The notes under the pieces: model-generated
Told to the model about the DNA's origin: nothing
Databases searched by the model: none
The model's input: only the letters and a program-made list of their open reading frames with translations
Shown here: piece after piece, positions 1-64,000 of the stretch
Position numbering within the stretch: position 1 is the first letter of the stretch
Layout of the letters: every line of letters begins with the position of its first letter
Position numbers and translations under genes: made by a program
Assembly (NCBI RefSeq): GCF_006716425.1
Contig: NZ_VFOZ01000001.1
Coordinates: 4,278,001-4,342,000 of the forward strand
Length of the DNA: 64,000 nucleotides
Source of the DNA: Actinoallomurus bryophytorum
GTDB lineage: Bacteria > Actinomycetota > Actinomycetes > Streptosporangiales > Streptosporangiaceae
Reading direction: 5' to 3'

Positions 1-1
1 C

Positions 2-220
2 CCCGAGCTCGGCGGCCACGGCCGGATCGTGATGTCCTACAACGTCAACACGACGCTCGTGGACGGCCAGTGCGTGCCGCAGAACCTCCGCCAGGCCTCG
101 GTCTACCGCCCGAGGTTCGTGTCGGTCCCGCTCGGCGTCTTCCGCCGCGGGTACGCGGCGCCGCCCGCACGCGGCGTGACCGTCGGCCCGGGCTGGTTCC
201 GCACCTGCCCGAGGCTCTGA
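2..220 (+). CDS. C-terminal fragment of a secreted DUF4185-like protein (5' end outside window)
   Basis: An open frame enters from the left edge and stops at 220. It gives about 72 residues that contain the string VMSYNVNTT and later YRPRFVSVPL. The pair SYNVN ... YRPRF is what I associate with the last blades of DUF4185/DUF5005-type secreted beta-propeller proteins, which are often linked to glycan handling. No start codon belongs to it inside the window; the internal ATG at 29 is only a methionine in the chain. The family assignment rests on a short tail. The reading frame itself is credible because it ends cleanly 70 bp before the next gene. Confidence 0.45.
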   Translation, partial: PELGGHGRIVMSYNVNTTLVDGQCVPQNLRQASVYRPRFVSVPLGVFRRGYAAPPARGVTVGPGWFRTCPRL

Positions 221-290
221 TCGACGCGGCCTATACCGAATCCCGTTCGCTTTGATCTAAGGTGGCGGCGCGGACGAGCGAGAGGACCCT

Positions 291-2471
291 ATGGGAATCG
301 GGCTGACCGGGGAGCACCAGGCACTCGCCGCCTCGGTGCGCGCCTTCACGACGCGCCACGTCACGCGCGAGGTCGTACGCGCGGCGGTCGAGCGGGAACC
401 CGAGGCTCGGCCCGCCTACTGGCAGGCGCTCGCCGGCCAGGGTCTGCTCGGCCCGCACATTCCGGAACGCAACGGCGGCCAGGGCTTCTCCCTGGTCGAG
501 CTGGCCGTCGTCGTCGAGGAGATGGGACGCGCCGCGGCGCCGGGACCCTACGTCGCGAGCGTCCTGGCGAGCGCGGTCCTGGTCACGGCGGGCGCCGGTG
601 AGGCGTTGCTGCCCGCCCTCGCCGACGGCGGCGCGATCGGCGCGGTGGCGCTGGCGGGCGGTCTGACCGGAAGGCGCGACGGCGGGTCACTCGTCGTGAG
701 CGGTACCACCGAGCCGGTGCTGGGCGGACGGCACGCCGACATCTTCGTCGCCCCGGTCGCGACCGGGGCCGACGAGACGTGGGTGGCGCTGCGCCGGGAC
801 GAGCTGGACGCCGTCGCACCACTGGAGAGCCTGGATCTCCTGCGCGGCGTGGCGGCGGTCGCGCTGACGGACGTGGAGATCCCCGTGGACCGGATCTTGA
901 CCGGGCTCACGCGAGAACACGTGCTGGGCGTCGCGGCGGTGGTCCTCGGGGCCGAGGCGTGCGGCGTGGCCGGCTGGGCGGTCGACACGGCGGCGGCGTA
1001 CGCGAGGACGCGTGAGCAGTTCGGCCGGCCGATCGGGCAGTTCCAGGGGATCAAGCACAAGTGCGCCCGCATGCTGATCGAGCTCGAACGCGCCCACGCC
1101 GCCGTCTGGGACGCGGCCCACGCGGTGGGCCAGGGCGGGAGCCAGGCCGCGTACGCGACCGGGGTGGCGGGTGCGCTGGTCCCTGACGTCGCGGTCGCCG
1201 TCACCCAGGACTGCATCCAGGTGCACGGCGGCATCGGATACACGTTCGAGCACGACGCCCACCTGTACTACCGCCGTGCGCTCACCCTCCGCGCGCTCCT
1301 CGGCCGGGGCGGGCACGCGCGGGTGGCCGGGCTCGCGCTGGCCGGGGTGGCCCGGAGCCACGAGCTCGACCTGCCCGGCGAGGCCGAGCCCCTCCGGCAG
1401 GAGATCCACGAACAGGTCACCGCCCTGGCCGCGCTGAACGACAAGGACCGGGTCGCCGCACTCGCCGACGGCGGCTGGGTCCAGCCGCACCTGCCCAGGC
1501 CCTGGGGCCGCGCCGCGTCGCCACTGGAACAGGTCGTCATCCACCAGGAGCTGCGCGCCGCGGGCGTACGGCCGCCCGCCCTCCTGATCGGTGCCTGGGT
1601 GGTTCCGTCACTGGCGGCGTACGGCACGCCGGAACAGCAGGAACGCTTCCTGCCCGCGACGCTGCGCGGGGAGATCGTGTGGTGCCAGCTGTTCAGCGAG
1701 CCGGGGGCGGGCTCGGACCTGGCGGGGCTGCGCACCAGGGCGGAACGCGTCGAAGGCGGCTGGAGGATCTCCGGGCAGAAGATCTGGACCTCGCTCGCCC
1801 AGCACGCCCAGTGGGGCATCTGCGTCGCGCGCACGGACCCGGCCGCGCCCAAGCACAAGGGCATCACCTACTTCCTGGTCGACATGACCACGCCCGGCAT
1901 CGAGGTGCGCCCGCTCAAGGAGCTCACCGGGGACGAGATCTTCAACGAGGTCTTCCTCGACGAGGTGTTCGTGCCGGACGCGATGGTCGTCGGCGAGGTG
2001 AACGCCGGCTGGCAGGTGGCGCGCCGCACGCTCACCGCCGAACGCGTGAACCTGTCGACGGGCTGGCAGCTCGGCGCCGAGCTGCCCGGCCTCGTGAACC
2101 TGGTCCGCGACCTCGGCCTGGACGACGACCCGGTCGTGCGGGACGGTCTCGGCCGGCTCGCCGCCGGCGCGCACGTGTTCGCGCTGCTCGGCGTGCGGGC
2201 CACGCTGAAGCAACTGTCCGGCGTGGACGCCGGCGCGACCGCGAACGTCGGCAAGCTCGTCGGCATGGAGCACGGCCAGCGGGTGACCGAGTACGGCTTC
2301 GGGCTGCTCGGCGCCGAGGGCGCCCTGACCGGAGGCCACGCGGACGGGCCGCGACGGCACTGGACCCGCCTGCTGCTGGCCTCCCGCGCGATGACCATCG
2401 GCGGTGGCACCACCGAGGTCAACCTCAATGTGATCGCGGAGCGCCTGCTCGGCCTGCCGCGCGATCCGTGA
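291..2471 (+). CDS. fadE34: Fused two-domain acyl-CoA dehydrogenase, FadE34-like
   Basis: The 726 residues make two acyl-CoA dehydrogenase domains in one chain (about 1-365 and 370-726). The first ends with the family signature QVHGGIGYTFEHD, with E320 at the usual catalytic Glu position. The second carries QLFSEPGAGSDL, GQKIWTS and a C-terminus AERLLGLPRDP. As I recall, FadE34 of Mycobacterium tuberculosis (about 711 residues) has the same fused design, the same IGQFQ-IKHKCA stretch and nearly the same C-terminus. It oxidises the CoA thioester of the C5 sterol side chain (3-oxochol-4-en-24-oyl-CoA type). The start is ATG 291 behind AGAGGA. It stands alone, 18 bp before a membrane-protein gene of unrelated function. 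The sterol side-chain operon at 32-40 kb supports the role; substrate is inferred. Confidence 0.85.
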   Translation: MGIGLTGEHQALAASVRAFTTRHVTREVVRAAVEREPEARPAYWQALAGQGLLGPHIPERNGGQGFSLVELAVVVEEMGRAAAPGPYVASVLASAVLVTAGAGEALLPALADGGAIGAVALAGGLTGRRDGGSLVVSGTTEPVLGGRHADIFVAPVATGADETWVALRRDELDAVAPLESLDLLRGVAAVALTDVEIPVDRILTGLTREHVLGVAAVVLGAEACGVAGWAVDTAAAYARTREQFGRPIGQFQGIKHKCARMLIELERAHAAVWDAAHAVGQGGSQAAYATGVAGALVPDVAVAVTQDCIQVHGGIGYTFEHDAHLYYRRALTLRALLGRGGHARVAGLALAGVARSHELDLPGEAEPLRQEIHEQVTALAALNDKDRVAALADGGWVQPHLPRPWGRAASPLEQVVIHQELRAAGVRPPALLIGAWVVPSLAAYGTPEQQERFLPATLRGEIVWCQLFSEPGAGSDLAGLRTRAERVEGGWRISGQKIWTSLAQHAQWGICVARTDPAAPKHKGITYFLVDMTTPGIEVRPLKELTGDEIFNEVFLDEVFVPDAMVVGEVNAGWQVARRTLTAERVNLSTGWQLGAELPGLVNLVRDLGLDDDPVVRDGLGRLAAGAHVFALLGVRATLKQLSGVDAGATANVGKLVGMEHGQRVTEYGFGLLGAEGALTGGHADGPRRHWTRLLLASRAMTIGGGTTEVNLNVIAERLLGLPRDP

Positions 2472-2489
2472 GGTAGCGTTCCTGCTCCT

Positions 2490-4130
2490 ATGCGAGGACG
2501 GCCCATGCGAGGACGGCACACGGCTGCCGCGGCCGGCACCGGGCTCGTGCTCGGCGCGCTGGCGGTCGGGCCCGGACTGGCCCCGGGGTTCGTGCTGTCC
2601 TACGACATGGTGTTCGTGCCGCACCCGGTCTTCTCCAGGGCGACGTTCGGGCTGACCGGGATGCTGCCACGGCACGTGCCCAGCGACGCCGTCGTGACCG
2701 CGCTGTCCCACCTCGCACCGGCCGACCTCGTGCAGAAGGCGATCCTGCTCGCGATCTTCGTGCTGGCCTGTGCCTCGGCGTCCACGCTCGTGCCCTCGGA
2801 GCGGCTGCTGCCCCGGCTCGCGGCCGGCGTCGTGTACGCCTGGAACCCCTTCGTGGCCGAACGCCTGCTGCTCGGCCAGTGGGCCCTGCTCCTCGGGTAC
2901 GCCGGGCTTCCCCTCGTGGTCACCGCGGCGGCGCGGGGCGACCACCGGCGCCTGGCGCTCGCGCTCCTGCCGGCAGCGGTCGGCGGCTTCGCGGCGCTGG
3001 CCGTCTCCGGTCTCGTCGCGTTGACCGTCGGCTGGAGGGGCGCGCGGTCGCTGCTCGCCACGGCGGCGGTGCTGCTCCTGGTGGCGTTGCCGTGGCTGGT
3101 CCCGAGCCTGCTGCGCGTGTCGAGCGCACCGGCGGACGCGGCGGGCGTCGCGGCCTTCGCGGCCCGCGCGGACACACCCTTCGGCGCGCTGGGGAGCCTG
3201 CTGCTGCTCGGCGGCGCCTGGAACGCCGAGACGGTGCCGGGCGGTTACGGTGGTCTGCTCACCGCGCTGATCTGGCTGCTCGTGGTGGCCGTCGCCGTGG
3301 TCGCGTACGCCCGCGGCGACCGGATACGCGGACTCGTGGTCGCCGCGGCGGCGGGTCTCGTCCTGGCCTCGCTCGGCGTCGTCGCACCCGGCGTGCTGCG
3401 CGGCGCGATCGGGCTGTGGTCCGGCTTCGCGCTGCTGCGCGACGGCCAGCAGTTCGTCGCGCCGCTGGCCGTCCTGGTCGCGGCGGGAGCGGGCATGGCC
3501 GTCGGCCGTCTTCCCGGCTGGGTGGCTCCCGCCCTGCTGCTTCCGCTGCTCCTTCTCCCCGGCCTGGCCTGGGGAGCGGGCGGGCGGCTGCGTGCGGTCC
3601 ACTACCCGGCGGACTGGGCGCGGGCACGTACGGTCGTGGCCGCCGACCCCGGTGACGTGCTCGTGCTGCCCTGGGAGGCCTACCGCGGCTACCCCTGGAA
3701 CGGCGAACGACGGGTGCTGGACCCGCTGCCGCGCTTCCTGCCCGGCCGGGTCATCGTCAACGACGGAGTACGCGTCGCCGTGCCCGGCGGGCGCGCCATC
3801 GACCTGGCCGCGGAGGATCCGCGCGCACGCGAGCTGGACGCTCTCGTACGGTCCGGCGCCCCGCTGACCGCCGCGCTGGCCGCCCACGGCGTAAGGTACG
3901 TCGCCATCGACGCCGGGGCACCGGACAGTCGGCTCGCCGGCGCGGAGCGCGTGGTCTCCGGGCCGGACCTGGCGCTCTACCGCCTTCCAGGTGCCGTCCA
4001 GGCGCACGAGGCACACCCAGCGCAGTTGCCTGTCTACATTGCGTGGTTTATTACATTTGTGACATTTATCTGGTCTGTGAGAGTACCGACTAGTAACCTC
4101 GTTGAAACATCACCGCCCGAGGAGTCATGA
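2490..4130 (+). CDS. Multispanning membrane protein of the envelope glycan cluster
   Basis: A 546-residue, strongly hydrophobic protein with roughly ten or more predicted membrane helices. After about residue 350 comes a soluble, extracytoplasmic-looking part containing DVLVLPWEAYRGYPWNGERRVLDP. The general plan (helices first, soluble tail, a DP-rich early loop) resembles GT-C type glycosyltransferase-related proteins and the mycobacterial transmembrane protein Rv0226c; I cannot identify a catalytic site. It heads the block DUF2613-GT2-GT4-AftD, so a role in assembling a surface polysaccharide is inferred. The last 35 or so codons (about 4020-4127) are markedly AT-richer than the rest and run through what looks like promoter DNA of the next gene. 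The stop overlaps the following ATG (ATGA-type overlap). Confidence 0.7.
   Translation: MRGRPMRGRHTAAAAGTGLVLGALAVGPGLAPGFVLSYDMVFVPHPVFSRATFGLTGMLPRHVPSDAVVTALSHLAPADLVQKAILLAIFVLACASASTLVPSERLLPRLAAGVVYAWNPFVAERLLLGQWALLLGYAGLPLVVTAAARGDHRRLALALLPAAVGGFAALAVSGLVALTVGWRGARSLLATAAVLLLVALPWLVPSLLRVSSAPADAAGVAAFAARADTPFGALGSLLLLGGAWNAETVPGGYGGLLTALIWLLVVAVAVVAYARGDRIRGLVVAAAAGLVLASLGVVAPGVLRGAIGLWSGFALLRDGQQFVAPLAVLVAAGAGMAVGRLPGWVAPALLLPLLLLPGLAWGAGGRLRAVHYPADWARARTVVAADPGDVLVLPWEAYRGYPWNGERRVLDPLPRFLPGRVIVNDGVRVAVPGGRAIDLAAEDPRARELDALVRSGAPLTAALAAHGVRYVAIDAGAPDSRLAGAERVVSGPDLALYRLPGAVQAHEAHPAQLPVYIAWFITFVTFIWSVRVPTSNLVETSPPEES
4093..4108 (+). promoter_or_regulatory. GTAAC-N6-GAAAC direct-repeat box before the DUF2613 gene
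   Basis: GTAAC at 4093-4097 and GAAAC at 4104-4108 are exactly 11 bp apart start to start, one helical turn. This is the arrangement bound by OmpR-family actinobacterial regulators such as GlnR and MtrA. A related GTACC lies 10 bp further upstream at 4083. The surrounding 4025-4110 stretch is AT-rich for this genome, as expected for a promoter. The box ends 18 bp before the ATG at 4127. Match to the motif is seen; the regulator is inferred. Confidence 0.45.
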
Positions 4131-4261
4131 TGCGGATCGCCGCCGCGGTACTCGCTGGAGCCGTACTGGCCATGTTGACCTCGTTCGGCGTGGTTCGCGT
4201 CGTGACGACCTCTGAGAAAGACCCGGTCGCCAAGCCGCTGTACAACTACGGCACCCGGTGA
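4127..4261 (+). CDS. DUF2613-type small secreted or membrane protein (44 aa)
   Basis: A 44-residue gene that size filters would miss. It has a basic start, a hydrophobic segment at about 4-26, then a short polar tail ending KPLYNYGTR. That build (one N-terminal helix, conserved Tyr-Gly-x-Arg end) is how I know DUF2613 proteins, including the mycobacterial small secreted protein Rv0236A that lies beside aftD. Here too an AftD-like gene follows two genes downstream. ATG 4127 overlaps the stop of the upstream membrane-protein gene, and GAGGAG sits just in front. It stops 3 bp before the GT2 start, so the genes are very likely co-transcribed. Function is unknown in the whole family. Confidence 0.75.
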   Translation: MMRIAAAVLAGAVLAMLTSFGVVRVVTTSEKDPVAKPLYNYGTR

Positions 4262-4264
4262 CCG

Positions 4265-5044
4265 GTGGGCCCGCGGGGCTCGCCCACTGAGGCGTTTCTG
4301 GACGTCGTCGTCCCAGCGAGGAACGAGGCCGGAAGGCTCGAACACGGCCTCGCCACCTTGTCCGGGAAGCTGGCACGCCTCCAGGTGGGCAGCAGGATCA
4401 TCGTCGTCGACAACGCGAGTACGGACACGACCGCCGACATCGTCCGGCAGTGGTCCGGCCCAGTGCCCGTAGACCTCCTCCAGTGCGCCCGGCCCGGCAA
4501 GGGCGCGGCGGTACGGTTCGGGCTGCTCGCCACGACCGCGCCGTACGTCGGCTTCTGCGACGCGGACATGGCCACCGACGTGGAGATCCTGGACGACGTC
4601 CTCGCGATGCTCGGCTCCGGGACGCAGGTGATCGTCGGGTCCCGGCGTCACCCCGAGTCGGACGTGGAGATCTACAGCCGGCCCTTCCGCCGTCTCGGCG
4701 CACTCGCCTTCAACCGGCTGTGCCGCGAGATGACCGGCGGCATCATCGACACCCAGTGCGGCTTCAAGTTCTTCGCCGGCCCGCTGGCACGGGCCGCGGC
4801 GGCCAACCTGCGTACGGCCGGTTTCGCGTTCGACGTCGAGCTCCTGCTGAACTGCCGCCGGCTCGGCGCCACCGTCGTCGAGATCCCGGTGACCTGGCGC
4901 GACATGCCGGGGTCGACCTTCTCGATCAGCCGTCACGCGGGCGGCTGCCTGCGCGACCTCCTGTGGATACGGGCGACGGCGACGCGGCGGGCGGTGACCG
5001 CGGCGCCGATGGTCCCGGTCGCGGACGAGCTGCACGCCGGATGA
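4265..5044 (+). CDS. Family 2 glycosyltransferase, dolichol/polyprenyl-phosphate sugar transferase type
   Basis: The 259-residue protein starts with the GT-A nucleotide-sugar motif VVVPARNEAGRL, followed by VVDNASTDTT and the metal-binding CDADMATD. The later part (RPFRRLGALAFNRL, GIIDTQCGFKFF) is typical of DPM1/DPG-like enzymes that load a single sugar on a polyprenyl-phosphate carrier. There are no C-terminal membrane helices, so it is a peripheral enzyme. The start is GTG 4265, 3 bp after the DUF2613 stop; the stop overlaps the ATG of the GT4 gene (ATGA), so the two are translationally coupled. In this cluster it could supply the lipid-linked sugar used by the GT-C membrane enzyme downstream. 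The sugar cannot be read from sequence. Confidence 0.85.
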   Translation: MGPRGSPTEAFLDVVVPARNEAGRLEHGLATLSGKLARLQVGSRIIVVDNASTDTTADIVRQWSGPVPVDLLQCARPGKGAAVRFGLLATTAPYVGFCDADMATDVEILDDVLAMLGSGTQVIVGSRRHPESDVEIYSRPFRRLGALAFNRLCREMTGGIIDTQCGFKFFAGPLARAAAANLRTAGFAFDVELLLNCRRLGATVVEIPVTWRDMPGSTFSISRHAGGCLRDLLWIRATATRRAVTAAPMVPVADELHAG

Positions 5045-6342
5045 CATTGGCGAAGAACGAACGCGAGCGTGAGCACCGCAGGGCCGACAGGATCGCGGTC
5101 GTGAACTGGCGCGACCCCTGGCACCCGGCGGCGGGCGGCGCCGAGCGCTACGCGTGGGAGCTGGCCCGGCGGTTCGCCGCCGAAGGCCGGCGGGTCCACT
5201 ACGTGACGAGCCGTGCGCCCGGCCAGGCGCGGCGCGAGACCGTCGAGGGCGTCATCGTCGTGCGGCTCGGCGGCCGGTTCACCGTGTACCCGCTGGTGCT
5301 CGCCTGGATGCTCACGCGCCGCCGCTCGTTCGACGCCGTGCTCGACTGCCAGAACGGCATTCCCTTCTTCACCCCCTGGGTGCTGCCGCGCGGCGTGCCC
5401 GTGCTCTGCGTCGTCCATCACGTGCACGACGAGCAGTTCGGGGTGCACTTCTCCTCCTGGCTCGCCCGCGTGGGCCGGCTCCTGGAGGGCCCGGTGGCCC
5501 GCCGCGCGTACCGGCGCCACGCCTGTGTCGCCGTATCCCCGTCGACGGTCACGGCCATGCGCGAGCGGCTGAGCTGGACCGGCCCGGTGTACGTCGTCCC
5601 GAACGGTGTGACCCCGCCGCCGGCGGTCCCCGCGGGGGAGGGCACCGGCCTCGTGTGCGTCAGCAGGCTCGTCCCGCACAAGCGGATCGGGAAGCTGTTC
5701 GACCTCGCCGAACGCCTGCGGGTGCCCCTGCGCATCGTGGGCCGGGGCCCGGAGGAGGACGCGCTGCGGGCCGAGGTGGCCACCCGGAATCTCGGCGATC
5801 TCGTCCTGCTCGCCGGATACCTGCCCGAGGACGACAAGACCGCCTTGGTCGCCCGCGCCCGCCTGCACCTGAGCACGTCGCGGGGCGAGGGCTGGGGGCT
5901 GAGCGTGACCGAGGCCGCGGCGCTCGGCGTGCCGACGGTCGCCTTCGACGTCGACGGGCTGCGCGACGCCGTACGCGACGGGGTGACCGGCTGGCTCGTC
6001 CCCACCTGGGAGTCCTTCGAGGACACCGTCGAGCTGGCGCTGAAGGAGCTTTCGGACCCGCACCGGCGCGAGGAGATGGCGGACGCCTGCCGTGACTGGG
6101 CGGCACAGTTCGACTGGGCGCGCAGCGCGGACCGGATGGCGGCCCTGGTCGACGCCGCCGTGCGGCGCGGCACGGCGTACTGCACCCGGCCCGAGGCGGT
6201 CGTGATCGGCGGGAAAGGCCCGGAGCGGGTCGTGGAGGGCCCGGTACGCGACGAGCTCCTCGAGACGCGCGGAATCGACTCGGTCCGGCCGGCCACGGAC
6301 GTCGAGCGACTGCTCGGGTGGGCAGGTGGATGGCCGCGGTGA
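5041..6342 (+). CDS. Family 4 glycosyltransferase
   Basis: A 433-residue GT-B fold enzyme. The N-terminal domain opens with IAVVNWRDPWHPAAGGAERY, the glycine-rich acceptor-side loop of GT4 enzymes. The C-terminal donor domain has VCVSRLVPHKRIGKL and GWGLSVTEAAALGVPTVAF, holding the E-x7-E motif. It resembles the mycobacterial GT4 Rv0225, which lies near an acyltransferase and a DUF3068 gene as here. The last 50 or so residues beyond the GT-B fold are charged and unassigned. The ATG at 5041 overlaps the GT2 stop, and its own 3' end overlaps the AftD-like gene by about 25 bp. It probably adds a hexose to an envelope glycolipid or glycan on the cytoplasmic face. Confidence 0.85.
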   Translation: MTLAKNEREREHRRADRIAVVNWRDPWHPAAGGAERYAWELARRFAAEGRRVHYVTSRAPGQARRETVEGVIVVRLGGRFTVYPLVLAWMLTRRRSFDAVLDCQNGIPFFTPWVLPRGVPVLCVVHHVHDEQFGVHFSSWLARVGRLLEGPVARRAYRRHACVAVSPSTVTAMRERLSWTGPVYVVPNGVTPPPAVPAGEGTGLVCVSRLVPHKRIGKLFDLAERLRVPLRIVGRGPEEDALRAEVATRNLGDLVLLAGYLPEDDKTALVARARLHLSTSRGEGWGLSVTEAAALGVPTVAFDVDGLRDAVRDGVTGWLVPTWESFEDTVELALKELSDPHRREEMADACRDWAAQFDWARSADRMAALVDAAVRRGTAYCTRPEAVVIGGKGPERVVEGPVRDELLETRGIDSVRPATDVERLLGWAGGWPR

Positions 6343-9300
6343 CGCGAACGGCGGTCGCCGCGCGGCCGTCCGGTGGTGAGGCGGCGGCCGACGAGCTGGA
6401 CCCCCGTCTCCGCGAACGCCTGCGCGTACTGCTCTGCTGCCTCTGCCTGAGCCTGCTCGCCTCGGCCACCCGGCCCGGCAAGATCGTCCCCGATACCAAG
6501 ATCGACCTGCCGATCGACCCGGTCCGTTTCCTCGGCCGGGCGCTGCACCTGTGGGACATCGAGCAGTTCGGCCAGCTGCAGAACCAGGCGGCCGGCTACC
6601 TGTTCCCGATGGGGCCGTTCTACGTGGCCGGGCACCTCGCGGGCATCCCGGCCTGGATCATCCAGCGGTTCTGGTTCGCCCTGCTGCTGTGCGTGGCGTT
6701 CCTCGGCGTGCGGCGGCTCGCCGAGCGCCTCGACCTCGGCTCGCCCGGCGCCCGCCTGGTCGGGGCGATGGCGTACGCGCTGAGCCCGCACGCCCTTGCC
6801 TCCATGGGCATCAACTCCTCGGAGTACCTGCCCCTCGCGATGCTCCCGTGGATCGTGCTGCCGCTCGCGACGGTGACCCGCCGCGGCGAGAGCGAGGGCC
6901 GCGGCAGCGGGCGGATCAAGGCGGCGGCGCGGTCGGGGCTGGCGGTCGCGTGCTGTGGCGGCATCAACGCCACGGCGGTGCTCGCGGTACTGGTCGTGCC
7001 CGCCCTGTTCGTGCTCACCCGGCCGCGCGGCACCGCGCGGGTCCGGTTGCTCGCCTGGTGGGGCGTTGCCGTGGCGTTCGCCACCGCGTGGTGGTCCGTG
7101 CCGCTGCTCCTGCTCGGCAAGTACGCCTTCTCCTGGCTGACCTACACCGAGAAGGCCTCCACGACGACCTCGACCACCAGCCTGGTCAACGTCTTCCGTG
7201 GCACCGAACGCTGGGTGAACGTGCTCACGGTCGACGGGAGCCCGTGGCTGCCGCTCGGTCACGTGTTCCTGACCGAGACGCTGCCCATCCTGGCCACCGC
7301 CGCGGTGGCCGCGCTCGGCGTCGCGGGCCTGGCGCGGCGCGGGCTGCCGCAGCGGACGTTCCTCCTCGTCACGCTGGTCCTGGGCGTCACGATCATCGTC
7401 GCCGGGCACACCGGGCCGTTCGCCACCGAGTTCCGGCACCTCATCGACGGGCCGCTCTCACCGTTCCGCAACCTGTACAAGTTCGACGGCGTGGTCCGGC
7501 TGCCGCTCGCCCTGGGCCTCATCCATCTGCTGACGCCTCTGGGCGCCCGGCGGCGGCGGCGTACCTGGTCCGTGGCGGCCGCGCTCGTCGCGCTCGCCGG
7601 AGTGGCCGCGGCCACGCTCGGCACCGGCCTGTCCGTCACCGGCGACTTCTCGTCCGTGCCGCCGTACTGGCGCCAGGCCACCGCCTGGCTCAACGGCCAC
7701 GCCGGCGACCAGGGCGTCATCACGGTCCCCGGCTCCCGCTTCGCCGAGTACCTGTGGGGACGGCCGCTGGACGAGATCACCGAGCCGCTGATGACGACCC
7801 GGTGGGCCGAGCGGCAGATCGTGCCGGCGGGTTCGGCCGGGCTCACCCGGCTGATGGACGCGGTCGACCAGCGCCTCACCAGCGGCCAGGGATCCAGCGG
7901 GCTCACCCAGGTGCTCGGCCGGATGGGCGTGCGGTACATCCTCGTGCGCAACGACCTGAAGCGCGACGACCTGCGCGGCGCGTGGCCCGCCCGTATCCAC
8001 GAGGCGCTCTACTCCTCACCCGGCATCACCCGCGCCGCGGCGTTCGGCAACGTCGCGGTCGGCACGACCCTGCCCGACGACGCCGTGGGCACGATCGACC
8101 AGCCCTATCCGCCCGTGGAGGTCTTCGAGGTCGCGGGCGCCGACAGCGTCGTCAGCATGACCGGCGTCGACCAGGCCCTGCGGGTGTACGGCTCGCCGGA
8201 GGCCATGCTGACCATGGCCGACAACGGGCTGCTGGACGGGCGGCCCGTGCTTCTCGACGACGACGATCCCCAGGCGCCCGGACGTGCCGCGGTGAGCGAC
8301 TCGCTGCGCCGCGTCCAGCGCAACTTCGGAGAGCTGCGCGGGCAGACCTCGCCCACGATGACCGCGGACCAGAGACCCGGCAGACCCGGCGACGAGCGCG
8401 ACTTCATGGAGAACGCCTGGGACCGCTACTCGACGGTCGCCACCTACACCGGCATCAAGGACGTCACCGCGTCCTCGTCCGCCTCCGACATCGACTCGAT
8501 CGCCCAGCTCGACGACCCGGGCACCCTCCCGTACGCCGCGATCGACGGCAACCAGTGGACCCAGTGGAAGACCGGCGGCTGGAACGGCCCCGTCGGCCAG
8601 TGGCTCAAGGTCGACTTCGGTCGGCCGGTGACGCCGCGGAACGTCACGGCGACGTTCACCCAGGACCCCTTGCTGGGGCCGCCGCCGAGCCGGATCGAGA
8701 TCTCGACGCAGAACGGCAAGGTCGAGCAGAACCTGGCGCCGACGTCCACCGCCCAGCCGCTCGCCGTGGCGCCCGGGAAGACGACGTGGCTGCGCGTCCG
8801 CATCCTCGCGATCGCCGGCCGGCCCCTCGTCCCGGCCGGGGCGCGTGTCGGCCTGTCCGAGCTGCACATCGACGGCGTCCAGGCGCTCCGGCACTACCGG
8901 CTGCCCACGACGCCCGGCGGCGGCACGGCCGTCATGACCCGGGCCCCGGGCCGGCTGTCCGCCTGCATGCAGGGCTCCGTACGGTGGGTGTGCTCGCCTG
9001 AGCTGGCGCGTCAGGACGAGGAGGGGTTCGCCTTCGACCGGGTGTTCAACGCCGCGGTGGCGTCGAAGGCCAAGCTGACCGGCACCGCGGCGCTCATCGA
9101 CACCAAGCTGATCCAGCGGTACATGAGCACCGACCCCCGCATCGACGTGACGGCCAGCTCGGTCGCGACGAACGAGCCCGCCGGCATGGCACGCTCGGCC
9201 TACGACGACGACCCCGCCACGACCTGGGTCCCGGCCGCCGCCGACACCGACCCGTCGCTGGCGCTGAAGTGGGGGCGCGCGGCCGTGGTGCGCCAGGTGA

Positions 9301-10835
9301 CGGTCAAGCGTCCACCGGGTGCGAGCGGCCTGCTGAAGGTGCGCGTCGAGGGCGACCGTGGCCAGTGGCGCGAGGGCGTGATCGGCCCCGACGGCCTGCT
9401 GAAGATCGCGCCGATGCGGACGACCCGGCTGACGCTGCGGTTCCCCTTCGAGACTCCGCAGGTCACCGACGTCAAGATCCCGCACATCCCGACGCTGCGC
9501 CCCCTCCCCGGCCCGCGCCTGTCGCTGCCGTGCGGCCTGGGGCCGAAGGTCCAGATCGACGGGGTGACGGTTCAGACTCGTGCGAGCGGCACCTTCGCGG
9601 ACGTGCTCGCCGGCCGCCCGATACGTTTCGCCGCCTGCCGTACGGTCGCCCTGCGGGCCGGCGCGAACGAGCTGGACCCGGTGGCCTTCGACTCCTATCG
9701 CATCGACTCGGCCGTGGTGGACCCGGCCGGCGGGCTCTACGCCGCACCGCACGTGCAGTCGTCGTACGTGCAGGTCACGCGCTGGACCTCGCAGGACCGG
9801 AGCGTCGACGTCGACACAGGCCAGGACTCGTACCTGTCCGTGAACGAGAACTTCAACGCGGGCTGGCGGGCGACGATCGGCGGCCGCACGTTGCACCCGG
9901 TGCGGCTCGACGGCTGGCGGCAGGCGTGGGTCGTCCCCGCGGGCACGATCGGGACCGTGCACCTGACCTACGGGCCCGACCGGGTCTACCGCGCGGCCCT
10001 GTTCTCCGGGCTCGGGCTGTTGCCGCTGCTGCTCGTCGCGGGGCTGTGGCCGGTCCGGTTGACGCCGCTGCGGTCCCGCGTACGTGCCGGGCCGGTCGCG
10101 GCACGGGCCCATGGCCGGGTGATCGCGGTCGTGGGCGAGGTCGCGGCGACCCTGGTCTCGGCCGGAGTGGGCTACTGGGCCGGCGGAGTCGCGGGCGCGA
10201 GTGTCGCGGCGGTCGCGGCGGTGGCGTTCGCGTGGGCGCCGCGGCGGGAGCGTGCCTGGCTGCTGTCTCCCTGGACGGCCGCCGGGGTGTTGTTCGCGGC
10301 GGCCGCCGTCACGGTGGCGGGCGACCACGTGCACGGCCCGCATGCCGCGCTGGTCACCGAGACCCTGCCCGACCTAGGGTGCCTGGTCGTCCTCGCCCGC
10401 CTGGTCGTGGCGCTCAGCGGGTCGCCCGACCGGCGCGGCCGGGCCGGATGCGGGCCGGGCGGCACGTCGTCGCCGCGAGGCGAGCCGGAGGAACGGCTGC
10501 TCGATGTAGTAGTACGAGATCGTCGCGACGCCGACGGACAGCAGGGCGATCACCGGGAACTCCGTGAGGAAGTGCCCGCTGAAGGGCGTGTGGCCGACGA
10601 GGTCGCTCCAGCCGAGCAGGACCGGCACCTGCCAGAGGAAGACGCCGTAGGAGATGCGGCCCAGGAACCGCATGACCCGGTTGCCGAGAACGGCGCGCAT
10701 GACCGGATCGCCGGCGGGGGCCAGAGCCACCGGGGCGATGACGAAGAAGGCGACCACGCCGTAGGTGACGATCCGGAACTCCGAGGTCCAGATGGTGTCG
10801 ATCGTGGTGAGGTCGGTCGGTCCCGAGAGGGGTGA
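6318..10835 (+). CDS. aftD: AftD-like alpha-(1->3)-arabinofuranosyltransferase family protein (DUF3367)
   Basis: A 1505-residue GT-C polytopic enzyme. The first periplasmic loop reads DTKIDLPIDPVRFLGRALHL, close to the AftD signature that holds the catalytic acid residues. Membrane helices fill about 30-450. A long extracellular part follows with two discoidin/F5-8C-like carbohydrate-binding modules (about 716-830 and 945-1050), then more helices at about 1230-1370. Known AftD enzymes transfer arabinofuranose from a decaprenyl carrier onto arabinan. Whether this organism makes arabinan is unknown. The GTG start at 6318 overlaps the GT4 gene; an ATG at 6330 is an alternative. The last 130 codons (after about 10440) are antisense to a conserved acyltransferase gene and have the Glu/Asp/Arg-rich composition of antisense frames, so the natural C-terminus may be shorter (a lost stop or an error). 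Confidence 0.85.
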   Translation: MGRWMAAVTRTAVAARPSGGEAAADELDPRLRERLRVLLCCLCLSLLASATRPGKIVPDTKIDLPIDPVRFLGRALHLWDIEQFGQLQNQAAGYLFPMGPFYVAGHLAGIPAWIIQRFWFALLLCVAFLGVRRLAERLDLGSPGARLVGAMAYALSPHALASMGINSSEYLPLAMLPWIVLPLATVTRRGESEGRGSGRIKAAARSGLAVACCGGINATAVLAVLVVPALFVLTRPRGTARVRLLAWWGVAVAFATAWWSVPLLLLGKYAFSWLTYTEKASTTTSTTSLVNVFRGTERWVNVLTVDGSPWLPLGHVFLTETLPILATAAVAALGVAGLARRGLPQRTFLLVTLVLGVTIIVAGHTGPFATEFRHLIDGPLSPFRNLYKFDGVVRLPLALGLIHLLTPLGARRRRRTWSVAAALVALAGVAAATLGTGLSVTGDFSSVPPYWRQATAWLNGHAGDQGVITVPGSRFAEYLWGRPLDEITEPLMTTRWAERQIVPAGSAGLTRLMDAVDQRLTSGQGSSGLTQVLGRMGVRYILVRNDLKRDDLRGAWPARIHEALYSSPGITRAAAFGNVAVGTTLPDDAVGTIDQPYPPVEVFEVAGADSVVSMTGVDQALRVYGSPEAMLTMADNGLLDGRPVLLDDDDPQAPGRAAVSDSLRRVQRNFGELRGQTSPTMTADQRPGRPGDERDFMENAWDRYSTVATYTGIKDVTASSSASDIDSIAQLDDPGTLPYAAIDGNQWTQWKTGGWNGPVGQWLKVDFGRPVTPRNVTATFTQDPLLGPPPSRIEISTQNGKVEQNLAPTSTAQPLAVAPGKTTWLRVRILAIAGRPLVPAGARVGLSELHIDGVQALRHYRLPTTPGGGTAVMTRAPGRLSACMQGSVRWVCSPELARQDEEGFAFDRVFNAAVASKAKLTGTAALIDTKLIQRYMSTDPRIDVTASSVATNEPAGMARSAYDDDPATTWVPAAADTDPSLALKWGRAAVVRQVTVKRPPGASGLLKVRVEGDRGQWREGVIGPDGLLKIAPMRTTRLTLRFPFETPQVTDVKIPHIPTLRPLPGPRLSLPCGLGPKVQIDGVTVQTRASGTFADVLAGRPIRFAACRTVALRAGANELDPVAFDSYRIDSAVVDPAGGLYAAPHVQSSYVQVTRWTSQDRSVDVDTGQDSYLSVNENFNAGWRATIGGRTLHPVRLDGWRQAWVVPAGTIGTVHLTYGPDRVYRAALFSGLGLLPLLLVAGLWPVRLTPLRSRVRAGPVAARAHGRVIAVVGEVAATLVSAGVGYWAGGVAGASVAAVAAVAFAWAPRRERAWLLSPWTAAGVLFAAAAVTVAGDHVHGPHAALVTETLPDLGCLVVLARLVVALSGSPDRRGRAGCGPGGTSSPRGEPEERLLDVVVRDRRDADGQQGDHRELREEVPAEGRVADEVAPAEQDRHLPEEDAVGDAAQEPHDPVAENGAHDRIAGGGQSHRGDDEEGDHAVGDDPELRGPDGVDRGEVGRSREG

Positions 10836-11696
10836 GGCGGCGATGCAGTACGCCACCGCCGCGATCAGCCAGCACGTGCCCCACGACCGCGCCACGGTGC
10901 GGCCGAACCGCGCCGCGCGCGCCGACCCCGTACGTGCCCGTACCGACACGACCGCCAGCGCCATGCCGATCGCGAACCACGCGAAGTAGCGCGGCAGCCA
11001 CTCGCCGAGCAGCGGCGCGTACGCCGGTTGGAAAAGGAAGATCGTGTAGACGAAGGACAGCGCGGCGTACCCGGCGATGCCCCGCAGCAGGCGCCGGGCC
11101 CGCCGGGCGGCGTCGGGTGTGCCCCGCTCGCCGAGCCGTGCGTACCGGCCGAGGAGGACGGCGGTCACCGGCAGGAGGACGTACCAGGCGACCTCGACGG
11201 TGAGGCTCCAGATCTGCCAGAGGCCCTCGGGTCCGAGGCCGTTGCCCCACCACGGATGGGGGTCGTAGGTGTAGCTGAACGTCAGCAGCCTCAGCCAGGT
11301 CCAGACGTCGCCGAGGTGGGAGCTCAGGATGACGATCATCACGTACGCGACGAGCACCCAGTACGCGGGCAGGATGCGGAACGCACGGCGCCAGAAGTAC
11401 GTGCGGACGCGTACGGTGCGGTCGCCGGCGACGTCGAGCAGCTGCGCGACCCACGGACGGTAGAGCAGGAGCCCGGACAGCGTGAAGAAGACCGTCACCG
11501 CGATCGCGCCGCCGGAGAACAGCCACGCCACGGCGTTCTGCTTCAGGGTGGCGCCGGTGTCGGCCGACACGTGCAACACCAGGACCCCGAACGCGGCGAT
11601 CGCGCGCACGCCGTCCAGCGCGTCGTAGTGCTCGTCCGATCTGGGCCGGACGGTCTCCGGGCGCGCGTTCGTCGCACTGGGTGTCTGGGCTGTCAC
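10374..11696 (-). CDS. Acyltransferase family 3 (OafA-like) membrane protein
   Basis: About 440 residues with around ten membrane helices. The first helix carries the family pattern YDALDGVRAIAAFGVLVLHVS, with the expected catalytic-type His in helix 1. The C-terminal helix ends SYYYIEQPFLRL, again typical. Such enzymes O-acylate surface sugars or lipids. I place the start at GTG 11696, because GGAGG (complement of 11703-11707) is 6 nt ahead of it; a TTG two codons upstream is possible but sits on the ribosome site. Its 3' end overlaps the AftD-like frame tail to tail by 462 bp. It is divergent from the DUF3068 gene. Placement suggests it decorates the glycan built by the neighbouring transferases, as for Rv0228 in mycobacteria. 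Confidence 0.85.
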   Translation of the reverse strand: MTAQTPSATNARPETVRPRSDEHYDALDGVRAIAAFGVLVLHVSADTGATLKQNAVAWLFSGGAIAVTVFFTLSGLLLYRPWVAQLLDVAGDRTVRVRTYFWRRAFRILPAYWVLVAYVMIVILSSHLGDVWTWLRLLTFSYTYDPHPWWGNGLGPEGLWQIWSLTVEVAWYVLLPVTAVLLGRYARLGERGTPDAARRARRLLRGIAGYAALSFVYTIFLFQPAYAPLLGEWLPRYFAWFAIGMALAVVSVRARTGSARAARFGRTVARSWGTCWLIAAVAYCIAASPLSGPTDLTTIDTIWTSEFRIVTYGVVAFFVIAPVALAPAGDPVMRAVLGNRVMRFLGRISYGVFLWQVPVLLGWSDLVGHTPFSGHFLTEFPVIALLSVGVATISYYYIEQPFLRLASRRRRAARPASGPAAPVGRPAERHDQAGEDDQAP

Positions 11697-11724
11697 GGGC
11701 AACCTCCGGGGCCGGGATCAGAAG

Positions 11725-11781
11725 CCTACGCGTAGGTAACATGATCGTCACAAAGGCCATCCCATCGGTTCACAAATGCCA
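11725..11781. promoter_or_regulatory. Divergent control region: palindrome plus GTNAC direct repeats
   Basis: Between the acyltransferase and DUF3068 genes there is a perfect 12-bp palindrome CCTACGCGTAGG (11725-11736). It is followed by GTAACA (11736) and GTCACA (11747), 11 bp apart, and another TTCACA at 11769, 22 bp further on the same helical face. The longer copies TCACAAAGGCCA (11748) and TCACAAATGCCA (11770) differ at one base. GTNAC-N6-GTNAC is the arrangement recognised by MtrA-type regulators. The repeats are seen; the regulator is inferred. Confidence 0.5.
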
Positions 11782-11823
11782 CATTCGCTTATGATTCAGG
11801 CAATTTCCCCTGGGAGGTCAACG

Positions 11824-12912
11824 GTGCGGCGCAATGTCGGTTTGGTGTTGATCGGCGTCGGAGCGTTTTTTATCGCACTCGCTCCGTTGGTGCGTTTCTA
11901 CGTGGCACGGCAACTGATCGCCGCGCCCCTTAACGTCTATGAGAAGACCACGCTCCGTGCCGATGGGGCCACGTATCTGGACACCACTCAATGGAAGCTC
12001 CAGAAGGGCGCCACGGTCACCGCCACCAACACCACTCGTGGCGACGTCCACGCTGGTGACGGCAAGGTCGCGGTCTGGGACTCGTTCACCTCGATCGAGG
12101 ACACGGCCGCCAACGCGAAGATCGAGACGCAGGCACAGCGCGCCGTCTTCGACCGTCGTACCGCGCAGTTGCGCGACGGTCGCGGAGCGTCGGTGAACAG
12201 TGACGGCGCGGTAAAGCAGACGGGAGTCGGCCTCTTCTGGCCCGTCGGCGTGAAGCGCAAGTCCTACCCCTATTTCGACACCAGCACGAAGCGCGCCTGG
12301 CCCATGAACTACGAGGGCGAGGAAAAGGTCCAGGGGATCAAGACCTACCGCTTCGTCCAGCAGATCCCGCCGACCGTAACGGACTCGATCAAGCCGGGTG
12401 TGCCCGCGTCGCTGCTGGGCCTGCCGGCGGCCCAGGTGTCCAAGCTCCCGGGCTATGACAAGAAGAACAACGCGGTGGCGGTGGACCGCGTCTACCAGTC
12501 GACGGTCACGGCGTGGGTCGACCCGCGTACCGGGGCCCCGGTCAACCAGGAGCAGAAGGTCACGCAGACGCTGCGCACCAGCGACGGCGTCGACCGGCTC
12601 GTCGTGGCGGACCTGGACCTGAAGATGACGCCCGAGAGCCAGAAAAGCCTCGTGCACACCTCGAACACCGAGGCCACGAAGATCGGCCTGGTCAAGAGCT
12701 GGCTGCCGTACGGCGGCGGCGGTCTCGGCCTGATCCTGCTCATCGCGGGACTCCTGCTCCTCGTCTCCGCACGGCGTAGGCCCGCGCACCGCGCCGTCGG
12801 TTCGGGCACGTCCGCTGGGAACGGGGCGAAGGCCGAGGACACCGAGAACGCTGACGGCCCCCGGGCCGCCGGCGATGAGCCGGCCGACCGGGAGCCGTCC
12901 TCTGAGTCCTGA
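11824..12912 (+). CDS. DUF3068 (PorA-family-like) membrane protein
   Basis: A 362-residue protein with one N-terminal helix (about 5-25, GLVLIGVGAFFIALAPLV), a large beta-rich extracytoplasmic region and a second helix near 300-322 (GGGGLGLILLIAGLLLLVSA), followed by a disordered acidic cytoplasmic tail. This matches DUF3068 proteins, which databases label PorA family; the mycobacterial counterpart is Rv0227c. No enzymatic motif is visible. The start is GTG 11824 behind GGGAGGT with 6 nt spacing; an upstream in-frame ATG at 11776 lies within promoter DNA and lacks a ribosome site. Shared promoter with the acyltransferase and gene order support a role in envelope glycan or lipid export; that is inference. 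Confidence 0.8.
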   Translation: MRRNVGLVLIGVGAFFIALAPLVRFYVARQLIAAPLNVYEKTTLRADGATYLDTTQWKLQKGATVTATNTTRGDVHAGDGKVAVWDSFTSIEDTAANAKIETQAQRAVFDRRTAQLRDGRGASVNSDGAVKQTGVGLFWPVGVKRKSYPYFDTSTKRAWPMNYEGEEKVQGIKTYRFVQQIPPTVTDSIKPGVPASLLGLPAAQVSKLPGYDKKNNAVAVDRVYQSTVTAWVDPRTGAPVNQEQKVTQTLRTSDGVDRLVVADLDLKMTPESQKSLVHTSNTEATKIGLVKSWLPYGGGGLGLILLIAGLLLLVSARRRPAHRAVGSGTSAGNGAKAEDTENADGPRAAGDEPADREPSSES

Positions 12913-12931
12913 CCTCCTGGCCGGTGGTCAG
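12909..12931. terminator. Hairpin between convergent DUF3068 and M1 peptidase genes
   Basis: CTGACC-T-CC / GG-T-GGTCAG with a five-base TGGCC loop spans both stop codons. No T-tract follows, which is normal for actinomycete terminators. It could serve both genes. Confidence 0.5.
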
Positions 12932-14304
12932 CCGTCGATGCGGTGCTGGGTCCAGAACGACGTCAGGTCGGTCGTGGTCAGCGCCTGGGCCGCCGCCTTG
13001 AACTCGGCGGTAGTAGAGACGCCGTACCAGTGGGACGCCGCGTAGTCGTGCGTCAGCTTGGTCATGGCGGTGGTGCCGAGCACCCGGCTCAGGTCGTGCA
13101 GTGCGCAGCGGCCGTAGGTGTACACGACCGTCGAGTACCGGCTCGAGTGGGCGTCCCAGTACGCCATCGAGTTGGTGATCTTCTCGGCGGACGAGGCCCA
13201 CGAGACGCTGTTCCAGCAACCGGAGCCGGTGTTGCCCTGGTAGAGGTCGGTGGCGTAGTCGGCGAACGACTCGTCCAGCCAGGGGCTGGTGTACTCATCG
13301 TCGCCGACGATGCCGTACCACCACTGGTGGGCGAGCTCGTGCGCCATCGCGGTGGAGCTGACCAGGTCCAGGATGAACCCGGGGTACTCCATGCCGCCGA
13401 ACCAGAAGTTGTTGTCCAGGACGACGTCGGCCTCGCCGTACGGATAGGCGCCGAACCGCTGGCTGTGCGCGTCCAGCGCCGACTTCGAGGTGTTCAGCAT
13501 CGAGGTCGCCGAGCCGGCCGAGATGTTGCTCACGCGGTAGACGTTGACCTTCACCCCTCCGGTGGAGGTGCCGGTGGTGAGGGTGAACGGCCCGGCCGCC
13601 CAGGCGAAGTCGCGCACCTTCGAGGCGGTCGCGGTCGTGATCGTACGGCCCGAGGCGCCGGCCTGGTCCACGGACGTCCCGGTCGCCGGGACCTTGAGCG
13701 AGGTCGGGTGGTCGAGCGTGACGGTGAAGTCGCTCGCCAGTGAGTAGAAGGACTCGCCGTTGTTGGTGTACGGGTTCAGGTGCCAGCCCGCGCCGTCGTG
13801 CACGGCCAGCACCGGCAGCGCGTTGCCGATGAAGTTGTAGGACCCGTCGTGACCGAAGCGGTCGGCGCCGCTCGGCACGACGATGCTCAGGTCGAAGCCG
13901 ACGGTGCCACGTGCGCCCTGCGCCAGGGGAGCGGACAGGGTGATCTTCAACGCGGTGCAGCCGACCTCGAGCGCGCCGGCCGTGCCGCCGGTCACGTTCG
14001 TCACGGTGATCGGCGTGGACGGGCAGCTGCCGTGGTAGTTGTCCCACAGCCGCAGGTAGACCTCGTTCAGCGGGTCGGCCGCGGCGTTGGTGAAGCTCAC
14101 CGACTCGTGCCCGGTCCAGGTGGTGCCGGACGTGTTGCTGGTCAGGCTGACCGTGTACGACGGAGAGGCCGGCGTACGGGTCGGGTCGGCGGCCAGGCGT
14201 GAGGCGGCGTGGGCGGGCGCCCGTACGGTCTCGGCCGCCTGCGCGGCGGTCAGCGGCGTCATCGCCGCGACCAGGGCGGCAAGGATCGCGATCTTTGTTC
14301 TCAT
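12928..14304 (-). CDS. Secreted M1 family (aminopeptidase N-like) zinc metallopeptidase
   Basis: The 458-residue precursor starts with a clear signal peptide (MRTKIAILAALVAAMTPLTA, cleavage probably after AQA). An N-terminal beta domain is followed by the gluzincin site HELAH at 322-326, with the third zinc ligand E345 in PWLDESFADY. M1 enzymes release N-terminal residues from peptides. At about 458 residues it is a short M1 form without the long C-terminal helical domain, as in many secreted actinomycete homologues. ATG 14304 is chosen because GGGAG lies 7 nt upstream; a longer frame to 14367 would run through a hairpin. It lies just downstream of the M4 peptidase on the same strand; together they would degrade extracellular protein. 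Confidence 0.85.
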   Translation of the reverse strand: MRTKIAILAALVAAMTPLTAAQAAETVRAPAHAASRLAADPTRTPASPSYTVSLTSNTSGTTWTGHESVSFTNAAADPLNEVYLRLWDNYHGSCPSTPITVTNVTGGTAGALEVGCTALKITLSAPLAQGARGTVGFDLSIVVPSGADRFGHDGSYNFIGNALPVLAVHDGAGWHLNPYTNNGESFYSLASDFTVTLDHPTSLKVPATGTSVDQAGASGRTITTATASKVRDFAWAAGPFTLTTGTSTGGVKVNVYRVSNISAGSATSMLNTSKSALDAHSQRFGAYPYGEADVVLDNNFWFGGMEYPGFILDLVSSTAMAHELAHQWWYGIVGDDEYTSPWLDESFADYATDLYQGNTGSGCWNSVSWASSAEKITNSMAYWDAHSSRYSTVVYTYGRCALHDLSRVLGTTAMTKLTHDYAASHWYGVSTTAEFKAAAQALTTTDLTSFWTQHRIDG

Positions 14305-14324
14305 CTTGGAACTCCCGAGGATGC

Positions 14325-14358
14325 GAGGGCCCCGGGTGCTCGCGCCCCCGGGGCCCTC
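14325..14358 (-). terminator. 12-bp perfect hairpin between the M4 and M1 peptidase genes
   Basis: GAGGGCCCCGGG (14325-14336) and its exact complement CCCGGGGCCCTC (14347-14358) enclose a 10-nt loop. It lies 11 bp after the M4 stop and 20 bp before the M1 ATG. No T-run follows. It could end most M4 transcripts or protect their 3' ends while letting some transcription reach the M1 gene. Confidence 0.65.
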
Positions 14359-14369
14359 TTGGATCACGG

Positions 14370-16841
14370 TCAGGACGCGTTGACCGCCACGTCGTCGAGG
14401 ACGAAGCTGGTCTGCAAGGACGAGTCCTCGGTGCCGGTGAACGATAGCGTCACGGTCTGGCCTGCGAAGGAAGACACGTCAAAGGTCTTGTTCGCGTAGC
14501 CGGATGCGGCGTTGGCGTTGCTGTAGGTGGCGAGTGTGGTGCTACCGACCTTGACGGTGAGCTTGTCGTAGGCCGTGGAGCCGGTCTCGTCGGTGTCGAT
14601 GTGCAGCCACAGGCTGAGCGAGGCGTGGCAGCCCGCCGGGATGGTGATCGACTGGGTGGCCGTGTCGGTGTGCGTGGTGGCGTAGCCGTTGAGCCAGGCG
14701 AAGTGCGTACCGGAGTGCGCGGTCTCACCGTTGCCGTTGGCCGAGACGACACCCGAGGTGGTCGTCCACGGCGTGGTCCCGCTCTCGAAGCCGCCGTTCG
14801 TCACCTTGTCGCCCGACGAGGAGCAGCCGCCGCCGACCGGGTTGACCGTCCACGTGAACGTGGCCGATCCGGTCGCGTTGGAGGTGTTCTTCGCCGTCAC
14901 CGTGACCGAGGAGCTGCCGGCGGTGGTGGGGGTGCCGGAGATCAGGCCGCTGGTGGCGTTGATCGACAGCCCGGCGGGCAGGCCCGTCGCGCTGTAAGTC
15001 AGCGTCTGGCCGGCCGGGTCGGAGGCCTGGATCTGCAGGCTGGCGGCCGTACCGACCGTGCTGGACTGGCTACCGGGGTTGGTCACCGACGGTGCTCCGG
15101 GCTGGCCGGGGCAGGTGCCGGGGACCGGGTCGGAGCCGGTGACGCTGACGGCGGCCCAGGCGGCGTTCACCGCGTTGTACTCGGTGCAGTGGGTGCCGTA
15201 CAGGTCCGCGGCGGCCTTGAGCGAGTCGGTACGCGCGTTGGCGTAGGTCTCGTTGCTGTTGGCGTACGACGCGAGCGCCCGGTACCAGATCTTGGCGGAC
15301 TTGTCGTTGCCGATGCCGGTGAGCGTGGAGCTGTTGCAGGTCGGGCTGTTGCCGTACCCGTGGTTGCCGCTACCGACGGCCAGCAGGAAGAACCAGTGGA
15401 TGAGCGGGCCGTTGGAGTAGTGCGGGTCGAGCCCGCCGTTGGCGCTGGTGTAGCAGTTCGGCGAGGCGCCGTCGAGCGAGGGCTGGTACATGTAGCGCAG
15501 CGGCGTGCCGTTGCCGTTGATGTTGATCAGCTCGCCCATGGTGTAGTCGGGCGTGTCCTTGGCGTTGTTGGCGTAGAACTCCACCATCGTCCCGAAGATG
15601 TCGCTGGTGCCCTCGTTCATGCCACCGGTCTCGCCGTTCTCCTCCCAGCCGGTGAGCGCGCCGCTGACACCGTGGCTCATCTCGTGCCCGGCCACGTCGA
15701 TCTCGACCAGCGGCTTGGAGTTGCCCGAGCCGTCGCCGTACGTCATCTGGGAGCCGTCCCAGAAGGCGTTGACGTACGCGTTGCCGTAGTGCGTCCGCGA
15801 AGGCACACCGGCGCCGGTGCCGAAGATGCCGTTACGGCCGTGGGTGTTCTTGTAGTAGTCGAACGTCTCCGCGGCGCCGTAGTGCGCGTCGACGCCGGCC
15901 GAGGCCGCGTCGCTGTTGGTGCCGTTGCCGAACGTCCCGGTGGTGTTGCTGAAGGTCGTGCCGGTCCCGCTCGTGGCGTGGTTCAGGTTCGTGGTGAACC
16001 CGTTGCCGTGCGAGGGGTCCTTCATCGAGTACGTGCTGCCGGACTGGGTCAGGTCGATCGGCACGCTACCGCTGTAGATCGAGTTGCCCGTGCCGCCCAC
16101 GAGGGGCGCGGCCGCGCTGCCGGCCGCACTGTTGGCCTCGGCGGCCTTCTGCTGGGCCGGGGAGAGCAGCGTGTCGATCTCGTCCCGCTGGGTGACGACC
16201 TTTCCCTTGGTGGCGTCCACCAGGACGTGCAGGACGCTCGGCGTACGGTCGGCCCGTACGCCCTTGACGACGGTCTCCCACACGAGCTGGGAGGACCGGC
16301 CGGTGGCCCAGACCGCCAGGTGCGGCTTGCCGACGGAGGCGACCGTCCCGTGCAGCTGCGCGCGGGACGTGCTTGCGGCGGCGGACGCGGCGACCTTGGG
16401 GGAGGTCGAGACCGCGGCGGCGGGTGTGGCCGTGTTCACCGCGCGGTAGGAACCGCCCGGCTTGAGGTGCACGACCAGGTCACCGCCGTAGACGGGCAGG
16501 CCGTGGAACGTACGGTCGAAGCGCACGTCGGCGGAGCCGTCCTTGGCGACGACGACCGAACGCTCGGTGAACGCGTTGCCCGACCGTACGTGGGCGGTGC
16601 TCTTGTGCGCGGACAGGGCCTTGCGCGCGTCGGCGACCACCCGCTTCCGGGTGGCGGCCGACGGATTGGTGGTGAAGTCGTCCTTCGTGAACGCCGAGTG
16701 GCCCGCGGGCTGGGTCCTGGCGGGTGCGGGCGGCTTGGCGGGGGAGGCGGGTGATGCACTGGCAGCGGGGGCTGCCAGCAGCGCGGCCGCGACGGCGAGT
16801 GTGGCGGTAGCCGACACCGTCGCGATGCGTGGTCTGAACAT
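14370..16841 (-). CDS. Secreted M4 (thermolysin) metallopeptidase with Ig and carbohydrate-binding-like domains
   Basis: The 823-residue precursor has a signal peptide (MFRPRIATVSATATLAVAAA...), an FTP/PepSY propeptide to about 220, and a thermolysin catalytic domain with HEMSH at 386-390 and E410 in GGMNEGTSD. A putative-Ig (He_PIG) domain follows (about 585-670, ending SATFTWTVNP), then a C-terminal jelly-roll that begins NGGFESGTTPW and probably binds polymers. Thermolysins cleave before bulky hydrophobic residues after autoprocessing of the propeptide. ATG 16841 is preferred over an upstream in-frame codon at 16904 because the signal peptide begins there; AAAGGA is 11-12 nt upstream. A 531-bp leader with a long palindrome precedes it. 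Confidence 0.9.
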   Translation of the reverse strand: MFRPRIATVSATATLAVAAALLAAPAASASPASPAKPPAPARTQPAGHSAFTKDDFTTNPSAATRKRVVADARKALSAHKSTAHVRSGNAFTERSVVVAKDGSADVRFDRTFHGLPVYGGDLVVHLKPGGSYRAVNTATPAAAVSTSPKVAASAAASTSRAQLHGTVASVGKPHLAVWATGRSSQLVWETVVKGVRADRTPSVLHVLVDATKGKVVTQRDEIDTLLSPAQQKAAEANSAAGSAAAPLVGGTGNSIYSGSVPIDLTQSGSTYSMKDPSHGNGFTTNLNHATSGTGTTFSNTTGTFGNGTNSDAASAGVDAHYGAAETFDYYKNTHGRNGIFGTGAGVPSRTHYGNAYVNAFWDGSQMTYGDGSGNSKPLVEIDVAGHEMSHGVSGALTGWEENGETGGMNEGTSDIFGTMVEFYANNAKDTPDYTMGELININGNGTPLRYMYQPSLDGASPNCYTSANGGLDPHYSNGPLIHWFFLLAVGSGNHGYGNSPTCNSSTLTGIGNDKSAKIWYRALASYANSNETYANARTDSLKAAADLYGTHCTEYNAVNAAWAAVSVTGSDPVPGTCPGQPGAPSVTNPGSQSSTVGTAASLQIQASDPAGQTLTYSATGLPAGLSINATSGLISGTPTTAGSSSVTVTAKNTSNATGSATFTWTVNPVGGGCSSSGDKVTNGGFESGTTPWTTTSGVVSANGNGETAHSGTHFAWLNGYATTHTDTATQSITIPAGCHASLSLWLHIDTDETGSTAYDKLTVKVGSTTLATYSNANAASGYANKTFDVSSFAGQTVTLSFTGTEDSSLQTSFVLDDVAVNAS

Positions 16842-17372
16842 GGGCGGAGAATTCCTTTCGCCATTGAACGTTGCGCCCGCGGTAGCGGACAGGCGAGCGG
16901 ACATGAGCTCGTGACCGTTCTGTGCGGAACGGCCTGCGGGCGGGGACCTGGCAGGGGGTCGCCTGCTCTGTAGGGCCTTGGCGGGGGTGGCCCACTGGAG
17001 CGGGCACTGCGACGGCGAGCCGGAACGCGATGCACGCTCCCGGTCGCGATCCGGGGTGCGTGGCGTGCGTTCTGGCGGCGAGACCTCCTTCCGGTTCGCG
17101 GTGAGATCGAGGTGTTCGCCGCCTCCTGGTCAGGAGTGTCCGCATGGAGGGCAGGCCGGTGAAGACACCGTGAGGAGCCGTAGGGATATCCCTACGCCCG
17201 CTTCCGGCCAGGCCGTGCGCCCGTGGCACGGCCGACCGGTCCTGGTCGTCTCTCGGTGTTAACCCGGCGTCACGGTGCGGTGCGGTGGCCGCGGAAGGCG
17301 GCCTCTTGTCGCCGGAGAGGTTGCCACTAAACTCTGCGGACGGCCGCTGGGCGAACAACACCGGGAGATCCT
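16842..17372. other. Intergenic control region between M4 peptidase and epimerase genes
   Basis: 531 bp without a credible gene on either strand. It must hold the divergent promoters of the M4 peptidase and the epimerase. The one striking element is an 18-bp perfect palindrome at 17179-17196, listed separately. Otherwise I see no repeats or RNA gene. Confidence 0.6.
17179..17196. promoter_or_regulatory. 18-bp perfect palindrome CGTAGGGATATCCCTACG
   Basis: Every base of CGTAGGGATATCCCTACG pairs in two-fold symmetry around GATATC. TAGGG...CCCTA half-sites resemble operators of NarL/LuxR-family response regulators in actinomycetes. It lies 338 bp upstream of the M4 start and 177 bp upstream of the epimerase start. 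Confidence 0.5.
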
Positions 17373-18323
17373 GTGTCCGCTGCATCCGACCTGCACGTCG
17401 TCCTCGGCGCCGGAGGCGCCATCGGTGGCTCCGTGGCCCGCGAGCTCGCCTCCCGTGGACGCCGCGTACGCGCGGTGAACCGCAGCGGCAAGGTGCCGTC
17501 GCTGGACGGCGTCGAGGCCCACCGGGGCGACATCACCTCGGCCGAGGGCGCCAAGGCGGCCTGCGAGGGCGCCGATGTCGTCTACCACTGCGCCGCCCCC
17601 GCCTACACCCGGTGGGTGCAGGAGTTCCCCCGCATGACCGACGCGGTGCGCGAGGGTGCGGCCGCCGCGGGCGCCAAACTGGTCTTCGCCGACAACCTGT
17701 ACATGTACGGTCCCGTCGGCGCGCCGATGACCGAGGACATGCCGTCTGCGGCCCGCAATCCCAAGGGCCGCGTTCGCGCCGAGATGGCCGAGTCACTCCT
17801 GGCGGGTCACCGCTCCGGCGAGCTGCGCGTCGCCATCGGCAGGGCGTCCGACTACTACGGTCCCGGCGGGGTGAACACCACCGCCGGCACGACGGTCTTC
17901 GGCGCCGCGCTCCGTGGGAAGGTCGCCCGCTGGGTCGGATCGCTCGACCAGCCCCACTCGCTCGGCTACCTGCCCGACATCGCCAAGGGCCTCGTCGTGC
18001 TCGGCGGTGATGAACGGGCGGACGGTGAGGTCTGGCACCTGCCGGCGGCAGAGCCGCTGACGGGAGAGGAGTTCCTTGACCTGGTCTTCGCGGAGCTCGG
18101 TCAGCCCCGGAAGATCGCGGCCCTCGGGCGTGGCATGCAACGCGCCATCGGACTCGTGAACCCCACCGTCCGCGCCCTCGGCGAGACCTGGTACCAGCGC
18201 GATCGCCCTTTCGTCACCGATGCCTCGAAGTTCACAGGCACCTTCGGCCCGTTCGCCGTGACCCCGCACGCCGAGGCCATCGCCGCAACCCTCGACTGGT
18301 ACCGCGCGCGTCCCACCCCGTGA
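17373..18323 (+). CDS. NAD-dependent epimerase/dehydratase family protein (extended SDR)
   Basis: A 316-residue Rossmann protein. The cofactor loop is GAGGAIGGSVARELASRG near the N-terminus, followed by DVVYHCAAPAYTRW and an active-site region with ASDYYGPGGVNTT. The usual YxxxK is not obvious; SDYYGP is the atypical-SDR substrate-loop pattern. Members act on nucleotide sugars, sterols or flavonoid-like ketones, and the substrate cannot be told here. The GTG start at 17373 has GGGAG 7 nt upstream. It is alone, convergent with the RDD gene 25 bp away. No neighbouring sugar genes support a nucleotide-sugar role. Confidence 0.8.
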   Translation: MSAASDLHVVLGAGGAIGGSVARELASRGRRVRAVNRSGKVPSLDGVEAHRGDITSAEGAKAACEGADVVYHCAAPAYTRWVQEFPRMTDAVREGAAAAGAKLVFADNLYMYGPVGAPMTEDMPSAARNPKGRVRAEMAESLLAGHRSGELRVAIGRASDYYGPGGVNTTAGTTVFGAALRGKVARWVGSLDQPHSLGYLPDIAKGLVVLGGDERADGEVWHLPAAEPLTGEEFLDLVFAELGQPRKIAALGRGMQRAIGLVNPTVRALGETWYQRDRPFVTDASKFTGTFGPFAVTPHAEAIAATLDWYRARPTP

Positions 18324-18348
18324 CCGGGCCCGCCGCGTGGGCCTCAGG

Positions 18349-18978
18349 TCACTTCCCGTCTCTGTAGGGATTCGGTATGCCTGGCCCGGCCTGCACGACG
18401 ACCGTCCGCGCCACCTTGTCGTGCAGCGCCTGGCGACGTGGATCCCACAAGATCCAGGCGGGATCGAGATCGCTGAGGAGTCCGACGACGATGACGACGA
18501 CGAGGTTGCCGAGCCCGATGATCAGGTTGAGCGGAGCGAATACCAGCTCGCGCAGGGTGGACTGTCCGTAGCCGATCGCACCGCCGTCGCCGGCCCGTAC
18601 GACGCGAATATCCATCGCCCGTTTACCGAGCGTCTGGCCCCATCGCGCCTGAGGCAGCACGAAAATGAAGATCATGAGGATGAGGTAGATCAAGGTGTCG
18701 GCGACGCCGTAGGCAATGCCGTGCCTTTCCCTGTGAAGCCCGATATAGAGGGATACCGTCCCGAGGTGGGCGATGGTGTTGAGGGTGGAGCCGTCGATGA
18801 GCCCAGCGATCAGGCGACGCGACTTCCTGGAATATTCCCATCGCGGTGCGTACCACCCGGGCGGTGGCCCGTCCCTCGTGGGGACGGCCGTCCCGTGGCC
18901 GGGAGGCGCCTGTCCGTAGAACGGCCCGCTCGCAGGGACCTCAGGACCGCCGGGCCGATGCCACTGGGGTGGCTCCAT
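18349..18978 (-). CDS. RDD family membrane protein
   Basis: A 209-residue protein with a Pro/Gly-rich cytoplasmic N-terminus of about 45 residues (PPPGWYAPRWEY), then an RDD domain: RRLIAGLIDGS in helix 1, two further helices (about 85-107 and 135-160), and QARWGQTLGKRAMDIRVVRA between them. It ends DPRRQALHDKVARTVVV, the conserved RDD tail. The family contains Na+/H+ antiporter-like and uncharacterised proteins; function here is open. It stands between the epimerase (convergent) and the LAL regulator (same strand, 55 bp further downstream), with no evident functional link. Confidence 0.85.
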   Translation of the reverse strand: MEPPQWHRPGGPEVPASGPFYGQAPPGHGTAVPTRDGPPPGWYAPRWEYSRKSRRLIAGLIDGSTLNTIAHLGTVSLYIGLHRERHGIAYGVADTLIYLILMIFIFVLPQARWGQTLGKRAMDIRVVRAGDGGAIGYGQSTLRELVFAPLNLIIGLGNLVVVIVVGLLSDLDPAWILWDPRRQALHDKVARTVVVQAGPGIPNPYRDGK

Positions 18979-19032
18979 TGACTACCTCCGATAGGAACAC
19001 GAACTACTAGCAGGGTGACCGAGCTCCAAATG

Positions 19033-21867
19033 CTAGGCGGGGTGGTCGCCCGGCGGGCGGAACGCGGCAAGGCGGGCGATGTCGACGCGGGAGCGTACGC
19101 CTAGCTTGCGGTACGTGCGGGTGAGGGCGGCCTCCACCGTCTTGACGCTTACGAACAGGCGTGCCGCGATCTCCCGGTTCGTGGCCCCTTCCGCGACCAG
19201 GACCGCGACCCGGCGCTCGACCCCGGCGAGGGTCCGCAGGGGGTCCGCCTCGTCGGCGACCGCCGGGACGCCGACGTCGAGCAGGTCGAGCTCGGCCACC
19301 ACCGTCGCCATCCACGGCGTCGCCTTCGCGCGCGAGAACACCCGGCGTGCGGCGCGCAGTGACTCTCGCGCTCCCGCCGTGTCGCCCCTCCGTACCCGTA
19401 GCCGGCCGAGTTCGAGCCGCGCCCGGCCCTCCTCCAGCGGGTACGGCGAGGCCGTGAGCGCGGCGACGGCGCGGTCCAGGCCCTCCGCCGCGCCGTCCAG
19501 ATCACCGCGCGCCGCGGCCGTCAGCGCGGAGGCACGCTCCAGTACGGCCAGCACGCCGCGGCGGCCGAGGCGTACCGCGTCACGCCTGGTCGCCTCGATC
19601 AGCTCGGCCGCCTCGTCGACGGCGCCGATCCTCACGAGCGCTTCGGCGAGGTCACCGTGCCAGCGGCGCAACGCGGGTTCGGCCAGGCCCTGTTCGTCCT
19701 CCATCCGGCGTACGCGGCGCAGCGCCGCGGCGGCACCGGCCGCGTCGCCGCGCAGCAGCCGGATGTGGCCGGCGGCGTGCAGGGCGTGCGGCAGGAAGAG
19801 CAGGTCGCCGTCGTCCTCGCTCTGGGCGACGGCGCGTTCGGCGGCGGCCAGCGCACGGTCGAGCGAACCGCCGGCGGCCTCGGCGAAGGCCACCGCGCAC
19901 CACGCGGGCCCGCGGCTCAGCTCGCTGTCCTCGGACAGCCGCAGGCACTGGTCGGCGAGGTCCAGGGCCCGGTCACAGCGGCCGCGGAAGATCTCGACCT
20001 GGGAGGAGCCGTACAGGCACATGAACAGGCTCTCCACCGCGCCGCGCTGGCGCACGACATAGGTGAGCGAGCGCAGCTCCGCGCGGGCCTCCTCCAGCCG
20101 GTCGTGCAGCAGATGATGCCGGTGGCGCAGGTAGACCGGGCCGTTGTGGTCGAACCGGATGGCCGGGTCCTGCGAGCCGGCCAGCGCGCGGGCCAGGGTC
20201 TGCTCCGCCTCGAGACGGCCGGTGCTGAACTCGACGAGCGCCTGTTTCGTCAGCGCCAGCACCTCGGTACGGCGGTCGCCGGCCTCGGCGGCGAGCCGGG
20301 CGGCCGTGGCCGCCTCGTCGCGCGCCTTGGCCGCCGAGCCTTTGACCAGCCAGGCCCGCCAGGCGAGCCGGTAGTGCAGCGGCGCGAGCAGCGCGGGGTC
20401 ATCGCGTGCGTCGGCGAGCGCGCGGGGGAAGACGTCGTCCAGCTCCGCCAGCGCCTGGCCGACGGAGTCGAGCAATACGATCCAGGCGCGTACGCGTTCG
20501 GCCGGCGGGGACGCCTGTTCGAGCACCTGCTCGGCGATGCCGCGCGCCAGCGCGAACTCGCCCGAGGCCAGCGCGTCCTCGGCGGCGGTGAGCCGCAGCC
20601 CGGCCTCGTCCTCCTCCTCGGTGGTGCGGTCGGCGGCGAGCAGGCCGAGCCGGGCCGCGGCGGCGCGCGCTCCACGGCGCCGCGCCGCCGTGGCGGCCTC
20701 GCTCAGCGTGGCCGCGACCTCGGCGTCGCGTCCGGGCGCGACGAGGGCGAGATGGCGGGCACGCTCGACCGGGTCGGAGACCGCGTCGGCGAGTGCCGTG
20801 TGCACCGCGAGTCGCTCACGCTCGGTGGCCTCGGAGTACAGGACGGCCGACAGCAGGGGATGGGTGAACCGTACGACCTCGCCCGGCATGACGATGCCGG
20901 CCTCACGTGCCTCGGCGATGTCACCCGCCGCCTCGGACCGGCCCGCGCCGCGCAGCAGCGCGAGCGTCGGCCGGGCAACCGCGCACGCGGTGAGCAGGGT
21001 GCGCCGGGCCCTCGCCGACAGCGCCATCAGGCGGCCGAGCATGAGGGAGCGCAGGCTGTCCGGCACCGGCAGCGGCGCGGCCGGGTCCAGCGGCCCGTCG
21101 TGCTCGGCGAGCGCGCGGCCCAGTTCCATGGCGAAGAACGGGTTGCCGTCGCTGGCCCGGTGGACCTTGGCCAGTACGGGCCGCGGCAGGCCGAGATCGC
21201 CCAGCAGCCGGGTGACCTCGGCGGCGGTCATCGGCGGGACGTCGAACGAGCGCACGGGCGGGGGGCAGAGGCGAGGCTCCGGCCGCGGGTCCGCGGGCCC
21301 GGTGCGCAGGCCGACCAGAGCGTGGAGCCGCAGCCCTCGCGCGCGGCGTGCCATGAACGCCAGCAGCTCCGCACTCGGCGCGTCGAGCCACTGGGCGTCG
21401 TCGACCACCAGTAACACCGGTCCGGAGGCGCACAGCGCGCGGAAGGTGGCCAGGACGGCCATCCGCAGGCCGAGGACGTCACGCTCGCCCACCGGGTCGG
21501 TACGCCGGAGCAGCGCCGAGTCCAGGGCGGCGCGCTGGTGCTTGGGCAGGGTGTCCAGGACGTCGTCGCCGGTATCGGCCAGCAGGTCGATCAGGCCGAG
21601 GAACGGCAGATGGCGCTCGGTCTCCGACAGCGAGCAGTGCAGCACCTGGTGGTCGGCGAACTCCCCGGCCAGGGCGCTGAGCAGGGTCGACTTGCCGATT
21701 CCGGCCGGTCCGGTCAGGAGCACGCTGCCACCGCCTGCGAGGTGTTCGCGCGCTCCCGCGATCAGCGGTCCACGGTCCACCAGGGCATGGGCCGAAAGCC
21801 CGCCGACCGGTCCCGCCGCCGTCGGCGGACCGGCCTCACCACGGACCGCTCCGATCGCTTCGGTCAT
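19033..21867 (-). CDS. Large ATP-binding LuxR (LAL) family transcriptional regulator
   Basis: The 944-residue protein has an AAA/NB-ARC-type module with Walker A GPAGIGKST (53-61) and Walker B VLLVVDDAQWLD. A long TPR-like helical middle (about 380-870) and a C-terminal LuxR helix-turn-helix (GATNREIAARLFVSVKTVEA) follow. MalT-like regulators of this kind activate genes when ATP and an inducer are bound. I set the start at ATG 21867 (GGAGGG about 9 nt upstream), not at an in-frame codon at 21924. Its target is not evident: neighbours are an APC permease upstream on the same strand and an RDD gene downstream. Confidence 0.88.
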   Translation of the reverse strand: MTEAIGAVRGEAGPPTAAGPVGGLSAHALVDRGPLIAGAREHLAGGGSVLLTGPAGIGKSTLLSALAGEFADHQVLHCSLSETERHLPFLGLIDLLADTGDDVLDTLPKHQRAALDSALLRRTDPVGERDVLGLRMAVLATFRALCASGPVLLVVDDAQWLDAPSAELLAFMARRARGLRLHALVGLRTGPADPRPEPRLCPPPVRSFDVPPMTAAEVTRLLGDLGLPRPVLAKVHRASDGNPFFAMELGRALAEHDGPLDPAAPLPVPDSLRSLMLGRLMALSARARRTLLTACAVARPTLALLRGAGRSEAAGDIAEAREAGIVMPGEVVRFTHPLLSAVLYSEATERERLAVHTALADAVSDPVERARHLALVAPGRDAEVAATLSEAATAARRRGARAAAARLGLLAADRTTEEEDEAGLRLTAAEDALASGEFALARGIAEQVLEQASPPAERVRAWIVLLDSVGQALAELDDVFPRALADARDDPALLAPLHYRLAWRAWLVKGSAAKARDEAATAARLAAEAGDRRTEVLALTKQALVEFSTGRLEAEQTLARALAGSQDPAIRFDHNGPVYLRHRHHLLHDRLEEARAELRSLTYVVRQRGAVESLFMCLYGSSQVEIFRGRCDRALDLADQCLRLSEDSELSRGPAWCAVAFAEAAGGSLDRALAAAERAVAQSEDDGDLLFLPHALHAAGHIRLLRGDAAGAAAALRRVRRMEDEQGLAEPALRRWHGDLAEALVRIGAVDEAAELIEATRRDAVRLGRRGVLAVLERASALTAAARGDLDGAAEGLDRAVAALTASPYPLEEGRARLELGRLRVRRGDTAGARESLRAARRVFSRAKATPWMATVVAELDLLDVGVPAVADEADPLRTLAGVERRVAVLVAEGATNREIAARLFVSVKTVEAALTRTYRKLGVRSRVDIARLAAFRPPGDHPA

Positions 21868-21939
21868 CCGCGTCGGCCCTCCGTACGCGGCTCTCAGCGT
21901 GAGCCCCGGCGCGAAAGTTAACAACGGGTCATATCGGCG

Positions 21940-23268
21940 TCAACACCCCAGATCGATTCGCGACCGAGTCGAGTTGTGCAGGCCGCGTCCGCGGACCACC
22001 AGGGCTCCCACCGTGGCGACGGCGGCGGGGAGGAGAAGGAAGAGACCGCACGAGAGCAACATCAGGCCGGTGAAGACCGTGGCCGCTCCGGCGAGCGCGC
22101 GGCCATGGCGGCGCCCGCCGCGTGAGAGGAGCCGTGTCGCGGCGGCCATGCCGACGAGCGTCACGGCCGCCAGGCACGCCGCGGTCGCGCGCATGAGCGT
22201 GTCCAGGCCGAGCCCCGACGGGACGGCGACCGCGGTCAGCAGGCCGGTGAGGCCCGCGAGCAGCAGCAGGCTGCGGTGCGGAACCTGCCCGGCCGCCGCG
22301 CCCCTGGCGAGCCCCGCGGGCAGCGCTCCGTCACGTGCCAGCGCCGCGCCGAGCCTCGCGCCCCCCGCGATGTAGGTGTTGACCGCGATGAAGGTCAGGA
22401 TGACGGCCACCACGCCCGTGGTCTCCCGCGCCAGGTCACCGATCCCCTCTTGCAGGAGCAGTGACAGGGGTACCGGCGAGGCGGCGGCCCGGTCGCCGAG
22501 CACGCCGACCACCGCGATCGCCAGCCCGAGGTAGAGCGTGCCGACGATGAGCAGTGCCAGCCCGGTGGCCCGCGGCAGCAGACGCTCCGGATCGGCGAAG
22601 TCGGCCGACAGGTGAGTGACCGCCTCCCATCCGGCGAAGGCGAAGAACAGCAGGCCGGCCGCGTGTACGACGCCGCTGCCGCCGTGCGGGGCGAACGGGG
22701 TGAAGTTCCCTGTCCGCACGTCCGGTCCGGACGCGAGGATCGCGACGGCCAGCACCACGACCAGCACGCAAACGAGAACGAGTTGCACTCTGCCGGACGT
22801 GCGGAGCCCCCCGTGGTTGGTGACGAACGCCCCCGCGAGCAACGCCACCGCGACCACGAGGGGCCACGGGCGACCGACGCCCACGGCCGAGGCGACATAG
22901 TCGCCGCCGATCAGCGCGCCCGACAGGACGCCCAACGGCACGGCCGCGTAGAAACACCAGCCCACGACCGCGGCGGTGCGGGGCCCGAACGCCCGCGCGG
23001 CGAAGGTGGCCACCCCGCCGCCGTCGGGAAAGCGGGCGCCCAGCACCGCGAAGGTCAGCGCCACAGGTGCGCTGATGACCAGCAACGCGGCCCAGACCAC
23101 GATCGAGGCGGGCCCGGCCGCCTCCGCCGCCAGGTGCGGCAGGGCCAGCACGCCCGGCCCGAGTACGGCACCGACGAGAAGCGCGGTCCCCTGCGCCGCG
23201 CCGAGCCGGTGCCCGTGTTCTCCTCCGGCCGAGCGCTCCGCCGGACCTGATCGCGTCGACAACGCCAT
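21940..23268 (-). CDS. APC-superfamily amino acid permease, YjeH-like exporter candidate
   Basis: The 442-residue protein has about 12 predicted helices. The first bears LVGAVLGPGVLALPHLAAEA, the unwound substrate-binding segment of APC transporters. The closest pattern I know is YjeH of E. coli, an exporter of methionine and branched-chain amino acids. It is divergent from an Lrp/AsnC regulator 104 bp away, the standard layout for amino-acid exporters controlled by intracellular amino acid. The ATG at 23268 has a strong purine run (GGGGGAA) that is also the 3' arm of a hairpin, described separately. Substrate is inferred. Confidence 0.82.
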   Translation of the reverse strand: MALSTRSGPAERSAGGEHGHRLGAAQGTALLVGAVLGPGVLALPHLAAEAAGPASIVVWAALLVISAPVALTFAVLGARFPDGGGVATFAARAFGPRTAAVVGWCFYAAVPLGVLSGALIGGDYVASAVGVGRPWPLVVAVALLAGAFVTNHGGLRTSGRVQLVLVCVLVVVLAVAILASGPDVRTGNFTPFAPHGGSGVVHAAGLLFFAFAGWEAVTHLSADFADPERLLPRATGLALLIVGTLYLGLAIAVVGVLGDRAAASPVPLSLLLQEGIGDLARETTGVVAVILTFIAVNTYIAGGARLGAALARDGALPAGLARGAAAGQVPHRSLLLLAGLTGLLTAVAVPSGLGLDTLMRATAACLAAVTLVGMAAATRLLSRGGRRHGRALAGAATVFTGLMLLSCGLFLLLPAAVATVGALVVRGRGLHNSTRSRIDLGC

Positions 23269-23270
23269 GA

Positions 23271-23303
23271 CGTTCCCCCAATGGTCAGTACGACGGGGGA
23301 ACG
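23271..23303 (-). promoter_or_regulatory. Hairpin burying the ribosome site of the APC permease gene
   Basis: On the minus strand CGTTCCCCC (23303-23295) and GGGGGAACG (23279-23271) are perfect 9-bp arms around a 15-nt loop. The second arm is the Shine-Dalgarno itself, 2 nt before the ATG at 23268. As RNA this would hide the ribosome site; as DNA it could be part of an Lrp operator. Confidence 0.5.
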
Positions 23304-23372
23304 GTAGTCAGTCAGACGGGCGAATCGACCTCGGCCCGAACGATCGCTCGAAATCCATGCCAATATCCGAAC

Positions 23373-23846
23373 ATGGACGAAATCGACACCAAGATTATGG
23401 ACCTTCTCCAAACGGATGCTCGGCTGTCCAACCGTGAGCTCGCACGCCGGCTCGGCGTCGCGCCGTCGACCTCCCTGGAGCGGATCCGCGTACTCACTCG
23501 CCGCGGTGTGATCCGTGGCTACCACGCCGACATCAGCCTGACCGCGCTGAACCGGGGAGTGCAGGCCCTGGTCGCCGTCAAGCTGCGTACGCCCGCCCGT
23601 GCGGCCATCGACGGCTTCAAGGAGTTCGCGTCCCGGCTGCCCGAGGTGATCAGTGTTTTCGTGGTCGCGGGGGATGACGACTTCCTGGTGCACGTCGGCG
23701 TTCAGGACCTCGACCACCTGCACGCCTTCCTGGTCGACCGCCTCAGCAGCCGGCGTGACATCGCCGGGTTCCGTACGTCGGTGGTCTTCGAGGAGACGCG
23801 CAAGACCAAGCTCGGCCGGCTCGAGTCCTCCGCGGTCGGCGCCTGA
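23373..23846 (+). CDS. Lrp/AsnC family transcriptional regulator
   Basis: A 157-residue protein with the AsnC helix-turn-helix at the start (IDTKIMDLLQTDARLSNREL, then GVAPSTSLERIRVLTRRGVI) and a C-terminal RAM ligand-binding domain (VFVVAGDDDFLVHVGVQDLDHL). Lrp proteins form octamers that sense amino acids. Divergent orientation to the APC permease strongly suggests that the permease is its target and that it senses the exported amino acid. The ATG at 23373 is in a short AT-richer intergenic stretch. It is followed 83 bp later by the flavin oxidoreductase gene, which appears to have its own KstR-type control. Confidence 0.88.
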   Translation: MDEIDTKIMDLLQTDARLSNRELARRLGVAPSTSLERIRVLTRRGVIRGYHADISLTALNRGVQALVAVKLRTPARAAIDGFKEFASRLPEVISVFVVAGDDDFLVHVGVQDLDHLHAFLVDRLSSRRDIAGFRTSVVFEETRKTKLGRLESSAVGA

Positions 23847-23884
23847 ACGTCCGCCGGTCGCCGTGATTCGCATGAGACATAAAC

Positions 23885-23898
23885 TAGAACACGTTGCA
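23885..23898. promoter_or_regulatory. KstR-type operator TAGAACACGTTGCA
   Basis: TAGAACACGTTGCA fits the KstR consensus TnnAACnnGTTnnA at every fixed position. It lies 32 bp upstream of the GTG start at 23930 of a Rv1533-like oxidoreductase. KstR is the TetR-type repressor of sterol catabolism in mycobacteria and relatives. Confidence 0.6.
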
Positions 23899-23929
23899 GT
23901 TTCGGCCGCCGCGTGCGTACTGTACGGAG

Positions 23930-25042
23930 GTGCGGACACGGGTAACGGAGCTTTTCGGGATCGAGTATCCGATCTTTGCGTTCAGTCACTGCCGCGACGT
24001 GGTCGCGGCGGTGAGCCGCGCCGGCGGCATGGGCGTCCTCGGCGCCCTGTACTTCACCCCCGAGGAGCTCGAGACCGAGCTGGCCTGGATCGACGACCAC
24101 GTCGGCGGCAAACCGTACGGCGTCGACGTCGTGATGCCCGCCAAGTACGAGGGCGCGGACCTCGGCGACGCAGGCGAGATGCTGAGCCGGCTGCAGGGCA
24201 TGATCCCCGAGGGGCATCGCCGCTTCGTCAACGAGCTGCTCGAGAGCCACGGCATCGACCCGCTGACCGAGGAGGGGGCCGGCCACTACCTATTGGGCTG
24301 GACCGACGCCACCGCGCGTCCGCAGGTCGAGGTGGCGTTCAAGCACCCGATCGCGCTGCTCGCCAGCGCGCTCGGCCCGCCCCCGGCGGACGTGGTCGAA
24401 GAGGCGCACAAGCAGGGCGTGACGGTCGCCGGGCTGGCCAGCAGCGCCCGGCACGCGCGCAAGCAGAAGGAGGTGGGCGTCGACATCATCGTCGCCCAGG
24501 GCACCGAGGCGGGCGGCCACACCGGCGAGATCTCCACGATGGTGCTCATCCCCGAGGTCGTCGACGCCGTAGGCCCGGACACCATGGTGCTGGCCGCGGG
24601 CGGCATCGGCCGGGGCCGTCAGATGGCGGCCGGGCTCGCGCTCGGTGCCGAGGGCGTGTGGACCGGCTCGATCTGGCTGACCGTCGAGGAGGCCGACACC
24701 CCCGAGGCGTCGCGCGACCGGATGCTGGGTGCGACCTCACGCGACACCGTGCGGTCGCGGTCGTGGACCGGCAAGCCCGCGCGGATGCTCAAGACCGCGT
24801 GGACCGACGCGTGGGAGTCCGCCGAGTCGCCCGGCACGCTGCCGATGCCCATGCAGTTCATGCTCATCTCGGACGCCCTCAAGCGGATCAACCAGTCCGG
24901 CGCGGGCGAGCTGACGACCTTCCCGGTCGGCCAGATCGTCGGCACGATGAACCAGGTGAAGTCCACCTCACGGGTGATCTACGAGCTGGTCGAGGAGTAC
25001 ATCGAGACGATGGAGCGCCTGAGTTCGATCGTCGAGGACTGA
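23930..25042 (+). CDS. Nitronate monooxygenase (2-nitropropane dioxygenase)-family flavoprotein, Rv1533-like
   Basis: A 370-residue TIM-barrel FMN protein beginning at LFGIEYPIFAFSHCRDVVAA. It has the FMN-phosphate motif AQGTEAGGHTGE, the second glycine motif VLAAGGIGRGRQMAAGLALG, and SRDTVRSRSWTGKPARML near the end. From memory it matches mycobacterial Rv1533 closely, more so than Rv3553 (IpdC), which belongs to the same fold and acts on the sterol C/D ring. Annotated NMO activity is doubtful for this subgroup; an enoyl-CoA or dienoyl-CoA reductase type role is possible. GTG 23930 is chosen as the family's natural N-terminus; GGAG abuts it, which is unusually tight, so a TTG at 23894 cannot be excluded. 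A KstR-type box sits just upstream. Confidence 0.8.
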   Translation: MRTRVTELFGIEYPIFAFSHCRDVVAAVSRAGGMGVLGALYFTPEELETELAWIDDHVGGKPYGVDVVMPAKYEGADLGDAGEMLSRLQGMIPEGHRRFVNELLESHGIDPLTEEGAGHYLLGWTDATARPQVEVAFKHPIALLASALGPPPADVVEEAHKQGVTVAGLASSARHARKQKEVGVDIIVAQGTEAGGHTGEISTMVLIPEVVDAVGPDTMVLAAGGIGRGRQMAAGLALGAEGVWTGSIWLTVEEADTPEASRDRMLGATSRDTVRSRSWTGKPARMLKTAWTDAWESAESPGTLPMPMQFMLISDALKRINQSGAGELTTFPVGQIVGTMNQVKSTSRVIYELVEEYIETMERLSSIVED

Positions 25043-25058
25043 GCGGCCGGGCTCCTCG

Positions 25059-25757
25059 TCATCTGCCGTGCTCGACCCAGTGCTCATAGGTGCTGGGGGC
25101 GCCCGAACTCACCGTCTGCGGCCCGTCCGGAAGCACGGTGGTGGCCTGGGCGGCGTTGTCGGCCACACGGTCGAGCGCCGCGCCGGCCTGCTCGATGATC
25201 TTTACCTGCGCGTCGATCGAGTCTTGCGTCCGCTGGTTCAGCTGCCGGAGCTGCTCCCTCAGCGCGTCGACCGTCGCGAAGTCCGCGTCGACGTCCTCCT
25301 CGTACGCGCCTTCGACACCGGGAAGGTAGAGATGGGCGCCGAAGACCTTCAGGTACTTGGGGCCGAACAGGTGGCCGCCGCGGGAGAGGTCGTTCCTGGC
25401 GGCCTCCAGCGCCTGGTAGGCCGCGCGTTTGTGACTGACGACGATCCCGGCGATGTTGTTCAGTGCCCCGGCCACCGGCGGCGCCTGCGCGGCGACGCTG
25501 TAGCAGTGCTTGCGTGGATAGTTCTCATAGAAGTCGACGAACGCGTCCAGAGGACGGTCGTGGCCCCGTACCCAGGAGCTTTGCGGATCCCAGACCGTTC
25601 CGGGCTGGCTCTTGGGCCAGTCCGCCTGATTCCTGAAGTACGTCGCGGCGCTCTCCCATTTCTTGCTGAGAGCGCTCAGATGGTCCTCGTCGAGGGTCAG
25701 CGGCTCGTAGTCGACGAGGTGTGCCGTCGCCCTGAGATCGTCCGGCATCTTGATCAT
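25059..25757 (-). CDS. Hypothetical type VII secretion-associated protein
   Basis: A 232-residue protein, mostly helical, with a WxS/helix-rich N-terminus (LSALSKKWESAATYFRNQAD) and a long helix at about 165-205 (VDALREQLRQLNQRTQDSID) suited to coiled-coil pairing. I do not recognise a named family. Its place behind a YbaB-like gene and another short helical protein is the arrangement of ESX/type VII associated operons in actinomycetes. The start is ATG 25757, after GAGGGA, 15 bp past the previous stop. It converges on the oxidoreductase gene with a 16-bp gap. Secretion is a guess from context. Confidence 0.55.
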   Translation of the reverse strand: MIKMPDDLRATAHLVDYEPLTLDEDHLSALSKKWESAATYFRNQADWPKSQPGTVWDPQSSWVRGHDRPLDAFVDFYENYPRKHCYSVAAQAPPVAGALNNIAGIVVSHKRAAYQALEAARNDLSRGGHLFGPKYLKVFGAHLYLPGVEGAYEEDVDADFATVDALREQLRQLNQRTQDSIDAQVKIIEQAGAALDRVADNAAQATTVLPDGPQTVSSGAPSTYEHWVEHGR

Positions 25758-25771
25758 CGGGATCGGTTCCC

Positions 25772-26161
25772 TCAGTCGGTGAGCTTCGGCGGCAGCGGGA
25801 CGTCGAAGACGGCGCGTTCGTTCTCGTCCTCGGCGGCCGCGTAGTCGGCGGCCATCTTCTTCACCCCGGCGCTGGTTCCGCCCTGCTCCCCACAGATCCG
25901 CTGGTCGGCCCAGTAGAGGCTGTAGAGAAGCCGGCTGTACTTCTTTGAGAAGTGCTGGGTACGGAAATCGCCGTCGGACTCCCAGGTCGTGCCCCATCCC
26001 GGTTCGGTGGCCACACCCAGCCGGGTGCCCGGGTCCTCGATATCGTTCTTCGCCACGGACGCATTCGAGGGGTCGGCGGGTATTTGGGCGAGCGCCCAGG
26101 TCGTCTTGTCGAGCATGGCCTTGTCGGCCGTCATCGTTCGCTGGTCGACGCCCACGCTCAA
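25772..26161 (-). CDS. Hypothetical small helical protein of the YbaB-linked operon
   Basis: About 129 residues (127 if the GTG at 26155 is used). The start codon TTG overlaps the stop of the YbaB-like frame (TTGA), so it is translationally coupled. It contains WALAQIPADP, SRLLYSLYWADQRICGE and a C-terminal helix MAADYAAAEDENERAVFD. The last resembles the YxxxD/E pattern (here YAAAED) of proteins exported by type VII systems. No enzyme motif is present. It lies between the YbaB-like gene and the 232-residue protein, with 14 bp to the latter. Confidence 0.5.
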   Translation of the reverse strand: MSVGVDQRTMTADKAMLDKTTWALAQIPADPSNASVAKNDIEDPGTRLGVATEPGWGTTWESDGDFRTQHFSKKYSRLLYSLYWADQRICGEQGGTSAGVKKMAADYAAAEDENERAVFDVPLPPKLTD

Positions 26162-26489
26162 CCGTCCATTCGCTTGAGGATTTCGGTGCCGTTGTTGTCG
26201 TACAGCGCCGTCTTGCGGAGATACTCGGCGTTGATCTGCTCGAGTTCGCCCGACAGGCGCCGGGCCGCCTCGCGGTTCGCCTCACGGTCCCGTTCGGCGG
26301 CCGCAGGAGTTCCACCTGGGCGGCCGACACCGCCTCCACGATCGCGTCCGCCAGGTCATCGACGGCGAGTCGTTTGACCTTGGGAGCGAGCGTCACGGAT
26401 TCGACGAGGCCGCCGGCATGAAAGGCGACACGCACCAAGCCGTCGGCCGCGGTGGCGGTCACCCGCGAATCGTCGGTGGCTTCGGTCAC
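26158..26489 (-). pseudogene. YbaB/EbfC-like DNA-binding protein gene with a one-base frameshift
   Basis: From ATG 26489 the frame encodes a YbaB-like beginning (VTATAADGLVRVAFHAGGLV, then ADDLADAIVEAVSAAQVELL). At about 26300 it leaves the family. One base out of frame the chain resumes convincingly as AAAERDREANREAARRLSGE and ends KTALYDNNGTEILKRMDG at a stop overlapping the next gene. Adding one base within the CTCCTGCGGCCGCC stretch (for example CTCCTGGCGGCC) restores a protein of about 110 residues. YbaB proteins are small nucleoid-associated proteins; versions beside type VII genes are common. The lesion may be real or a sequencing error in a GC-rich run. Confidence 0.7.
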
Positions 26490-26575
26490 GTCTCACCCCA
26501 TGGTCGATCAACGGTGGGGTGAACGTATCGACCTCGGGAGCGCGAATGGTAACGGTTGAATTTTTCCTGTATTGA

Positions 26576-26588
26576 GGCGATATTCGCC
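26576..26588. terminator. Short inverted repeat after the adenosine deaminase gene
   Basis: GGCGA-TAT-TCGCC lies 12 bp downstream of the adenosine deaminase stop (minus strand). The stem is only 5 bp, so a terminator role is weakly supported. Confidence 0.25.
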
Positions 26589-26599
26589 GGGGAAAGTGC

Positions 26600-27643
26600 C
26601 TATTCTGCTTCCGCGCTTTCGGTCACATGGGCCGCCTGGACGGCGTCGAGCTCGGCGAGGATCGCCTCCTTGCGATCCCCGTCGAGGAACGACGCGCGTA
26701 CGGTGTTGCGTGCCAGGTCCGCCACTCCGGCCGCGCCGAGGCCCAGGTCGACCGCCGCGGTCCGATACTCCTTGGTCAGCGTCGTCCCGAACATCGGCGG
26801 GTCGTCGCTGTTCAGCGTGGCGTACAGACCCTCCTCGATCAGCCGGGGCAGCGGGTGGGCCTCGATGGAGGGCACCTGGCGCGTGCACACGTTGGACGTC
26901 GGGCACACCTCCAGGGGCAGCTGCGTCTCGCGGAGGTAGGCCATCAGGTCCGGGTCCTCGACGCAGCGGATCCCGTGCCCGATCCGCTCGGCGCCCAGAC
27001 CGCGGATCGCCTCCCAGATCGTCTCCGGCCCGCTCATCTCGCCCGCGTGCGGCACGCTGTGCAGGCCCGCGGCGATGGCGGCGCGGAAGGCGTCGCGTAT
27101 CGCCTCCTCGTGCCCGGCCCGGTCCTGCTCGATGCCGCCGATGCCGAAGCCGACGATGGCCTCCGGCGGCTGCGAGAGCGCGTGGTCGATCGTGAAGCGC
27201 GCCGCCTCGTCCCCGAACTCGCCCGGGATGTCGAAGACGTACGCGACCTCGATCCGGTCCGCGACCTGCCGCGCCGCGACGTCGAGCGCCTCGGTGACGG
27301 CCTTCATCGGCATGCCCATGGCGACGACGTGCGAGAACGGCGTGACGGTCAGCTCCACGTAGCGGACGTTCTGCGCCGCGAGGTCGCGGGCGGCCCCGAC
27401 GACGAGGGCCGCGACGTCCTCCGGCTCGCGTACGAGGCCGTTGACCCCGAAGTAGACCTCGGCGAAGTGCGGGAAGTCGCGGAACTCATAGAACTTCCGC
27501 AGGGCCTCCTCGTCGGTCGGCACGTGATGGCCGGTGTGCCGGCGGGCGAGTTCGAGCACGGTCGGCAGGCTGGCCGAACCGACCAGGTGAACGTGAAGTT
27601 CGACTTTGGGCAGAGCGTCGATGAAGGTGTCCAGCGCGGTCAT
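26600..27643 (-). CDS. add: Adenosine deaminase
   Basis: The 347-residue metal-dependent hydrolase converts adenosine or deoxyadenosine to inosine in purine salvage, in the cytoplasm. Zinc ligands H17 and H19 lie in ELHVHLVGSA. The substrate loop HSVPHAGEMSGPETIW contains the conserved His and the catalytic Glu region; GHGIRCVEDPDL and LPLEVCPTSNVCTR follow. The distal Asp pair is in TLNSDDPPMFG. Length and motif order fit Add. ATG 27643 is the only sensible start, although no good ribosome site is visible. It is a single gene, 80 bp from the small membrane protein upstream. Confidence 0.93.
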   Translation of the reverse strand: MTALDTFIDALPKVELHVHLVGSASLPTVLELARRHTGHHVPTDEEALRKFYEFRDFPHFAEVYFGVNGLVREPEDVAALVVGAARDLAAQNVRYVELTVTPFSHVVAMGMPMKAVTEALDVAARQVADRIEVAYVFDIPGEFGDEAARFTIDHALSQPPEAIVGFGIGGIEQDRAGHEEAIRDAFRAAIAAGLHSVPHAGEMSGPETIWEAIRGLGAERIGHGIRCVEDPDLMAYLRETQLPLEVCPTSNVCTRQVPSIEAHPLPRLIEEGLYATLNSDDPPMFGTTLTKEYRTAAVDLGLGAAGVADLARNTVRASFLDGDRKEAILAELDAVQAAHVTESAEAE

Positions 27644-27723
27644 GGGGCCTGAAGCTAACAGCGGATCCGGAGCGCAGGCGAGCAGAAAGGGCGTTATCTA
27701 ACACAAATACGGCAGAAACCGTG

Positions 27724-28062
27724 TCAGCGGCCCACGAGCCAGGAGAGGAGGCCGCCGCCGACGAGGTAGGCGGCGCCGGCGACGATCCAGTTCTCGGTCA
27801 GCCGTTCGCGGGCGTTCGGGTCGTGGAAGATGCCGTGGAACGGTGTCGCCAGCCAGGTGCCCGCCCGCATGACGGTGTGGACGACGTCGTTGCCGGGGTT
27901 GGCCTTCGCCCAGGTGAGCGCGATGCCGAAGACGAGGATCGCGGTGACGGCCAGGGCCGCGAGCCAGATCACCCGCCCGATCGCGTACCCGATGCCCGAA
28001 CGGCGCCGGCGATCCGAAAGGTCCCAGCCGCCGAATCGCAGGGGCCCGATGTGACCGCTCAT
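27724..28062 (-). CDS. Small two-helix membrane protein
   Basis: A 112-residue protein with a basic N-terminus, a first helix at about 24-45 (IWLAALAVTAILVFGIALTW) and a second near the C-terminus (NWIVAGAAYLVGGGLLSWLV). Between them is a short loop, THGIFHDPNARERL-like, facing outside. I do not recognise the family; similar short proteins are frequent beside housekeeping genes in Streptosporangiales. ATG 28062 has GAGGAGGA 8 nt upstream, better than a frame start at 28119. It has no evident partner. Confidence 0.6.
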   Translation of the reverse strand: MSGHIGPLRFGGWDLSDRRRRSGIGYAIGRVIWLAALAVTAILVFGIALTWAKANPGNDVVHTVMRAGTWLATPFHGIFHDPNARERLTENWIVAGAAYLVGGGLLSWLVGR

Positions 28063-28140
28063 GGGAGATCTCCTCCTCAGGCTTCGTACCGGGGTTGTCC
28101 CTCGAGAGGGCGGCGTCAAACCCGCCAGGCGTCGAACCCG

Positions 28141-28956
28141 CTAGGTGTCAAGCCAGATGGGCCGCCAGTCGGCGAGCTCGTGGTAGCGGCGCAGGGAGGA
28201 GACCGCCGACAGCCAGCCCGTCCAGCCCGGGTACGGCGGCGAGCCGGGATCGAAGCCGCTCAGGCCGAGCCTCAGCAGCGTCCCGCCGTCGTGGTCCTCC
28301 AGCTCCCATGTCGAGATGCCGGAGTCCTCCGCCAGAGAGAGCAGGCGGCCGGGCTCCAGCGCGCGTACGGTGCCGATCGGGCCGCCGCGCCGGATGGTCC
28401 AGGACCCGCCGACGTACGGCTCGATCTCGACGGGCAGCCCGAACCACCGGCTGAACTCCTCAGAGGCGGTGAGCGAGCCGAACACGGCATCGCGTGGCGC
28501 ACCGATGGCGACCTCCGTCCGCAGGTCACGCGCGGTGTAGTCGCATTTGGGTGTGGTCGGACGGTCCATGAGATGGTCGGTGAGGTTCCCGAGCGCCAGC
28601 GACCAGAACACCGTCAACGCGATGCCGACGGGGTATCCGGAGTACGCGCCCTCGAAGCAGGTCTGCGACAACGTCACCACGGTGGAGCCGGCGTCTTCCT
28701 CCAGGAGCACCTCGACGATCGTCTCCTCGCCGCTCAGCTCCCAGGAGAAGCGCAGTGTGCGGTCGTCGAGGTGCAGCGGCCGCTGGCGGGGCTTCTCGCC
28801 CTGCGGCGTGTGGCGGCCCCAGAACGCGTACCGGCCAGGCTCGGCCTCGACGTGGTCGGCCAGCCAGTGCCGCAGTGCCGTGGCGTCGGTCCATGCGTTC
28901 CGGACCGCCCCGATGGAGGCGGGCAGCCGGACACGCAGCCGGATCGGGTCGGCCAT
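28141..28956 (-). CDS. Tandem SRPBCC (AHSA1-like) domain protein
   Basis: The 271 residues hold two START-like helix-grip domains: about 1-130 (RLRVRLPASIGAVRNAWTDA) and 131-260 (TEVAIGAPRDAVFGSLTASE). Such domains bind hydrophobic ligands or act with an ArsR repressor. The ATG at 28956 is 4 nt after the stop of a second SRPBCC gene, and that gene overlaps an ArsR gene, so the three form one operon, ArsR-SRPBCC-SRPBCC. Ligand and purpose are unknown. Duplication inside the gene is notable, since most relatives have a single domain. Confidence 0.8.
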   Translation of the reverse strand: MADPIRLRVRLPASIGAVRNAWTDATALRHWLADHVEAEPGRYAFWGRHTPQGEKPRQRPLHLDDRTLRFSWELSGEETIVEVLLEEDAGSTVVTLSQTCFEGAYSGYPVGIALTVFWSLALGNLTDHLMDRPTTPKCDYTARDLRTEVAIGAPRDAVFGSLTASEEFSRWFGLPVEIEPYVGGSWTIRRGGPIGTVRALEPGRLLSLAEDSGISTWELEDHDGGTLLRLGLSGFDPGSPPYPGWTGWLSAVSSLRRYHELADWRPIWLDT

Positions 28957-28960
28957 CGCG

Positions 28961-29440
28961 TCAGCCGGCCTGCAGCTTGGCGAGCAGCTCGCCCAGCCGC
29001 TCGTCGGAGTCGCGCACGCCGCGCTCAGCGCCGGAGGCGATCATCCCGTCACGGTCCTCGACCGACTGGAAGCTGGAGACCGTACGCACCAGCGTCCGGC
29101 CGTCGCGTTCGACCAGGGTGAGCGTGTCCATGGCGACGTGGCCCGGCATGCCCTCGAACTCGAAGGTCTGCACGGTGCCTTCCGGCGAGGGGTTGCCGTG
29201 GAAGACCCCGTGGAAGCCGAACTCGTTGCCGTCGGCGTCCGAGGAGATGTAGCGCCACTTGCCGCCGTCGCGCACGTCGTACTCCTCGATCTTCATGGTC
29301 AGCTCGCGTGGGCCCAGCCACTGCACGATCAGCTCGGGCTCGGTGAAGGCCTGGAACACCAGGTCCCGCGGTGCGTCGAACTCCCGCTCGACGATGATCT
29401 GCGGAATGCCGGGCTCGGCGGTGATCTGCGTCTTACCCAT
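28961..29440 (-). CDS. SRPBCC (AHSA1-like) domain protein
   Basis: The 159-residue single-domain protein begins IVEREFDAPRDLVFQAFTEP and has WLGPRELTMKIEEYDVRDGG, the classic AHSA1 pattern. Proteins of this sort are usually encoded directly after an ArsR regulator, as here, with an 8-bp overlap. They are thought to bind a small hydrophobic ligand; no enzymatic residues can be named. The start ATG 29440 lies within the last codons of the ArsR gene and is therefore coupled to it. Confidence 0.85.
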   Translation of the reverse strand: MGKTQITAEPGIPQIIVEREFDAPRDLVFQAFTEPELIVQWLGPRELTMKIEEYDVRDGGKWRYISSDADGNEFGFHGVFHGNPSPEGTVQTFEFEGMPGHVAMDTLTLVERDGRTLVRTVSSFQSVEDRDGMIASGAERGVRDSDERLGELLAKLQAG

Positions 29441-29804
29441 GGTCGTCTCCCTCTGTCCGTGCGACCGTGCCGCGGCCGCCCTTGCCTTGCAGGGCCGCGA
29501 GCAGCTCGTCCAGCCGCTCGTGGCTCTCGTCCCAGAATCGCTGGTAGCGGGTCAACCAGGTGGTCACCTCGCGGAGTGGCTCGGCCTCCAGATGACTGAG
29601 CCGGGCGGTCGCCCGCCGGGTGCGCGAGATGAGTCCGGCGTTCTCCAGCACCTTGAGGTGCCGGGAGATCGCCGGCTGTGACATCACGAACGGCGCCGCG
29701 AGCTCGGCCACGGTCGCGTCACCCTCGGTCAGTCGTACGAGGATCGCCCGGCGGGTGGGGTCCGCGAGCGCCCCGAACACGAGGCTGAGCCGGTCGGACG
29801 TCAT
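29433..29804 (-). CDS. ArsR family winged-helix repressor
   Basis: A 123-residue regulator with the ArsR helix-turn-helix: FGALADPTRRAILVRL, then FVMSQPAISRHLKVLENAGL. There is no CxC or other metal-site cysteine in the recognition helix, so it belongs to the non-metal group that travels with SRPBCC genes. It leads the three-gene operon and presumably represses it. The upstream region (29805-29898) is short and AT-richer (TTTCAGAACGAATGTGTTAA), a plausible promoter and operator. Confidence 0.87.
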   Translation of the reverse strand: MTSDRLSLVFGALADPTRRAILVRLTEGDATVAELAAPFVMSQPAISRHLKVLENAGLISRTRRATARLSHLEAEPLREVTTWLTRYQRFWDESHERLDELLAALQGKGGRGTVARTEGDDHG

Positions 29805-29898
29805 CCATAACCACCTTGTTTCAGAACGAATGTGTTAAGAATGCGGACATGTGTGTCCGCTGTCAAGACCTGCCGGAGATCGGCGACGGACGCGTGGG

Positions 29899-30372
29899 TC
29901 AGCCGAGGTGCTTCACGCGCTCGATCACGCCGGGGGACGCCTCGTTCGTACGTGCCAGGTAGTCCAGGATCAGTTCGAGCTGCTCGTCGCTGTACGTCTC
30001 GAGGAGCTCGCCGTACATCTCGGCGACGGGCCGGAACCTGGCGCCGAGCTCGGCGACCGGGGCGTCCTTGGTGGCCTCCACGATGACGCGACGGCGATCC
30101 GCGTCGTCGCGGCGGCGGCGCACCATGCCGGCCTTCTCGAGGCGGTCGATGAGGGCGGTGATCGCGCCACCCGTGGTGAGGAACATCGCCTGCGCGAGCT
30201 GGCCCGGGGTCATCGGGCCGCGGAGCTGGAGCAGGTTGATGCACTGCATGTCGGTGACGTTGATGCCCGACCTGCTGGCGATGGCGTGGTGGAGCAGGAC
30301 CGTCCATGCCGTACTCACGCGTGCCTGGTGGCCCAGCTCGGCGATGAGCTTGGCCCGGTCCGGCGCCGTCAT
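29899..30372 (-). CDS. MarR family transcriptional regulator
   Basis: A 157-residue winged-helix protein with the MarR core INVTDMQCINLLQLRGPMTP, GQLAQAMFLTTGGAITALID and the wing MVRRRRDDADRRRVIVEAT. MarR proteins repress neighbouring genes and let go on binding phenolic or oxidised ligands. ATG 30372 has GAGGTGGG just upstream. It is divergent from a 138-residue protein of unknown function. The 241-bp gap holds an inverted repeat TTAGG-CTA-CCTAA that could be its operator. Confidence 0.87.
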   Translation of the reverse strand: MTAPDRAKLIAELGHQARVSTAWTVLLHHAIASRSGINVTDMQCINLLQLRGPMTPGQLAQAMFLTTGGAITALIDRLEKAGMVRRRRDDADRRRVIVEATKDAPVAELGARFRPVAEMYGELLETYSDEQLELILDYLARTNEASPGVIERVKHLG

Positions 30373-30581
30373 GGAACCCACCTCACAGTCAGGCGTGGTC
30401 AGCGATCCACGAGAGAACACCTCTCGGAGATAGAGATGCTCTAGGGCGAGTTTACCCGTGCGGAGGGCGGATTCCGGTGAGGGCCGGAGCCCGCTTCACC
30501 GCCGCGCTCAAGGGCCGCTCCGAGCACACCGCAGGCCTGTTGACAACGGAATATCCGCAGGTCAGGAGCTGTTATGTTGAT

Positions 30582-30594
30582 TAGGCTACCTAAG
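30582..30594. promoter_or_regulatory. Inverted repeat TTAGGCTACCTAA
   Basis: TTAGG-CTA-CCTAA, 20 bp before the ATG at 30614. It looks like a MarR operator, and also like an iron-regulator (IdeR/DmdR) half-box shortened by one base from TTAGGCTAACCTAA. Symmetry is seen; the binding protein is a guess. Confidence 0.4.
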
Positions 30595-30613
30595 TTGAAT
30601 CCGAGGTGGTTAC

Positions 30614-31030
30614 ATGCCTGACTCGATCACCCTCACCGACGATGTGACCTCCGCCACGTGGCTGCCGCTCGACGGCATCAAGCCCGGTAAGCGCGGAGCC
30701 GTGACCGTGACCGTCACCTTCAACGGCCCGGCCGACGCCGACATCGCGATGTACGCCCAGGGCGAGGCCACCGGCCCTCTCGCCCAGCGGCTCCGGCTCG
30801 CGATCTTCGAGAGCACCGCGAACCTCATGCCGTTCCCCGTCTTCAACGGCACCCTCGCCGACTTCACCGGCCATACGTCATACGACCGCGGCGTCGGCCG
30901 GTGGAAGGGACACGGCGACGGCCGGGACCACACCGTGATGTACGAGGTCGTGTGGAGCCTGCCGAAGGACGCCGACACCCCGGACGACGAGCCGAAACTC
31001 GGCCTCGTCTGGGAAGCCCGCGCCGCCTAG
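30614..31030 (+). CDS. Hypothetical beta-rich protein divergent from MarR
   Basis: A 138-residue soluble protein without signal peptide or membrane helix. Alternating hydrophobic strands (AVTVTVTFNG, YEVVWSLPKD) suggest a small beta-barrel. I cannot place it in a family. It is well coded, has its own strong terminator (31044-31083) and shares a control region with a MarR gene. That suggests an inducible single-gene unit. Confidence 0.6.
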   Translation: MPDSITLTDDVTSATWLPLDGIKPGKRGAVTVTVTFNGPADADIAMYAQGEATGPLAQRLRLAIFESTANLMPFPVFNGTLADFTGHTSYDRGVGRWKGHGDGRDHTVMYEVVWSLPKDADTPDDEPKLGLVWEARAA

Positions 31031-31043
31031 CGGAGCCGCGAAT

Positions 31044-31083
31044 GAAAGAACCCCCGGTAGCCAGAAGGCCCGAGGGTTCTTTC
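31044..31083. terminator. Bidirectional hairpin terminator GAAAGAACCC/GGGTTCTTTC
   Basis: Perfect 10-bp arms at 31044-31053 and 31074-31083 enclose a 20-nt loop. The GAAAG/CTTTC ends give a short T-rich flank on each strand. It separates the 138-residue gene (+) from the DUF397 gene (-). Confidence 0.85.
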
Positions 31084-31093
31084 CTGTTCGAGC

Positions 31094-31192
31094 TCAGTCG
31101 CGGTGCGCCTCGAGGACCGCTATCTCGACACAGTCGTCATTGTTGCCGCCCGTTCGGGTCGACTTACGCCAGGGGGTCGTCAGGGTGCCCAT
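31094..31192 (-). CDS. DUF397 domain micro-protein (32 aa)
   Basis: The reading frame ATG 31192 to stop 31094 gives 32 residues with WRKSTRTGGNNDDCVEIAVL, the core of DUF397 (W-RKS-S-N--CVEVA). Typical members have 60-70 residues with a second strand pair, so this is about half size: the C-terminal half (usually VRDSKDP...) is replaced by LEAHRD. GGAGGAACG precedes the ATG. It overlaps the XRE gene end by 13 bp, the standard XRE-DUF397 coupling of actinomycetes, where the small protein acts with or against the regulator. Confidence 0.7.
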   Translation of the reverse strand: MGTLTTPWRKSTRTGGNNDDCVEIAVLEAHRD

Positions 31193-31956
31193 CGTTCCTC
31201 CGCCGTCCGCGCGATCAATTCCTTGGACATTCCCACCGGCAGCGCATCGGCCTTGATCGCTTCCCATGCGGCGTCCGCTCGCACGTGGTCGTCGAGGGAG
31301 GTGGCAATCAATCCGCGCACGGCCGTCTCCAAGTATATGGCTGTACTGCCGTTTTCCAGCGTAGCGAGGACGAACGGCCCCTGGGTGGCCAGGTGCCCGC
31401 CATTCGGCAGTATCTGAATCTGGACCTTTGGAGAGGAGATCTCGACCAGGTGTGCCAGTTGCCCTCGCATGGCCTCGGGCCCGCCGACATCCCGCCAGAG
31501 CACGGACTCATCGAGCACGACATGCAGCGTTGGGGGTTCGGGGCGTTCGAGTATCCGCTGACGTTCCAGCCGCCTGCTGATGGCCATGTCGTCACCGTTC
31601 AGTACGGCTCGGGTGTACGCCTCCGTCTGAAGCAGTCCATAGATCAAACGCGGCTGGAAGGTCTTGAGGGCTCTGGCGCCCTCCTCGTAGGGCATCCACT
31701 CGGCGCACCACGGCGGGATGTCGTCCTTGCGATAGTCCAGGAGCCGAACGAGGGCACCGTCGGATTCGAGCGTCTTGTTGCACGAGGCGGCGAACTCCGG
31801 TGTCGCCGGGACCTGGCCGGTCTCGATCTGCGACACGAGTGACGGCGAGTAATTGATCTTCGCGGCGAACTCGGTCTGGGTAAGTCCGGCCGCCTTCCGG
31901 TAGTGCCGCAACTCGCGGCCCCATATCGCCATTGGGGTGTACGTGGAGTCCGCCAT
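31180..31956 (-). CDS. XRE family regulator with DUF5753 domain
   Basis: The 258-residue protein has an N-terminal XRE helix-turn-helix (LRHYRKAAGLTQTEFAAKIN, then SPSLVSQIETGQ) and a C-terminal DUF5753 domain (PRLIYGLLQTEAYTRAVL, then LHVVLDESVLWRDVGG, QIQILPNGGHLAT). This pairing belongs to the WhiJ/BldB-neighbour type regulators that actinomycetes carry in dozens of copies with a DUF397 partner. They influence development and antibiotic production. It overlaps the DUF397 gene and is divergent from a 96-residue gene that often accompanies such pairs. Confidence 0.88.
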   Translation of the reverse strand: MADSTYTPMAIWGRELRHYRKAAGLTQTEFAAKINYSPSLVSQIETGQVPATPEFAASCNKTLESDGALVRLLDYRKDDIPPWCAEWMPYEEGARALKTFQPRLIYGLLQTEAYTRAVLNGDDMAISRRLERQRILERPEPPTLHVVLDESVLWRDVGGPEAMRGQLAHLVEISSPKVQIQILPNGGHLATQGPFVLATLENGSTAIYLETAVRGLIATSLDDHVRADAAWEAIKADALPVGMSKELIARTAEERWAP

Positions 31957-32095
31957 ATCCGCCTCATTTGCCCGATTTCAAGTTGCTTCAATGCGTGAGC
32001 CGATCCGAATAATTCAATGACTTGCGCGCTTCGCGCCTCCACAGAATAGGGCCGCTCTGCGATTCTGTAGACAGATTCGAAAAGGAGCGATCCCC

Positions 32096-32386
32096 ATGGA
32101 GATAAACACGCCACCGGCGGCGGAAAGCGCCGATCAGCTCGTCTCGCGGCTCGCCACGATGTGCGGCCGGGCGGGGCTGGTCGCCGACATCATCGAGCCC
32201 TCGACCAAGATCCGCATCAACACCCCGAACGGCAACGAGCACCTGGCCGAGACGGTCACTCTCAAGCCGGACGCCGACGATGTGCTCACCTGGTGGTGGT
32301 CCTGGGACAGGCCGATCTGCCCCGCACGCGACGTCGACTGCGCGGTGACCGCCCTGATCCGCGTCGTCGCCGGGACCCGCGCATGA
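32096..32386 (+). CDS. Small hypothetical protein divergent from XRE-DUF397
   Basis: A 96-residue soluble protein with ADQLVSRLATMCGRAGLVAD, a central strand pair (KIRINTPNGNEHLAETVTL) and WWWSWDRPICP. Its N-terminal helix/strand plan and position opposite an XRE-DUF397 pair recall the small third partner seen at such loci (as with the BldB/AbaA-like or Spd accessory proteins), but I cannot name it. AAGGAGCG lies 8 nt before ATG 32096. The AT-rich 139-bp gap to the XRE gene is the shared promoter. Confidence 0.6.
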   Translation: MEINTPPAAESADQLVSRLATMCGRAGLVADIIEPSTKIRINTPNGNEHLAETVTLKPDADDVLTWWWSWDRPICPARDVDCAVTALIRVVAGTRA

Positions 32387-32445
32387 CGCCCACGGACGCC
32401 CTCACTCACGCCCCACGCGAGAACGGCGTCTCGTGGATCCTCTGA
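32383..32445 (+). CDS. Possible 20-residue coupled peptide
   Basis: ATG 32383 overlaps the stop of the 96-residue gene (ATGA) and opens MTPTDALTHAPRENGVSWIL before TGA. Coupled starts like this are usual in operons, but nothing else marks it as real. It could be chance. Confidence 0.2.
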   Translation: MTPTDALTHAPRENGVSWIL

Positions 32446-32458
32446 GCGCCGCCGGGCG

Positions 32459-34039
32459 TCAGGCCTTCTCGGCGACCTTCCTGGCCCAGCGGTAGTCGGC
32501 CTTGCCCGCGGGCGAGCGCTGGAGCTCGGCCACGAACGCGTACGTGCGCGGGACCTTGTACCCCGACAGGCGGCTTCGGCAGTGGGCGTCGAGGTCGCCC
32601 TGGGACGCCTCGGCGTCCGCGTACAGCTGGACGACGGCGGCGACCCGCTGCCCGTACATCTCGTCCGTCACCCCGGTGACCACCACGTCGAAGACGGCCG
32701 GGTGCCCCTTGAGCACGGCCTCGATCTCCTCGGGGAAGACCTTCTCGCCCCCGGTGTTGATGCACTGTGAGCCGCGTCCGAGGACCGAGACCGTGCCGTC
32801 GGCCTCGAGCGTCGCGATGTCGCCGGTCAGCAGCCAGCGCTCCCCGTCGACCTCGACGAACGTCTTCGCCGTCTTGGCCTCGTCGTTCCAGTATCCGATG
32901 GGGAGGTGCCCGGTCTTGGCGATCTGCCCGATCGTCCCCGAGCCGGGCTCGACCGGTCGGAGGTCATCGCCCAGCACGCGCAGGGACGTGATGTTGGGCC
33001 GATATTTCAGCCCCGACTCGGGCGTCGAACCCTCCACCCCGGACGCGGTGTATCCCGACTCCGACGAGCCGAAGCTGTCGATGATCATCATGTTCGGCAG
33101 CAGCTCGCTCAGCCGTTCGCGTACGGAGCCGGACAGGATCGCGCCGGTCGAGCTGAGCGCGGCCAGGGAGCTCAGGTCGTACGAGCCCGCGGCGATCGCG
33201 TCGACCAGGGGGCGGGCCATCGCGTCGCCGGTGATGCCGAGCGTCAGGACCTTCTCGGTCTCGATCGTGCGCAGGATCTCGGCGGCGTCGAAGCGCCGGT
33301 TGTAGACCACCGACCCGCCCATCCACCAGGAGATGAACGTCGTCATCTGGGCCGCGCCGTGCATGAGCGGCGCGGCGGTCATCATCACCACGCCACCCGA
33401 GCTCCGCGCGGCCTCGATGACCTCGCCGGGCGTCTTACGGGGCTCGCCGTACGGGTTGCCGCCGCCGAAGGCCATGAACAGGTCCTCGCAGCGCCACACC
33501 ACGCCCTTGGGCATGCCGGTCGTACCGCCCGTGTAGATGATGTAGCGGTCGTCGCCGGAGCGCTGCGCGAAACCGCGCGTCGCCGGCGAGCCGGCGAGAG
33601 CGTCCTTGTACGGGACCGCGTGCGGTGAGGTCCCCCCGCTCACGACGCGGTGCCGCAGCGTCGGCGTCCGCCCCGCCGCCGCGGTGACCCGCTCCTCGAA
33701 GTCCGACTCGTACACCAGCGCCACAAGCTGGGCGTCGTTGTAGAGGTATTCCAGCTCGGCCTCGACGTACCGGTAGTTGACGTTGACCGGCACCGCGCGG
33801 AGCTTCAGCGCGGCCAGCACGGTCGTGATGTACTCCAGCCCGTTGTACAGATGCACACCCACGTGCTGTCCGGGCCCGACACCGGCGTCCTCCAGGTGGT
33901 GGGCCAGCCGGTTGGCGTACACGTCCAGCTCGGCGTAGGTCAGCCGCTCGACGCCGTCCGGACCAGGTGCGACGAGGGCTCTGCGGTCCCCGATCGCGTC
34001 GGCCAGAGCTTCGAAAAGGTCGGCGTGGTTGAACTCCAT
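32459..34039 (-). CDS. fadD19: FadD19-like steroid/long-chain acyl-CoA ligase
   Basis: The 526-residue ANL-superfamily enzyme adenylates a carboxylate, then forms the CoA thioester. The P-loop is YTGGTTGMPKGV, the adenine region DSFGSSESG, the hinge LLTGDIATLEADGTVSVLGR and the end RSPAGKADYRWARK. From memory it follows mycobacterial FadD19 nearly throughout (NRLAHHL, VNVNYRYVEAEL, GDAMARPLVDA, YDLSSL). FadD19 activates C26 steroid side-chain acids and is needed for C24-branched sterols in Rhodococcus. ATG 34039 with GAGGAGC is the start. It is the last gene of the five-gene minus-strand operon, 25 bp after ltp3. Confidence 0.88.
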   Translation of the reverse strand: MEFNHADLFEALADAIGDRRALVAPGPDGVERLTYAELDVYANRLAHHLEDAGVGPGQHVGVHLYNGLEYITTVLAALKLRAVPVNVNYRYVEAELEYLYNDAQLVALVYESDFEERVTAAAGRTPTLRHRVVSGGTSPHAVPYKDALAGSPATRGFAQRSGDDRYIIYTGGTTGMPKGVVWRCEDLFMAFGGGNPYGEPRKTPGEVIEAARSSGGVVMMTAAPLMHGAAQMTTFISWWMGGSVVYNRRFDAAEILRTIETEKVLTLGITGDAMARPLVDAIAAGSYDLSSLAALSSTGAILSGSVRERLSELLPNMMIIDSFGSSESGYTASGVEGSTPESGLKYRPNITSLRVLGDDLRPVEPGSGTIGQIAKTGHLPIGYWNDEAKTAKTFVEVDGERWLLTGDIATLEADGTVSVLGRGSQCINTGGEKVFPEEIEAVLKGHPAVFDVVVTGVTDEMYGQRVAAVVQLYADAEASQGDLDAHCRSRLSGYKVPRTYAFVAELQRSPAGKADYRWARKVAEKA

Positions 34040-34064
34040 CGCGCGCTCCTCAAGCGGGGGGTGC

Positions 34065-35222
34065 TCAGGGCCGTTCGGATCCGACGACCCACATCGCGTA
34101 GAACTGCGCACCGCCACCGTACGCGTGGCCGAGCGCCCGGCGGGCGCCTTCGACCTGATGATCGCCGGCCAGTCCGCGTACCTGCTGGGCCGCCTCGGCG
34201 AACCGGATGAGCCCGGAGGCGCCGATCGGGTTGGAGGAGAGCACGCCGCCGGAGGCATTCCACGGGATGTCGCCGTCGAGCGCGGTCGCGCCGGACTCCG
34301 TCAGCTTCCAGCCCTCGCCGTCGCCGCAGAAGCCGAGGTTCTCCAGCCACATCGGCTCGTACCAGGAGAACGGGACGTACACCTCGGCGCAGTCCAGCTC
34401 GCGGCGTGGGTCGGTGATGCCGGCCTGGGAGTAGACGTCGGCCGCGCAGTCCTTGCCGGCCTGCGGGCTCACCGTGTCGCGTCCGGCGAAGACGATCGGC
34501 TCGGAGCGCATCGCGGCGCCGTGCACCCAGGCGGCCGGGTTCGGCGCCTGACGCGCCGCCGACTCCGAGGCCAGCACCATCGCCGCCGCACCGTCGCTGG
34601 ACGGGCACGTCTCCAGGTAGCGGATCGGGTCCCACAGCATCGGCGTCGACTCGACCATCTCGCGCGAGATGCCGGGGATCCGAAGGTGGGCGTACGGGTT
34701 CTTCAGCGCGTTCTGCCGGTCCTTGACCGCGACGAGCGTGCCGATGTGGTCGGGGGAGCCGGTACGCCGCATGTACGCGCGGATGTGCGGCGCGAAGTAG
34801 CCGCCCGCGCCCACGACGAGCGAGGGAGTGAGCGGCGGGTGGGTCGACAGCGCCCAGGTGGCGTTGGACTCGGACTGCTTCTCCCAGGCGACGACGAGCA
34901 CCCGGTCGTGCACTCCGCCCTGGACCAGGCTCGCCGCGATCAGCGCGGTGGACCCGCCGACCGAGCCGGCGGTGTGCACGCGCGTCAGCGGCTTGCCGCG
35001 CGCGCCGAGCGCGTCCGCGAGGTACGCCTCGGGCATCATCACGCCCTCGAACAGGTCGGGCGCCTTGCCGACCACGACGGCGTCGATGTCCTTGAACGTC
35101 AGCCCCGCGTCCTCCAGGGCCCTTAGCGCCGCCTCGCGTACGAGCCCGGCGATGGAGACGTCGGTCCGCTTGGAGCGGTAGTGGGTCTGCCCGACACCGA
35201 TCACCGCGCATGCCTCAGCCAT
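34065..35222 (-). CDS. ltp3: Ltp3-like SCP2-thiolase/aldolase-type lipid-transfer protein
   Basis: The 385-residue thiolase-fold protein has VVVGKAPDLFEGVMMPEAYL, RVHTAGSVGGSTALIAASLV and WDPIRYLETCPSSDGAAAMV. It ends SNPIGASGLIRFAEAA and ALGHAYGGGAQFYAMWVVG. I recognise mycobacterial Ltp3 (Rv3523) from these strings. Ltp3/Ltp4 are not true thiolases; with a DUF35 partner they are thought to be retro-aldolases removing a side-chain unit from sterol-CoA intermediates. They have been linked to C24-branched sterol degradation. The usual thiolase nucleophile Cys is replaced within the GSVGGS segment. ATG 35222 is 3 nt after the ltp4 stop. Confidence 0.88.
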   Translation of the reverse strand: MAEACAVIGVGQTHYRSKRTDVSIAGLVREAALRALEDAGLTFKDIDAVVVGKAPDLFEGVMMPEAYLADALGARGKPLTRVHTAGSVGGSTALIAASLVQGGVHDRVLVVAWEKQSESNATWALSTHPPLTPSLVVGAGGYFAPHIRAYMRRTGSPDHIGTLVAVKDRQNALKNPYAHLRIPGISREMVESTPMLWDPIRYLETCPSSDGAAAMVLASESAARQAPNPAAWVHGAAMRSEPIVFAGRDTVSPQAGKDCAADVYSQAGITDPRRELDCAEVYVPFSWYEPMWLENLGFCGDGEGWKLTESGATALDGDIPWNASGGVLSSNPIGASGLIRFAEAAQQVRGLAGDHQVEGARRALGHAYGGGAQFYAMWVVGSERP

Positions 35223-35225
35223 GGT

Positions 35226-36266
35226 TCATGCCTCCAATACGCACACGAGGTTCGACTGCAGGCAGGGGCCGTACGACGCGTGGGCCAGGGTGCGTCTCGC
35301 CTCGCCGCGGTGGATCCAGCCCGCGGCCTCGCCGACGCGGATCAGGCCGGTCGCCATGACCGGGTTGGCGGCCAGCGGCCCGCCGGACGGGTTGACGCGT
35401 ACGTCGTCGCCGAGGCCGAGCGCCTCGCGCAGGATGAGCTCCTCGTGGCTGAACTGCGCGTGCAGCTCCGCGACCTCGACGTCGCGTGCGCCCGCCTTCT
35501 GTCCGGCCAGCGTGGTCGACTCCGACCGCCCCAGGTCGCGGGCACCCAGCGAGTGCGCCTCGATGCGGTGGTCGGCGCCGCGGATCCAGGCGGGCCGTTC
35601 GCACAGCTCACGCGCCCGGTCGCCGGTCGCCAGCACGATCGCCGCCGCGCCGTCGGTGACGGGCGCGCAGTCGTAGGGCCGCAGCGGCGCGATCTCATAA
35701 TCGTCATCGCCCGGGTCGGGCAGGTCGAGCGCGTACGGGTTGGCGCGCCCGTCCGCGCGGGAACGGGCGGCGACGGCGCGCAGGTCGTCCTCCTTGTGCC
35801 CGAGCTCGAGGTACGCGCGTGCCTGCAACGCGGCCATCGAGACCTGGTCCAGGCCGAGCGGCTCCAGGTAGTAGGGGTCGAGCTGGAGGCTCATCAGCTC
35901 GGGCAGCCCTGACTCGCCGTCGGGCCGTACGACCTGGGACGGCTTGCCGAAGCCGTACACGAGCGCGGTGTCGATGTCGCCGTGCAGCAGGCGGACGTAC
36001 GCCTCGTACAGGGCCCAGGCGGCGTCCATCTCGACGTGGCTCTCGGAGATCGGCGGCCACGCCCCGACCGCGTCGAGCGCGGAGACGAACGAGAACGGTG
36101 CCCCGGCGAGATAGTCCAGCGACCCGGAGCACGTGAAGCCGAAGCGCTTGAGCCCGGTCCGTTCCTTGACCTCACCGATGATCGGAGCGAGGATCTCGAC
36201 CTCCGAACGCCCGGAGTCCTCGCCCATGTGTTCCGTCTGCGCGAACGCCACGACTGCGATGTCCAT
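35226..36266 (-). CDS. ltp4: Ltp4-like SCP2-thiolase/aldolase-type lipid-transfer protein
   Basis: The 346-residue thiolase-like protein starts IAVVAFAQTEHMGEDSGRSE, includes FTCSGSLDYLAGAPFSFVSA and ALVYGFGKPSQV, and ends GGPLAANPVMATGLIRVGEA. It matches the mycobacterial Ltp4 (Rv3522) type. Proteins of this group pair with Ltp3 and a DUF35 zinc-ribbon/OB protein to cleave C-C bonds in sterol side-chain CoA esters. ATG 36266 shares a base with the stop of the DUF35 gene (TGATG), and the ltp3 gene follows after 3 nt. Tight coupling supports a stoichiometric complex of the three products. Confidence 0.87.
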   Translation of the reverse strand: MDIAVVAFAQTEHMGEDSGRSEVEILAPIIGEVKERTGLKRFGFTCSGSLDYLAGAPFSFVSALDAVGAWPPISESHVEMDAAWALYEAYVRLLHGDIDTALVYGFGKPSQVVRPDGESGLPELMSLQLDPYYLEPLGLDQVSMAALQARAYLELGHKEDDLRAVAARSRADGRANPYALDLPDPGDDDYEIAPLRPYDCAPVTDGAAAIVLATGDRARELCERPAWIRGADHRIEAHSLGARDLGRSESTTLAGQKAGARDVEVAELHAQFSHEELILREALGLGDDVRVNPSGGPLAANPVMATGLIRVGEAAGWIHRGEARRTLAHASYGPCLQSNLVCVLEA

Positions 36267-37210
36267 CAGAGGTAGTCCTTGATGTCGTCGAACGGGACGT
36301 CGGGTTCGTCGAGCGGCTCGAACCACTTGATGTTCGTCATGGTCCGGCCCCACTCCTCGCGCGGCCGCCACACCGCGCGTACCCGCATCCCCATCCGTAC
36401 GTCGCCGGCGGGGACGCCCGCCACCAGGGCGACCATCGCGATGTCGGAGCCGTCGAGCAGCACGTACGCCGACACGAACGGCACGTCGGGCGCGCGCGGG
36501 TCGGGGATGTTGTTCACCGCGAACGTCGTGACCGTGCCGGTGTCGGGCACCTCCACCTCTTCGGTGGTGGGAACGCCGTCGACGGGGCACAGGCCCTTCA
36601 TCGGCACGTAGACCTTGCCGCAGACCCCGCACCGGTGACCGAGGATGCGTCCCTCGCCGATGCCGCCGAGGAAGCGGCTGAGCGCGTGACCGGCGCTCAG
36701 CCGGTAGCCCGCCTCGACCGGAGCGTTGATCATGGTGACGTCGGGCCGGAAGGACTCGATGTCCCCGATCGTGCCGGTACGTTCGCCGCGCCACTTGGGG
36801 CGTACGCGCAGCCCGGCGCGCAGCGTCTTCGGCGCCTTGGCGCCTTCTTCGAAGACACCCAGGTCCAGGACGTGCACCATCGCCGTGTCGGCGCCGTCGG
36901 GGGTCAGCAGCGCCCAGGCGAACGGCCTCTCCAGCGGATGGCCCGGCCGGGGCCGCGCCACCCAGGCGTACGCGCCGACGGTGCACTCCGGGCCGACCTC
37001 GACGAACTCCTCGGTCACCGTCTCGCCGTCGGCGTCGTACTCGACCGGCGGGAACAGCACCCGGCCCGAGGCCGCACGTACCCCGACGAGCCGCCCGTCG
37101 CGCAGCTCGGTGAGGAACCGTCCGATGACCGGCCCGACCGAACGCGTGTACCCGCCGGGAAAAGCCAGCGAGTGATCGGCTGCCAGCAGCTGCTCAGATG
37201 GCGGCATCAC
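36266..37210 (-). CDS. Two-module DUF35 (zinc ribbon/OB-fold) protein, Rv3521-like
   Basis: The 314-residue protein has two DUF35-like OB halves: about 20-145 (VGAYAWVARPRPGHPLERPF) and 175-300. The second half starts with a rubredoxin-like zinc ribbon, GHRCGVCGKVYVPMKGLCPV (CxxC and a following Cys). Rv3521 in mycobacteria has the same shape and lies beside ltp4-ltp3. DUF35 modules act as acyl-CoA-binding partners that open the active site of SCP2-thiolase-like aldolases. GTG 37210 or ATG 37207 may start translation; both lie inside the 3' end of the ligase gene, which overlaps by 17 bp. Confidence 0.86.
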   Translation of the reverse strand: MMPPSEQLLAADHSLAFPGGYTRSVGPVIGRFLTELRDGRLVGVRAASGRVLFPPVEYDADGETVTEEFVEVGPECTVGAYAWVARPRPGHPLERPFAWALLTPDGADTAMVHVLDLGVFEEGAKAPKTLRAGLRVRPKWRGERTGTIGDIESFRPDVTMINAPVEAGYRLSAGHALSRFLGGIGEGRILGHRCGVCGKVYVPMKGLCPVDGVPTTEEVEVPDTGTVTTFAVNNIPDPRAPDVPFVSAYVLLDGSDIAMVALVAGVPAGDVRMGMRVRAVWRPREEWGRTMTNIKWFEPLDEPDVPFDDIKDYL

Positions 37211-38750
37211 GGTCCTTCCAGTACGGGTCGCGCAGGCGGCGTTTGAGGAGCTTGCCGTTGGGTTCGCGCGGCATGTGCTCGATGAAGTCGAACGACTTCG
37301 GCCACTTCATCCGCGCCAGCCGGCCCTCCAGCGAGGCGAGGATCTCCTCGGCCAGCTCCGGTCCGGGCGGCACGCCCTCGGCCGGCTCGACCACGGCCTT
37401 GATCTGCTCGCCCCACTCGTCGTCGGGGACACCGAAGACCGCCACGTCGGCCACCTTCGGATGGATCACGATCTCGTTCTCGATCTCGGCCGGGTAGATG
37501 TTCGCCCCGCCGGAGATGATCAGATCGGCCTTGCGGTCGGACAGGAAGAGGAAGCCGTCCTCGGTGAGGTAGCCGATGTCGCCGACGGTGAAGTAGTCCT
37601 TGAGCCGGTTCGCCTGGGTCTTGGCCGCGTCGCCCTTGTACTCGAAGGCGACCCCGGCCATCTTCATGTAGATCGTGCCGTGCGTGCCGATGGGCACCTC
37701 GGCGCCGTCGTCGTCCACGATCAGCAGCTCGCTGATCGGCCAGGCACTGCCGACCGTCCCCGGATGCTCACGCCAGTCCTGCGGGCTCGCGATCGTGCCG
37801 CCGCCCTCGGTGGCCGCGTAGTACTCCCAGATGCAGTCGCCCCACCAGTCGAGCATCGCCTGCTTGATCGGCACCGGGCAGGGCGCGGCGGCGTGGATCG
37901 CCCAGCGCATCGAGGAGACGTCGTAGCGTTCTCTCACCTCGGCGGGCAGCGTGAGCAGCCGCTTGAAGTGCGTCGGCACCATGTGGGTGTTCGTGATCCC
38001 GTGCCGCTCGATGAGCCGCAGGGCCTCTTCGGCGTCCCACCGGTCCATGTAGACGAGCGAGTGCCCCATGTGCAGCGCCGAGCCGCCGAACTGTGTCACG
38101 GCCGTGTGGTAGCTCGGCGAGGTGACCAGGTGGGCGTTGGGCGGCCCCGCGGTGAAGCCGAAGAACGTCAGCAGGAACGTCATCAGCTCGGCGGAGTCGT
38201 CGGGGTCGAGGCCGTTCAGCGCCCGGCGTACGCCCTTGGGCCGCCCGGTGGTGCCGGAGGTGTAGTGCATGGTCGCGCCGGCGGTCCGCTGCTCCGGCAG
38301 GGTGTCCGGCCTGCCGTCGACCAGCTCGCCGTACGGGCGGAAGCCCGCGACCTCGCCGCTGCCGACGGCGAAGCACCGCTGCGGGTCGATCCCGGCGGCC
38401 TCGGCACCTGGTACGCCTTCGCCGGCGTACCGCTCGTGCACGAAGAACGCCTTGGCCTCGCTGTCGGCGACCACGTAGCCGATCTCGGGCCCGGTCAGGT
38501 GCCAGTTGACCGGCGTGTAGTACCAGCCGGCCTGAAGAGCGGCGAGATAGAGCACCAGCCCGTCGACGCCGTTGGGCACCAGGCCGCAGATCCCGTCGCC
38601 GGGCTCCAGCCCGAGGTCGCGCAGGCCGTGCACGAGCCGGTTGCAGCGCGAGAGGAGGTCCCCGGCCTTGTGCGGGGTACCGTCCGGGTCGACCGCCGCG
38701 ACCCAGTAAGGGTCGGTGGCGGCCAAGCGCCAAAAGCCCAGTGATCCCAT
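37194..38750 (-). CDS. Acyl-CoA ligase of the FadD4/bile acid-CoA ligase type
   Basis: The 518-residue ANL enzyme has the P-loop MHYTSGTTGRPKGVRR, the adenine motif EYYAATEGGG, the hinge YFTVGDIGYLTEDGFLFLSDR and the catalytic lysine near the end in REPNGKLLKRRLRDPYW. The last string is typical of FadD4-like and BaiB-like (bile acid) ligases, distinct from the FadD19 gene of the same operon. Two ligases of different type suggest activation of two different steroid acids, for example the full side chain and a shortened or nuclear acid. It is the first gene of the operon, 143 bp from divergent echA19, with a KstR-like repeat between. Confidence 0.82.
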   Translation of the reverse strand: MGSLGFWRLAATDPYWVAAVDPDGTPHKAGDLLSRCNRLVHGLRDLGLEPGDGICGLVPNGVDGLVLYLAALQAGWYYTPVNWHLTGPEIGYVVADSEAKAFFVHERYAGEGVPGAEAAGIDPQRCFAVGSGEVAGFRPYGELVDGRPDTLPEQRTAGATMHYTSGTTGRPKGVRRALNGLDPDDSAELMTFLLTFFGFTAGPPNAHLVTSPSYHTAVTQFGGSALHMGHSLVYMDRWDAEEALRLIERHGITNTHMVPTHFKRLLTLPAEVRERYDVSSMRWAIHAAAPCPVPIKQAMLDWWGDCIWEYYAATEGGGTIASPQDWREHPGTVGSAWPISELLIVDDDGAEVPIGTHGTIYMKMAGVAFEYKGDAAKTQANRLKDYFTVGDIGYLTEDGFLFLSDRKADLIISGGANIYPAEIENEIVIHPKVADVAVFGVPDDEWGEQIKAVVEPAEGVPPGPELAEEILASLEGRLARMKWPKSFDFIEHMPREPNGKLLKRRLRDPYWKDRDAAI

Positions 38751-38850
38751 TGATCCTCCCGGTACGTCGGTCGTACGGAGGTGTCCCAGATCCGCAGTAG
38801 ATCACGTTATCGTTTTGGGGAGCAAGACCTGTCGGATCGGGCGTGGCGAT

Positions 38851-38868
38851 ACTAGAATCCGTTCTTGT
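38851..38868. promoter_or_regulatory. KstR-like inverted repeat between ligase operon and echA19
   Basis: ACTAGAATCCGTTCTTGT has 7-bp arms ACTAGAA/TTCTTGT with one mismatch. Its centre AGAATCCGTTCT is one base from the KstR core AGAACnnGTTCT. It lies 25 bp before the echA19 start and 100 bp before the operon start, so one site could control both. Confidence 0.6.
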
Positions 38869-38893
38869 TTTGACCGGCTTCGGAGGAGTGCGC

Positions 38894-39706
38894 ATGGCGG
38901 AGAGACTGCCGATCAGCACCGCCCACTGCATCGTCGAACGCGACGGCCATGTTGTCACGGTCACGATGAGCCGGCCCGAGGCGCGCAACGCGCTGAGCAC
39001 CGACATGCTCGTGGGCATGGCCGACGCCTGGGCCTACATCTCCGATACCCCGGACGTACGGGTCGGCATCCTCACCGGGGCGGGCGGCCACTTCTGCGCC
39101 GGCGCCGACCTCAAGGCGATGGGCCGCCCGTCGGAGGACCCGCGCGTACGGCAGCGGGCCACGGAGATCACCGACTACCACTGGAAGGGCCTGCTCCGCG
39201 ATTCCCGTCCGACCAAGCCGCTGGTCTGCGCGATCGAGGGCTACGCCGTGGCGGGCGGCACCGAACTCCTGACCGGTACGGACCTGCGGGTGGTCGCCTC
39301 GGGCGCGACGCTTGGCCTGTACGAGGCGAAACGCGGCCTGTTCCCGATGGGCGGTTCGGCGGTGCGGCTGACCCGCCAGATCCCGTACGCGCTAGCGATG
39401 GACATCCTGCTCACCGGCCGCTCGGTCACCCCGGCCGAGGCCCTGGCCATGGGCCTGGTCAACCGCGTGGTGCCGGACGGCGAGGCTTTGACCGCCGCCC
39501 GTGAGATGGCCGACCAGATCGCGGCCTGCGGGCCGCTGTCGGTCCAGGCGATCCTTCTTACTCACCGCCGCACCGAAGGGCTGGACGAGGAGGCCGCGCT
39601 GAAGATCTCCGATGAGATCGGCTGGCCGGTCTTCGCCTCCAAGGACGCCGAGGAGGGCACCTTGGCCTTCCGCGAGAAACGCCCCCCGAACTACACGGGC
39701 GAATAA
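38894..39706 (+). CDS. echA19: EchA19-like enoyl-CoA hydratase/isomerase
   Basis: A 270-residue crotonase. VTVTMSRPEARNALSTDM opens the fold, the oxyanion loop is GAGGHFCAGADLKAM, and the second catalytic segment EGYAVAGGTELLTGTDLRVV supplies the family Glu. It ends EGTLAFREKRPPNYTGE. The pattern is close to mycobacterial EchA19, the steroid side-chain hydratase (22-enoyl-CoA step). ATG 38894 has GGAGGAGT 5-6 nt upstream; a longer frame to 38843 includes the operator and is unlikely. It is divergent from the ligase-DUF35-ltp4-ltp3-fadD19 operon. Confidence 0.88.
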   Translation: MAERLPISTAHCIVERDGHVVTVTMSRPEARNALSTDMLVGMADAWAYISDTPDVRVGILTGAGGHFCAGADLKAMGRPSEDPRVRQRATEITDYHWKGLLRDSRPTKPLVCAIEGYAVAGGTELLTGTDLRVVASGATLGLYEAKRGLFPMGGSAVRLTRQIPYALAMDILLTGRSVTPAEALAMGLVNRVVPDGEALTAAREMADQIAACGPLSVQAILLTHRRTEGLDEEAALKISDEIGWPVFASKDAEEGTLAFREKRPPNYTGE

Positions 39707-39802
39707 CGCGCGGTCGCGTCGGCGTCGACCACGGGTCGTGATGTCGGCGTGGCCTCTTATGGATCCCTTCGCCCACAGCAGGGTTTCGTCGATAATGATC
39801 CG

Positions 39803-40150
39803 ATGATCAATGGTGTGCATGTGGTCATCTACAGCCGAGACGCGGAGGCGGATCGAGCCTTCCTGCGAGATGTGCTGGGATTTCCGCACGTCGACGCCGG
39901 ACACGACTGGCTGATCTTCAAGCTGCCGCCCGCCGAGGCGGCCGTGCATCCGGGTGAGAACGACGGCACCGAGCTCTACCTGATGTGCGTCGACCTCGAG
40001 GCCACGCTCGCCGAGCTGACCGCCAAGGGTGTTGAGATCGCCCAACCGGTCAGCAGCGCCGGCTGGGGCTCGCGGGCAGCGATCAAGCTGCCGAGCGGGG
40101 CCGACCTCGCCCTCTACGAGCCGCGCCACCCCGTCGCCTACGACCTCTGA
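39803..40150 (+). CDS. Glyoxalase/VOC superfamily protein
   Basis: A 115-residue single VOC unit (half barrel pairs): GVHVVIYSRDAEADRAFLRD, LIFKLPPAEAAVHPG, ELYLMCVDLEATLAELTAKG, IKLPSGADLALYEPRHP. The metal positions appear as H6, possibly H47 and E109, so divalent metal binding is possible. The family includes glyoxalases, dioxygenases and bleomycin-binding proteins, and no specific activity can be read. ATG 39803 is the natural family start; the ribosome site is weak. It follows echA19 by 96 bp on the same strand but without a link to sterol breakdown. Confidence 0.8.
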   Translation: MINGVHVVIYSRDAEADRAFLRDVLGFPHVDAGHDWLIFKLPPAEAAVHPGENDGTELYLMCVDLEATLAELTAKGVEIAQPVSSAGWGSRAAIKLPSGADLALYEPRHPVAYDL

Positions 40151-40247
40151 CCCCGGGCTGCCTCGTCGCCCTCCCGTGGCAGTCGTCGTCCACGCAGGGC
40201 TCCCATTCTGGCTCTGCTCTTTTTGCCCTCCATGAGACGGTAGGGAG

Positions 40248-40940
40248 GTGCCGAACAAGCCTGAACTGGATAACGGATTCCCCGCTCTGCGTCCGGCGCT
40301 GGATGGCCTGTATGCGACCTTCGATACAAGTGTCGAATCGGAGAAGCAAAGGTCGAGCTGTGTTGACGTCAGGCTCCCGCGACCGCCGGGTGAAGTTGAT
40401 TTCGACTCGATTATGGCGAAAGTGCGTGCGTTTCGAGAGGTTGGGCAGCATAAGTGTATACTTCCGCGAGTTCTTGAGCTTTTCGCTGAAGAAGTAGACC
40501 GCAGTGTTGATTATGCATGGAACACCATGAACGCGATCGGTGTGCGGTGGCGAGATTGGCCTCATGATGAGCAGGCCGCGATTCAGGTCTTCATGCGTGC
40601 CTGGTGGCGTTCGACGCTGTCGACGTTCCCGCGACGTCTGGACGTACTTGAGCTTTTGAGTATTGTCGGCGTTATGCGAATTGACGTCCGCCCTTACCTG
40701 TCGTATTGGGCGAGTCGCAGGGACGTACCCGCAGTGCGCCATCTCGCTTGGCTGGTCATGGACTTCACCGTCCATAGTGCGGCGAACGATAGGTGGTATG
40801 AAATGCTCGACAGCTGGATCGATGGCATAGAGCCCAGGCGAATGCTGGAAGATTCCTTGTCTGTTGGTCCGGATGCCGAGGTGGCCCTTGAATTTTCCGC
40901 TGCTAGGGACGTGCTGAGGTCGTGGGGGGAGTCTTCGTAA
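40248..40940 (+). CDS. Orphan hypothetical protein, paralogue of the decayed gene behind the RHS toxin
   Basis: A 230-residue soluble, helical protein with FREVGQHKCILPRVLELFAE, FMRAWWRSTLSTFPRRLDVL and HLAWLVMDFTVHSAANDRWY. I do not recognise the family. It is AT-richer than its neighbours, a sign of transfer. A second, broken copy lies at 58865-59431 directly after the toxin/immunity pair, so both probably came with polymorphic-toxin cassettes. An immunity role is possible, but no toxin is next to it here. The GTG start at 40248 is tightly preceded by GGGAG. A strong hairpin follows the gene. Confidence 0.65.
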   Translation: MPNKPELDNGFPALRPALDGLYATFDTSVESEKQRSSCVDVRLPRPPGEVDFDSIMAKVRAFREVGQHKCILPRVLELFAEEVDRSVDYAWNTMNAIGVRWRDWPHDEQAAIQVFMRAWWRSTLSTFPRRLDVLELLSIVGVMRIDVRPYLSYWASRRDVPAVRHLAWLVMDFTVHSAANDRWYEMLDSWIDGIEPRRMLEDSLSVGPDAEVALEFSAARDVLRSWGESS

Positions 40941-40990
40941 TAGCGGCCATCCCGGCCGAGAGAATGAGATGCGGGTCCCCGAACCACATC

Positions 40991-41020
40991 GGCGAGTGAG
41001 GCCCTCGGCCTCCACTCGCC
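40991..41020. terminator. Strong hairpin between the orphan gene and the TetR gene
   Basis: GGCGAGTG (40991-40998) pairs with CACTCGCC (41013-41020), and the inner GGCC/GGCC adds four more pairs around a CTC loop. It lies between two convergent genes and can stop both. Confidence 0.75.
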
Positions 41021-41036
41021 TCGGGACCGCGGGGTC

Positions 41037-41642
41037 TCACCGTACGAACACACCGGCGCGGGCGGCGGCTTCGGCGGCTTCGGCCGCGCGGTCGGCGGTG
41101 GCCGCGTCGAGAGGGTCGCCGCTGGCGAGCAGGCGGTAGTACAGCGGCGCTGACACGGCCCGGATGACCTCCTCGGCGTCGGTACCCGCAGGCAGTTCGC
41201 CGCGGTCGATCGCCTCGTCCACGCAGGGCGCCCACTCCTTGATCCGCGTCTCGTAGAAGCGGTGCAGGGCCTCGGCCGTCCGCGCGTCGCAGGTGGCGGC
41301 CGCTATCACCGCGGTGAACAGCGGTCCCTGCCGGGGGTCGGTCAGCGTCTTGCGTACGAGCCGCGCGTTGGCCTTCAGGTCGCCGAGCAGCGAGCCCGTG
41401 CGCGCACGCGGGAGCGACTGCTCGGCCATGTCCGTCAGCAGGTCGGCCACCAGGCCGGTCACGCTGCCCCAGCGGCGGTAGACGGTCGTCTTGCCGACGT
41501 CCGCGCGGCGTGCGACGTCCGCGAGGTCCAGGTGGTCGAAGCCCTGCTCGGCCAGCGCGTCGCCGGCCGCCCGCAGCACGGCCGTCCGCACCCGCGCCGT
41601 ACGTCCCCCCGGCCGGATCGTGCCAGGCTCGTCGCCGTCCAT
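41037..41642 (-). CDS. TetR family transcriptional regulator
   Basis: A 201-residue repressor. The helix-turn-helix is HLDLADVARRADVGKTTVYR after an Arg/Thr-rich arm (RTARVRTAVLRAAGDALAEQ). The C-terminal ligand domain (PRARTGSLLGDLKANARLVR onward) is the TetR_C_16/SCO-type form. It is divergent from an aldo/keto reductase with an 82-bp gap that contains inverted repeats, so the reductase is the obvious target. It is not KstR: it lies apart from the sterol genes and has no KstR box upstream. Confidence 0.88.
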   Translation of the reverse strand: MDGDEPGTIRPGGRTARVRTAVLRAAGDALAEQGFDHLDLADVARRADVGKTTVYRRWGSVTGLVADLLTDMAEQSLPRARTGSLLGDLKANARLVRKTLTDPRQGPLFTAVIAAATCDARTAEALHRFYETRIKEWAPCVDEAIDRGELPAGTDAEEVIRAVSAPLYYRLLASGDPLDAATADRAAEAAEAAARAGVFVR

Positions 41643-41677
41643 AACGGGTCTCCAGTTTCGTTAAGAGTCGCGCCCAT

Positions 41678-41698
41678 GTTAGCGTGCCGTACTAACGG
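41678..41698. promoter_or_regulatory. Candidate TetR operator in the TetR/aldo-keto reductase gap
   Basis: Two overlapping symmetries occur here: GTTAG (41678) facing CTAAC (41692) with nine bases between, and CCGT-ACTA-ACGG (41687-41698). Either is suitable for a TetR dimer controlling both genes. Confidence 0.5.
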
Positions 41699-41724
41699 AA
41701 CCTCGGATCCATTAAGGAGAGGCC

Positions 41725-42783
41725 ATGGAATACCGGCGACTGGGCGCGTCTGGGCTCATGGTCCCCGCGCTGAGCTTCGGCGCGGGGACGTTCGGCGGCA
41801 AGGGTGAGCTGTTCGGCGCCTGGGGCAGCACCGACGCACGTGAGGCACGGCGGCTCGTGGACATCTGCCTCGACGCCGGCGTCACGATGTTCGACAGCGC
41901 GGACGTCTACTCCGACGGCGCCTCCGAGGAGGTGCTGGGCGAAGCGATCAAGGGCCGCCGCGACCGCCTGCTCCTGTCCACCAAGACCGGACTCCCGACG
42001 GGGCCGGGACCGTACGAGGCGGGCACGTCACGCTCCCGCCTGATCAAGGCATGCGAGGACGCCCTGCGCCGGCTCGACACCGACCACATCGACCTGTTCC
42101 AGCTGCACGCCTTCGACGCCCGCACCCCGATCGAGGAGGCCCTGGCCACGCTCGACGAGCTCGTACGCGCGGGCAAGATCCGCTACCCCGGAGTCTCCAA
42201 CTTCGCGGGCTGGCAGCTGATGAAGTCACTCGCGATCGCCGAACGGTACGGTCACCCGCGGTACGTCGCCCACCAGGTCTACTACTCACTGATCGGCCGC
42301 GACTACGAGTGGGACCTGATGCCGCTGGCCGTCGACCAGGGAGTCGGCGCGGTCGTGTGGAGCCCCCTCGGCTGGGGACGGCTGACCGGAAAGGTCCGCC
42401 GCGACCGCCCGCTCCCGGCCCAGAGCCGCCTGCACCGGACCGCCGACTTCGGCCCACCCGTGGACGAGGAGCGTCTGTACGACGTGGTCGACGCATTGGA
42501 CGAGATCGCCGAGGAGACCGGCCGGACCATCCCGCAGCTCGCCATCAACTGGCTGCTCAGGCGGCCGACCGTGTCATCGGTCGTCATCGGCGCCCGCGAC
42601 GAGACCCAGCTGAGGGACAACCTCGACGCCGTCGGCTGGGAGTTGACGCCGGACCAGGTGGCGCGCCTCGACAAGGCCAGCGCGGCGACCGCGCCGTACC
42701 CCTACTTCCCGTACGAACGCCAGGAGGGCTTCGCCCGCCTCAACCCGCCTCTTGACCTGCGCGCTGCGGCGTCGCGTCCGTAG
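41725..42783 (+). CDS. Aldo/keto reductase
   Basis: A 352-residue NADPH-dependent reductase with the AKR (beta/alpha)8 barrel. Catalytic residues are in FDSADVYSDGASEEVLGEAI (Asp and Tyr), LLLSTKTG (Lys) and DLFQLHAFD (His). It has the family Asn in VSNFAGWQL and the cofactor-phosphate loop SSVVIGARDETQLRDNL. It most resembles the YajO/Tas-type subgroup acting on aldehydes or quinones; the substrate is unknown. AAGGAGAGG lies before ATG 41725. The 3' end overlaps a convergent pseudo-subtilase gene by 44 bp, so transcription of one could affect the other. Confidence 0.9.
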   Translation: MEYRRLGASGLMVPALSFGAGTFGGKGELFGAWGSTDAREARRLVDICLDAGVTMFDSADVYSDGASEEVLGEAIKGRRDRLLLSTKTGLPTGPGPYEAGTSRSRLIKACEDALRRLDTDHIDLFQLHAFDARTPIEEALATLDELVRAGKIRYPGVSNFAGWQLMKSLAIAERYGHPRYVAHQVYYSLIGRDYEWDLMPLAVDQGVGAVVWSPLGWGRLTGKVRRDRPLPAQSRLHRTADFGPPVDEERLYDVVDALDEIAEETGRTIPQLAINWLLRRPTVSSVVIGARDETQLRDNLDAVGWELTPDQVARLDKASAATAPYPYFPYERQEGFARLNPPLDLRAAASRP

Positions 42784-43936
42784 CGCCGGTGGTCGAGCGC
42801 TTGCGCAGCGCGAGCCAGGTGGCGAACCCGAGCGCGACCAGCCCTGCGAGCGCCAGCCCGCCGAATCCGCCGATCCACAGGGGGGAGTACGGCGCTGCTC
42901 TGATGGTGGCCGGCCGGTTTCCGCCGAGCCGGGCGTTGTCCGGTACGGACGACTTCGCCGTCATGGCAGGGGCATCGCGCGTGGCGAGCTTGTGCGCTTC
43001 GTCGAGCGCGCCGGCCGCGTTGAGGTAGCCGAAGCCCAGTTCGGTGTCGTAGCGGCCTTTCCCCCGGGGGCGTCGTGCCGAGGCGGACAGGGCCTGGCCG
43101 ACCTGCGCCGATGTGAGTCTCGGGTACTCGGACCTGATCATCGCGACTGCTGCGGTGGTGAAGGCGACGGCCACAGGTTCGCCTCCGAGCGTCCAGGTCC
43201 GGTTGTCCGGGCCGACGGCGGGAATCGAGAAGGCGGGGGCGGAGACGAGCGTGGCAGTGCTTCTCGACGTCACCGTGCCGTCACGCCGGCCTTTGGAGGT
43301 GAGGGTGCCGACCCCGATCACTCCGGGTGCTGAGGCCGGGTAGGCGGCATTTTCGGGCTTTTGAACGCCAGTGGGAGCGACGATGACAGCCCTTTTGGCC
43401 TGGGCGTAGGCGATCGCGGCACTGACCTGGGCGGTGCCGTCCCCGGTGACGTAGGCCTCGACCGCGATGACATCGGCGCCGTGGTCGACGGCGTAACGAA
43501 TGCCCTTGGCCATGACGTCGCCCCACTGGGCGGTCTCTCGCCAGGTGCGGCCGCCCGGCTCATTGGTGTCGGCGAAGATCCGTACCGGAAGGATGGTCGT
43601 CGCGGGTGCGAGTCCGCCGATGGGGGCGCCGGGGGTACGACCGGTCATGATGGAGGCCAGGAGCGTCCCGGACACGCGTTTGGGGCGCGGCGTCCCCACC
43701 AGGTCCTTTCCCTTTTCGACCTTGCCTTTCAATCCCGTGACTCCGGAGGCGACGCCGTCAGCCAGTACGGCGATCTTTATTGATCTGCCCGGGTTGATGC
43801 GCTGGGCCGCGACGAAGTCGAAGGTGAACCGCAGCCTCCAGTCGAAGGTGGCGGCGTGGGACTCACCGGCCAGCGGTGGGGTGAGGCCGACGAGAAGGGC
43901 GGTGGCCAGCAGCCCGGCGGAACGGCGGATCAACAT
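42740..43936 (-). CDS. Membrane-anchored mycosin-like pseudo-subtilase (S8 fold, triad lost)
   Basis: The 398-residue protein has a signal peptide (RRSAGLLATALLVGL, end at SHA), a subtilisin-fold region and a C-terminal helix followed by RKRSTTG, the mycosin layout of type VII secretion. The triad is gone. IAVLADGV has Ala where the catalytic Asp should be; RVSGTLLASIMTG lacks the His of HGTxVAGI; GGEPVAVAFTTAAVAMI lacks GTSxAAP with its Ser. The oxyanion Asn of AxGN is also changed (PTGV). It must therefore bind rather than cut. ATG 43936 overlaps the stop of the partner gene. No other type VII gene is adjacent. Confidence 0.75.
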   Translation of the reverse strand: MLIRRSAGLLATALLVGLTPPLAGESHAATFDWRLRFTFDFVAAQRINPGRSIKIAVLADGVASGVTGLKGKVEKGKDLVGTPRPKRVSGTLLASIMTGRTPGAPIGGLAPATTILPVRIFADTNEPGGRTWRETAQWGDVMAKGIRYAVDHGADVIAVEAYVTGDGTAQVSAAIAYAQAKRAVIVAPTGVQKPENAAYPASAPGVIGVGTLTSKGRRDGTVTSRSTATLVSAPAFSIPAVGPDNRTWTLGGEPVAVAFTTAAVAMIRSEYPRLTSAQVGQALSASARRPRGKGRYDTELGFGYLNAAGALDEAHKLATRDAPAMTAKSSVPDNARLGGNRPATIRAAPYSPLWIGGFGGLALAGLVALGFATWLALRKRSTTGATDATPQRAGQEAG

Positions 43937-44715
43937 TTCACACCTCGTCGCTCGCACGGCTCGTTCGTTGTGGCGAGACGCAGAATCACCTTGTCCAACG
44001 CGACTCTGGCGAACGCGAACGTGTTGACCACCACCGTCTCAAGGCGAGTGGCACGGTCGGTGATCCAGCCGCTGGAGCGGAAGAACAGGTAGGGAGTGTG
44101 GCCGTTCTCGTAGGAGAAGTCCTGTCTCAGCGAATCGCCGAAACCCGCGGCGACGGTGCCCGGAAACGGCACCGCGCGTACTCCGTACCGTTCCTCTACC
44201 CCGTGCACGCCCAGCGAGGCGCTGAAATCCGTCTCAGCGCCGTCGGCCCGCTTGGCGTCGGGCATCACCGCGACGCCGAGTGTGGTCACCAGTGTTCCGC
44301 TGGGGTCGACGTATGTGGCGCGCAGCACGGTCCGGCAGCCGTGTCTGACGAGGACTTCGGCGAGTGGGTGGTCGAAGCCCTCGGCGCAGGACACTCTTGG
44401 TGCGATCCCGACGCGAAGCGCACTCAAGGTCGGTGTCATCGAATCGATGACCGAGCCTTCGGAAGATGTTTCATCCGCCCGAGCGGGAAAGATCTCGCCG
44501 GCCGTGAGTGCACGCCAGCGTGAGGCGATCTCCTTCTGACCGGCCGCCGCGATCTCGTCCGCGGTGGGCTTGCGCGTCAGATGCGCGCGGATCGCCACAC
44601 CGCCGCCGACGGTACTCAGGACGCCCGCCAACGCCAGCGCGATGATCAGGACGAACGGACGACGAGGACGATCACCCTCCCGAGGATGCGGGGGTGAGAT
44701 CAGAGTTTCGGACAC
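43930..44715 (-). CDS. Membrane-anchored extracytoplasmic protein coupled to the pseudo-subtilase
   Basis: A 261-residue protein with a short cytoplasmic Pro/Arg-rich start, one helix at about 22-46 (FVLIIALALAGVLSTVGGGV) and a soluble outer domain. The domain has cysteines at about 123, 140, 252 and 261 that could form disulfides (RVSCAEGFDH, RHGCRTVLRA, NEPCERRGVKC). I do not recognise the family. Its stop overlaps the next ATG (ATGTTGA), so it is made together with the pseudo-subtilase. A two-protein sensor or scaffold at the membrane is a plausible inference. Confidence 0.6.
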   Translation of the reverse strand: MSETLISPPHPREGDRPRRPFVLIIALALAGVLSTVGGGVAIRAHLTRKPTADEIAAAGQKEIASRWRALTAGEIFPARADETSSEGSVIDSMTPTLSALRVGIAPRVSCAEGFDHPLAEVLVRHGCRTVLRATYVDPSGTLVTTLGVAVMPDAKRADGAETDFSASLGVHGVEERYGVRAVPFPGTVAAGFGDSLRQDFSYENGHTPYLFFRSSGWITDRATRLETVVVNTFAFARVALDKVILRLATTNEPCERRGVKC

Positions 44716-44765
44716 GATGGTGGCTCCAGCCGGTTAACAAGTGCCTTGAGGTCGGTGAAGCCGCG

Positions 44766-46613
44766 TCAGTCGTGGGCTTGGAGCCAGGTGAGGATCTTGG
44801 TGTGGATGCCGCTGGTCTTGAGGATGGCGCTGGCGTGTCCGCTGCCGGGGACGACCTCAAGAGTGCAGGTGACGGTCTTGGCCTTGAGTGCGGTGCACAG
44901 GTCGGCCGAATGCGCGGAGGGGACGAAGTCGCCTTCGGAGTGGAGGAGGTACATGGGGGCGTCGCCGCTTGAAGCGTGGTTCTTGACGACGGCGTCGGTC
45001 CAGCGATTCCAGCAGGTGGTGTCCGAGCTGGTGGGGTAGCAGCGGCCGAGCAGGGTGGAGTTGTCGCGGAGTTTCTGCCTGGAGGCGCTGGCGCCCGCGG
45101 CCTGTCCGTCGTTGTAGGCGCGATAGGGGGAGGCGACGGGCGAGAGGGCGACGACGCCGCGTACGTAGGTGGTGCCGCTGCCGTAGGTGCCGACCGCGGT
45201 GGCGATCTGTCCGCCGGCCGAGGAGCCGAGAAGCAGGACGCGTTTGGGGTCGATGGTGAAGTCGGTGGCGTGGGCCTTGATCCAGGCGATGGCGTTGATG
45301 GCGTCGGTGCGCTGCGCGGTCCAGCCGGATTGGGTGTCGAGGCGGTAGTTGATGGAGAAGACGGCGTAGCCGCGTTCGGCGTACCACTGGGCGGTGGCGG
45401 TCCAGCTCGATTTGTCGTCTTCGTACCAGTAGCCGCCGTGGATGATGACCAGAGCGGGCTGCTTGGTGGTGGTCGGCGTGTAGTACGCGTCGAGTTGCTG
45501 TTTCGGGTCGGTCCCGTAGGCGTACGTGCCGGTGGTGAGGGTGGCGTCGGTGAGGGCCTGCAGGCTCTCGGTCTTGGGCGGGGTCGGGACCGGGTCGTCG
45601 TTCTGGACGGGCGGGTTGGTGGTGGTCCCGGGTGTGGTGCGGGAGCCGGCCGCGTCGCCGGCGGTGGCGTCCAGCTGCGGCGCGCTGCGCAGGGCCGGTG
45701 TGGTCTGGTCGCCGGGGGCGGTTCGCGGGGGGACGGTGCCCTGGGCGCGGGCTTTGAGCCAGGTCAGGATCCTGGCCCTGACGTCGGCGGTCAGTAGTGG
45801 TCCACCGGAGCCACTGCCGGAGACGGTCTGGACGCTGACGTCGGCGGCGTTGGCGCCTTTGGCGAGTTCGGCGTCGCGCAGGTCGGTGGACTGGATGGCC
45901 GGGACGGCGTCGCCGGCGGAGTGGACCAGATACATAGGTGCGTCGTCGGGACCGGAGGCGTGGGCCTTGGCGACCGAGTCGGTCCAGCGGGCCCAGCAGT
46001 CGGTGTCGGTCTTGTCGGGGTAGCAGCGGTGCAGGACGACGGTCTCGTCACGGATCTTGCGTCGCGTCGCGGTGGCGCTGGTGGTGGGAGCTTCGGTCCA
46101 GGCGCGGTACGGGGAGTTGACCGGTGACAGCCCGACCGCGCCGTCGATGCGGGTACGCCCGGCGCCGTAGGTGGCCAGGGTGGTGGCGAGCTGCCCACCG
46201 GCCTGGGAGCCGAGAACGGCGAGGTGTGCGGCGTCGGCGTTGAACTCGGCGGCGTGCGCCTTGATCCAGTCGGCGGCGGCGAGGACGTCGTCGCGCGGGG
46301 CGGGCCAGGCGGCGTCGGTGTTGTAGCGGTAGTCGGCGGAGAAGACCGCGAAGCCGTGGTCGGCGAAGTAGCGCGCGGTGGCCGCCCAGTCGGTCTTGCT
46401 GCCGGAGTTGAAGTAGCCGCCGTGCAGGAGGAGCAGCGCGGGCCGGGGCTGGTCGGCGTCGTACCAGTAGGCGTCAATGCCTTGGCGCACTTGCGTGCCG
46501 TACGTGTAGGTGTCCTCGTGCCGGGTGGCCGCGTGGGACCCGGAGGTGACCGCGGCCACGGCAATGGCGAGCAGGAGTACGACCAGACCGGGACGGGTCA
46601 ACCATCGGCGCAC
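44766..46613 (-). CDS. Secreted tandem alpha/beta-hydrolase with a dead first domain
   Basis: The 615-residue protein has an N-terminal signal or anchor helix (VVLLLAIAVAAV), then two esterase/lipase-type domains of about 260 residues joined by a Pro/Thr-rich linker. The C-terminal domain is intact: HGGYWYED oxyanion loop, nucleophile GSSAGGQ, LLHSEGDFVP with the Asp, and PGSGHAS with the His. The N-terminal domain keeps the fold (HGGYFNSG) but reads GSQAGGQ and SGSGSGG, so Ser is replaced by Gln and His by Ser. The start GTG 46613 has AAAGGGGA 8 nt upstream. Substrate could be acyl esters of surface polymers. A CRP-like site lies upstream. Confidence 0.8.
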   Translation of the reverse strand: MRRWLTRPGLVVLLLAIAVAAVTSGSHAATRHEDTYTYGTQVRQGIDAYWYDADQPRPALLLLHGGYFNSGSKTDWAATARYFADHGFAVFSADYRYNTDAAWPAPRDDVLAAADWIKAHAAEFNADAAHLAVLGSQAGGQLATTLATYGAGRTRIDGAVGLSPVNSPYRAWTEAPTTSATATRRKIRDETVVLHRCYPDKTDTDCWARWTDSVAKAHASGPDDAPMYLVHSAGDAVPAIQSTDLRDAELAKGANAADVSVQTVSGSGSGGPLLTADVRARILTWLKARAQGTVPPRTAPGDQTTPALRSAPQLDATAGDAAGSRTTPGTTTNPPVQNDDPVPTPPKTESLQALTDATLTTGTYAYGTDPKQQLDAYYTPTTTKQPALVIIHGGYWYEDDKSSWTATAQWYAERGYAVFSINYRLDTQSGWTAQRTDAINAIAWIKAHATDFTIDPKRVLLLGSSAGGQIATAVGTYGSGTTYVRGVVALSPVASPYRAYNDGQAAGASASRQKLRDNSTLLGRCYPTSSDTTCWNRWTDAVVKNHASSGDAPMYLLHSEGDFVPSAHSADLCTALKAKTVTCTLEVVPGSGHASAILKTSGIHTKILTWLQAHD

Positions 46614-47019
46614 GAGACAATCCCCTTTGGGACGAAGTACGCACCCGGCGCACAGATCGGCGGAACCGGCAGATCGTGACAGACCAGACGGCCGCATGCA
46701 ATGTGACTCAGATCACGTTCGTCTCGGGAACTGGTAACAATCTTCGCCACTCGACCTGCGAGACCTGGGCCCGGTTCCTGGTTGCGTGTGCGGCTCATCA
46801 AGGGCCAAATGATCTCCGCAGCTCACGGCATAGACCAGCTCCTCTTGACGGAGGGCATTAGGAGAAGACGCCTGGCCTATTTGTCGGGTTTACGCGGCCC
46901 GGTGACTTTTAGCGGCCAGACAAAAGCTGGCAGCAAGTGCCGAGATCTATACGGGTCCTGGTGCGATTAGTTACTGTCCGTCCGTTTGTTAACCCCGCGC
47001 TTACTCGCTGGAGGCGGAC
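46614..47019. other. Intergenic region between the tandem hydrolase and LamG genes
   Basis: 406 bp with no convincing gene. It is AT-richer than its surroundings, has a CRP-like site near the hydrolase end, and near the LamG end an AT-rich stretch (TTAGTTACTG...TTTGTTAACC) that probably is the LamG promoter. No RNA gene or repeat was recognised. Confidence 0.55.
46702..46717. promoter_or_regulatory. CRP-like site TGTGACTCAGATCACG
   Basis: TGTGA-CTCAGA-TCACG matches the CRP consensus TGTGA-N6-TCACA in nine of ten fixed positions. It lies about 90 bp upstream of the tandem hydrolase start (46613) and 300 bp from the LamG start. Confidence 0.45.
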
Positions 47020-50000
47020 GTGACCCGCTGGCGTCGTCCTATCGTCTCGTCCCGCCTACGCAGGAGACGGGCCCTGTCGGGTCCGGTCGCGGTCGTGGTG
47101 GCCGCGGCGATGCTGTCGGGTACTGCAGGTGCGACCCCGGCCAGTGCCGCGTCCGGGTCCGCTACTCCGCCGGTGAAGGCGGGAGAGACCGCCGCCCTGA
47201 AGCAGGCGCGCAGTTCGGGCTCTCAGGTCGAGGTCGGCGCGCTGCGGGGCGAGTCCCGCGAGGTGTACGCGCAGCCCGACGGCACATTCGAGGCGGTGGA
47301 GCACCTACAGCCCGTGCGTACCCGCCAGAACGGCAAGTGGGTCGACATCGACACGGCACTGCGCAAGCGTTCCGACGGGTCGGTGTCGCCGGGCGCCTCG
47401 ACGGTGGACCTGAGCTTCAACGGCGGCGGCACCGGGCCGATGGCGACGATGGTCCGGGCAGGCCGGAAGCTGTCGTTCTCCTGGCCGGGCACACTCCCGG
47501 CACCGGTGCTGTCGGGGGCGACCGCGACGTACAAGGACGTCATCAGCGGCGTGGACCTGCAGCTGAACGCGGACGCCGAGGGCTTCTCCGACGTACTGGT
47601 GGTCAAGACCCGCGAAGCGGCGCAGGACCCGAAGCTGGCGCAGCTGAAGTTCACCACGGCCGCCACCGGATTGATCCTGAAAGAGGACGAGGCCGGTGGC
47701 CTGCAGGCGACCGACACTGGCGGCGGTGGTGTGGTCTTCGAGGCGCCCCAACCGATGATGTGGGACTCGGCCACCGGCCCGGCCGCGCCGAAGGCGACCA
47801 GAGCCATGGCCGCGGCGACCGGCGACCCGGCGGACGGAGCAGAGGGATCGTCCCACCGTGCGCCGATCGACGTCCAGGTCGGTTCGGGTGCTGTGACTCT
47901 GACACCGGATCAGACGATGCTGACCGACCCGGCGACGGCATTCCCCGTCTACATCGACCCGGTGTACAAGACTGTGAGTTCTTCGGCCAATTTGATGGTC
48001 TCCAGCGGCGGCTGGAAGGACTACAACTTCAAGGGCGACGAGGGGATGGGGTACTGCCCGTACAGCTACACGAACGACTGCGGTTCCCCGCACAAGAAGC
48101 GGCTGTTCTACCGTATGCCGACCAGCGGTTTCGGCGGCAAGACGATCCTGTCGGCCGAATTCCAGGTCAAGGAGACCTTCGCGCCGAGTTGCACCAACCG
48201 CAACGTCGAGCTGTGGAAGACCAAGACGTTCGGTACGTCCTCCACGTGGGACTCCACGAGTGACAACTGGTTGGAGAACCTGGACCACCAGAGCACCGCC
48301 AAGGGCTACTCCGGCTGCCCGGCCGGCGACGTCATCCTGGACGCCACCAAGGCCATGAAGGAAGCCGCCGCCGGCGGCTGGTCCACCCTGACACTGGGGC
48401 TGAGGGCCAGCACCGAGGACGACCAACTCGCCTGGAAACGCTTCGACGACGACCCCTCCCTGCGGGTGCACTACAACACCCCGCCGCCCCAGCCGAAAAT
48501 GAGCAACCTGACGTCTTCGCCGGGTGGCGCGTGCAAGGCCCCGGCCAGCCCGGCCAGAGTCAATGTGCCGCCCAAGGCGTACGCGGTGCTGACCGACCCG
48601 GACACCGAAGACCCCAACAAGGTACGTGGCCAGTTCCAGGCGGCCTGGGATGACGGAACGGGCTGGGCGCAGCGCTGGACTTCGGCGCTGACCAGCGCCA
48701 AGGCCAGCGGCTCGACGTTCACAGCCACCCTGCCCGCCGGCATCCCGGAGAACACGCCCGTCGAATGGCACGTCCGCGCCTACGACGGCACGAGCTACAG
48801 CCCGTGGAGCTACGCGGGCAACGCCACCGGCTGCTACTTCCTCTACGACCACACCGTTCCGGCCGCGCCGGCGATCAGCTCCAGCGCCACCGACGGGTAT
48901 CCCGAATCCAATCCCGACGACGAGAACGACCCCTGGTACGACGGAGTGGGTCGGTACGGGAAGTTCACCCTGACGCCCTCCGACCCCGACGTGACGAAGT
49001 ACCAGTGGGGCGTCAACGGCGACCCGACCTCGGCGCATCAGGCGACCGTGACCGCGGGCGCGCCGGCCACCATCGACGTGATGCCCGAGACCGCCGGCCC
49101 GAACTACCTGAGCGTCAAGGCGATCGACGCCACCGGGAACACCAGCGCGACGGCGACCTACTACTTCCGCGTCAAGGCAGGCGCGGACGCCAAGGCCACT
49201 TACGCCCTGGACGAGCCGGTCGACTCGCCCCAGATCAAGGACACCAACGGCGCCAACCCGGCGGACGTGCACGGCGGGGCCACACTCGGCGTCGACGGCA
49301 TGGTCGGCAAGGGGATGGAGTTGAACGGCACCGACGGCTATGCCTCGACGAGCGCTCCCCTGCTCGACACGACGAAGAGCTTCGCGGTGTCGGCCTGGGC
49401 ACGACTCACCGCGACCAAGCCCGACCACGCCGGGATCATCGCGACGCAGGCCGGCGCGCAGAAGAGCGGCTTCGAGCTGTACTACTCCTCCGCGCTCGAC
49501 CGGTGGGCATTCAACCGGTACACGAGCGACACCACCGACCAGACCCTCGTACGGGCCGTGTCGGCCACCGCTCCACAGGGCGGGGCATGGACCCATCTGG
49601 TCGGGGTCTACGACGCGGTCGCCAAGACCCTGAGCCTGTACGTCAACGGCACACTCGCACAGACCGTCCCTTACACAACCCCGTGGAACGCCACCGGCGG
49701 CCTGCAGATCGGCGTCGGGTCCTATGGCGGCGTACCCGGGAGCTTCTTCTCCGGTGACCTGGACGACGTCCATGTCTTCGACCGGGTCGTGACCGACGAG
49801 GAGGCTCGGAACCTGTTCACCCAGCGGCCGGTGGTGGCGGCCCGCTACAAGTTGAACGACGCCACCTCGACCGTACGTACGGCGAAGGCGTACTGGAAGC
49901 TGGACGAAGCCGCGGGCGCCACCCAGGCCGTCGACGCTCAGGGGGCGTTCCCGGCCGGCGCGCACGGTGGGGTGACGTTCGGGGGCACGGGCAAGGTCGG

Positions 50001-51201
50001 CAAGGCGATGCAGCTGAACGGCTCCACCGGCTATGCCGCGACCTCGGGACCGGTCGTCGACACCACGAAGAGCTTCAGCGTCTCGGCATGGGTCAAACTC
50101 GCGGCCAAGTCGGCCACCCCGATCATCCTCAGCCAGGAGGGCAGCCGCGGCTCGGCGTTCGCGCTGTATTACTCGGCCACCTACGACCGGTGGATCTTCA
50201 ACATGCAGACCCCAGACTCGGACACCCCCACCTACATCAGAGCCCAGTCGACCCAGCCGCCGGTACTCAACACCTGGACGCATCTGACGGGCGTGTACGA
50301 CTCGGACGCCCAACAGATCCGCCTGTACGCCGACGGAAAACTGCAGCAGACCGTCGCCCAGCCCAACACCTGGGCCAGTACCGGTCCATTGAACCTAGGC
50401 CGGTTCAAGACCAAGGGCACCTACGTCAGCTACCTGAACGGCGCACTCGACGACGTCCGTGTCTTCGACCAGCCCCTGACCGACTCCGAGGCCGCCCAGC
50501 TCGCCGGCGGAGCCCCGAGCTCGGTCATCACCAGCGCCGACGACACGCTCGGCGGTCACCACGTCAGCCTGTTCGGTAACGCCTACGTCGACCAGGGCCT
50601 CGGCTGGGTGGGGAACCCACCCGGCGGCATGGTGCTGGACGGCGACGGCGACTACGCCGCGACCACGGGCCCTGTCGTCCACACCGACCAGAGCTTCACC
50701 GTCGCCGGCTGGGTCCAGACCCCGGGAAGGCCGACAAAGAACGCCGCCGTGTTCAGCCAGGAAGGCAACGTCAACAGCGCCTTCACCCTCCGCTACACCC
50801 CCGACCCGGACGATCAGGCGAATGCCGGCGGCTACCAGATCGACATGCCGGACAAGGACGCCACAGGCGAGACTCATCAGGTCGCCGCACATCCCGCATT
50901 TCAGTCCAATGGCGATTGGGACCATGTCGCAATCGTCTATGACGCGTTCGCCGACGAGATGAGCCTTTACGTAAATGGCGAGCTCGAACAGAGTGAAGAC
51001 GGCCCGGTCTCCTATCGCAGTAACACACTTGCATTTGACGCGATCAAGGCGTTCCAGATCGGTCGTACCAAGACTGACGGAACCTACGGCGAGTACTGGC
51101 CAGGCGTGATCGACGACGTTTGGATCCTCAATGGTGTCGCCAGCGACGATCAGATAGTAAGGCTCGCCAATGGCACCGAGCTTGCCGTCGGCGCCCTATA
51201 A
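47020..51201 (+). CDS. Large secreted protein with three LamG/concanavalin-like domains
   Basis: The 1393-residue precursor has a long Arg-rich signal peptide (to about 45), a beta-rich region to about 500 with PVYIDPVYKTVSSSANLMVS, an Ig/fibronectin-like part and three LamG jelly rolls (about 753-930, 980-1162, 1180-1383). Each has an N-x-D/TGYA-TSGP-VDTTKSF-VSAW core. This is the protein that in many actinomycetes precedes an RHS toxin gene, perhaps helping display or target it. GTG 47020 has GGAGG 5 nt ahead. The toxin gene starts 75 bp after the stop. Confidence 0.85.
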   Translation: MTRWRRPIVSSRLRRRRALSGPVAVVVAAAMLSGTAGATPASAASGSATPPVKAGETAALKQARSSGSQVEVGALRGESREVYAQPDGTFEAVEHLQPVRTRQNGKWVDIDTALRKRSDGSVSPGASTVDLSFNGGGTGPMATMVRAGRKLSFSWPGTLPAPVLSGATATYKDVISGVDLQLNADAEGFSDVLVVKTREAAQDPKLAQLKFTTAATGLILKEDEAGGLQATDTGGGGVVFEAPQPMMWDSATGPAAPKATRAMAAATGDPADGAEGSSHRAPIDVQVGSGAVTLTPDQTMLTDPATAFPVYIDPVYKTVSSSANLMVSSGGWKDYNFKGDEGMGYCPYSYTNDCGSPHKKRLFYRMPTSGFGGKTILSAEFQVKETFAPSCTNRNVELWKTKTFGTSSTWDSTSDNWLENLDHQSTAKGYSGCPAGDVILDATKAMKEAAAGGWSTLTLGLRASTEDDQLAWKRFDDDPSLRVHYNTPPPQPKMSNLTSSPGGACKAPASPARVNVPPKAYAVLTDPDTEDPNKVRGQFQAAWDDGTGWAQRWTSALTSAKASGSTFTATLPAGIPENTPVEWHVRAYDGTSYSPWSYAGNATGCYFLYDHTVPAAPAISSSATDGYPESNPDDENDPWYDGVGRYGKFTLTPSDPDVTKYQWGVNGDPTSAHQATVTAGAPATIDVMPETAGPNYLSVKAIDATGNTSATATYYFRVKAGADAKATYALDEPVDSPQIKDTNGANPADVHGGATLGVDGMVGKGMELNGTDGYASTSAPLLDTTKSFAVSAWARLTATKPDHAGIIATQAGAQKSGFELYYSSALDRWAFNRYTSDTTDQTLVRAVSATAPQGGAWTHLVGVYDAVAKTLSLYVNGTLAQTVPYTTPWNATGGLQIGVGSYGGVPGSFFSGDLDDVHVFDRVVTDEEARNLFTQRPVVAARYKLNDATSTVRTAKAYWKLDEAAGATQAVDAQGAFPAGAHGGVTFGGTGKVGKAMQLNGSTGYAATSGPVVDTTKSFSVSAWVKLAAKSATPIILSQEGSRGSAFALYYSATYDRWIFNMQTPDSDTPTYIRAQSTQPPVLNTWTHLTGVYDSDAQQIRLYADGKLQQTVAQPNTWASTGPLNLGRFKTKGTYVSYLNGALDDVRVFDQPLTDSEAAQLAGGAPSSVITSADDTLGGHHVSLFGNAYVDQGLGWVGNPPGGMVLDGDGDYAATTGPVVHTDQSFTVAGWVQTPGRPTKNAAVFSQEGNVNSAFTLRYTPDPDDQANAGGYQIDMPDKDATGETHQVAAHPAFQSNGDWDHVAIVYDAFADEMSLYVNGELEQSEDGPVSYRSNTLAFDAIKAFQIGRTKTDGTYGEYWPGVIDDVWILNGVASDDQIVRLANGTELAVGAL

Positions 51202-51276
51202 GTTCGTCGATCAAATTCAGACCTGTTGGTTCAGAAGCGACGTGCACAGGCGCGGCGGTTTTCCCCGGAGGACATG

Positions 51277-54200
51277 GTGCGAAAGCGAGCGATGATGTCG
51301 CAGAGCGAGCTTGGGCGCTTCCGGCGCTCCGTGGCATTGGCCGTGACCGTGTTGCTGGTAGCCGTGCTCGGGCCGGGTATCCCCGCTCAAGCGGATGACG
51401 GCTCGGGCCGGCCGGGCGTGCAGCACGCCGACAAGACCGTGAAGGGGCATCAGGTCAAGACCAGGCCCCGCACGCCCGACCCGGCCACGCGGAAACAGGC
51501 GGCGCCGAAAGCCGCCTGGCCCAAGTCGGGGCGTGCCGAAGTCGCTTTGCCGACGGGTCGGCCGAACGCCGGAGCCGTACGGGCGGGCGACTTGCCGGTC
51601 TGGGTTGGTGCCCCGGCGAAGGCCGCCAAGTCCGAGGTGGCGCAGAGCCCGCCGCAGCGAGTCAAGGTCAGTGTGCTGGACCGCAAGTCGTCACAGCGTG
51701 CCGGAGTGAAGGGGCCGTTGTTCACGATCGCGCGTTCGGACTCAGGGCCGTCCATTGGTCGGGTGGGCGTTCAGCTGAACTATTCGAGCTGGGTGAACGC
51801 TTTCGGCGGCTCGTATGGATCCCGACTGCGTCTGGTGCAACTACCGGGCTGCGCGCTCAGCACGCCGCAGCGTCCGGAGTGTGCGAAGGCGACGCCGCTG
51901 GCCACCCGTAATGACACTGCGGCGAAGGTCTTGACGGCTGATGTCGATGCCGCCCCCGCCGCGGCCGGTGCGACCCTGCTGGCCGCGACCGCCGGGGCAT
52001 CCAGCGACAAGGGGGACTACACCGCGACCCCCCTGTCGGCTTCGGCGACCTGGCAGGTCGGTACCCAGACCGGGGACTTCACCTGGACCTATCCGATGCG
52101 CGTGCCACCGGTACCCGGGGACCTGACGCCGAAACTGTCGATCGACTACTCCTCCGGCTCAGTGGATGGCCGTACCTCCAACACCAATGGGCAGCCTTCC
52201 TGGATCGGTGAGGGCTTTGACCTGTGGTCGGGATATATCGAGCGACGGTACAAGTCATGTGGCGACGACGGTGCTCCGAAGGATGAGTTCGGTAATGAGC
52301 CCGGCGATGAATGCTGGGGATATGACAACGCCACGATCAGCCTGAACGGTAAGGCCGGTGAGCTCATCCCTGCCGGAGGCGACACATGGCGGATGAAGGA
52401 CGACGACGGCACCCGCATCCAGAAACTCACCGGTGCCGACAACGGTGACAACGACGGTGAGTACTGGAAGGTCACCACCCCTGACGGTGTCCAGTACTTC
52501 TTCGGAAAGGACCGCCTTCCGGACTGGACCTCCGGCAAGCCGGAAACCGGATCGACGTGGACGGTTCCAGTGTTCGGCGACGATTCGGGCGAGCCATGTC
52601 ACGCCGCGGCATTCGCAGACTCGTGGTGCCAGCAGGCATGGCGCTGGAACCTGGACTATGTCCTGGACCCGCACGGCAACGCGGTCACCTACTACTACAC
52701 GCCGGAGACGAACCACTACGCCCGCGACCTGAAGGCCTCCGACGGCACGGTGTACACCCGGGGCGGTTACTTGGACCACATCGAGTACGGCCTGCGCTCT
52801 GATGATCTGTTCGCCAAGGCTCCGGCGCTGGTGAACTTTGGAGTCTCCGAACGCTGCATCCCGGACACGGACTTCGACTGCGCACCCTCCAAGATCGGTG
52901 ACAACCCCGACCAATGGTGGGACGTGCCCTGGGACCAGAACTGCGACGCCGGCACCGACTGCAAGGACAGCGACCTCAACACCATCAAGGCATCGCCCAC
53001 GTTCTGGTCGCGCAAGCGCCTGACCAGTGTGACCACCCAGGTTCTGAAGCCCGACGCGTCCGGCTACCGGGACGTGGACTCGTGGGCGCTGACACAGGCG
53101 TGGGGGCTGGCCGACGTCGACCGGGATCTACTGCTGGGCTCGATCACCCATACCGGTCTCGCGGGGAAGACACCGGTGACCTTGCCGCCGGTCACTTTCA
53201 ACCATGTCCAGTTGGCGAACCGGGTGGACAAGCTCGGCGACGATGTCGGCCCCTACATCAAGTACCGGCTCGGCACCGTCTTCGACGAGTCCGGCGGGCA
53301 GATCGACGTCAACTATTCGACCCCCGAATGCACGACTGACGCACTCCCGACCCCGGAGACCAACACCAAGCGTTGTTTCCCGACGTACTGGGTGCCCCCG
53401 GACGGGTCAAAGGATCCGAAGATCGACTGGTTCCACAAATACGTGGTCGCCCAGATCGTTCAGAGCGACCGCACCGGTCACGCACCCGACATGGTCACCA
53501 ACTATGACTACCAGGGTGGAGCCGCCTGGCATTTCGACGACGATGACGGGCTGACCAAGGAGAAGTACAAGACGTGGTCGCAGTGGCGCGGTTACGCCAC
53601 CGTCAGCGTCCAGTCCGGCGGCGACAACGACATGCAGACCCAGACCGACCACCAGTACTTCCGCGGCATGGACGGCGACCGCCTCGACAAGGACGGCGGA
53701 AAGAAGGACGTCACCGTCTCCGACGGGGAGGGTGGTACGTACCCCGACGCGGATGCGCGCCAGGGCTTCGAGCTCAAGACCACCAACCATCTCAGTCCTG
53801 GCGGGGCCGTCACCTCCAAGGCCATCAACACCGTCTGGACGCACCAGACCGCTGAGCGCGTACGGTCCTGGGGTACCACCACCGCGAACCTCACTGGCAC
53901 CGCCAGCACCCGTACGCTCACCGCCCTGGACGGCGGGAACTGGCGGGAAACACTGGTCAAGAACACTTTCGACGACACCACTGGCCTCAACACGCAGGTC
54001 GACGACCAGGGGGACACCTCCACCGCCGCCGACGATCAGTGCACCCAGACCGATTACGCGAGCAACACCACGGCGTGGTTGCTCAACACTCCCAGCCGGG
54101 TCGAGACCGTCGCCGTCAACTGCGGGGCCCAGGTCAGCCGGCCCGCACAGGTGATCTCTGATGTTCGTACCTACTACGACGGAGGCGCCTTTGACGCCGC

Positions 54201-57200
54201 CCCCTCAAAGGGGGACATCACCAAGGTCGAGAAGGTCGCCGACTACAACGGCGGGACGCCCGTCTACGTCACCGACGCCGCCAGCACCTACGACGCGTAT
54301 GGCCGGACGGCGACCGTCACGGACGCGACCGGGCACATCAGCACGACCACCTATACGCCGGCCACGGGCCTGCCGACCTCGTCGAAGGTGACCGGTCCTC
54401 CGGTCAAACCCGGTGATTCCAGTACAGCGCTGTCCACCACCAACGACCTGGATCCCGCCTGGAACCTGCCAACCTCGAATACCGACGCGGGTAGCAAGCG
54501 CACCGACGTCGAATACGACGCGCTCGGCCGTCTGATCAACGTGTGGCTGCCGAACACCTCCAAGACGGCTGGCGATGTCCCCAACCTGGCGTACACGTAT
54601 CTGATCAGCAGCGGCGCACCTGTCGCCGTACGGACCAAGACCCTGCGACCCGACGACAGCCAGATCACCAGCTACGTGTTGTACGACGGGCTGCTGCGTC
54701 CCCGGCAGTCCCAGGAACTTGGTCCTGACGGTGGCCGGCTGATCACCGACACCTTCTACAACTCCCAGGGCAAGACCGCCCGCAGTTACGCGTCGTACTA
54801 CGCGGCCGGAGCCCCTGACAGTGCGTTGTTCGGAATTGACACGCCCGGGGACGTGGAATCCCAGACCGCTTACGACTACGACGGCCTCGGCCGCGTCACC
54901 ACCGAACGCTTCCTCATCGGCGGGGGAGCCGGTCAGGAGAAATGGCGGACCACCACCACCTACTCCGGCGACCGGGTGACGGCCGATCCGCCGACCGGAG
55001 CCACCCCCACCACCACGATCAGCGACGCGCGTGGCAACGTTACCGAGGTCCGTCAGTACAAGGCCGGATCCCCGACCGGCGATTTCGACGCGACGAAGTA
55101 CACCTACACGCCGGCGGGCAAGCCGGCCACGGTCACTGACGCGGCCGGTAACAAGTGGACGCATACCTATGACCTGCGGGGCCGGGAAATCCGGACTGAT
55201 GACCCGGACAAGGGCACCACGACCACCAGTTACGACGACCTGGACCAGGCGACATCCACCCAGGACGCCCGTGGGAAGAAACTCTTCTTCACCTACGACT
55301 CGATCGGCCGTAAAACCGAAGAACGGCAGGATTCCGCGAGCGGCACGCTTTTGACCTCGTGGTTGTACGACACGATTCGCAAGGGACAGCTGACCAGCGT
55401 CACCCGCAATATCGGTGGTGCGAGTTACGTCGCGACGAATAATGCCTATGACAATCTGAACCAGCCGACCCGTACCACCTACACCGTTCCATCGGTGACC
55501 GGTGAGGAAAAGCTCGCAGGTAGCTATCAGTACAATACCCGCTACAACCTCGACAACACCGTCCAGTCAACCAGCTTTCCCCTGGTCTCCCAGGCATCTG
55601 GCATGCCGGCCGAAGTCGTCGCCTACTCCTACGACGAGCTCCGCCGGCCGACCACCACGACCGGCAACTCCACCTACGTCACCAAGTCGCTGTACTCCCT
55701 GACCGGCAAGCCCGAGCAGTATGAGTTGTCGACCGGTGCGAAGAAGACCTGGCTCACATACTCCTACGAGTACGGCACTCAACGGCTCGCAGAATCCCGC
55801 ACCGAGCGCCAGGACATCGCCGGCGTCGACCGGGATGCGAAGTACACCTACGACGACGCGGGCAACGTCACCTCGGCAACTGATAGCTCGCGGGCCGGCA
55901 CCGACAGTCAATGCTTCGCCTATGACTACCTCCAGCGCCTCACTGATGCCTGGACACCGACCGGTGCATGCGGCACCGCACCGGCCAAGAACCTCCTCGG
56001 CGGACCGGCACCGTATTGGACCAGTTACAGCTACGACCCGACCGGCAACCGCACCAGCGAGACCCAGCACGGCACCAACGCGGTCGCGGCCGACACCACC
56101 CGCACCTACACCTACCCCGCCCCCGGGCACGGCCAGCACCAGTTGCAATCGGTCACCCAGACCGGCGCGGCCGGTAGTCGCACCGACAGCTTCGGCTACG
56201 ACGCGACCGGCAACATCACCACACGCGCCGTCGGCGGCCGCAATCAGACCCTGACCTGGGACAGTGAGGGGAATCTGGCCACCACCGCCGAAGCGGCAGG
56301 CACCACCGGCTATGCCTACGACGCCGACGGCAGCCGTCTGCTGCGCCGCGACCCGACCAGCACCACTCTGTACCTGCCGAACATGGAACTGCGGCTGGAC
56401 AAGACCACCAACACGGTGTCGGGCACCCGTTACTACAGTCACGCCGGCGCACTGATCGCGACACGCACCGCAGCGGGTGTCCAGTTCCTGTCCTCCGATC
56501 CTCATGGCACCGCCGAACTTTCGGTCGACGCCGCCACGCAAGCTGAGGCCCAGCGTCGTTTCACGCCGTTCGGACAGTTCCGCGGTAGTCCCAGTGGCAT
56601 ATGGCCTACGGACAAGGGCTTCGTCGGCGGAACCATCGACCCGGACGGCCTGACCCATCTCGGCGCTCGCGAATACGATTCAGACACCGGCCGGTTCATC
56701 TCCGTTGACCCGCTCTTCGACCAGGACGACCCCCAGTCCTGGAACGGCTACGCCTACGCCGATGACAACCCGGTGACCGGCAGCGACGCCGACGGGACGC
56801 ACCTGTGCGGTGGCAACTGGGTCCAGGCCGGGTGCGATGGGCCCTTGCCGGGTGCGGACAATTCCTCGTCGAAAGGGGAGATGCCCCCGTCGAGCGTCGG
56901 TGGTGGCGGACCTCCTCGGCTGCCGCTCGGGATCCGCACTGTCTACGCGCGCAACTGGCAGATAGTGATGCTGGCGCTGCAGAAAGTGCAGAACAAGCAG
57001 CAGTACAAGGACATCGCGGATCGCATCTGGTCGTGTTATGGGGACATTTCGACGTCGCACTGTGGCGGCTTGGTCGCGATGGAGTCGATCAAGTTCGCCA
57101 ACGCGGTCTGCAAGCAGTCGGGTATCTCATGCGGGGGGCCGACAACGGGTGGCCTTGAGTACGCGATGCGCCACTCTGATGGTTTGCTGCTGGGTTTCCG

Positions 57201-58029
57201 CGAGGGGAACACCGGGCTTGACGCGGGCAAGCTACGGAGCGCCCAGGGCGAGCCGGTGTCGGAGGCTGGCGTCCGTAACCCGGACAAACCGGCGCCGAGC
57301 TGTTCGGTCAACAGTTTCGTCCCGGGGACGCAGGTTCTCCTAGCCGACGGGGTTACCAAGCCGATTGAGCAGGTCAAGGTCGGTGACAGGGTCCTCGCTA
57401 CTGACCCTAAGACCGGCAAGAGTCGCGCTGAGCCGGTCATCGCATCGTTCGGCGGCACCAACTACAAGAACCTTGTGCGCATCACCGTCGACACCGACGG
57501 TGACCGAGGCCACCACACTGGCATCGTCACCGCCACCGAACACCACAAGTTCTGGAACCAGACCAAGCATGCCTGGACCCGCGCCGACCACCTCACCATC
57601 GGGACCACACTCCACATCGCCGACGGTACGCCGGTCCGCATCATCCGTGTCGCCGCGTATCCAGGCCACCCAGCCGTACGCGATCTCACCATCGCCAGTC
57701 TGCACACCTACTATGTAGAAGCAGGCACCGCACCCGTCCTCGTACACAACACGGATAGCTGTCGGACTGCCTCAAAGTATGAGGACGTCACGAATCCTGG
57801 CGCCCGCATGCCGAATAAACGTATTGATGTCGGCCCCACTGAATTCGGGCGGAACCTTGAGGGAAACGGTTGGAGCCGTGTGGAAAAAGATTGGGGCACC
57901 GTGTACGAGAAGGAGGGGGCAAGATATCAGCTTCGTGATCATGCGAAGACCCACGAAGGGTGGACGGCCGAGTTCTTCAAGTCCGGGTCCAAGAAGGCCG
58001 ATCTCAAGATCAGGCTGGGGGAGGACTGA
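51277..58029 (+). CDS. Polymorphic toxin: SpvB-like/RHS repeat protein with Hint and C-terminal toxin domain
   Basis: A 2250-residue secreted protein with a signal peptide helix (VALAVTVLLVAVLGP), an SpvB-like section near 283-330 (LTPKLSIDYSSGSVDG), YD/RHS repeats from about 990 to 1790 and the RHS core HLGAREYDSDTGRFISVDPL. A Hint protease-like domain follows at 2009-2158, from CSVNSFVPGTQVLL through TATEHHKFW to PVLVHN. The last 92 residues (2159-2250) are the exchangeable toxin, with YQLRDHAKTHEGWTAEFF. The Hint would release it. I do not recognise the toxin; its His/Lys/Glu-rich small domain fits a nuclease. GTG 51277 has GGAGG 5 nt upstream; ATG 51274 is too close to it. Confidence 0.88.
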   Translation: MRKRAMMSQSELGRFRRSVALAVTVLLVAVLGPGIPAQADDGSGRPGVQHADKTVKGHQVKTRPRTPDPATRKQAAPKAAWPKSGRAEVALPTGRPNAGAVRAGDLPVWVGAPAKAAKSEVAQSPPQRVKVSVLDRKSSQRAGVKGPLFTIARSDSGPSIGRVGVQLNYSSWVNAFGGSYGSRLRLVQLPGCALSTPQRPECAKATPLATRNDTAAKVLTADVDAAPAAAGATLLAATAGASSDKGDYTATPLSASATWQVGTQTGDFTWTYPMRVPPVPGDLTPKLSIDYSSGSVDGRTSNTNGQPSWIGEGFDLWSGYIERRYKSCGDDGAPKDEFGNEPGDECWGYDNATISLNGKAGELIPAGGDTWRMKDDDGTRIQKLTGADNGDNDGEYWKVTTPDGVQYFFGKDRLPDWTSGKPETGSTWTVPVFGDDSGEPCHAAAFADSWCQQAWRWNLDYVLDPHGNAVTYYYTPETNHYARDLKASDGTVYTRGGYLDHIEYGLRSDDLFAKAPALVNFGVSERCIPDTDFDCAPSKIGDNPDQWWDVPWDQNCDAGTDCKDSDLNTIKASPTFWSRKRLTSVTTQVLKPDASGYRDVDSWALTQAWGLADVDRDLLLGSITHTGLAGKTPVTLPPVTFNHVQLANRVDKLGDDVGPYIKYRLGTVFDESGGQIDVNYSTPECTTDALPTPETNTKRCFPTYWVPPDGSKDPKIDWFHKYVVAQIVQSDRTGHAPDMVTNYDYQGGAAWHFDDDDGLTKEKYKTWSQWRGYATVSVQSGGDNDMQTQTDHQYFRGMDGDRLDKDGGKKDVTVSDGEGGTYPDADARQGFELKTTNHLSPGGAVTSKAINTVWTHQTAERVRSWGTTTANLTGTASTRTLTALDGGNWRETLVKNTFDDTTGLNTQVDDQGDTSTAADDQCTQTDYASNTTAWLLNTPSRVETVAVNCGAQVSRPAQVISDVRTYYDGGAFDAAPSKGDITKVEKVADYNGGTPVYVTDAASTYDAYGRTATVTDATGHISTTTYTPATGLPTSSKVTGPPVKPGDSSTALSTTNDLDPAWNLPTSNTDAGSKRTDVEYDALGRLINVWLPNTSKTAGDVPNLAYTYLISSGAPVAVRTKTLRPDDSQITSYVLYDGLLRPRQSQELGPDGGRLITDTFYNSQGKTARSYASYYAAGAPDSALFGIDTPGDVESQTAYDYDGLGRVTTERFLIGGGAGQEKWRTTTTYSGDRVTADPPTGATPTTTISDARGNVTEVRQYKAGSPTGDFDATKYTYTPAGKPATVTDAAGNKWTHTYDLRGREIRTDDPDKGTTTTSYDDLDQATSTQDARGKKLFFTYDSIGRKTEERQDSASGTLLTSWLYDTIRKGQLTSVTRNIGGASYVATNNAYDNLNQPTRTTYTVPSVTGEEKLAGSYQYNTRYNLDNTVQSTSFPLVSQASGMPAEVVAYSYDELRRPTTTTGNSTYVTKSLYSLTGKPEQYELSTGAKKTWLTYSYEYGTQRLAESRTERQDIAGVDRDAKYTYDDAGNVTSATDSSRAGTDSQCFAYDYLQRLTDAWTPTGACGTAPAKNLLGGPAPYWTSYSYDPTGNRTSETQHGTNAVAADTTRTYTYPAPGHGQHQLQSVTQTGAAGSRTDSFGYDATGNITTRAVGGRNQTLTWDSEGNLATTAEAAGTTGYAYDADGSRLLRRDPTSTTLYLPNMELRLDKTTNTVSGTRYYSHAGALIATRTAAGVQFLSSDPHGTAELSVDAATQAEAQRRFTPFGQFRGSPSGIWPTDKGFVGGTIDPDGLTHLGAREYDSDTGRFISVDPLFDQDDPQSWNGYAYADDNPVTGSDADGTHLCGGNWVQAGCDGPLPGADNSSSKGEMPPSSVGGGGPPRLPLGIRTVYARNWQIVMLALQKVQNKQQYKDIADRIWSCYGDISTSHCGGLVAMESIKFANAVCKQSGISCGGPTTGGLEYAMRHSDGLLLGFREGNTGLDAGKLRSAQGEPVSEAGVRNPDKPAPSCSVNSFVPGTQVLLADGVTKPIEQVKVGDRVLATDPKTGKSRAEPVIASFGGTNYKNLVRITVDTDGDRGHHTGIVTATEHHKFWNQTKHAWTRADHLTIGTTLHIADGTPVRIIRVAAYPGHPAVRDLTIASLHTYYVEAGTAPVLVHNTDSCRTASKYEDVTNPGARMPNKRIDVGPTEFGRNLEGNGWSRVEKDWGTVYEKEGARYQLRDHAKTHEGWTAEFFKSGSKKADLKIRLGED

Positions 58030-58658
58030 TGTCGGAAACTAGTTCGATCGTCGATCGCAACGGATACATATCGGTTCGTTCGCATGCGGCCGCGGTCTTT
58101 CACCTTGATGCCAGGTTGCCTAATCAGGTCTTCAAGAAGGATGTGAGCGATTCTCTCTTCTGTGAGTATGATGCAATCCTCGCTCCGGATTTTTGGCCGA
58201 CCTTTTGTGCGATGGCGCGCTGGCATGGCGACCAGCGGGTCGAACTGCTTGTTCTGGAACCCGATTGCGATACATACTATTATTCGAAATATCGGATCTA
58301 TTCGGCAATTTCTCTTTCTGTCGAAGCCGGCGTGGACGACTACTGGGCGGCGATCGGTTATGAACCGCTCGGCGATACCTATGCGTCTATGGCAATCACA
58401 GCGAACGTCATCGCTGTTACTGGAGCTTCTGGAGGGTGGGGCTGCTGGGGGGAAAGGGAATCCGAAGTTGCGGTTTTTTGCGGCTTCCCAAATTCCTCTA
58501 CCCGAAGCGAATGGCGTGCCCGGTTTGGTCCATTCCTGGAGGTGTCGGGTGCATTGAATTCGTATTTTCCATGGACTTTTAGAGGTCGCGCCGCGCCGGA
58601 TGGCTACGCTGCTACGCTGACCGCCAACTACGGCCCCTCGACTAGTCCACCTTCATGA
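58029..58658 (+). CDS. Candidate immunity protein for the RHS toxin
   Basis: A 209-residue soluble protein with GYISVRSHAAAVFHLDARLP, FWPTFCAMARWHGDQRVELL and SGGWGCWGERESEVAVFCGF. ATG 58029 shares a base with the toxin stop (TGATG). That coupling, the position and the lower GC content are the usual marks of a cognate immunity gene. No known immunity family was recognised, which suits the unassigned toxin. Swapping of toxin tip plus immunity gene explains why composition changes from about 57.8 kb onward. Confidence 0.6.
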   Translation: MSETSSIVDRNGYISVRSHAAAVFHLDARLPNQVFKKDVSDSLFCEYDAILAPDFWPTFCAMARWHGDQRVELLVLEPDCDTYYYSKYRIYSAISLSVEAGVDDYWAAIGYEPLGDTYASMAITANVIAVTGASGGWGCWGERESEVAVFCGFPNSSTRSEWRARFGPFLEVSGALNSYFPWTFRGRAAPDGYAATLTANYGPSTSPPS

Positions 58659-58864
58659 GATCACGAAGGCCGTCTACGTCACTCGGAAAGAACCCTTCCG
58701 GCGCTGACTCCTGCGCCGTGGGGGAGACCTAATAATGGGACTATGCGGGTTTCGGCTCTCTTGCTCTTTCGGTGGTAGCGGAGAGTGTCGATCTGGCGCG
58801 CTGTGACGAGCAGTAAGCCGGTGGGGTCATCAGAGAAAATAATCGTTGATAGGGCTTGAATGTC

Positions 58865-59431
58865 ATGAGCGAGCCTGGCACGGACAACGGATTTCCCTCT
58901 CTGTATCCGACGCTGGATGACCTGTACGCGACCTTCGACCCAAGCGCCGGTTCAGAGAATCGGAGGTCGAGTCGTCGTGACGTCCGGCTCCCTCTACTGT
59001 CGGGTGAAGCTGACTTCGACTCGACGATGACGAATGCGCTGAAGGTGGCCTCGTGGGGAGCGGGTCGCGATTCAGGTGTTCATGCGCGCATGGTGGCGTG
59101 CGACGCTGTCGAGGTTCCCGCGACGTCTGGACGTGCTTGAATTTTTGAGTATTGCCGGGATCATGCGAATTGATGTCCACCCCTACCTGTCGTATTGGGC
59201 GAGTCGTGCGGATGAGCCCGCGGTGCGCCATCTCGCTTGGCTGGTCATGGGTTTCACTGTCCATAGTGCGTCGAACGACAAGTGGTATGAAATACTTGAC
59301 AGTTGGATCGACGGCTAGAGCCAAGGCGAATGCTGGAGGACGCCTTGGCTGCCGGTCCGGATGCCGAGGTGCCCCGGGAATTCTCCACTGTCAGGGACGT
59401 ACTAAGGTCGTGGAGGGAGTCTTCGCAATAG
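58865..59431 (+). pseudogene. Decayed paralogue of the 40248-40940 gene
   Basis: The beginning (DNGFPSLYPTLDDLYATFDP) and the later part (HPYLSYWASRADEPAVRHLA, FTVHSASNDKWYEILDSWID) match the intact protein encoded at 40248-40940. A stretch of roughly 150 bp is missing after the codons for DFDSTMT, leaving the two halves in different frames. A second lesion turns DGIEPRR into DG-stop after WIDG. The original stop is recognisable at 59429-59431. It lies directly after the toxin/immunity pair, so it is probably an old accessory or immunity gene of an earlier cassette. Confidence 0.8.
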
Positions 59432-59581
59432 CGGCTGCCCTGGCCTGCGGGGTGGCCGTTCGCCGGTGGCTGTCGGTCCTGATCCAGATCGACAAACACG
59501 TCTCCGCGCATCTGCGGATCCACTCGGTCGTGGACAACTACGACATCCAAACGATGACCCCAAATACGACCGCGGAATGGC

Positions 59582-60469
59582 TTACGGGTCGCCCATCGCC
59601 GTGCCCGGCGTCGCGAGGGCGTCGAGCAGGGCCGACGTGGCGGGTGGTTCGGGTGGCGCGCCGTACGTCGCGGCGAGTACGTACCGCGTTGATCCGGGCA
59701 GGACCACGCTGTGCACTGAAGGGTTGCGGGCCGCCGCCAGCGCCAGGCCCGGCAGGGTCGTTACGCCCAGGCCGGCCGCCACCATGGCCTGGACGGCCAC
59801 GAAATCGTCCGTCGTGAAGGAGATCTTCGGGTCGAAGCCTGCCCGCGAGCACATGTCCAGCAAATGCAATCGGCAGCGGTCGCAGCCCGCGATCCATTCA
59901 GCGTCAGAGAAAGCGGCCAGGTCGGGCGAGGTTTCCAAGGCTTCCGACGCAGTGACCAGGTAGCTCGGCTCGTCCAGCAACCGGCGCGTGGTGATGCCGT
60001 CGTCCTCGCCCTCCAGGTCGTACCGGAAGATCACTGCGACATCGACGTACCCGGCGCGCAGCATGCGGACGGCCTCCGGTGGTTCGGCCTCGGACAAGCT
60101 CACCTGAAGCCCCGGATGGCGGGCGGCCAGCAGCGCTGCCGCTCGCGGGACGAACGTTCCCAAAGCTGACGGGAACGCCGCCAGCCGAACCCGTCCCTGG
60201 CTCAGTCCGACATGCGCCGAGAGCTCGGCCTCGGCCGCATCAAGGCGACCGAGGATTTCGGCCCCGCGCTCGGCGAGCGTCCGGCCGGCCTCGGTCAGCC
60301 GGATGCCGCGCCCGGCACGCCGTACGAGCTGGGCGCCCGTCTCGGCCTCCAGTCGCGCGAGGTGGTGGCTCACCGACGGCTGCGAGTAGTGCAGCTCCTT
60401 CGCCGCGGCGGTCACCGACCCGGTACGAGCGATCGCTACCAGCACGCGAAGGCGGGAAACATCCAGCAC
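59582..60469 (-). CDS. LysR family transcriptional regulator
   Basis: A 295-residue LysR protein with the N-terminal winged helix (VAIARTGSVTAAAKELHYSQ, then PSVSHHLARLEAETGAQLVR) and a two-lobe periplasmic-binding-like effector domain from about 90. It is divergent from the cupin gene at 60554 with an 84-bp gap, the standard arrangement for control of that gene. An inducer cannot be deduced. The C-terminus ends in the low-complexity boundary left by the toxin cassette region. Confidence 0.88.
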   Translation of the reverse strand: MLDVSRLRVLVAIARTGSVTAAAKELHYSQPSVSHHLARLEAETGAQLVRRAGRGIRLTEAGRTLAERGAEILGRLDAAEAELSAHVGLSQGRVRLAAFPSALGTFVPRAAALLAARHPGLQVSLSEAEPPEAVRMLRAGYVDVAVIFRYDLEGEDDGITTRRLLDEPSYLVTASEALETSPDLAAFSDAEWIAGCDRCRLHLLDMCSRAGFDPKISFTTDDFVAVQAMVAAGLGVTTLPGLALAAARNPSVHSVVLPGSTRYVLAATYGAPPEPPATSALLDALATPGTAMGDP

Positions 60470-60553
60470 AGGCCCAATCTATCAACGGGGTCTATGGAAA
60501 GACGCAGATGTTGGCATTGGACCGATGAGTGCCCCGCGCGGGACCCTGGAGAC

Positions 60554-61099
60554 GTGAAAGACGCAACGCTGACGTGCGGAAACCTACGACCGGGCATGGC
60601 AGATCTCGTGGCGGGCGTACGCACCGCTGTGGGGCGCCACCTCGGCTGGCGTGAGACCTCCGTGCTCGTCGCCGGCGAGTTGCGGCGGCATCTGCCGACC
60701 CCCGACGTGCTCACCGCCGAGGAGCGCCAGGGTGACCCGGACTTCTACCAGACCCACACGCTGTACGTGGAGCCCGACGGTGCGTTCTCCATCGTCGCCG
60801 TGGTCTGGCGGCCCGGTCAGGTCACGCCGATCCACGACCACGTCACCTGGTGCGTCTTCGGCGTTCTCCAAGGGGTCGAGCACGAGGAGCTGTTCGTCCA
60901 CGAGGGCGACCACCTGCTCAGTGTCGGCGTGAACGACAACCTCGTAGGGGAGGTCAGTGGCTTCGCGCCGCCCGGTGACATCCACCGGGTGCGCAACTCC
61001 GGCGACCAGACGGCGGTCTCGGTCCACGTCTACGGCACCGACATCTCCCGCATCGACTCCAGCGTGCGCAGGGTGTACGACCTCCCGGTACGCGGCTGA
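60554..61099 (+). CDS. Cysteine dioxygenase-like cupin protein
   Basis: A 181-residue single-domain cupin. The metal motif is TPIHDHVTWCVFGVLQGVEH (His-x-His and the conserved Glu), with the third ligand in PPGDIHRVRNSG. This is the arrangement of the cysteine dioxygenase/thiol dioxygenase family, which adds O2 to thiols such as cysteine or mercaptopropionate. GTG 60554 is the likely start; a methionine at 60596 (MADLVAGV) is an alternative. It is divergent from LysR and convergent, by only 4 bp, with the racemase gene. It could therefore belong to an amino-acid oxidation circuit. Confidence 0.8.
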   Translation: MKDATLTCGNLRPGMADLVAGVRTAVGRHLGWRETSVLVAGELRRHLPTPDVLTAEERQGDPDFYQTHTLYVEPDGAFSIVAVVWRPGQVTPIHDHVTWCVFGVLQGVEHEELFVHEGDHLLSVGVNDNLVGEVSGFAPPGDIHRVRNSGDQTAVSVHVYGTDISRIDSSVRRVYDLPVRG

Positions 61100-61103
61100 A
61101 CCC

Positions 61104-62207
61104 TCAGGAATCCAGGCGCACCAACTGCGAGGACTCCGTCAGCTCGTCGAGGTAGTCCATGATCGGCGACACCCCGAGGCCAGGCCCGGACGGGACGGTC
61201 ATCAGGCCGTCGACCAGGCAGAACGGCTCGGTGATGTCCCGGGTGTAATACCGCGAAGAGGCTGAGACGTCTCCAGGCAGTGTGCAGCCGGGCAGTGCCG
61301 CGAACGCCAGGTTGGCCGCGCGGCCGAGGCCCGTCTCCAGCATCCCGCCGCACCACACCGGCACGTCGTGCGCCATGGCCACATCATGGATCCGCCGCGC
61401 CTCCAGATAACCCCCGACCCGGCCCGCCTTGACGTTGATGATCGAACAGGCGCCCAGGGACAGGGCATCGGCGGCGGCGCGGGCCGACACGATCGACTCG
61501 TCCAGGCAGATCGGTGTCCGCGCGACCGCGGCCAGCTGAGCATGGCCGAGCAGGTCGTCCTCGGGCAGCGGCTGTTCGATCAGCAGCAGGTCGAAGGGGT
61601 CCAGACCGGCGAGGTGCCGGGCGTCGGCACGCGTGTACGCGGTGTTCGCGTCGACCTGGAGCAGGATGTCGCCGAACCGTTCGCGTACGGCGCGTACCGG
61701 CTCCAGGTCCCAGCCCGGCTGGATCTTCAGCTTGATGCGGGCGTACCCCTCGGCGAGGTAGCCGTCCACGTGGTCCAGCAGCTCCGGGATCGAGTCCATG
61801 ATCCCGACCGAGACGCCGGCCGGCACCCGGTCGTGGATCCCGCCGAGATAGGCCGCGTACGACATGCCGGCCCCCCGCAGCTCCGCGTCCAGGACCGCCA
61901 TCTCGACGGCGGCCTTGGCCATGGGGTGCCCCTTGACCGGAGCGAACGCCGGGCCGAGCGCGCGGGCCGTGACGTCCGAAGGCAACCGGGGGAGCAGGAA
62001 ATCGGTGATCACTTGCGCGGCGCCGGAAACGTACTCGGAGGAGTACAGCGGCTCGTCGATGGCCACGCACTCTCCCCAGCCCTCGGCCGACGTGCCGAGC
62101 ACGCGGACGAGCAGTACCGAACGCTCGGTCTCGGTCGCGAAGGAGGTACGGAACGGGGAGACGAGCGGAAGACGGATGCGCCGCAGCTCCACGGCCGACA
62201 GCTTCAT
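61104..62207 (-). CDS. N-acylamino acid racemase/o-succinylbenzoate synthase family enolase-superfamily enzyme
   Basis: The 367-residue muconate-lactonizing-type enzyme has the catalytic KxK at K159/K161 (ARIKLKIQPG), metal ligands D186 (VDANTAY), E211 (IEQPLPED) and D236 (LDESIV), and general acid-base K260 (INVKAG). GGMLETGLGRAANLA near the C-terminus is typical of OSBS/NSAR enzymes. Because its ATG overlaps the stop of a GNAT gene, an N-succinyl-amino acid racemase acting on an acylated D-amino acid is more likely than menaquinone synthesis; no other men gene is near. Specificity is inferred. Confidence 0.83.
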   Translation of the reverse strand: MKLSAVELRRIRLPLVSPFRTSFATETERSVLLVRVLGTSAEGWGECVAIDEPLYSSEYVSGAAQVITDFLLPRLPSDVTARALGPAFAPVKGHPMAKAAVEMAVLDAELRGAGMSYAAYLGGIHDRVPAGVSVGIMDSIPELLDHVDGYLAEGYARIKLKIQPGWDLEPVRAVRERFGDILLQVDANTAYTRADARHLAGLDPFDLLLIEQPLPEDDLLGHAQLAAVARTPICLDESIVSARAAADALSLGACSIINVKAGRVGGYLEARRIHDVAMAHDVPVWCGGMLETGLGRAANLAFAALPGCTLPGDVSASSRYYTRDITEPFCLVDGLMTVPSGPGLGVSPIMDYLDELTESSQLVRLDS

Positions 62208-62965
62208 GAGCGGACCTCCAGGAGGTAGTGGCCGGACCGGGTGAAGCCGGTGACGCGGTATCCGGCGGCCAGCGCCCCGCCGAGCGAGGCGCGCTGGGCC
62301 CGCCGCCAGGCGAGCGCGAGCGGCGGATCGGAGGCACGCAACGCGGCGATGTCGGCAGGCGTACCGACCGCCAGCCGTACGGCCCCGGCCGGATCGTGGG
62401 AGAGCGGACGCCCGTCAGCATCCGAGGTGAGCACCGTGAACGTGTCAACCTCGACCGGGGGAGAAGGGATGCCTTCGAGAGCCGCCGCCACCTCCGGACT
62501 GTCCAGGTCCCAGACGAGGAGCAGGCGGTCGCTCGGGTCGCCGGCGTTCAGCTCGTCCGGCATCTCGCCGTAGAAGTCGGGCAGGTACTCCGTCGCCCGC
62601 GCGGCCAGCTTGACCAGGTTGAAGTACGCGTTGCGCCTTACCAGCGGGTCGAAGGTCCAGCTGATCGTGGAGATGCCCCGCGCGAGCGCCCACGAGCGCT
62701 GGTGGCGCTTGATCGCAAAACCCGCGCCCTTGCCGCGAGCCGAGACACCGGTGATGTGAGAGTGCAGCCCGCCATCGGCGGTCGGGAACGCCGCGCAGGC
62801 GCCGACCATCGCGCCGCTCTCGTAGACGCCGGAGATGTAGCCGCCCAGGAACCGCAGGACGCGCATCATCTCGTACGGCATCGGGTCGGTCGGCCGCCAG
62901 ATCCCGGCGAGCAGCTCCGAGGCCGCACGCAGGTCGTCCGTGGTGGTCAGCTCGCGTACGTCCAT
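62204..62965 (-). CDS. GNAT family N-acyltransferase, partner of the racemase
   Basis: A 253-residue GNAT protein with acetyl-CoA loop SARGKGAGFAIKRHQRSWAL, preceded by GLHSHITGV and followed by ISWTFDPLVRRNAYFNLVKL. The same YFNL and DPL strings occur in GNAT proteins encoded beside N-succinylamino acid racemases. In such pairs the transferase succinylates D-amino acids, the racemase inverts them and a deacylase releases the L-form; no deacylase is visible here. ATG 62965 is chosen over the longer frame to 63178, which would overlap the Mce gene end. Confidence 0.78.
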   Translation of the reverse strand: MDVRELTTTDDLRAASELLAGIWRPTDPMPYEMMRVLRFLGGYISGVYESGAMVGACAAFPTADGGLHSHITGVSARGKGAGFAIKRHQRSWALARGISTISWTFDPLVRRNAYFNLVKLAARATEYLPDFYGEMPDELNAGDPSDRLLLVWDLDSPEVAAALEGIPSPPVEVDTFTVLTSDADGRPLSHDPAGAVRLAVGTPADIAALRASDPPLALAWRRAQRASLGGALAAGYRVTGFTRSGHYLLEVRS

Positions 62966-63018
62966 ATCCCGATGGTGCCGTGTCCACGGACCGGACGGCC
63001 AACCGGGCGGCCTGCGAG

Positions 63019-64000
63019 CTACTTGATGATCGGCAGCGGGTTGCCGTTGGACGGGGGTGCCGGGGTCGAGGGGGCCAGCGGGTTCGACGGCGGGATCTTG
63101 GTCTGCTTGCCGGACCCGCCGGGGATGTTCACCGACGCGGGCAGCGGGACGATGTTCTGCAGGTAGACGTCGAACCATCGGCCGGTGCCCGTCACGTCGG
63201 CGAACTGGCTCGTGAACGGGGCCATCAGCTTGAAGGTCTTGTCGAGGTTCGTCTGGTTGCGGTTGAGGATGTCCACGACATTGTGGAGGTTCTTCAGCGC
63301 CGGGTTCAGCGTCGCCTGATTCTCCTCGATCGTCCCGGTGATCTGCTGGGACAGGGAGACCGTGCCGGTCAGCAGCTGGCTGATCACCTGGCGGCGGGCG
63401 TTGATCTCCTGCAGCAGCAGGCCGCCGTCGTTGACGAGGGTGGCGAGGTCGCCGCTGCGGTCGGCCAGCAGCTTCGTGACGTTGCTGGAGTGCTTGAGCA
63501 GCTCGTTCAGCTCGTCGTCGCGTGAGGCGACCGCGCGCGAGATCTTCTGCAGTCCGGCCAGGGTGCCGCGGACGTTGGCCGAGGACCCCTGCATGGTCTG
63601 CGACAGCGTGTCGAACGACTTGGCCAGCTGCTTGGTGTCGATCTTGCCGAGCTGGGCGCTGGCGTCCTGCAGCGCGGGCACCACGTCGTACGGCGCGGTG
63701 GTGCGCGACACCGGGATCTCCTGGTGCGCCGGCTGGCGGCCCGGACCCTTGGGCTCCAGCGCCAGGAAGTGCGACCCCAGCAGCGTCTTGATCTTGATCT
63801 GGATGCGCGTGCCGGTCCCGAAGGGCGTGCCGCTGGTGAACTTCACCTTCACGTGGTCGCCCTCGAGGCCCACGCCCTCGACCTTGCCGACCTTCACGCC
63901 CGCGATGCGCACCTCCTCGCCCGCCTTGAGCCCGGCCGCCTCGCTGAAGGCGGCGGAGTAGGTGGTGCCGCCCTCGAAGTGCTGGAGGTTGAAGGCGAGC
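63019..64000 (-). CDS. Mce family protein, C-terminal part (5' end beyond window)
   Basis: The reading frame enters from the right edge and stops at 63019, about 327 residues. It starts within the MCE/MlaD domain (VRIAGVKVGKVEGVGLEGDH), goes into the long amphipathic helical region (about 63820 to 63220) and ends in a Pro-rich tail (PAPPSNGNPLPIIK). QHFEGGTTYSAAFSEAAGLK before it is typical of the MceB/C subgroup. Mce proteins form hexameric tunnels that bring lipids or sterols (Mce4) into the cell. The other mce genes would lie to the right. A link with the sterol genes of this window is possible but unproven. Confidence 0.85.
   Translation of the reverse strand, partial: LAFNLQHFEGGTTYSAAFSEAAGLKAGEEVRIAGVKVGKVEGVGLEGDHVKVKFTSGTPFGTGTRIQIKIKTLLGSHFLALEPKGPGRQPAHQEIPVSRTTAPYDVVPALQDASAQLGKIDTKQLAKSFDTLSQTMQGSSANVRGTLAGLQKISRAVASRDDELNELLKHSSNVTKLLADRSGDLATLVNDGGLLLQEINARRQVISQLLTGTVSLSQQITGTIEENQATLNPALKNLHNVVDILNRNQTNLDKTFKLMAPFTSQFADVTGTGRWFDVYLQNIVPLPASVNIPGGSGKQTKIPPSNPLAPSTPAPPSNGNPLPIIK

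Follow-up and report, generated by a model that had tools for sequence, protein, structure and literature searches.

A putative KstR-type-controlled gene module for the removal of C24-branched sterol side chains in Actinoallomurus bryophytorum

The stretch analysed here (the window) comprises 64,000 nucleotides of the A. bryophytorum genome and holds, between positions 32459 and 39706, five minus-strand genes in the order ligase–DUF35–ltp4–ltp3–fadD19, with echA19 (38894–39706; 270 aa) divergent on the plus strand. The operon opens with the FadD4-like ligase gene fadD4L (38750–37194; 518 aa), followed by the DUF35 gene (37207 or 37210 to 36266; 313 or 314 aa, with ATG 37207 or a GTG as start), ltp4 (36266–35226; 346 aa), ltp3 (35222–34065; 385 aa) and fadD19 (34039–32459; 526 aa). 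The ligase and DUF35 genes overlap by 17 bp counted from the GTG and by 14 bp from the ATG, DUF35 and ltp4 meet at TGATG, and gaps of 3 and 25 nt separate ltp4 from ltp3 and ltp3 from fadD19. The gene order, divergent echA19 and junctions given in the first-pass annotation are exact to the base, and the six genes stand as one fully confirmed observation. Of the best-matching public loci, 80 were kept, and 42 of them share this six-gene order (five of the 42 with an echA19-to-ligase spacing of 2.6–3.1 kb), so the arrangement is not a product of chance.

Two conserved, predicted KstR-type boxes lie in the promoter region shared by echA19 and fadD4L. Box 1 (38850–38869), 24 nt before the echA19 ATG, has one mismatch to the 20-mer AACNAGAACNNRTTCTNGTT, and box 2 (38795–38814), with a 14-base core, lies 44 nt before the fadD4L ATG. 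Across 39 echA19/fadD4L intergenic regions (one from the window and 38 from the set of 80 loci, of which the remainder lacked a gene or had a gap above 900 bases), box 1 matches the 20-mer exactly in 22, with one mismatch in 14 and with two in 3, and none of 7800 mononucleotide shuffles reached one mismatch or better; the box 2 core is found with at most one mismatch in 24/39 regions, compared with 2 at best in 1950 shuffled regions. Since the 20-mer was derived from these same 39 regions, independent tests weigh more: within 104 kb around the locus, only two sites have three mismatches or fewer, one at the shared promoter and the other at the promoter of a distant flavoprotein gene described below. 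The general mycobacterial 14-mer TnnAACnnGTTnnA has two mismatches at the shared promoter, a score equalled by 30% of shuffled regions, and the predicted site is significant there only for the longer, order-specific 20-mer. In the part of PMC1995591 available, KstR of M. tuberculosis binds the Rv3515c/Rv3516 and Rv3520c/Rv3521 promoters. A promoter scan found no sigma-70-type promoter, and a TetR gene at 41037–41642 was rejected as regulator, since among the 80 loci just the two nearest ones had it in the neighbourhood of the cluster (E 1e-20).

The flavoprotein gene (23930–25042, plus strand; start GTG 23930 inferred), NMO/FabK-like by its PF03060 domain, lies 7 kb past fadD19 and has a predicted box of its own (23882–23901), which includes an exact TnnAACnnGTTnnA at 23885. 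It had been overlooked in the first-pass annotation, is present in the fetched stretch of 55/90 ltp4 loci and, in 47 of these 55, is no more than 3 kb away from echA19. It makes a seventh, distant member of the putative regulon.

Elsewhere in the genome, predicted boxes lie at C1:1015773, between a KstR homologue and an igr-like operon (chsE-chsE-ChsH-ltp2), and at C1:1027362, before FadA5 (630 bits; cut-off 515) and two P450s. Overall, genome sites with up to three mismatches (36/37) barely exceed the reversed control (31/30, not broken down by mismatch number); we discarded the three-mismatch sites as noise, and two of the two-mismatch sites adjoin genes not known for sterols. The Ltp2 encoded in the igr-like operon matches PDB 6OK1 with 617 bits; we take 6OK1 to be the Ltp2 of Thermomonospora curvata, presumably a member of the same order as A. 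bryophytorum. The first-pass annotation had named an absence of ring-degradation genes as evidence against its sterol reading and had proposed looking for kstD, hsaABCD and kstR. For the 9,10-seco steroid ring pathway, profile searches placed KshA_C (298 bits; cut-off 23.3), a KstD-family protein (PRK12835; 840, 837) and HsaA (614, 450) on C2; all three exceed their cut-offs, while the HsaC-like match (321 bits; cut-off 450) and the KstR homologue (NF033703; 141 bits, cut-off 280, its only NCBIfam match at E 1e-25) remain below theirs. Three further leads were dropped: an Mce4_CUP1 match at 63019 (60.6 bits), rejected as Mce4 uptake amid MFS, aldo/keto-reductase and phosphotriesterase genes; a Toxin_R_bind_N match on 47020–51201, overlapped by much stronger Laminin_G_3 matches; and the block around C1:1837528, which held nothing useful.

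By family, the operon products include the components expected of a C24-branched side-chain module, namely a FadD19-family ligase and both Ltp3 and Ltp4 with a DUF35 partner. FadD19 scores 673 bits against PRK07798 (cut-off 543), the steroid-26-oyl-CoA ligase family; its longest frame opens at 34258, inside ltp3, but translation probably starts at ATG 34039, which is preceded by GAGGAG. It groups with Rhodococcus and Pseudonocardiales FadD19 with support of 94/85, under the tool's star level, and a second FadD19-family gene at C2:167050 (43% identical) was rejected as the true orthologue because it branches outside the group of window and Rhodococcus sequences, albeit on a long branch whose placement the tool flags as unsure. 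EchA19 exceeds the PRK07799 cut-off (358 bits; 316) and falls below that of the EchA19 equivalog model (338; 400).

Ltp3 (PRK08313; 696 bits, cut-off 514) and Ltp4 (PRK07937; 505, 419) both score above their cut-offs, and the Rv3521-type DUF35 protein carries PF12172 and PF01796 on its C-terminal half. Its N-terminal half matches the C-terminal half in profile comparison (probability 99.7, E 3e-25), and a predicted model (pLDDT 84.7, pTM 0.53) contains two helix–ribbon–OB units, so that the protein is a fused double module with two DUF35 units in tandem. Zinc-ribbon cysteines occur in the second module only, the N-terminal half having fewer than three Cys in 51/51 aligned sequences (the window protein together with 50 out of 82 from the loci). 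At the place of the catalytic YDHF of Ltp2, YVPF is invariant in Ltp3 (90/90), and in Ltp4 a His occupies the position of the Tyr (91/91, with H..F in 86/91). In the alignments, no Cys lies within seven columns of the place that we take to be that of the thiolase cysteine in 90/90 Ltp3 and 91/91 Ltp4 sequences, and neither protein appears to have the nucleophilic cysteine of a catalytic thiolase. The set resembles the steroid aldolases Ltp2–ChsH2 DUF35 and Sal–Shy DUF35, which likewise pair thiolase-like subunits with a DUF35 partner and, as in Ltp3, have a tyrosine at the catalytic-base place, but in the window the two subunits differ from each other and the DUF35 partner is a fused double one, with YVPF in Ltp3 and mostly H..F in Ltp4 instead of YDHF or YDCY.

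The same enzymes occur in the fadD19–echA19 and Rv3521–ltp4–ltp3 parts of the KstR regulon of M. tuberculosis and Rhodococcus, where KstR-type operators stand at the corresponding promoters and echA19 is also divergent. The window differs in that fadD19 is joined to the end of the DUF35–ltp4–ltp3 operon, an additional ligase gene opens the operon, all six genes share a single promoter region that contains two boxes, and the ring genes are on another contig. In the Pseudonocardiales sterol group (Saccharopolyspora, Amycolatopsis and others; full order in 15/80 loci) an orthologous FadD4L lies between echA19 and DUF35, but on the opposite strand, and fadD19 is separate and divergent from echA19. 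The window set is a rearranged version of the known kit plus an extra activating enzyme.

From the gene families, the KstR-type operator, the KstR homologue and igr-like operon by the same box, and the ring-opening genes, the operon is probably a KstR-type-controlled module that removes C24-branched, plant-type sterol side chains, in agreement with the sterol side-chain reading first given to it. Plant sterols as substrate are suggested by analogy with a fadD19 mutant of M. smegmatis and with a fadD19 mutant and ltp3/ltp4 mutants of Rhodococcus, which lose branched sterols and not cholesterol (PMC6273163, the Rhodococcus genetics as cited there, with Wilbrink 2011 and 2012 among the studies cited).

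The first-gene ligase (PF00501 and PF13193) remains below the cut-off of every curated model shown: PRK12406 (467 bits; 701), FadD4 (451; 850), BaiB (205; 650) and CasG (187; 750). The module reading could hold and FadD4L still be a fatty-acid ligase of general function that happens to sit in the operon and has no fixed pathway step; this is rather unlikely, even with these scores in its favour and with FadD4L missing from the fetched stretch of five Rhodococcus/Prescottella loci, an absence that also fits the earlier claim that the ligase is not known from the mycobacterial order. Against it, the cluster-linked ligases form one clade (support 100/98; 29 of 77 FadD4L sequences with seven own-genome ligases), the three nearest of the seven paralogues falling just outside; FadD4L adjoins DUF35–ltp4–ltp3 in Streptosporangiales and an Acidimicrobiia locus and belongs to the same gene group in Pseudonocardiales; and in 150 genomes sampled from the order it accompanies Ltp4 in 79 of 79 cases and occurs in only two genomes without Ltp4. 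The ligase is therefore not peculiar to A. bryophytorum but common in Streptosporangiales and Pseudonocardiales, and we tentatively regard it as a possible candidate for CoA re-activation following the aldol cut. CoA ligation after the Ltp3–Ltp4 cut is termed mandatory in the accessible part of a review (PMC6678751), and a table in PMC7807495, likewise seen as an excerpt, assigns that step to FadD17. FadD17 would have the role proposed here for FadD4L, in a different ligase subfamily to judge by its name; because Saccharopolyspora hirsuta is reported with FadD17 (PMC8708139, excerpt) and FadD17 is listed for that step, re-activation is not necessarily the task of FadD4L.

FadA5 is found together with Ltp4 and FadD4L in all 79 genomes, and Ltp2 is kept in 72. 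These counts rest on hand-transcribed genome lists and take in five genomes with Ltp4 below cut-off (G035, G052, G056, G109 and G131, G035 and G131 matched in two pieces). HsaA is absent from 53 of the 79, and 52 have neither HsaA, HsaC nor a KshA above 290 bits, so in most of the sample the side-chain set is retained although the known ring pathway is missing, a feature of many relatives that the first-pass annotation had overlooked; weaker copies would be missed given listing limits of E 1e-100 for HsaA and KstD and 1e-60 for HsaC. HsaA is still associated with Ltp4 (26/79 versus 10/71, the ten having HsaA and no Ltp4; Fisher p 0.008). Among the 52, five have a weak KshA_C over the Pfam cut-off (G112, G139, G105, G115 and G114, with 114, 90, 44, 39 and 24 bits) and 13 a KstD-like gene, eight of these above its cut-off.

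This lack of ring genes is what would be expected if the module served a non-steroid branched isoprenoid acid (derived, for instance, from the side chain of a hopanoid, a carotenoid or some other terpenoid) and its sterol likeness reflected shared chemistry, an explanation that we consider improbable in view of the retained FadA5 and Ltp2, of the action of T. curvata Ltp2 on a steroid C3 side chain (PMC12329534, in the portion available) and of ten ring-less genomes read directly, in which KstR and two chsE homologues were adjacent in 10/10 and FadA5 stood alongside in nine. In 400 kb of these genomes, 15/15 sites with at most two mismatches lay at promoters of module genes, KstR, chsE or FadA5, and no such box was found at the echA19/fadD4L promoter in two and at KstR/FadA5 in five. 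Least probable is an operon for straight-chain cholesterol or bile acids in which cholate or another C24 acid is activated by the first-gene ligase, since the BaiB match that hints at it, like that to CasG, is below cut-off and the mutants above lose branched sterols only, even though T. curvata grows on cholate and not cholesterol (PMC4810484, excerpt).

For a module acting on C24-branched sterols, sterol intermediates would release KstR and both transcripts would begin; a P450 would oxidise C26 and FadD19 form the CoA ester; the branch would be desaturated and carboxylated, after which an EchA19-type hydratase would add water to give the 24-hydroxy compound. An Ltp3–Ltp4 heteromer would then make the retro-aldol cut, with the invariant tyrosine of Ltp3 as base and one DUF35 module against each subunit, the FadD4-like ligase would re-form the CoA ester on the acid left, and FadA5, ChsE, ChsH and Ltp2 would shorten the remaining chain to the 17-ketone. 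Repressor release, C26 activation and the aldol cut are modelled on published relatives, and the DUF35 pairing and re-activation step are our own proposals. Because orthologues of the ligase are linked to precisely this set of genes, the post-cut CoA-ligation step becomes testable.

Engineered androstenedione strains leave the C19 nucleus unopened. Most module-bearing Streptosporangiales might, in a doubtful extension of our reading, use only the side chain of sterols under the control of a KstR-type repressor, with FadD4-like re-activation, an unopened C19 nucleus, and propionyl- and acetyl-CoA gained by cutting the tail via an Ltp3–Ltp4–double-DUF35 aldolase. A KstR-type side-chain set retained in 52 of 79 genomes that lack HsaA, HsaC and a strong KshA would make sterol side-chain use and ring use separable traits in nature, and would direct attention to natural isolates that may convert plant sterols into 17-ketosteroids with no need for engineering.

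Re-reading of the window, positions 4278001–4342000 of contig C1, recovered all six genes as the first-pass annotation had placed them, with the same strands and junctions: fadD4L (a FadD4-like acyl-CoA ligase), DUF35, ltp4, ltp3 and fadD19 on the minus strand (38750–32459) and the divergent echA19 on the plus strand (38894–39706). When scored against profile models, FadD19, Ltp3 and Ltp4 exceeded the curated cut-offs, the echA product reached that of PRK07799 and not that of the EchA19 equivalog model, and the ligase reached the cut-off in none of the 25 models listed for it; in the DUF35 protein, PF12172 and PF01796 matched the C-terminal half only. Judged from its sequence, the module is very probably a rearranged operon for C24-branched side chains with a KstR-type box in its promoter.

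This box is a palindrome, AACNAGAACNNRTTCTNGTT, found in the echA19–fadD4L region with zero, one or two mismatches in 22, 14 and 3 of 39 intergenic regions, respectively, counts that express conservation and not an independent match because AACNAGAACNNRTTCTNGTT was derived from those same regions; none of 7800 mononucleotide-shuffled regions reached 1 mismatch. Its core is similar to the KstR motif TnnAACnnGTTnnA, given in the accessible part of PMC1995591, a 14-mer that at 2 mismatches is also matched by 30% of shuffled regions. A second box occurs in the shared promoter on the fadD4L side and, across 104 kb around the cluster, the only two sites with at most 3 mismatches were this promoter and that of an NMO/FabK-like flavoprotein gene (NMO). 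Elsewhere in the genome (9.47 Mb, three contigs), the box recurred with one mismatch on the contig holding the window (C1) at C1:818250, by SnoaL and luciferase-like genes, and at C1:1015773, between the gene for a KstR homologue at C1:1015971–1016561 and an igr-like operon that encodes two acyl-CoA dehydrogenases, a MaoC/DUF35 ChsH and Ltp2. With two mismatches it was found at C1:1027362, ahead of FadA5 and two P450s, at C1:1837528 and C1:1875543, both with neighbours not known for sterols, at C1:4301882 (window 23882), in the NMO promoter, and at C2:165016 on a second contig. The KstR homologue adjoining C1:1015773 is a candidate for the kstR that the first-pass annotation proposed to look for. 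Recurrence at these sites lends independent support to KstR-type regulation; a reversed-pattern control, not split by mismatch, was nearly as common in this genome when up to 3 mismatches were allowed. KstR-type boxes also occur in a second cluster, at C2:155–169 kb (L018/L019), whose genes include those for a FadD19-family ligase, two P450s and an F420 oxidoreductase as well as a thioesterase-like gene; a TetR gene in this cluster adjoins the palindrome TAGAACACGTTCTA at C2:162780.

The NMO gene (23930–25042, plus strand) encodes a PF03060 flavoprotein; the structures that this protein matches best belong to nitroalkane-dioxygenase and FabK-type enoyl reductases. The gene's own KstR-type box lies 28 nt upstream of the inferred start. 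Of 90 ltp4 loci, 55 showed the gene within the stretch fetched, at most 3 kb from echA19 in 47 of the 55, and in the Rhodococcus and Pseudonocardiales loci showing it NMO stood beyond fadD19, on its far side and on the same strand. NMO, with its own box, would be the seventh member of the set, our guess for its step being enoyl reduction. Two fused double acyl-CoA dehydrogenases, which we take to be FadE34/ChsE3-like, lie at window 291–2471 (plus strand) and C1:4268508–4270709 (L028:10508–12709). They have 726 and 733 aa and are 57% identical, the window protein resembling the A chain of 6WY8 (Tcur3483/Tcur3481) in its first half and the B chain in its second. Both are possible further sterol genes, and the box scan of 104 kb around the cluster found no KstR-type box near them. 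The window also encodes, on the plus strand, an AftD-type arabinofuranosyltransferase of ~1500 aa (6330–10835; PF11847, 698 bits), a 1393-aa protein with three Laminin_G_3 stretches (47020–51201) and an RHS-repeat protein of 2032 aa that carries a pretoxin HINT domain close to its end (51931–58029), and, on the minus strand, a single Mce4_CUP1 match (63019–63912; 60.6 bits) with no mce genes among the neighbours scanned.

Among the matches listed, the nearest named Ltp4 proteins were those of an Actinoallomurus MAG (92%), Actinomadura sp. DC4 (90%) and Actinoallomurus iriomotensis (84%). The six-gene order of the window was present in 42 of 80 loci, these being the best 80 of at least 575 relatives in a scan with one genome per species, and the echA19-to-ligase gap was 2.6–3.1 kb in five of the 42. 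Within the same best 80, 15 loci had the Pseudonocardiales order fadD19(−) echA19(+) fadD4L(−) DUF35(+) ltp4(+) ltp3(+), five from Rhodococcus/Prescottella had the set with the ligase absent within the stretch fetched, and the remaining 18 showed different or incomplete arrangements. In the Pseudonocardiales group fadD4L also lies between echA19 and DUF35, but it is fadD19 that heads divergently from echA19. As in the window, the ligase is first, ahead of DUF35–ltp4–ltp3, in an Acidimicrobiia locus (L103). In a tree of 29 of 77 sequences plus seven paralogues from the same genome, the cluster-linked ligases were monophyletic (support 100/98), with three of the seven paralogues branching immediately outside. 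CoA-ligation following the Ltp3–Ltp4 cut is called mandatory in the accessible part of PMC6678751, and FadD17 is listed for it in that of PMC7807495. FadD4L would fit this ligation, and we tentatively propose it as a candidate for the step.

In the alignment, neither Ltp3 (n = 90) nor Ltp4 (n = 91) had a cysteine within 7 columns of what we take to be the thiolase-cysteine place, and the second Ltp2 tyrosine was seen in none of the Ltp3 and Ltp4 sequences aligned. At the place of the catalytic YDHF of Ltp2, whose residue roles are described in the accessible part of PMC12329534, Ltp3 has YVPF in 90/90 sequences and Ltp4 a histidine in 91/91, with H..F in 86/91. The two halves of the DUF35 protein matched each other as profiles (probability 99.7, E 3e-25), and its predicted structure (pLDDT 84.7, pTM 0.53) comprises two helix-ribbon-OB units; at each of three places in the C-half the ribbon cysteine is found in 46/51 sequences, and no N-half has as many as three. 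Two separate genes encode the halves at three loci (L078, L100 and L104). We infer that Ltp3 and Ltp4, two different thiolase-like subunits, are each paired with one DUF35 module.

The kstD and hsa genes, which the first-pass annotation would have sought in the rest of the genome, are represented at C2 ~31–48 kb, where KshA, a KstD-family gene, HsaA, an HsaC-like dioxygenase, FadD3 and HsaF/G-type genes occur; two HsaA copies in the genome are over the cut-off. In a sample of 150 genomes from the order, this one included and all with a completeness of at least 90, Ltp4 was found in 79, FadD4L in 81, FadA5 in 81 and Ltp2 in 75, and HsaA in 36, HsaC in 26 and KshA above 290 bits in 25. The 79 Ltp4 genomes all have FadD4L, with Ltp2 in 72 and HsaA in 26; the Ltp4–HsaA association (Fisher p 0.008, 150 genomes) is far weaker than that with FadA5, present in 79/79 Ltp4 genomes versus 2/71 others. 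HsaA, HsaC and strong KshA (>290 bits) were all missing from 52 of the 79, a ring-less set with weak KshA_C matches in 5/52 and a KstD-like gene at E 1e-100 in 13/52 (39/52 without). HsaA at E 1e-100 was missing from 18 of 31 named genomes, among them three species or strains of Actinoallomurus and six of Nonomuraea, and the box was kept, with at most 2 mismatches, in all 16 of the 18 with a measured intergenic region. Nonomuraea pusilla and Actinoallomurus spadix are examples of relatives that lack HsaA. In 400 kb of ten ring-less genomes, 15/15 boxes lay at promoters of fadD4L/echA19, KstR, chsE or FadA5 (at fadD4L/echA19 in 8/10 genomes; at KstR, chsE or FadA5 in 5/10), and mononucleotide shuffles gave 0.

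We take Thermomonospora, Thermocatellispora tengchongensis and Microbispora siamensis to be members of this same order. In the accessible parts of the sources, Thermomonospora (PMC4810484) and T. tengchongensis and M. siamensis (PMC8708139, PMC9782250) are named as holders of ring-pathway genes. In a literature search we recognised no report of side-chain sets without ring genes, nor of Nonomuraea, Actinomadura or Streptosporangium using sterols. Ring opening in the ring-less genomes may proceed through a pathway of another kind. The least expected result is that, as far as gene content tells, the side-chain set appears to be kept with ring genes widely absent.
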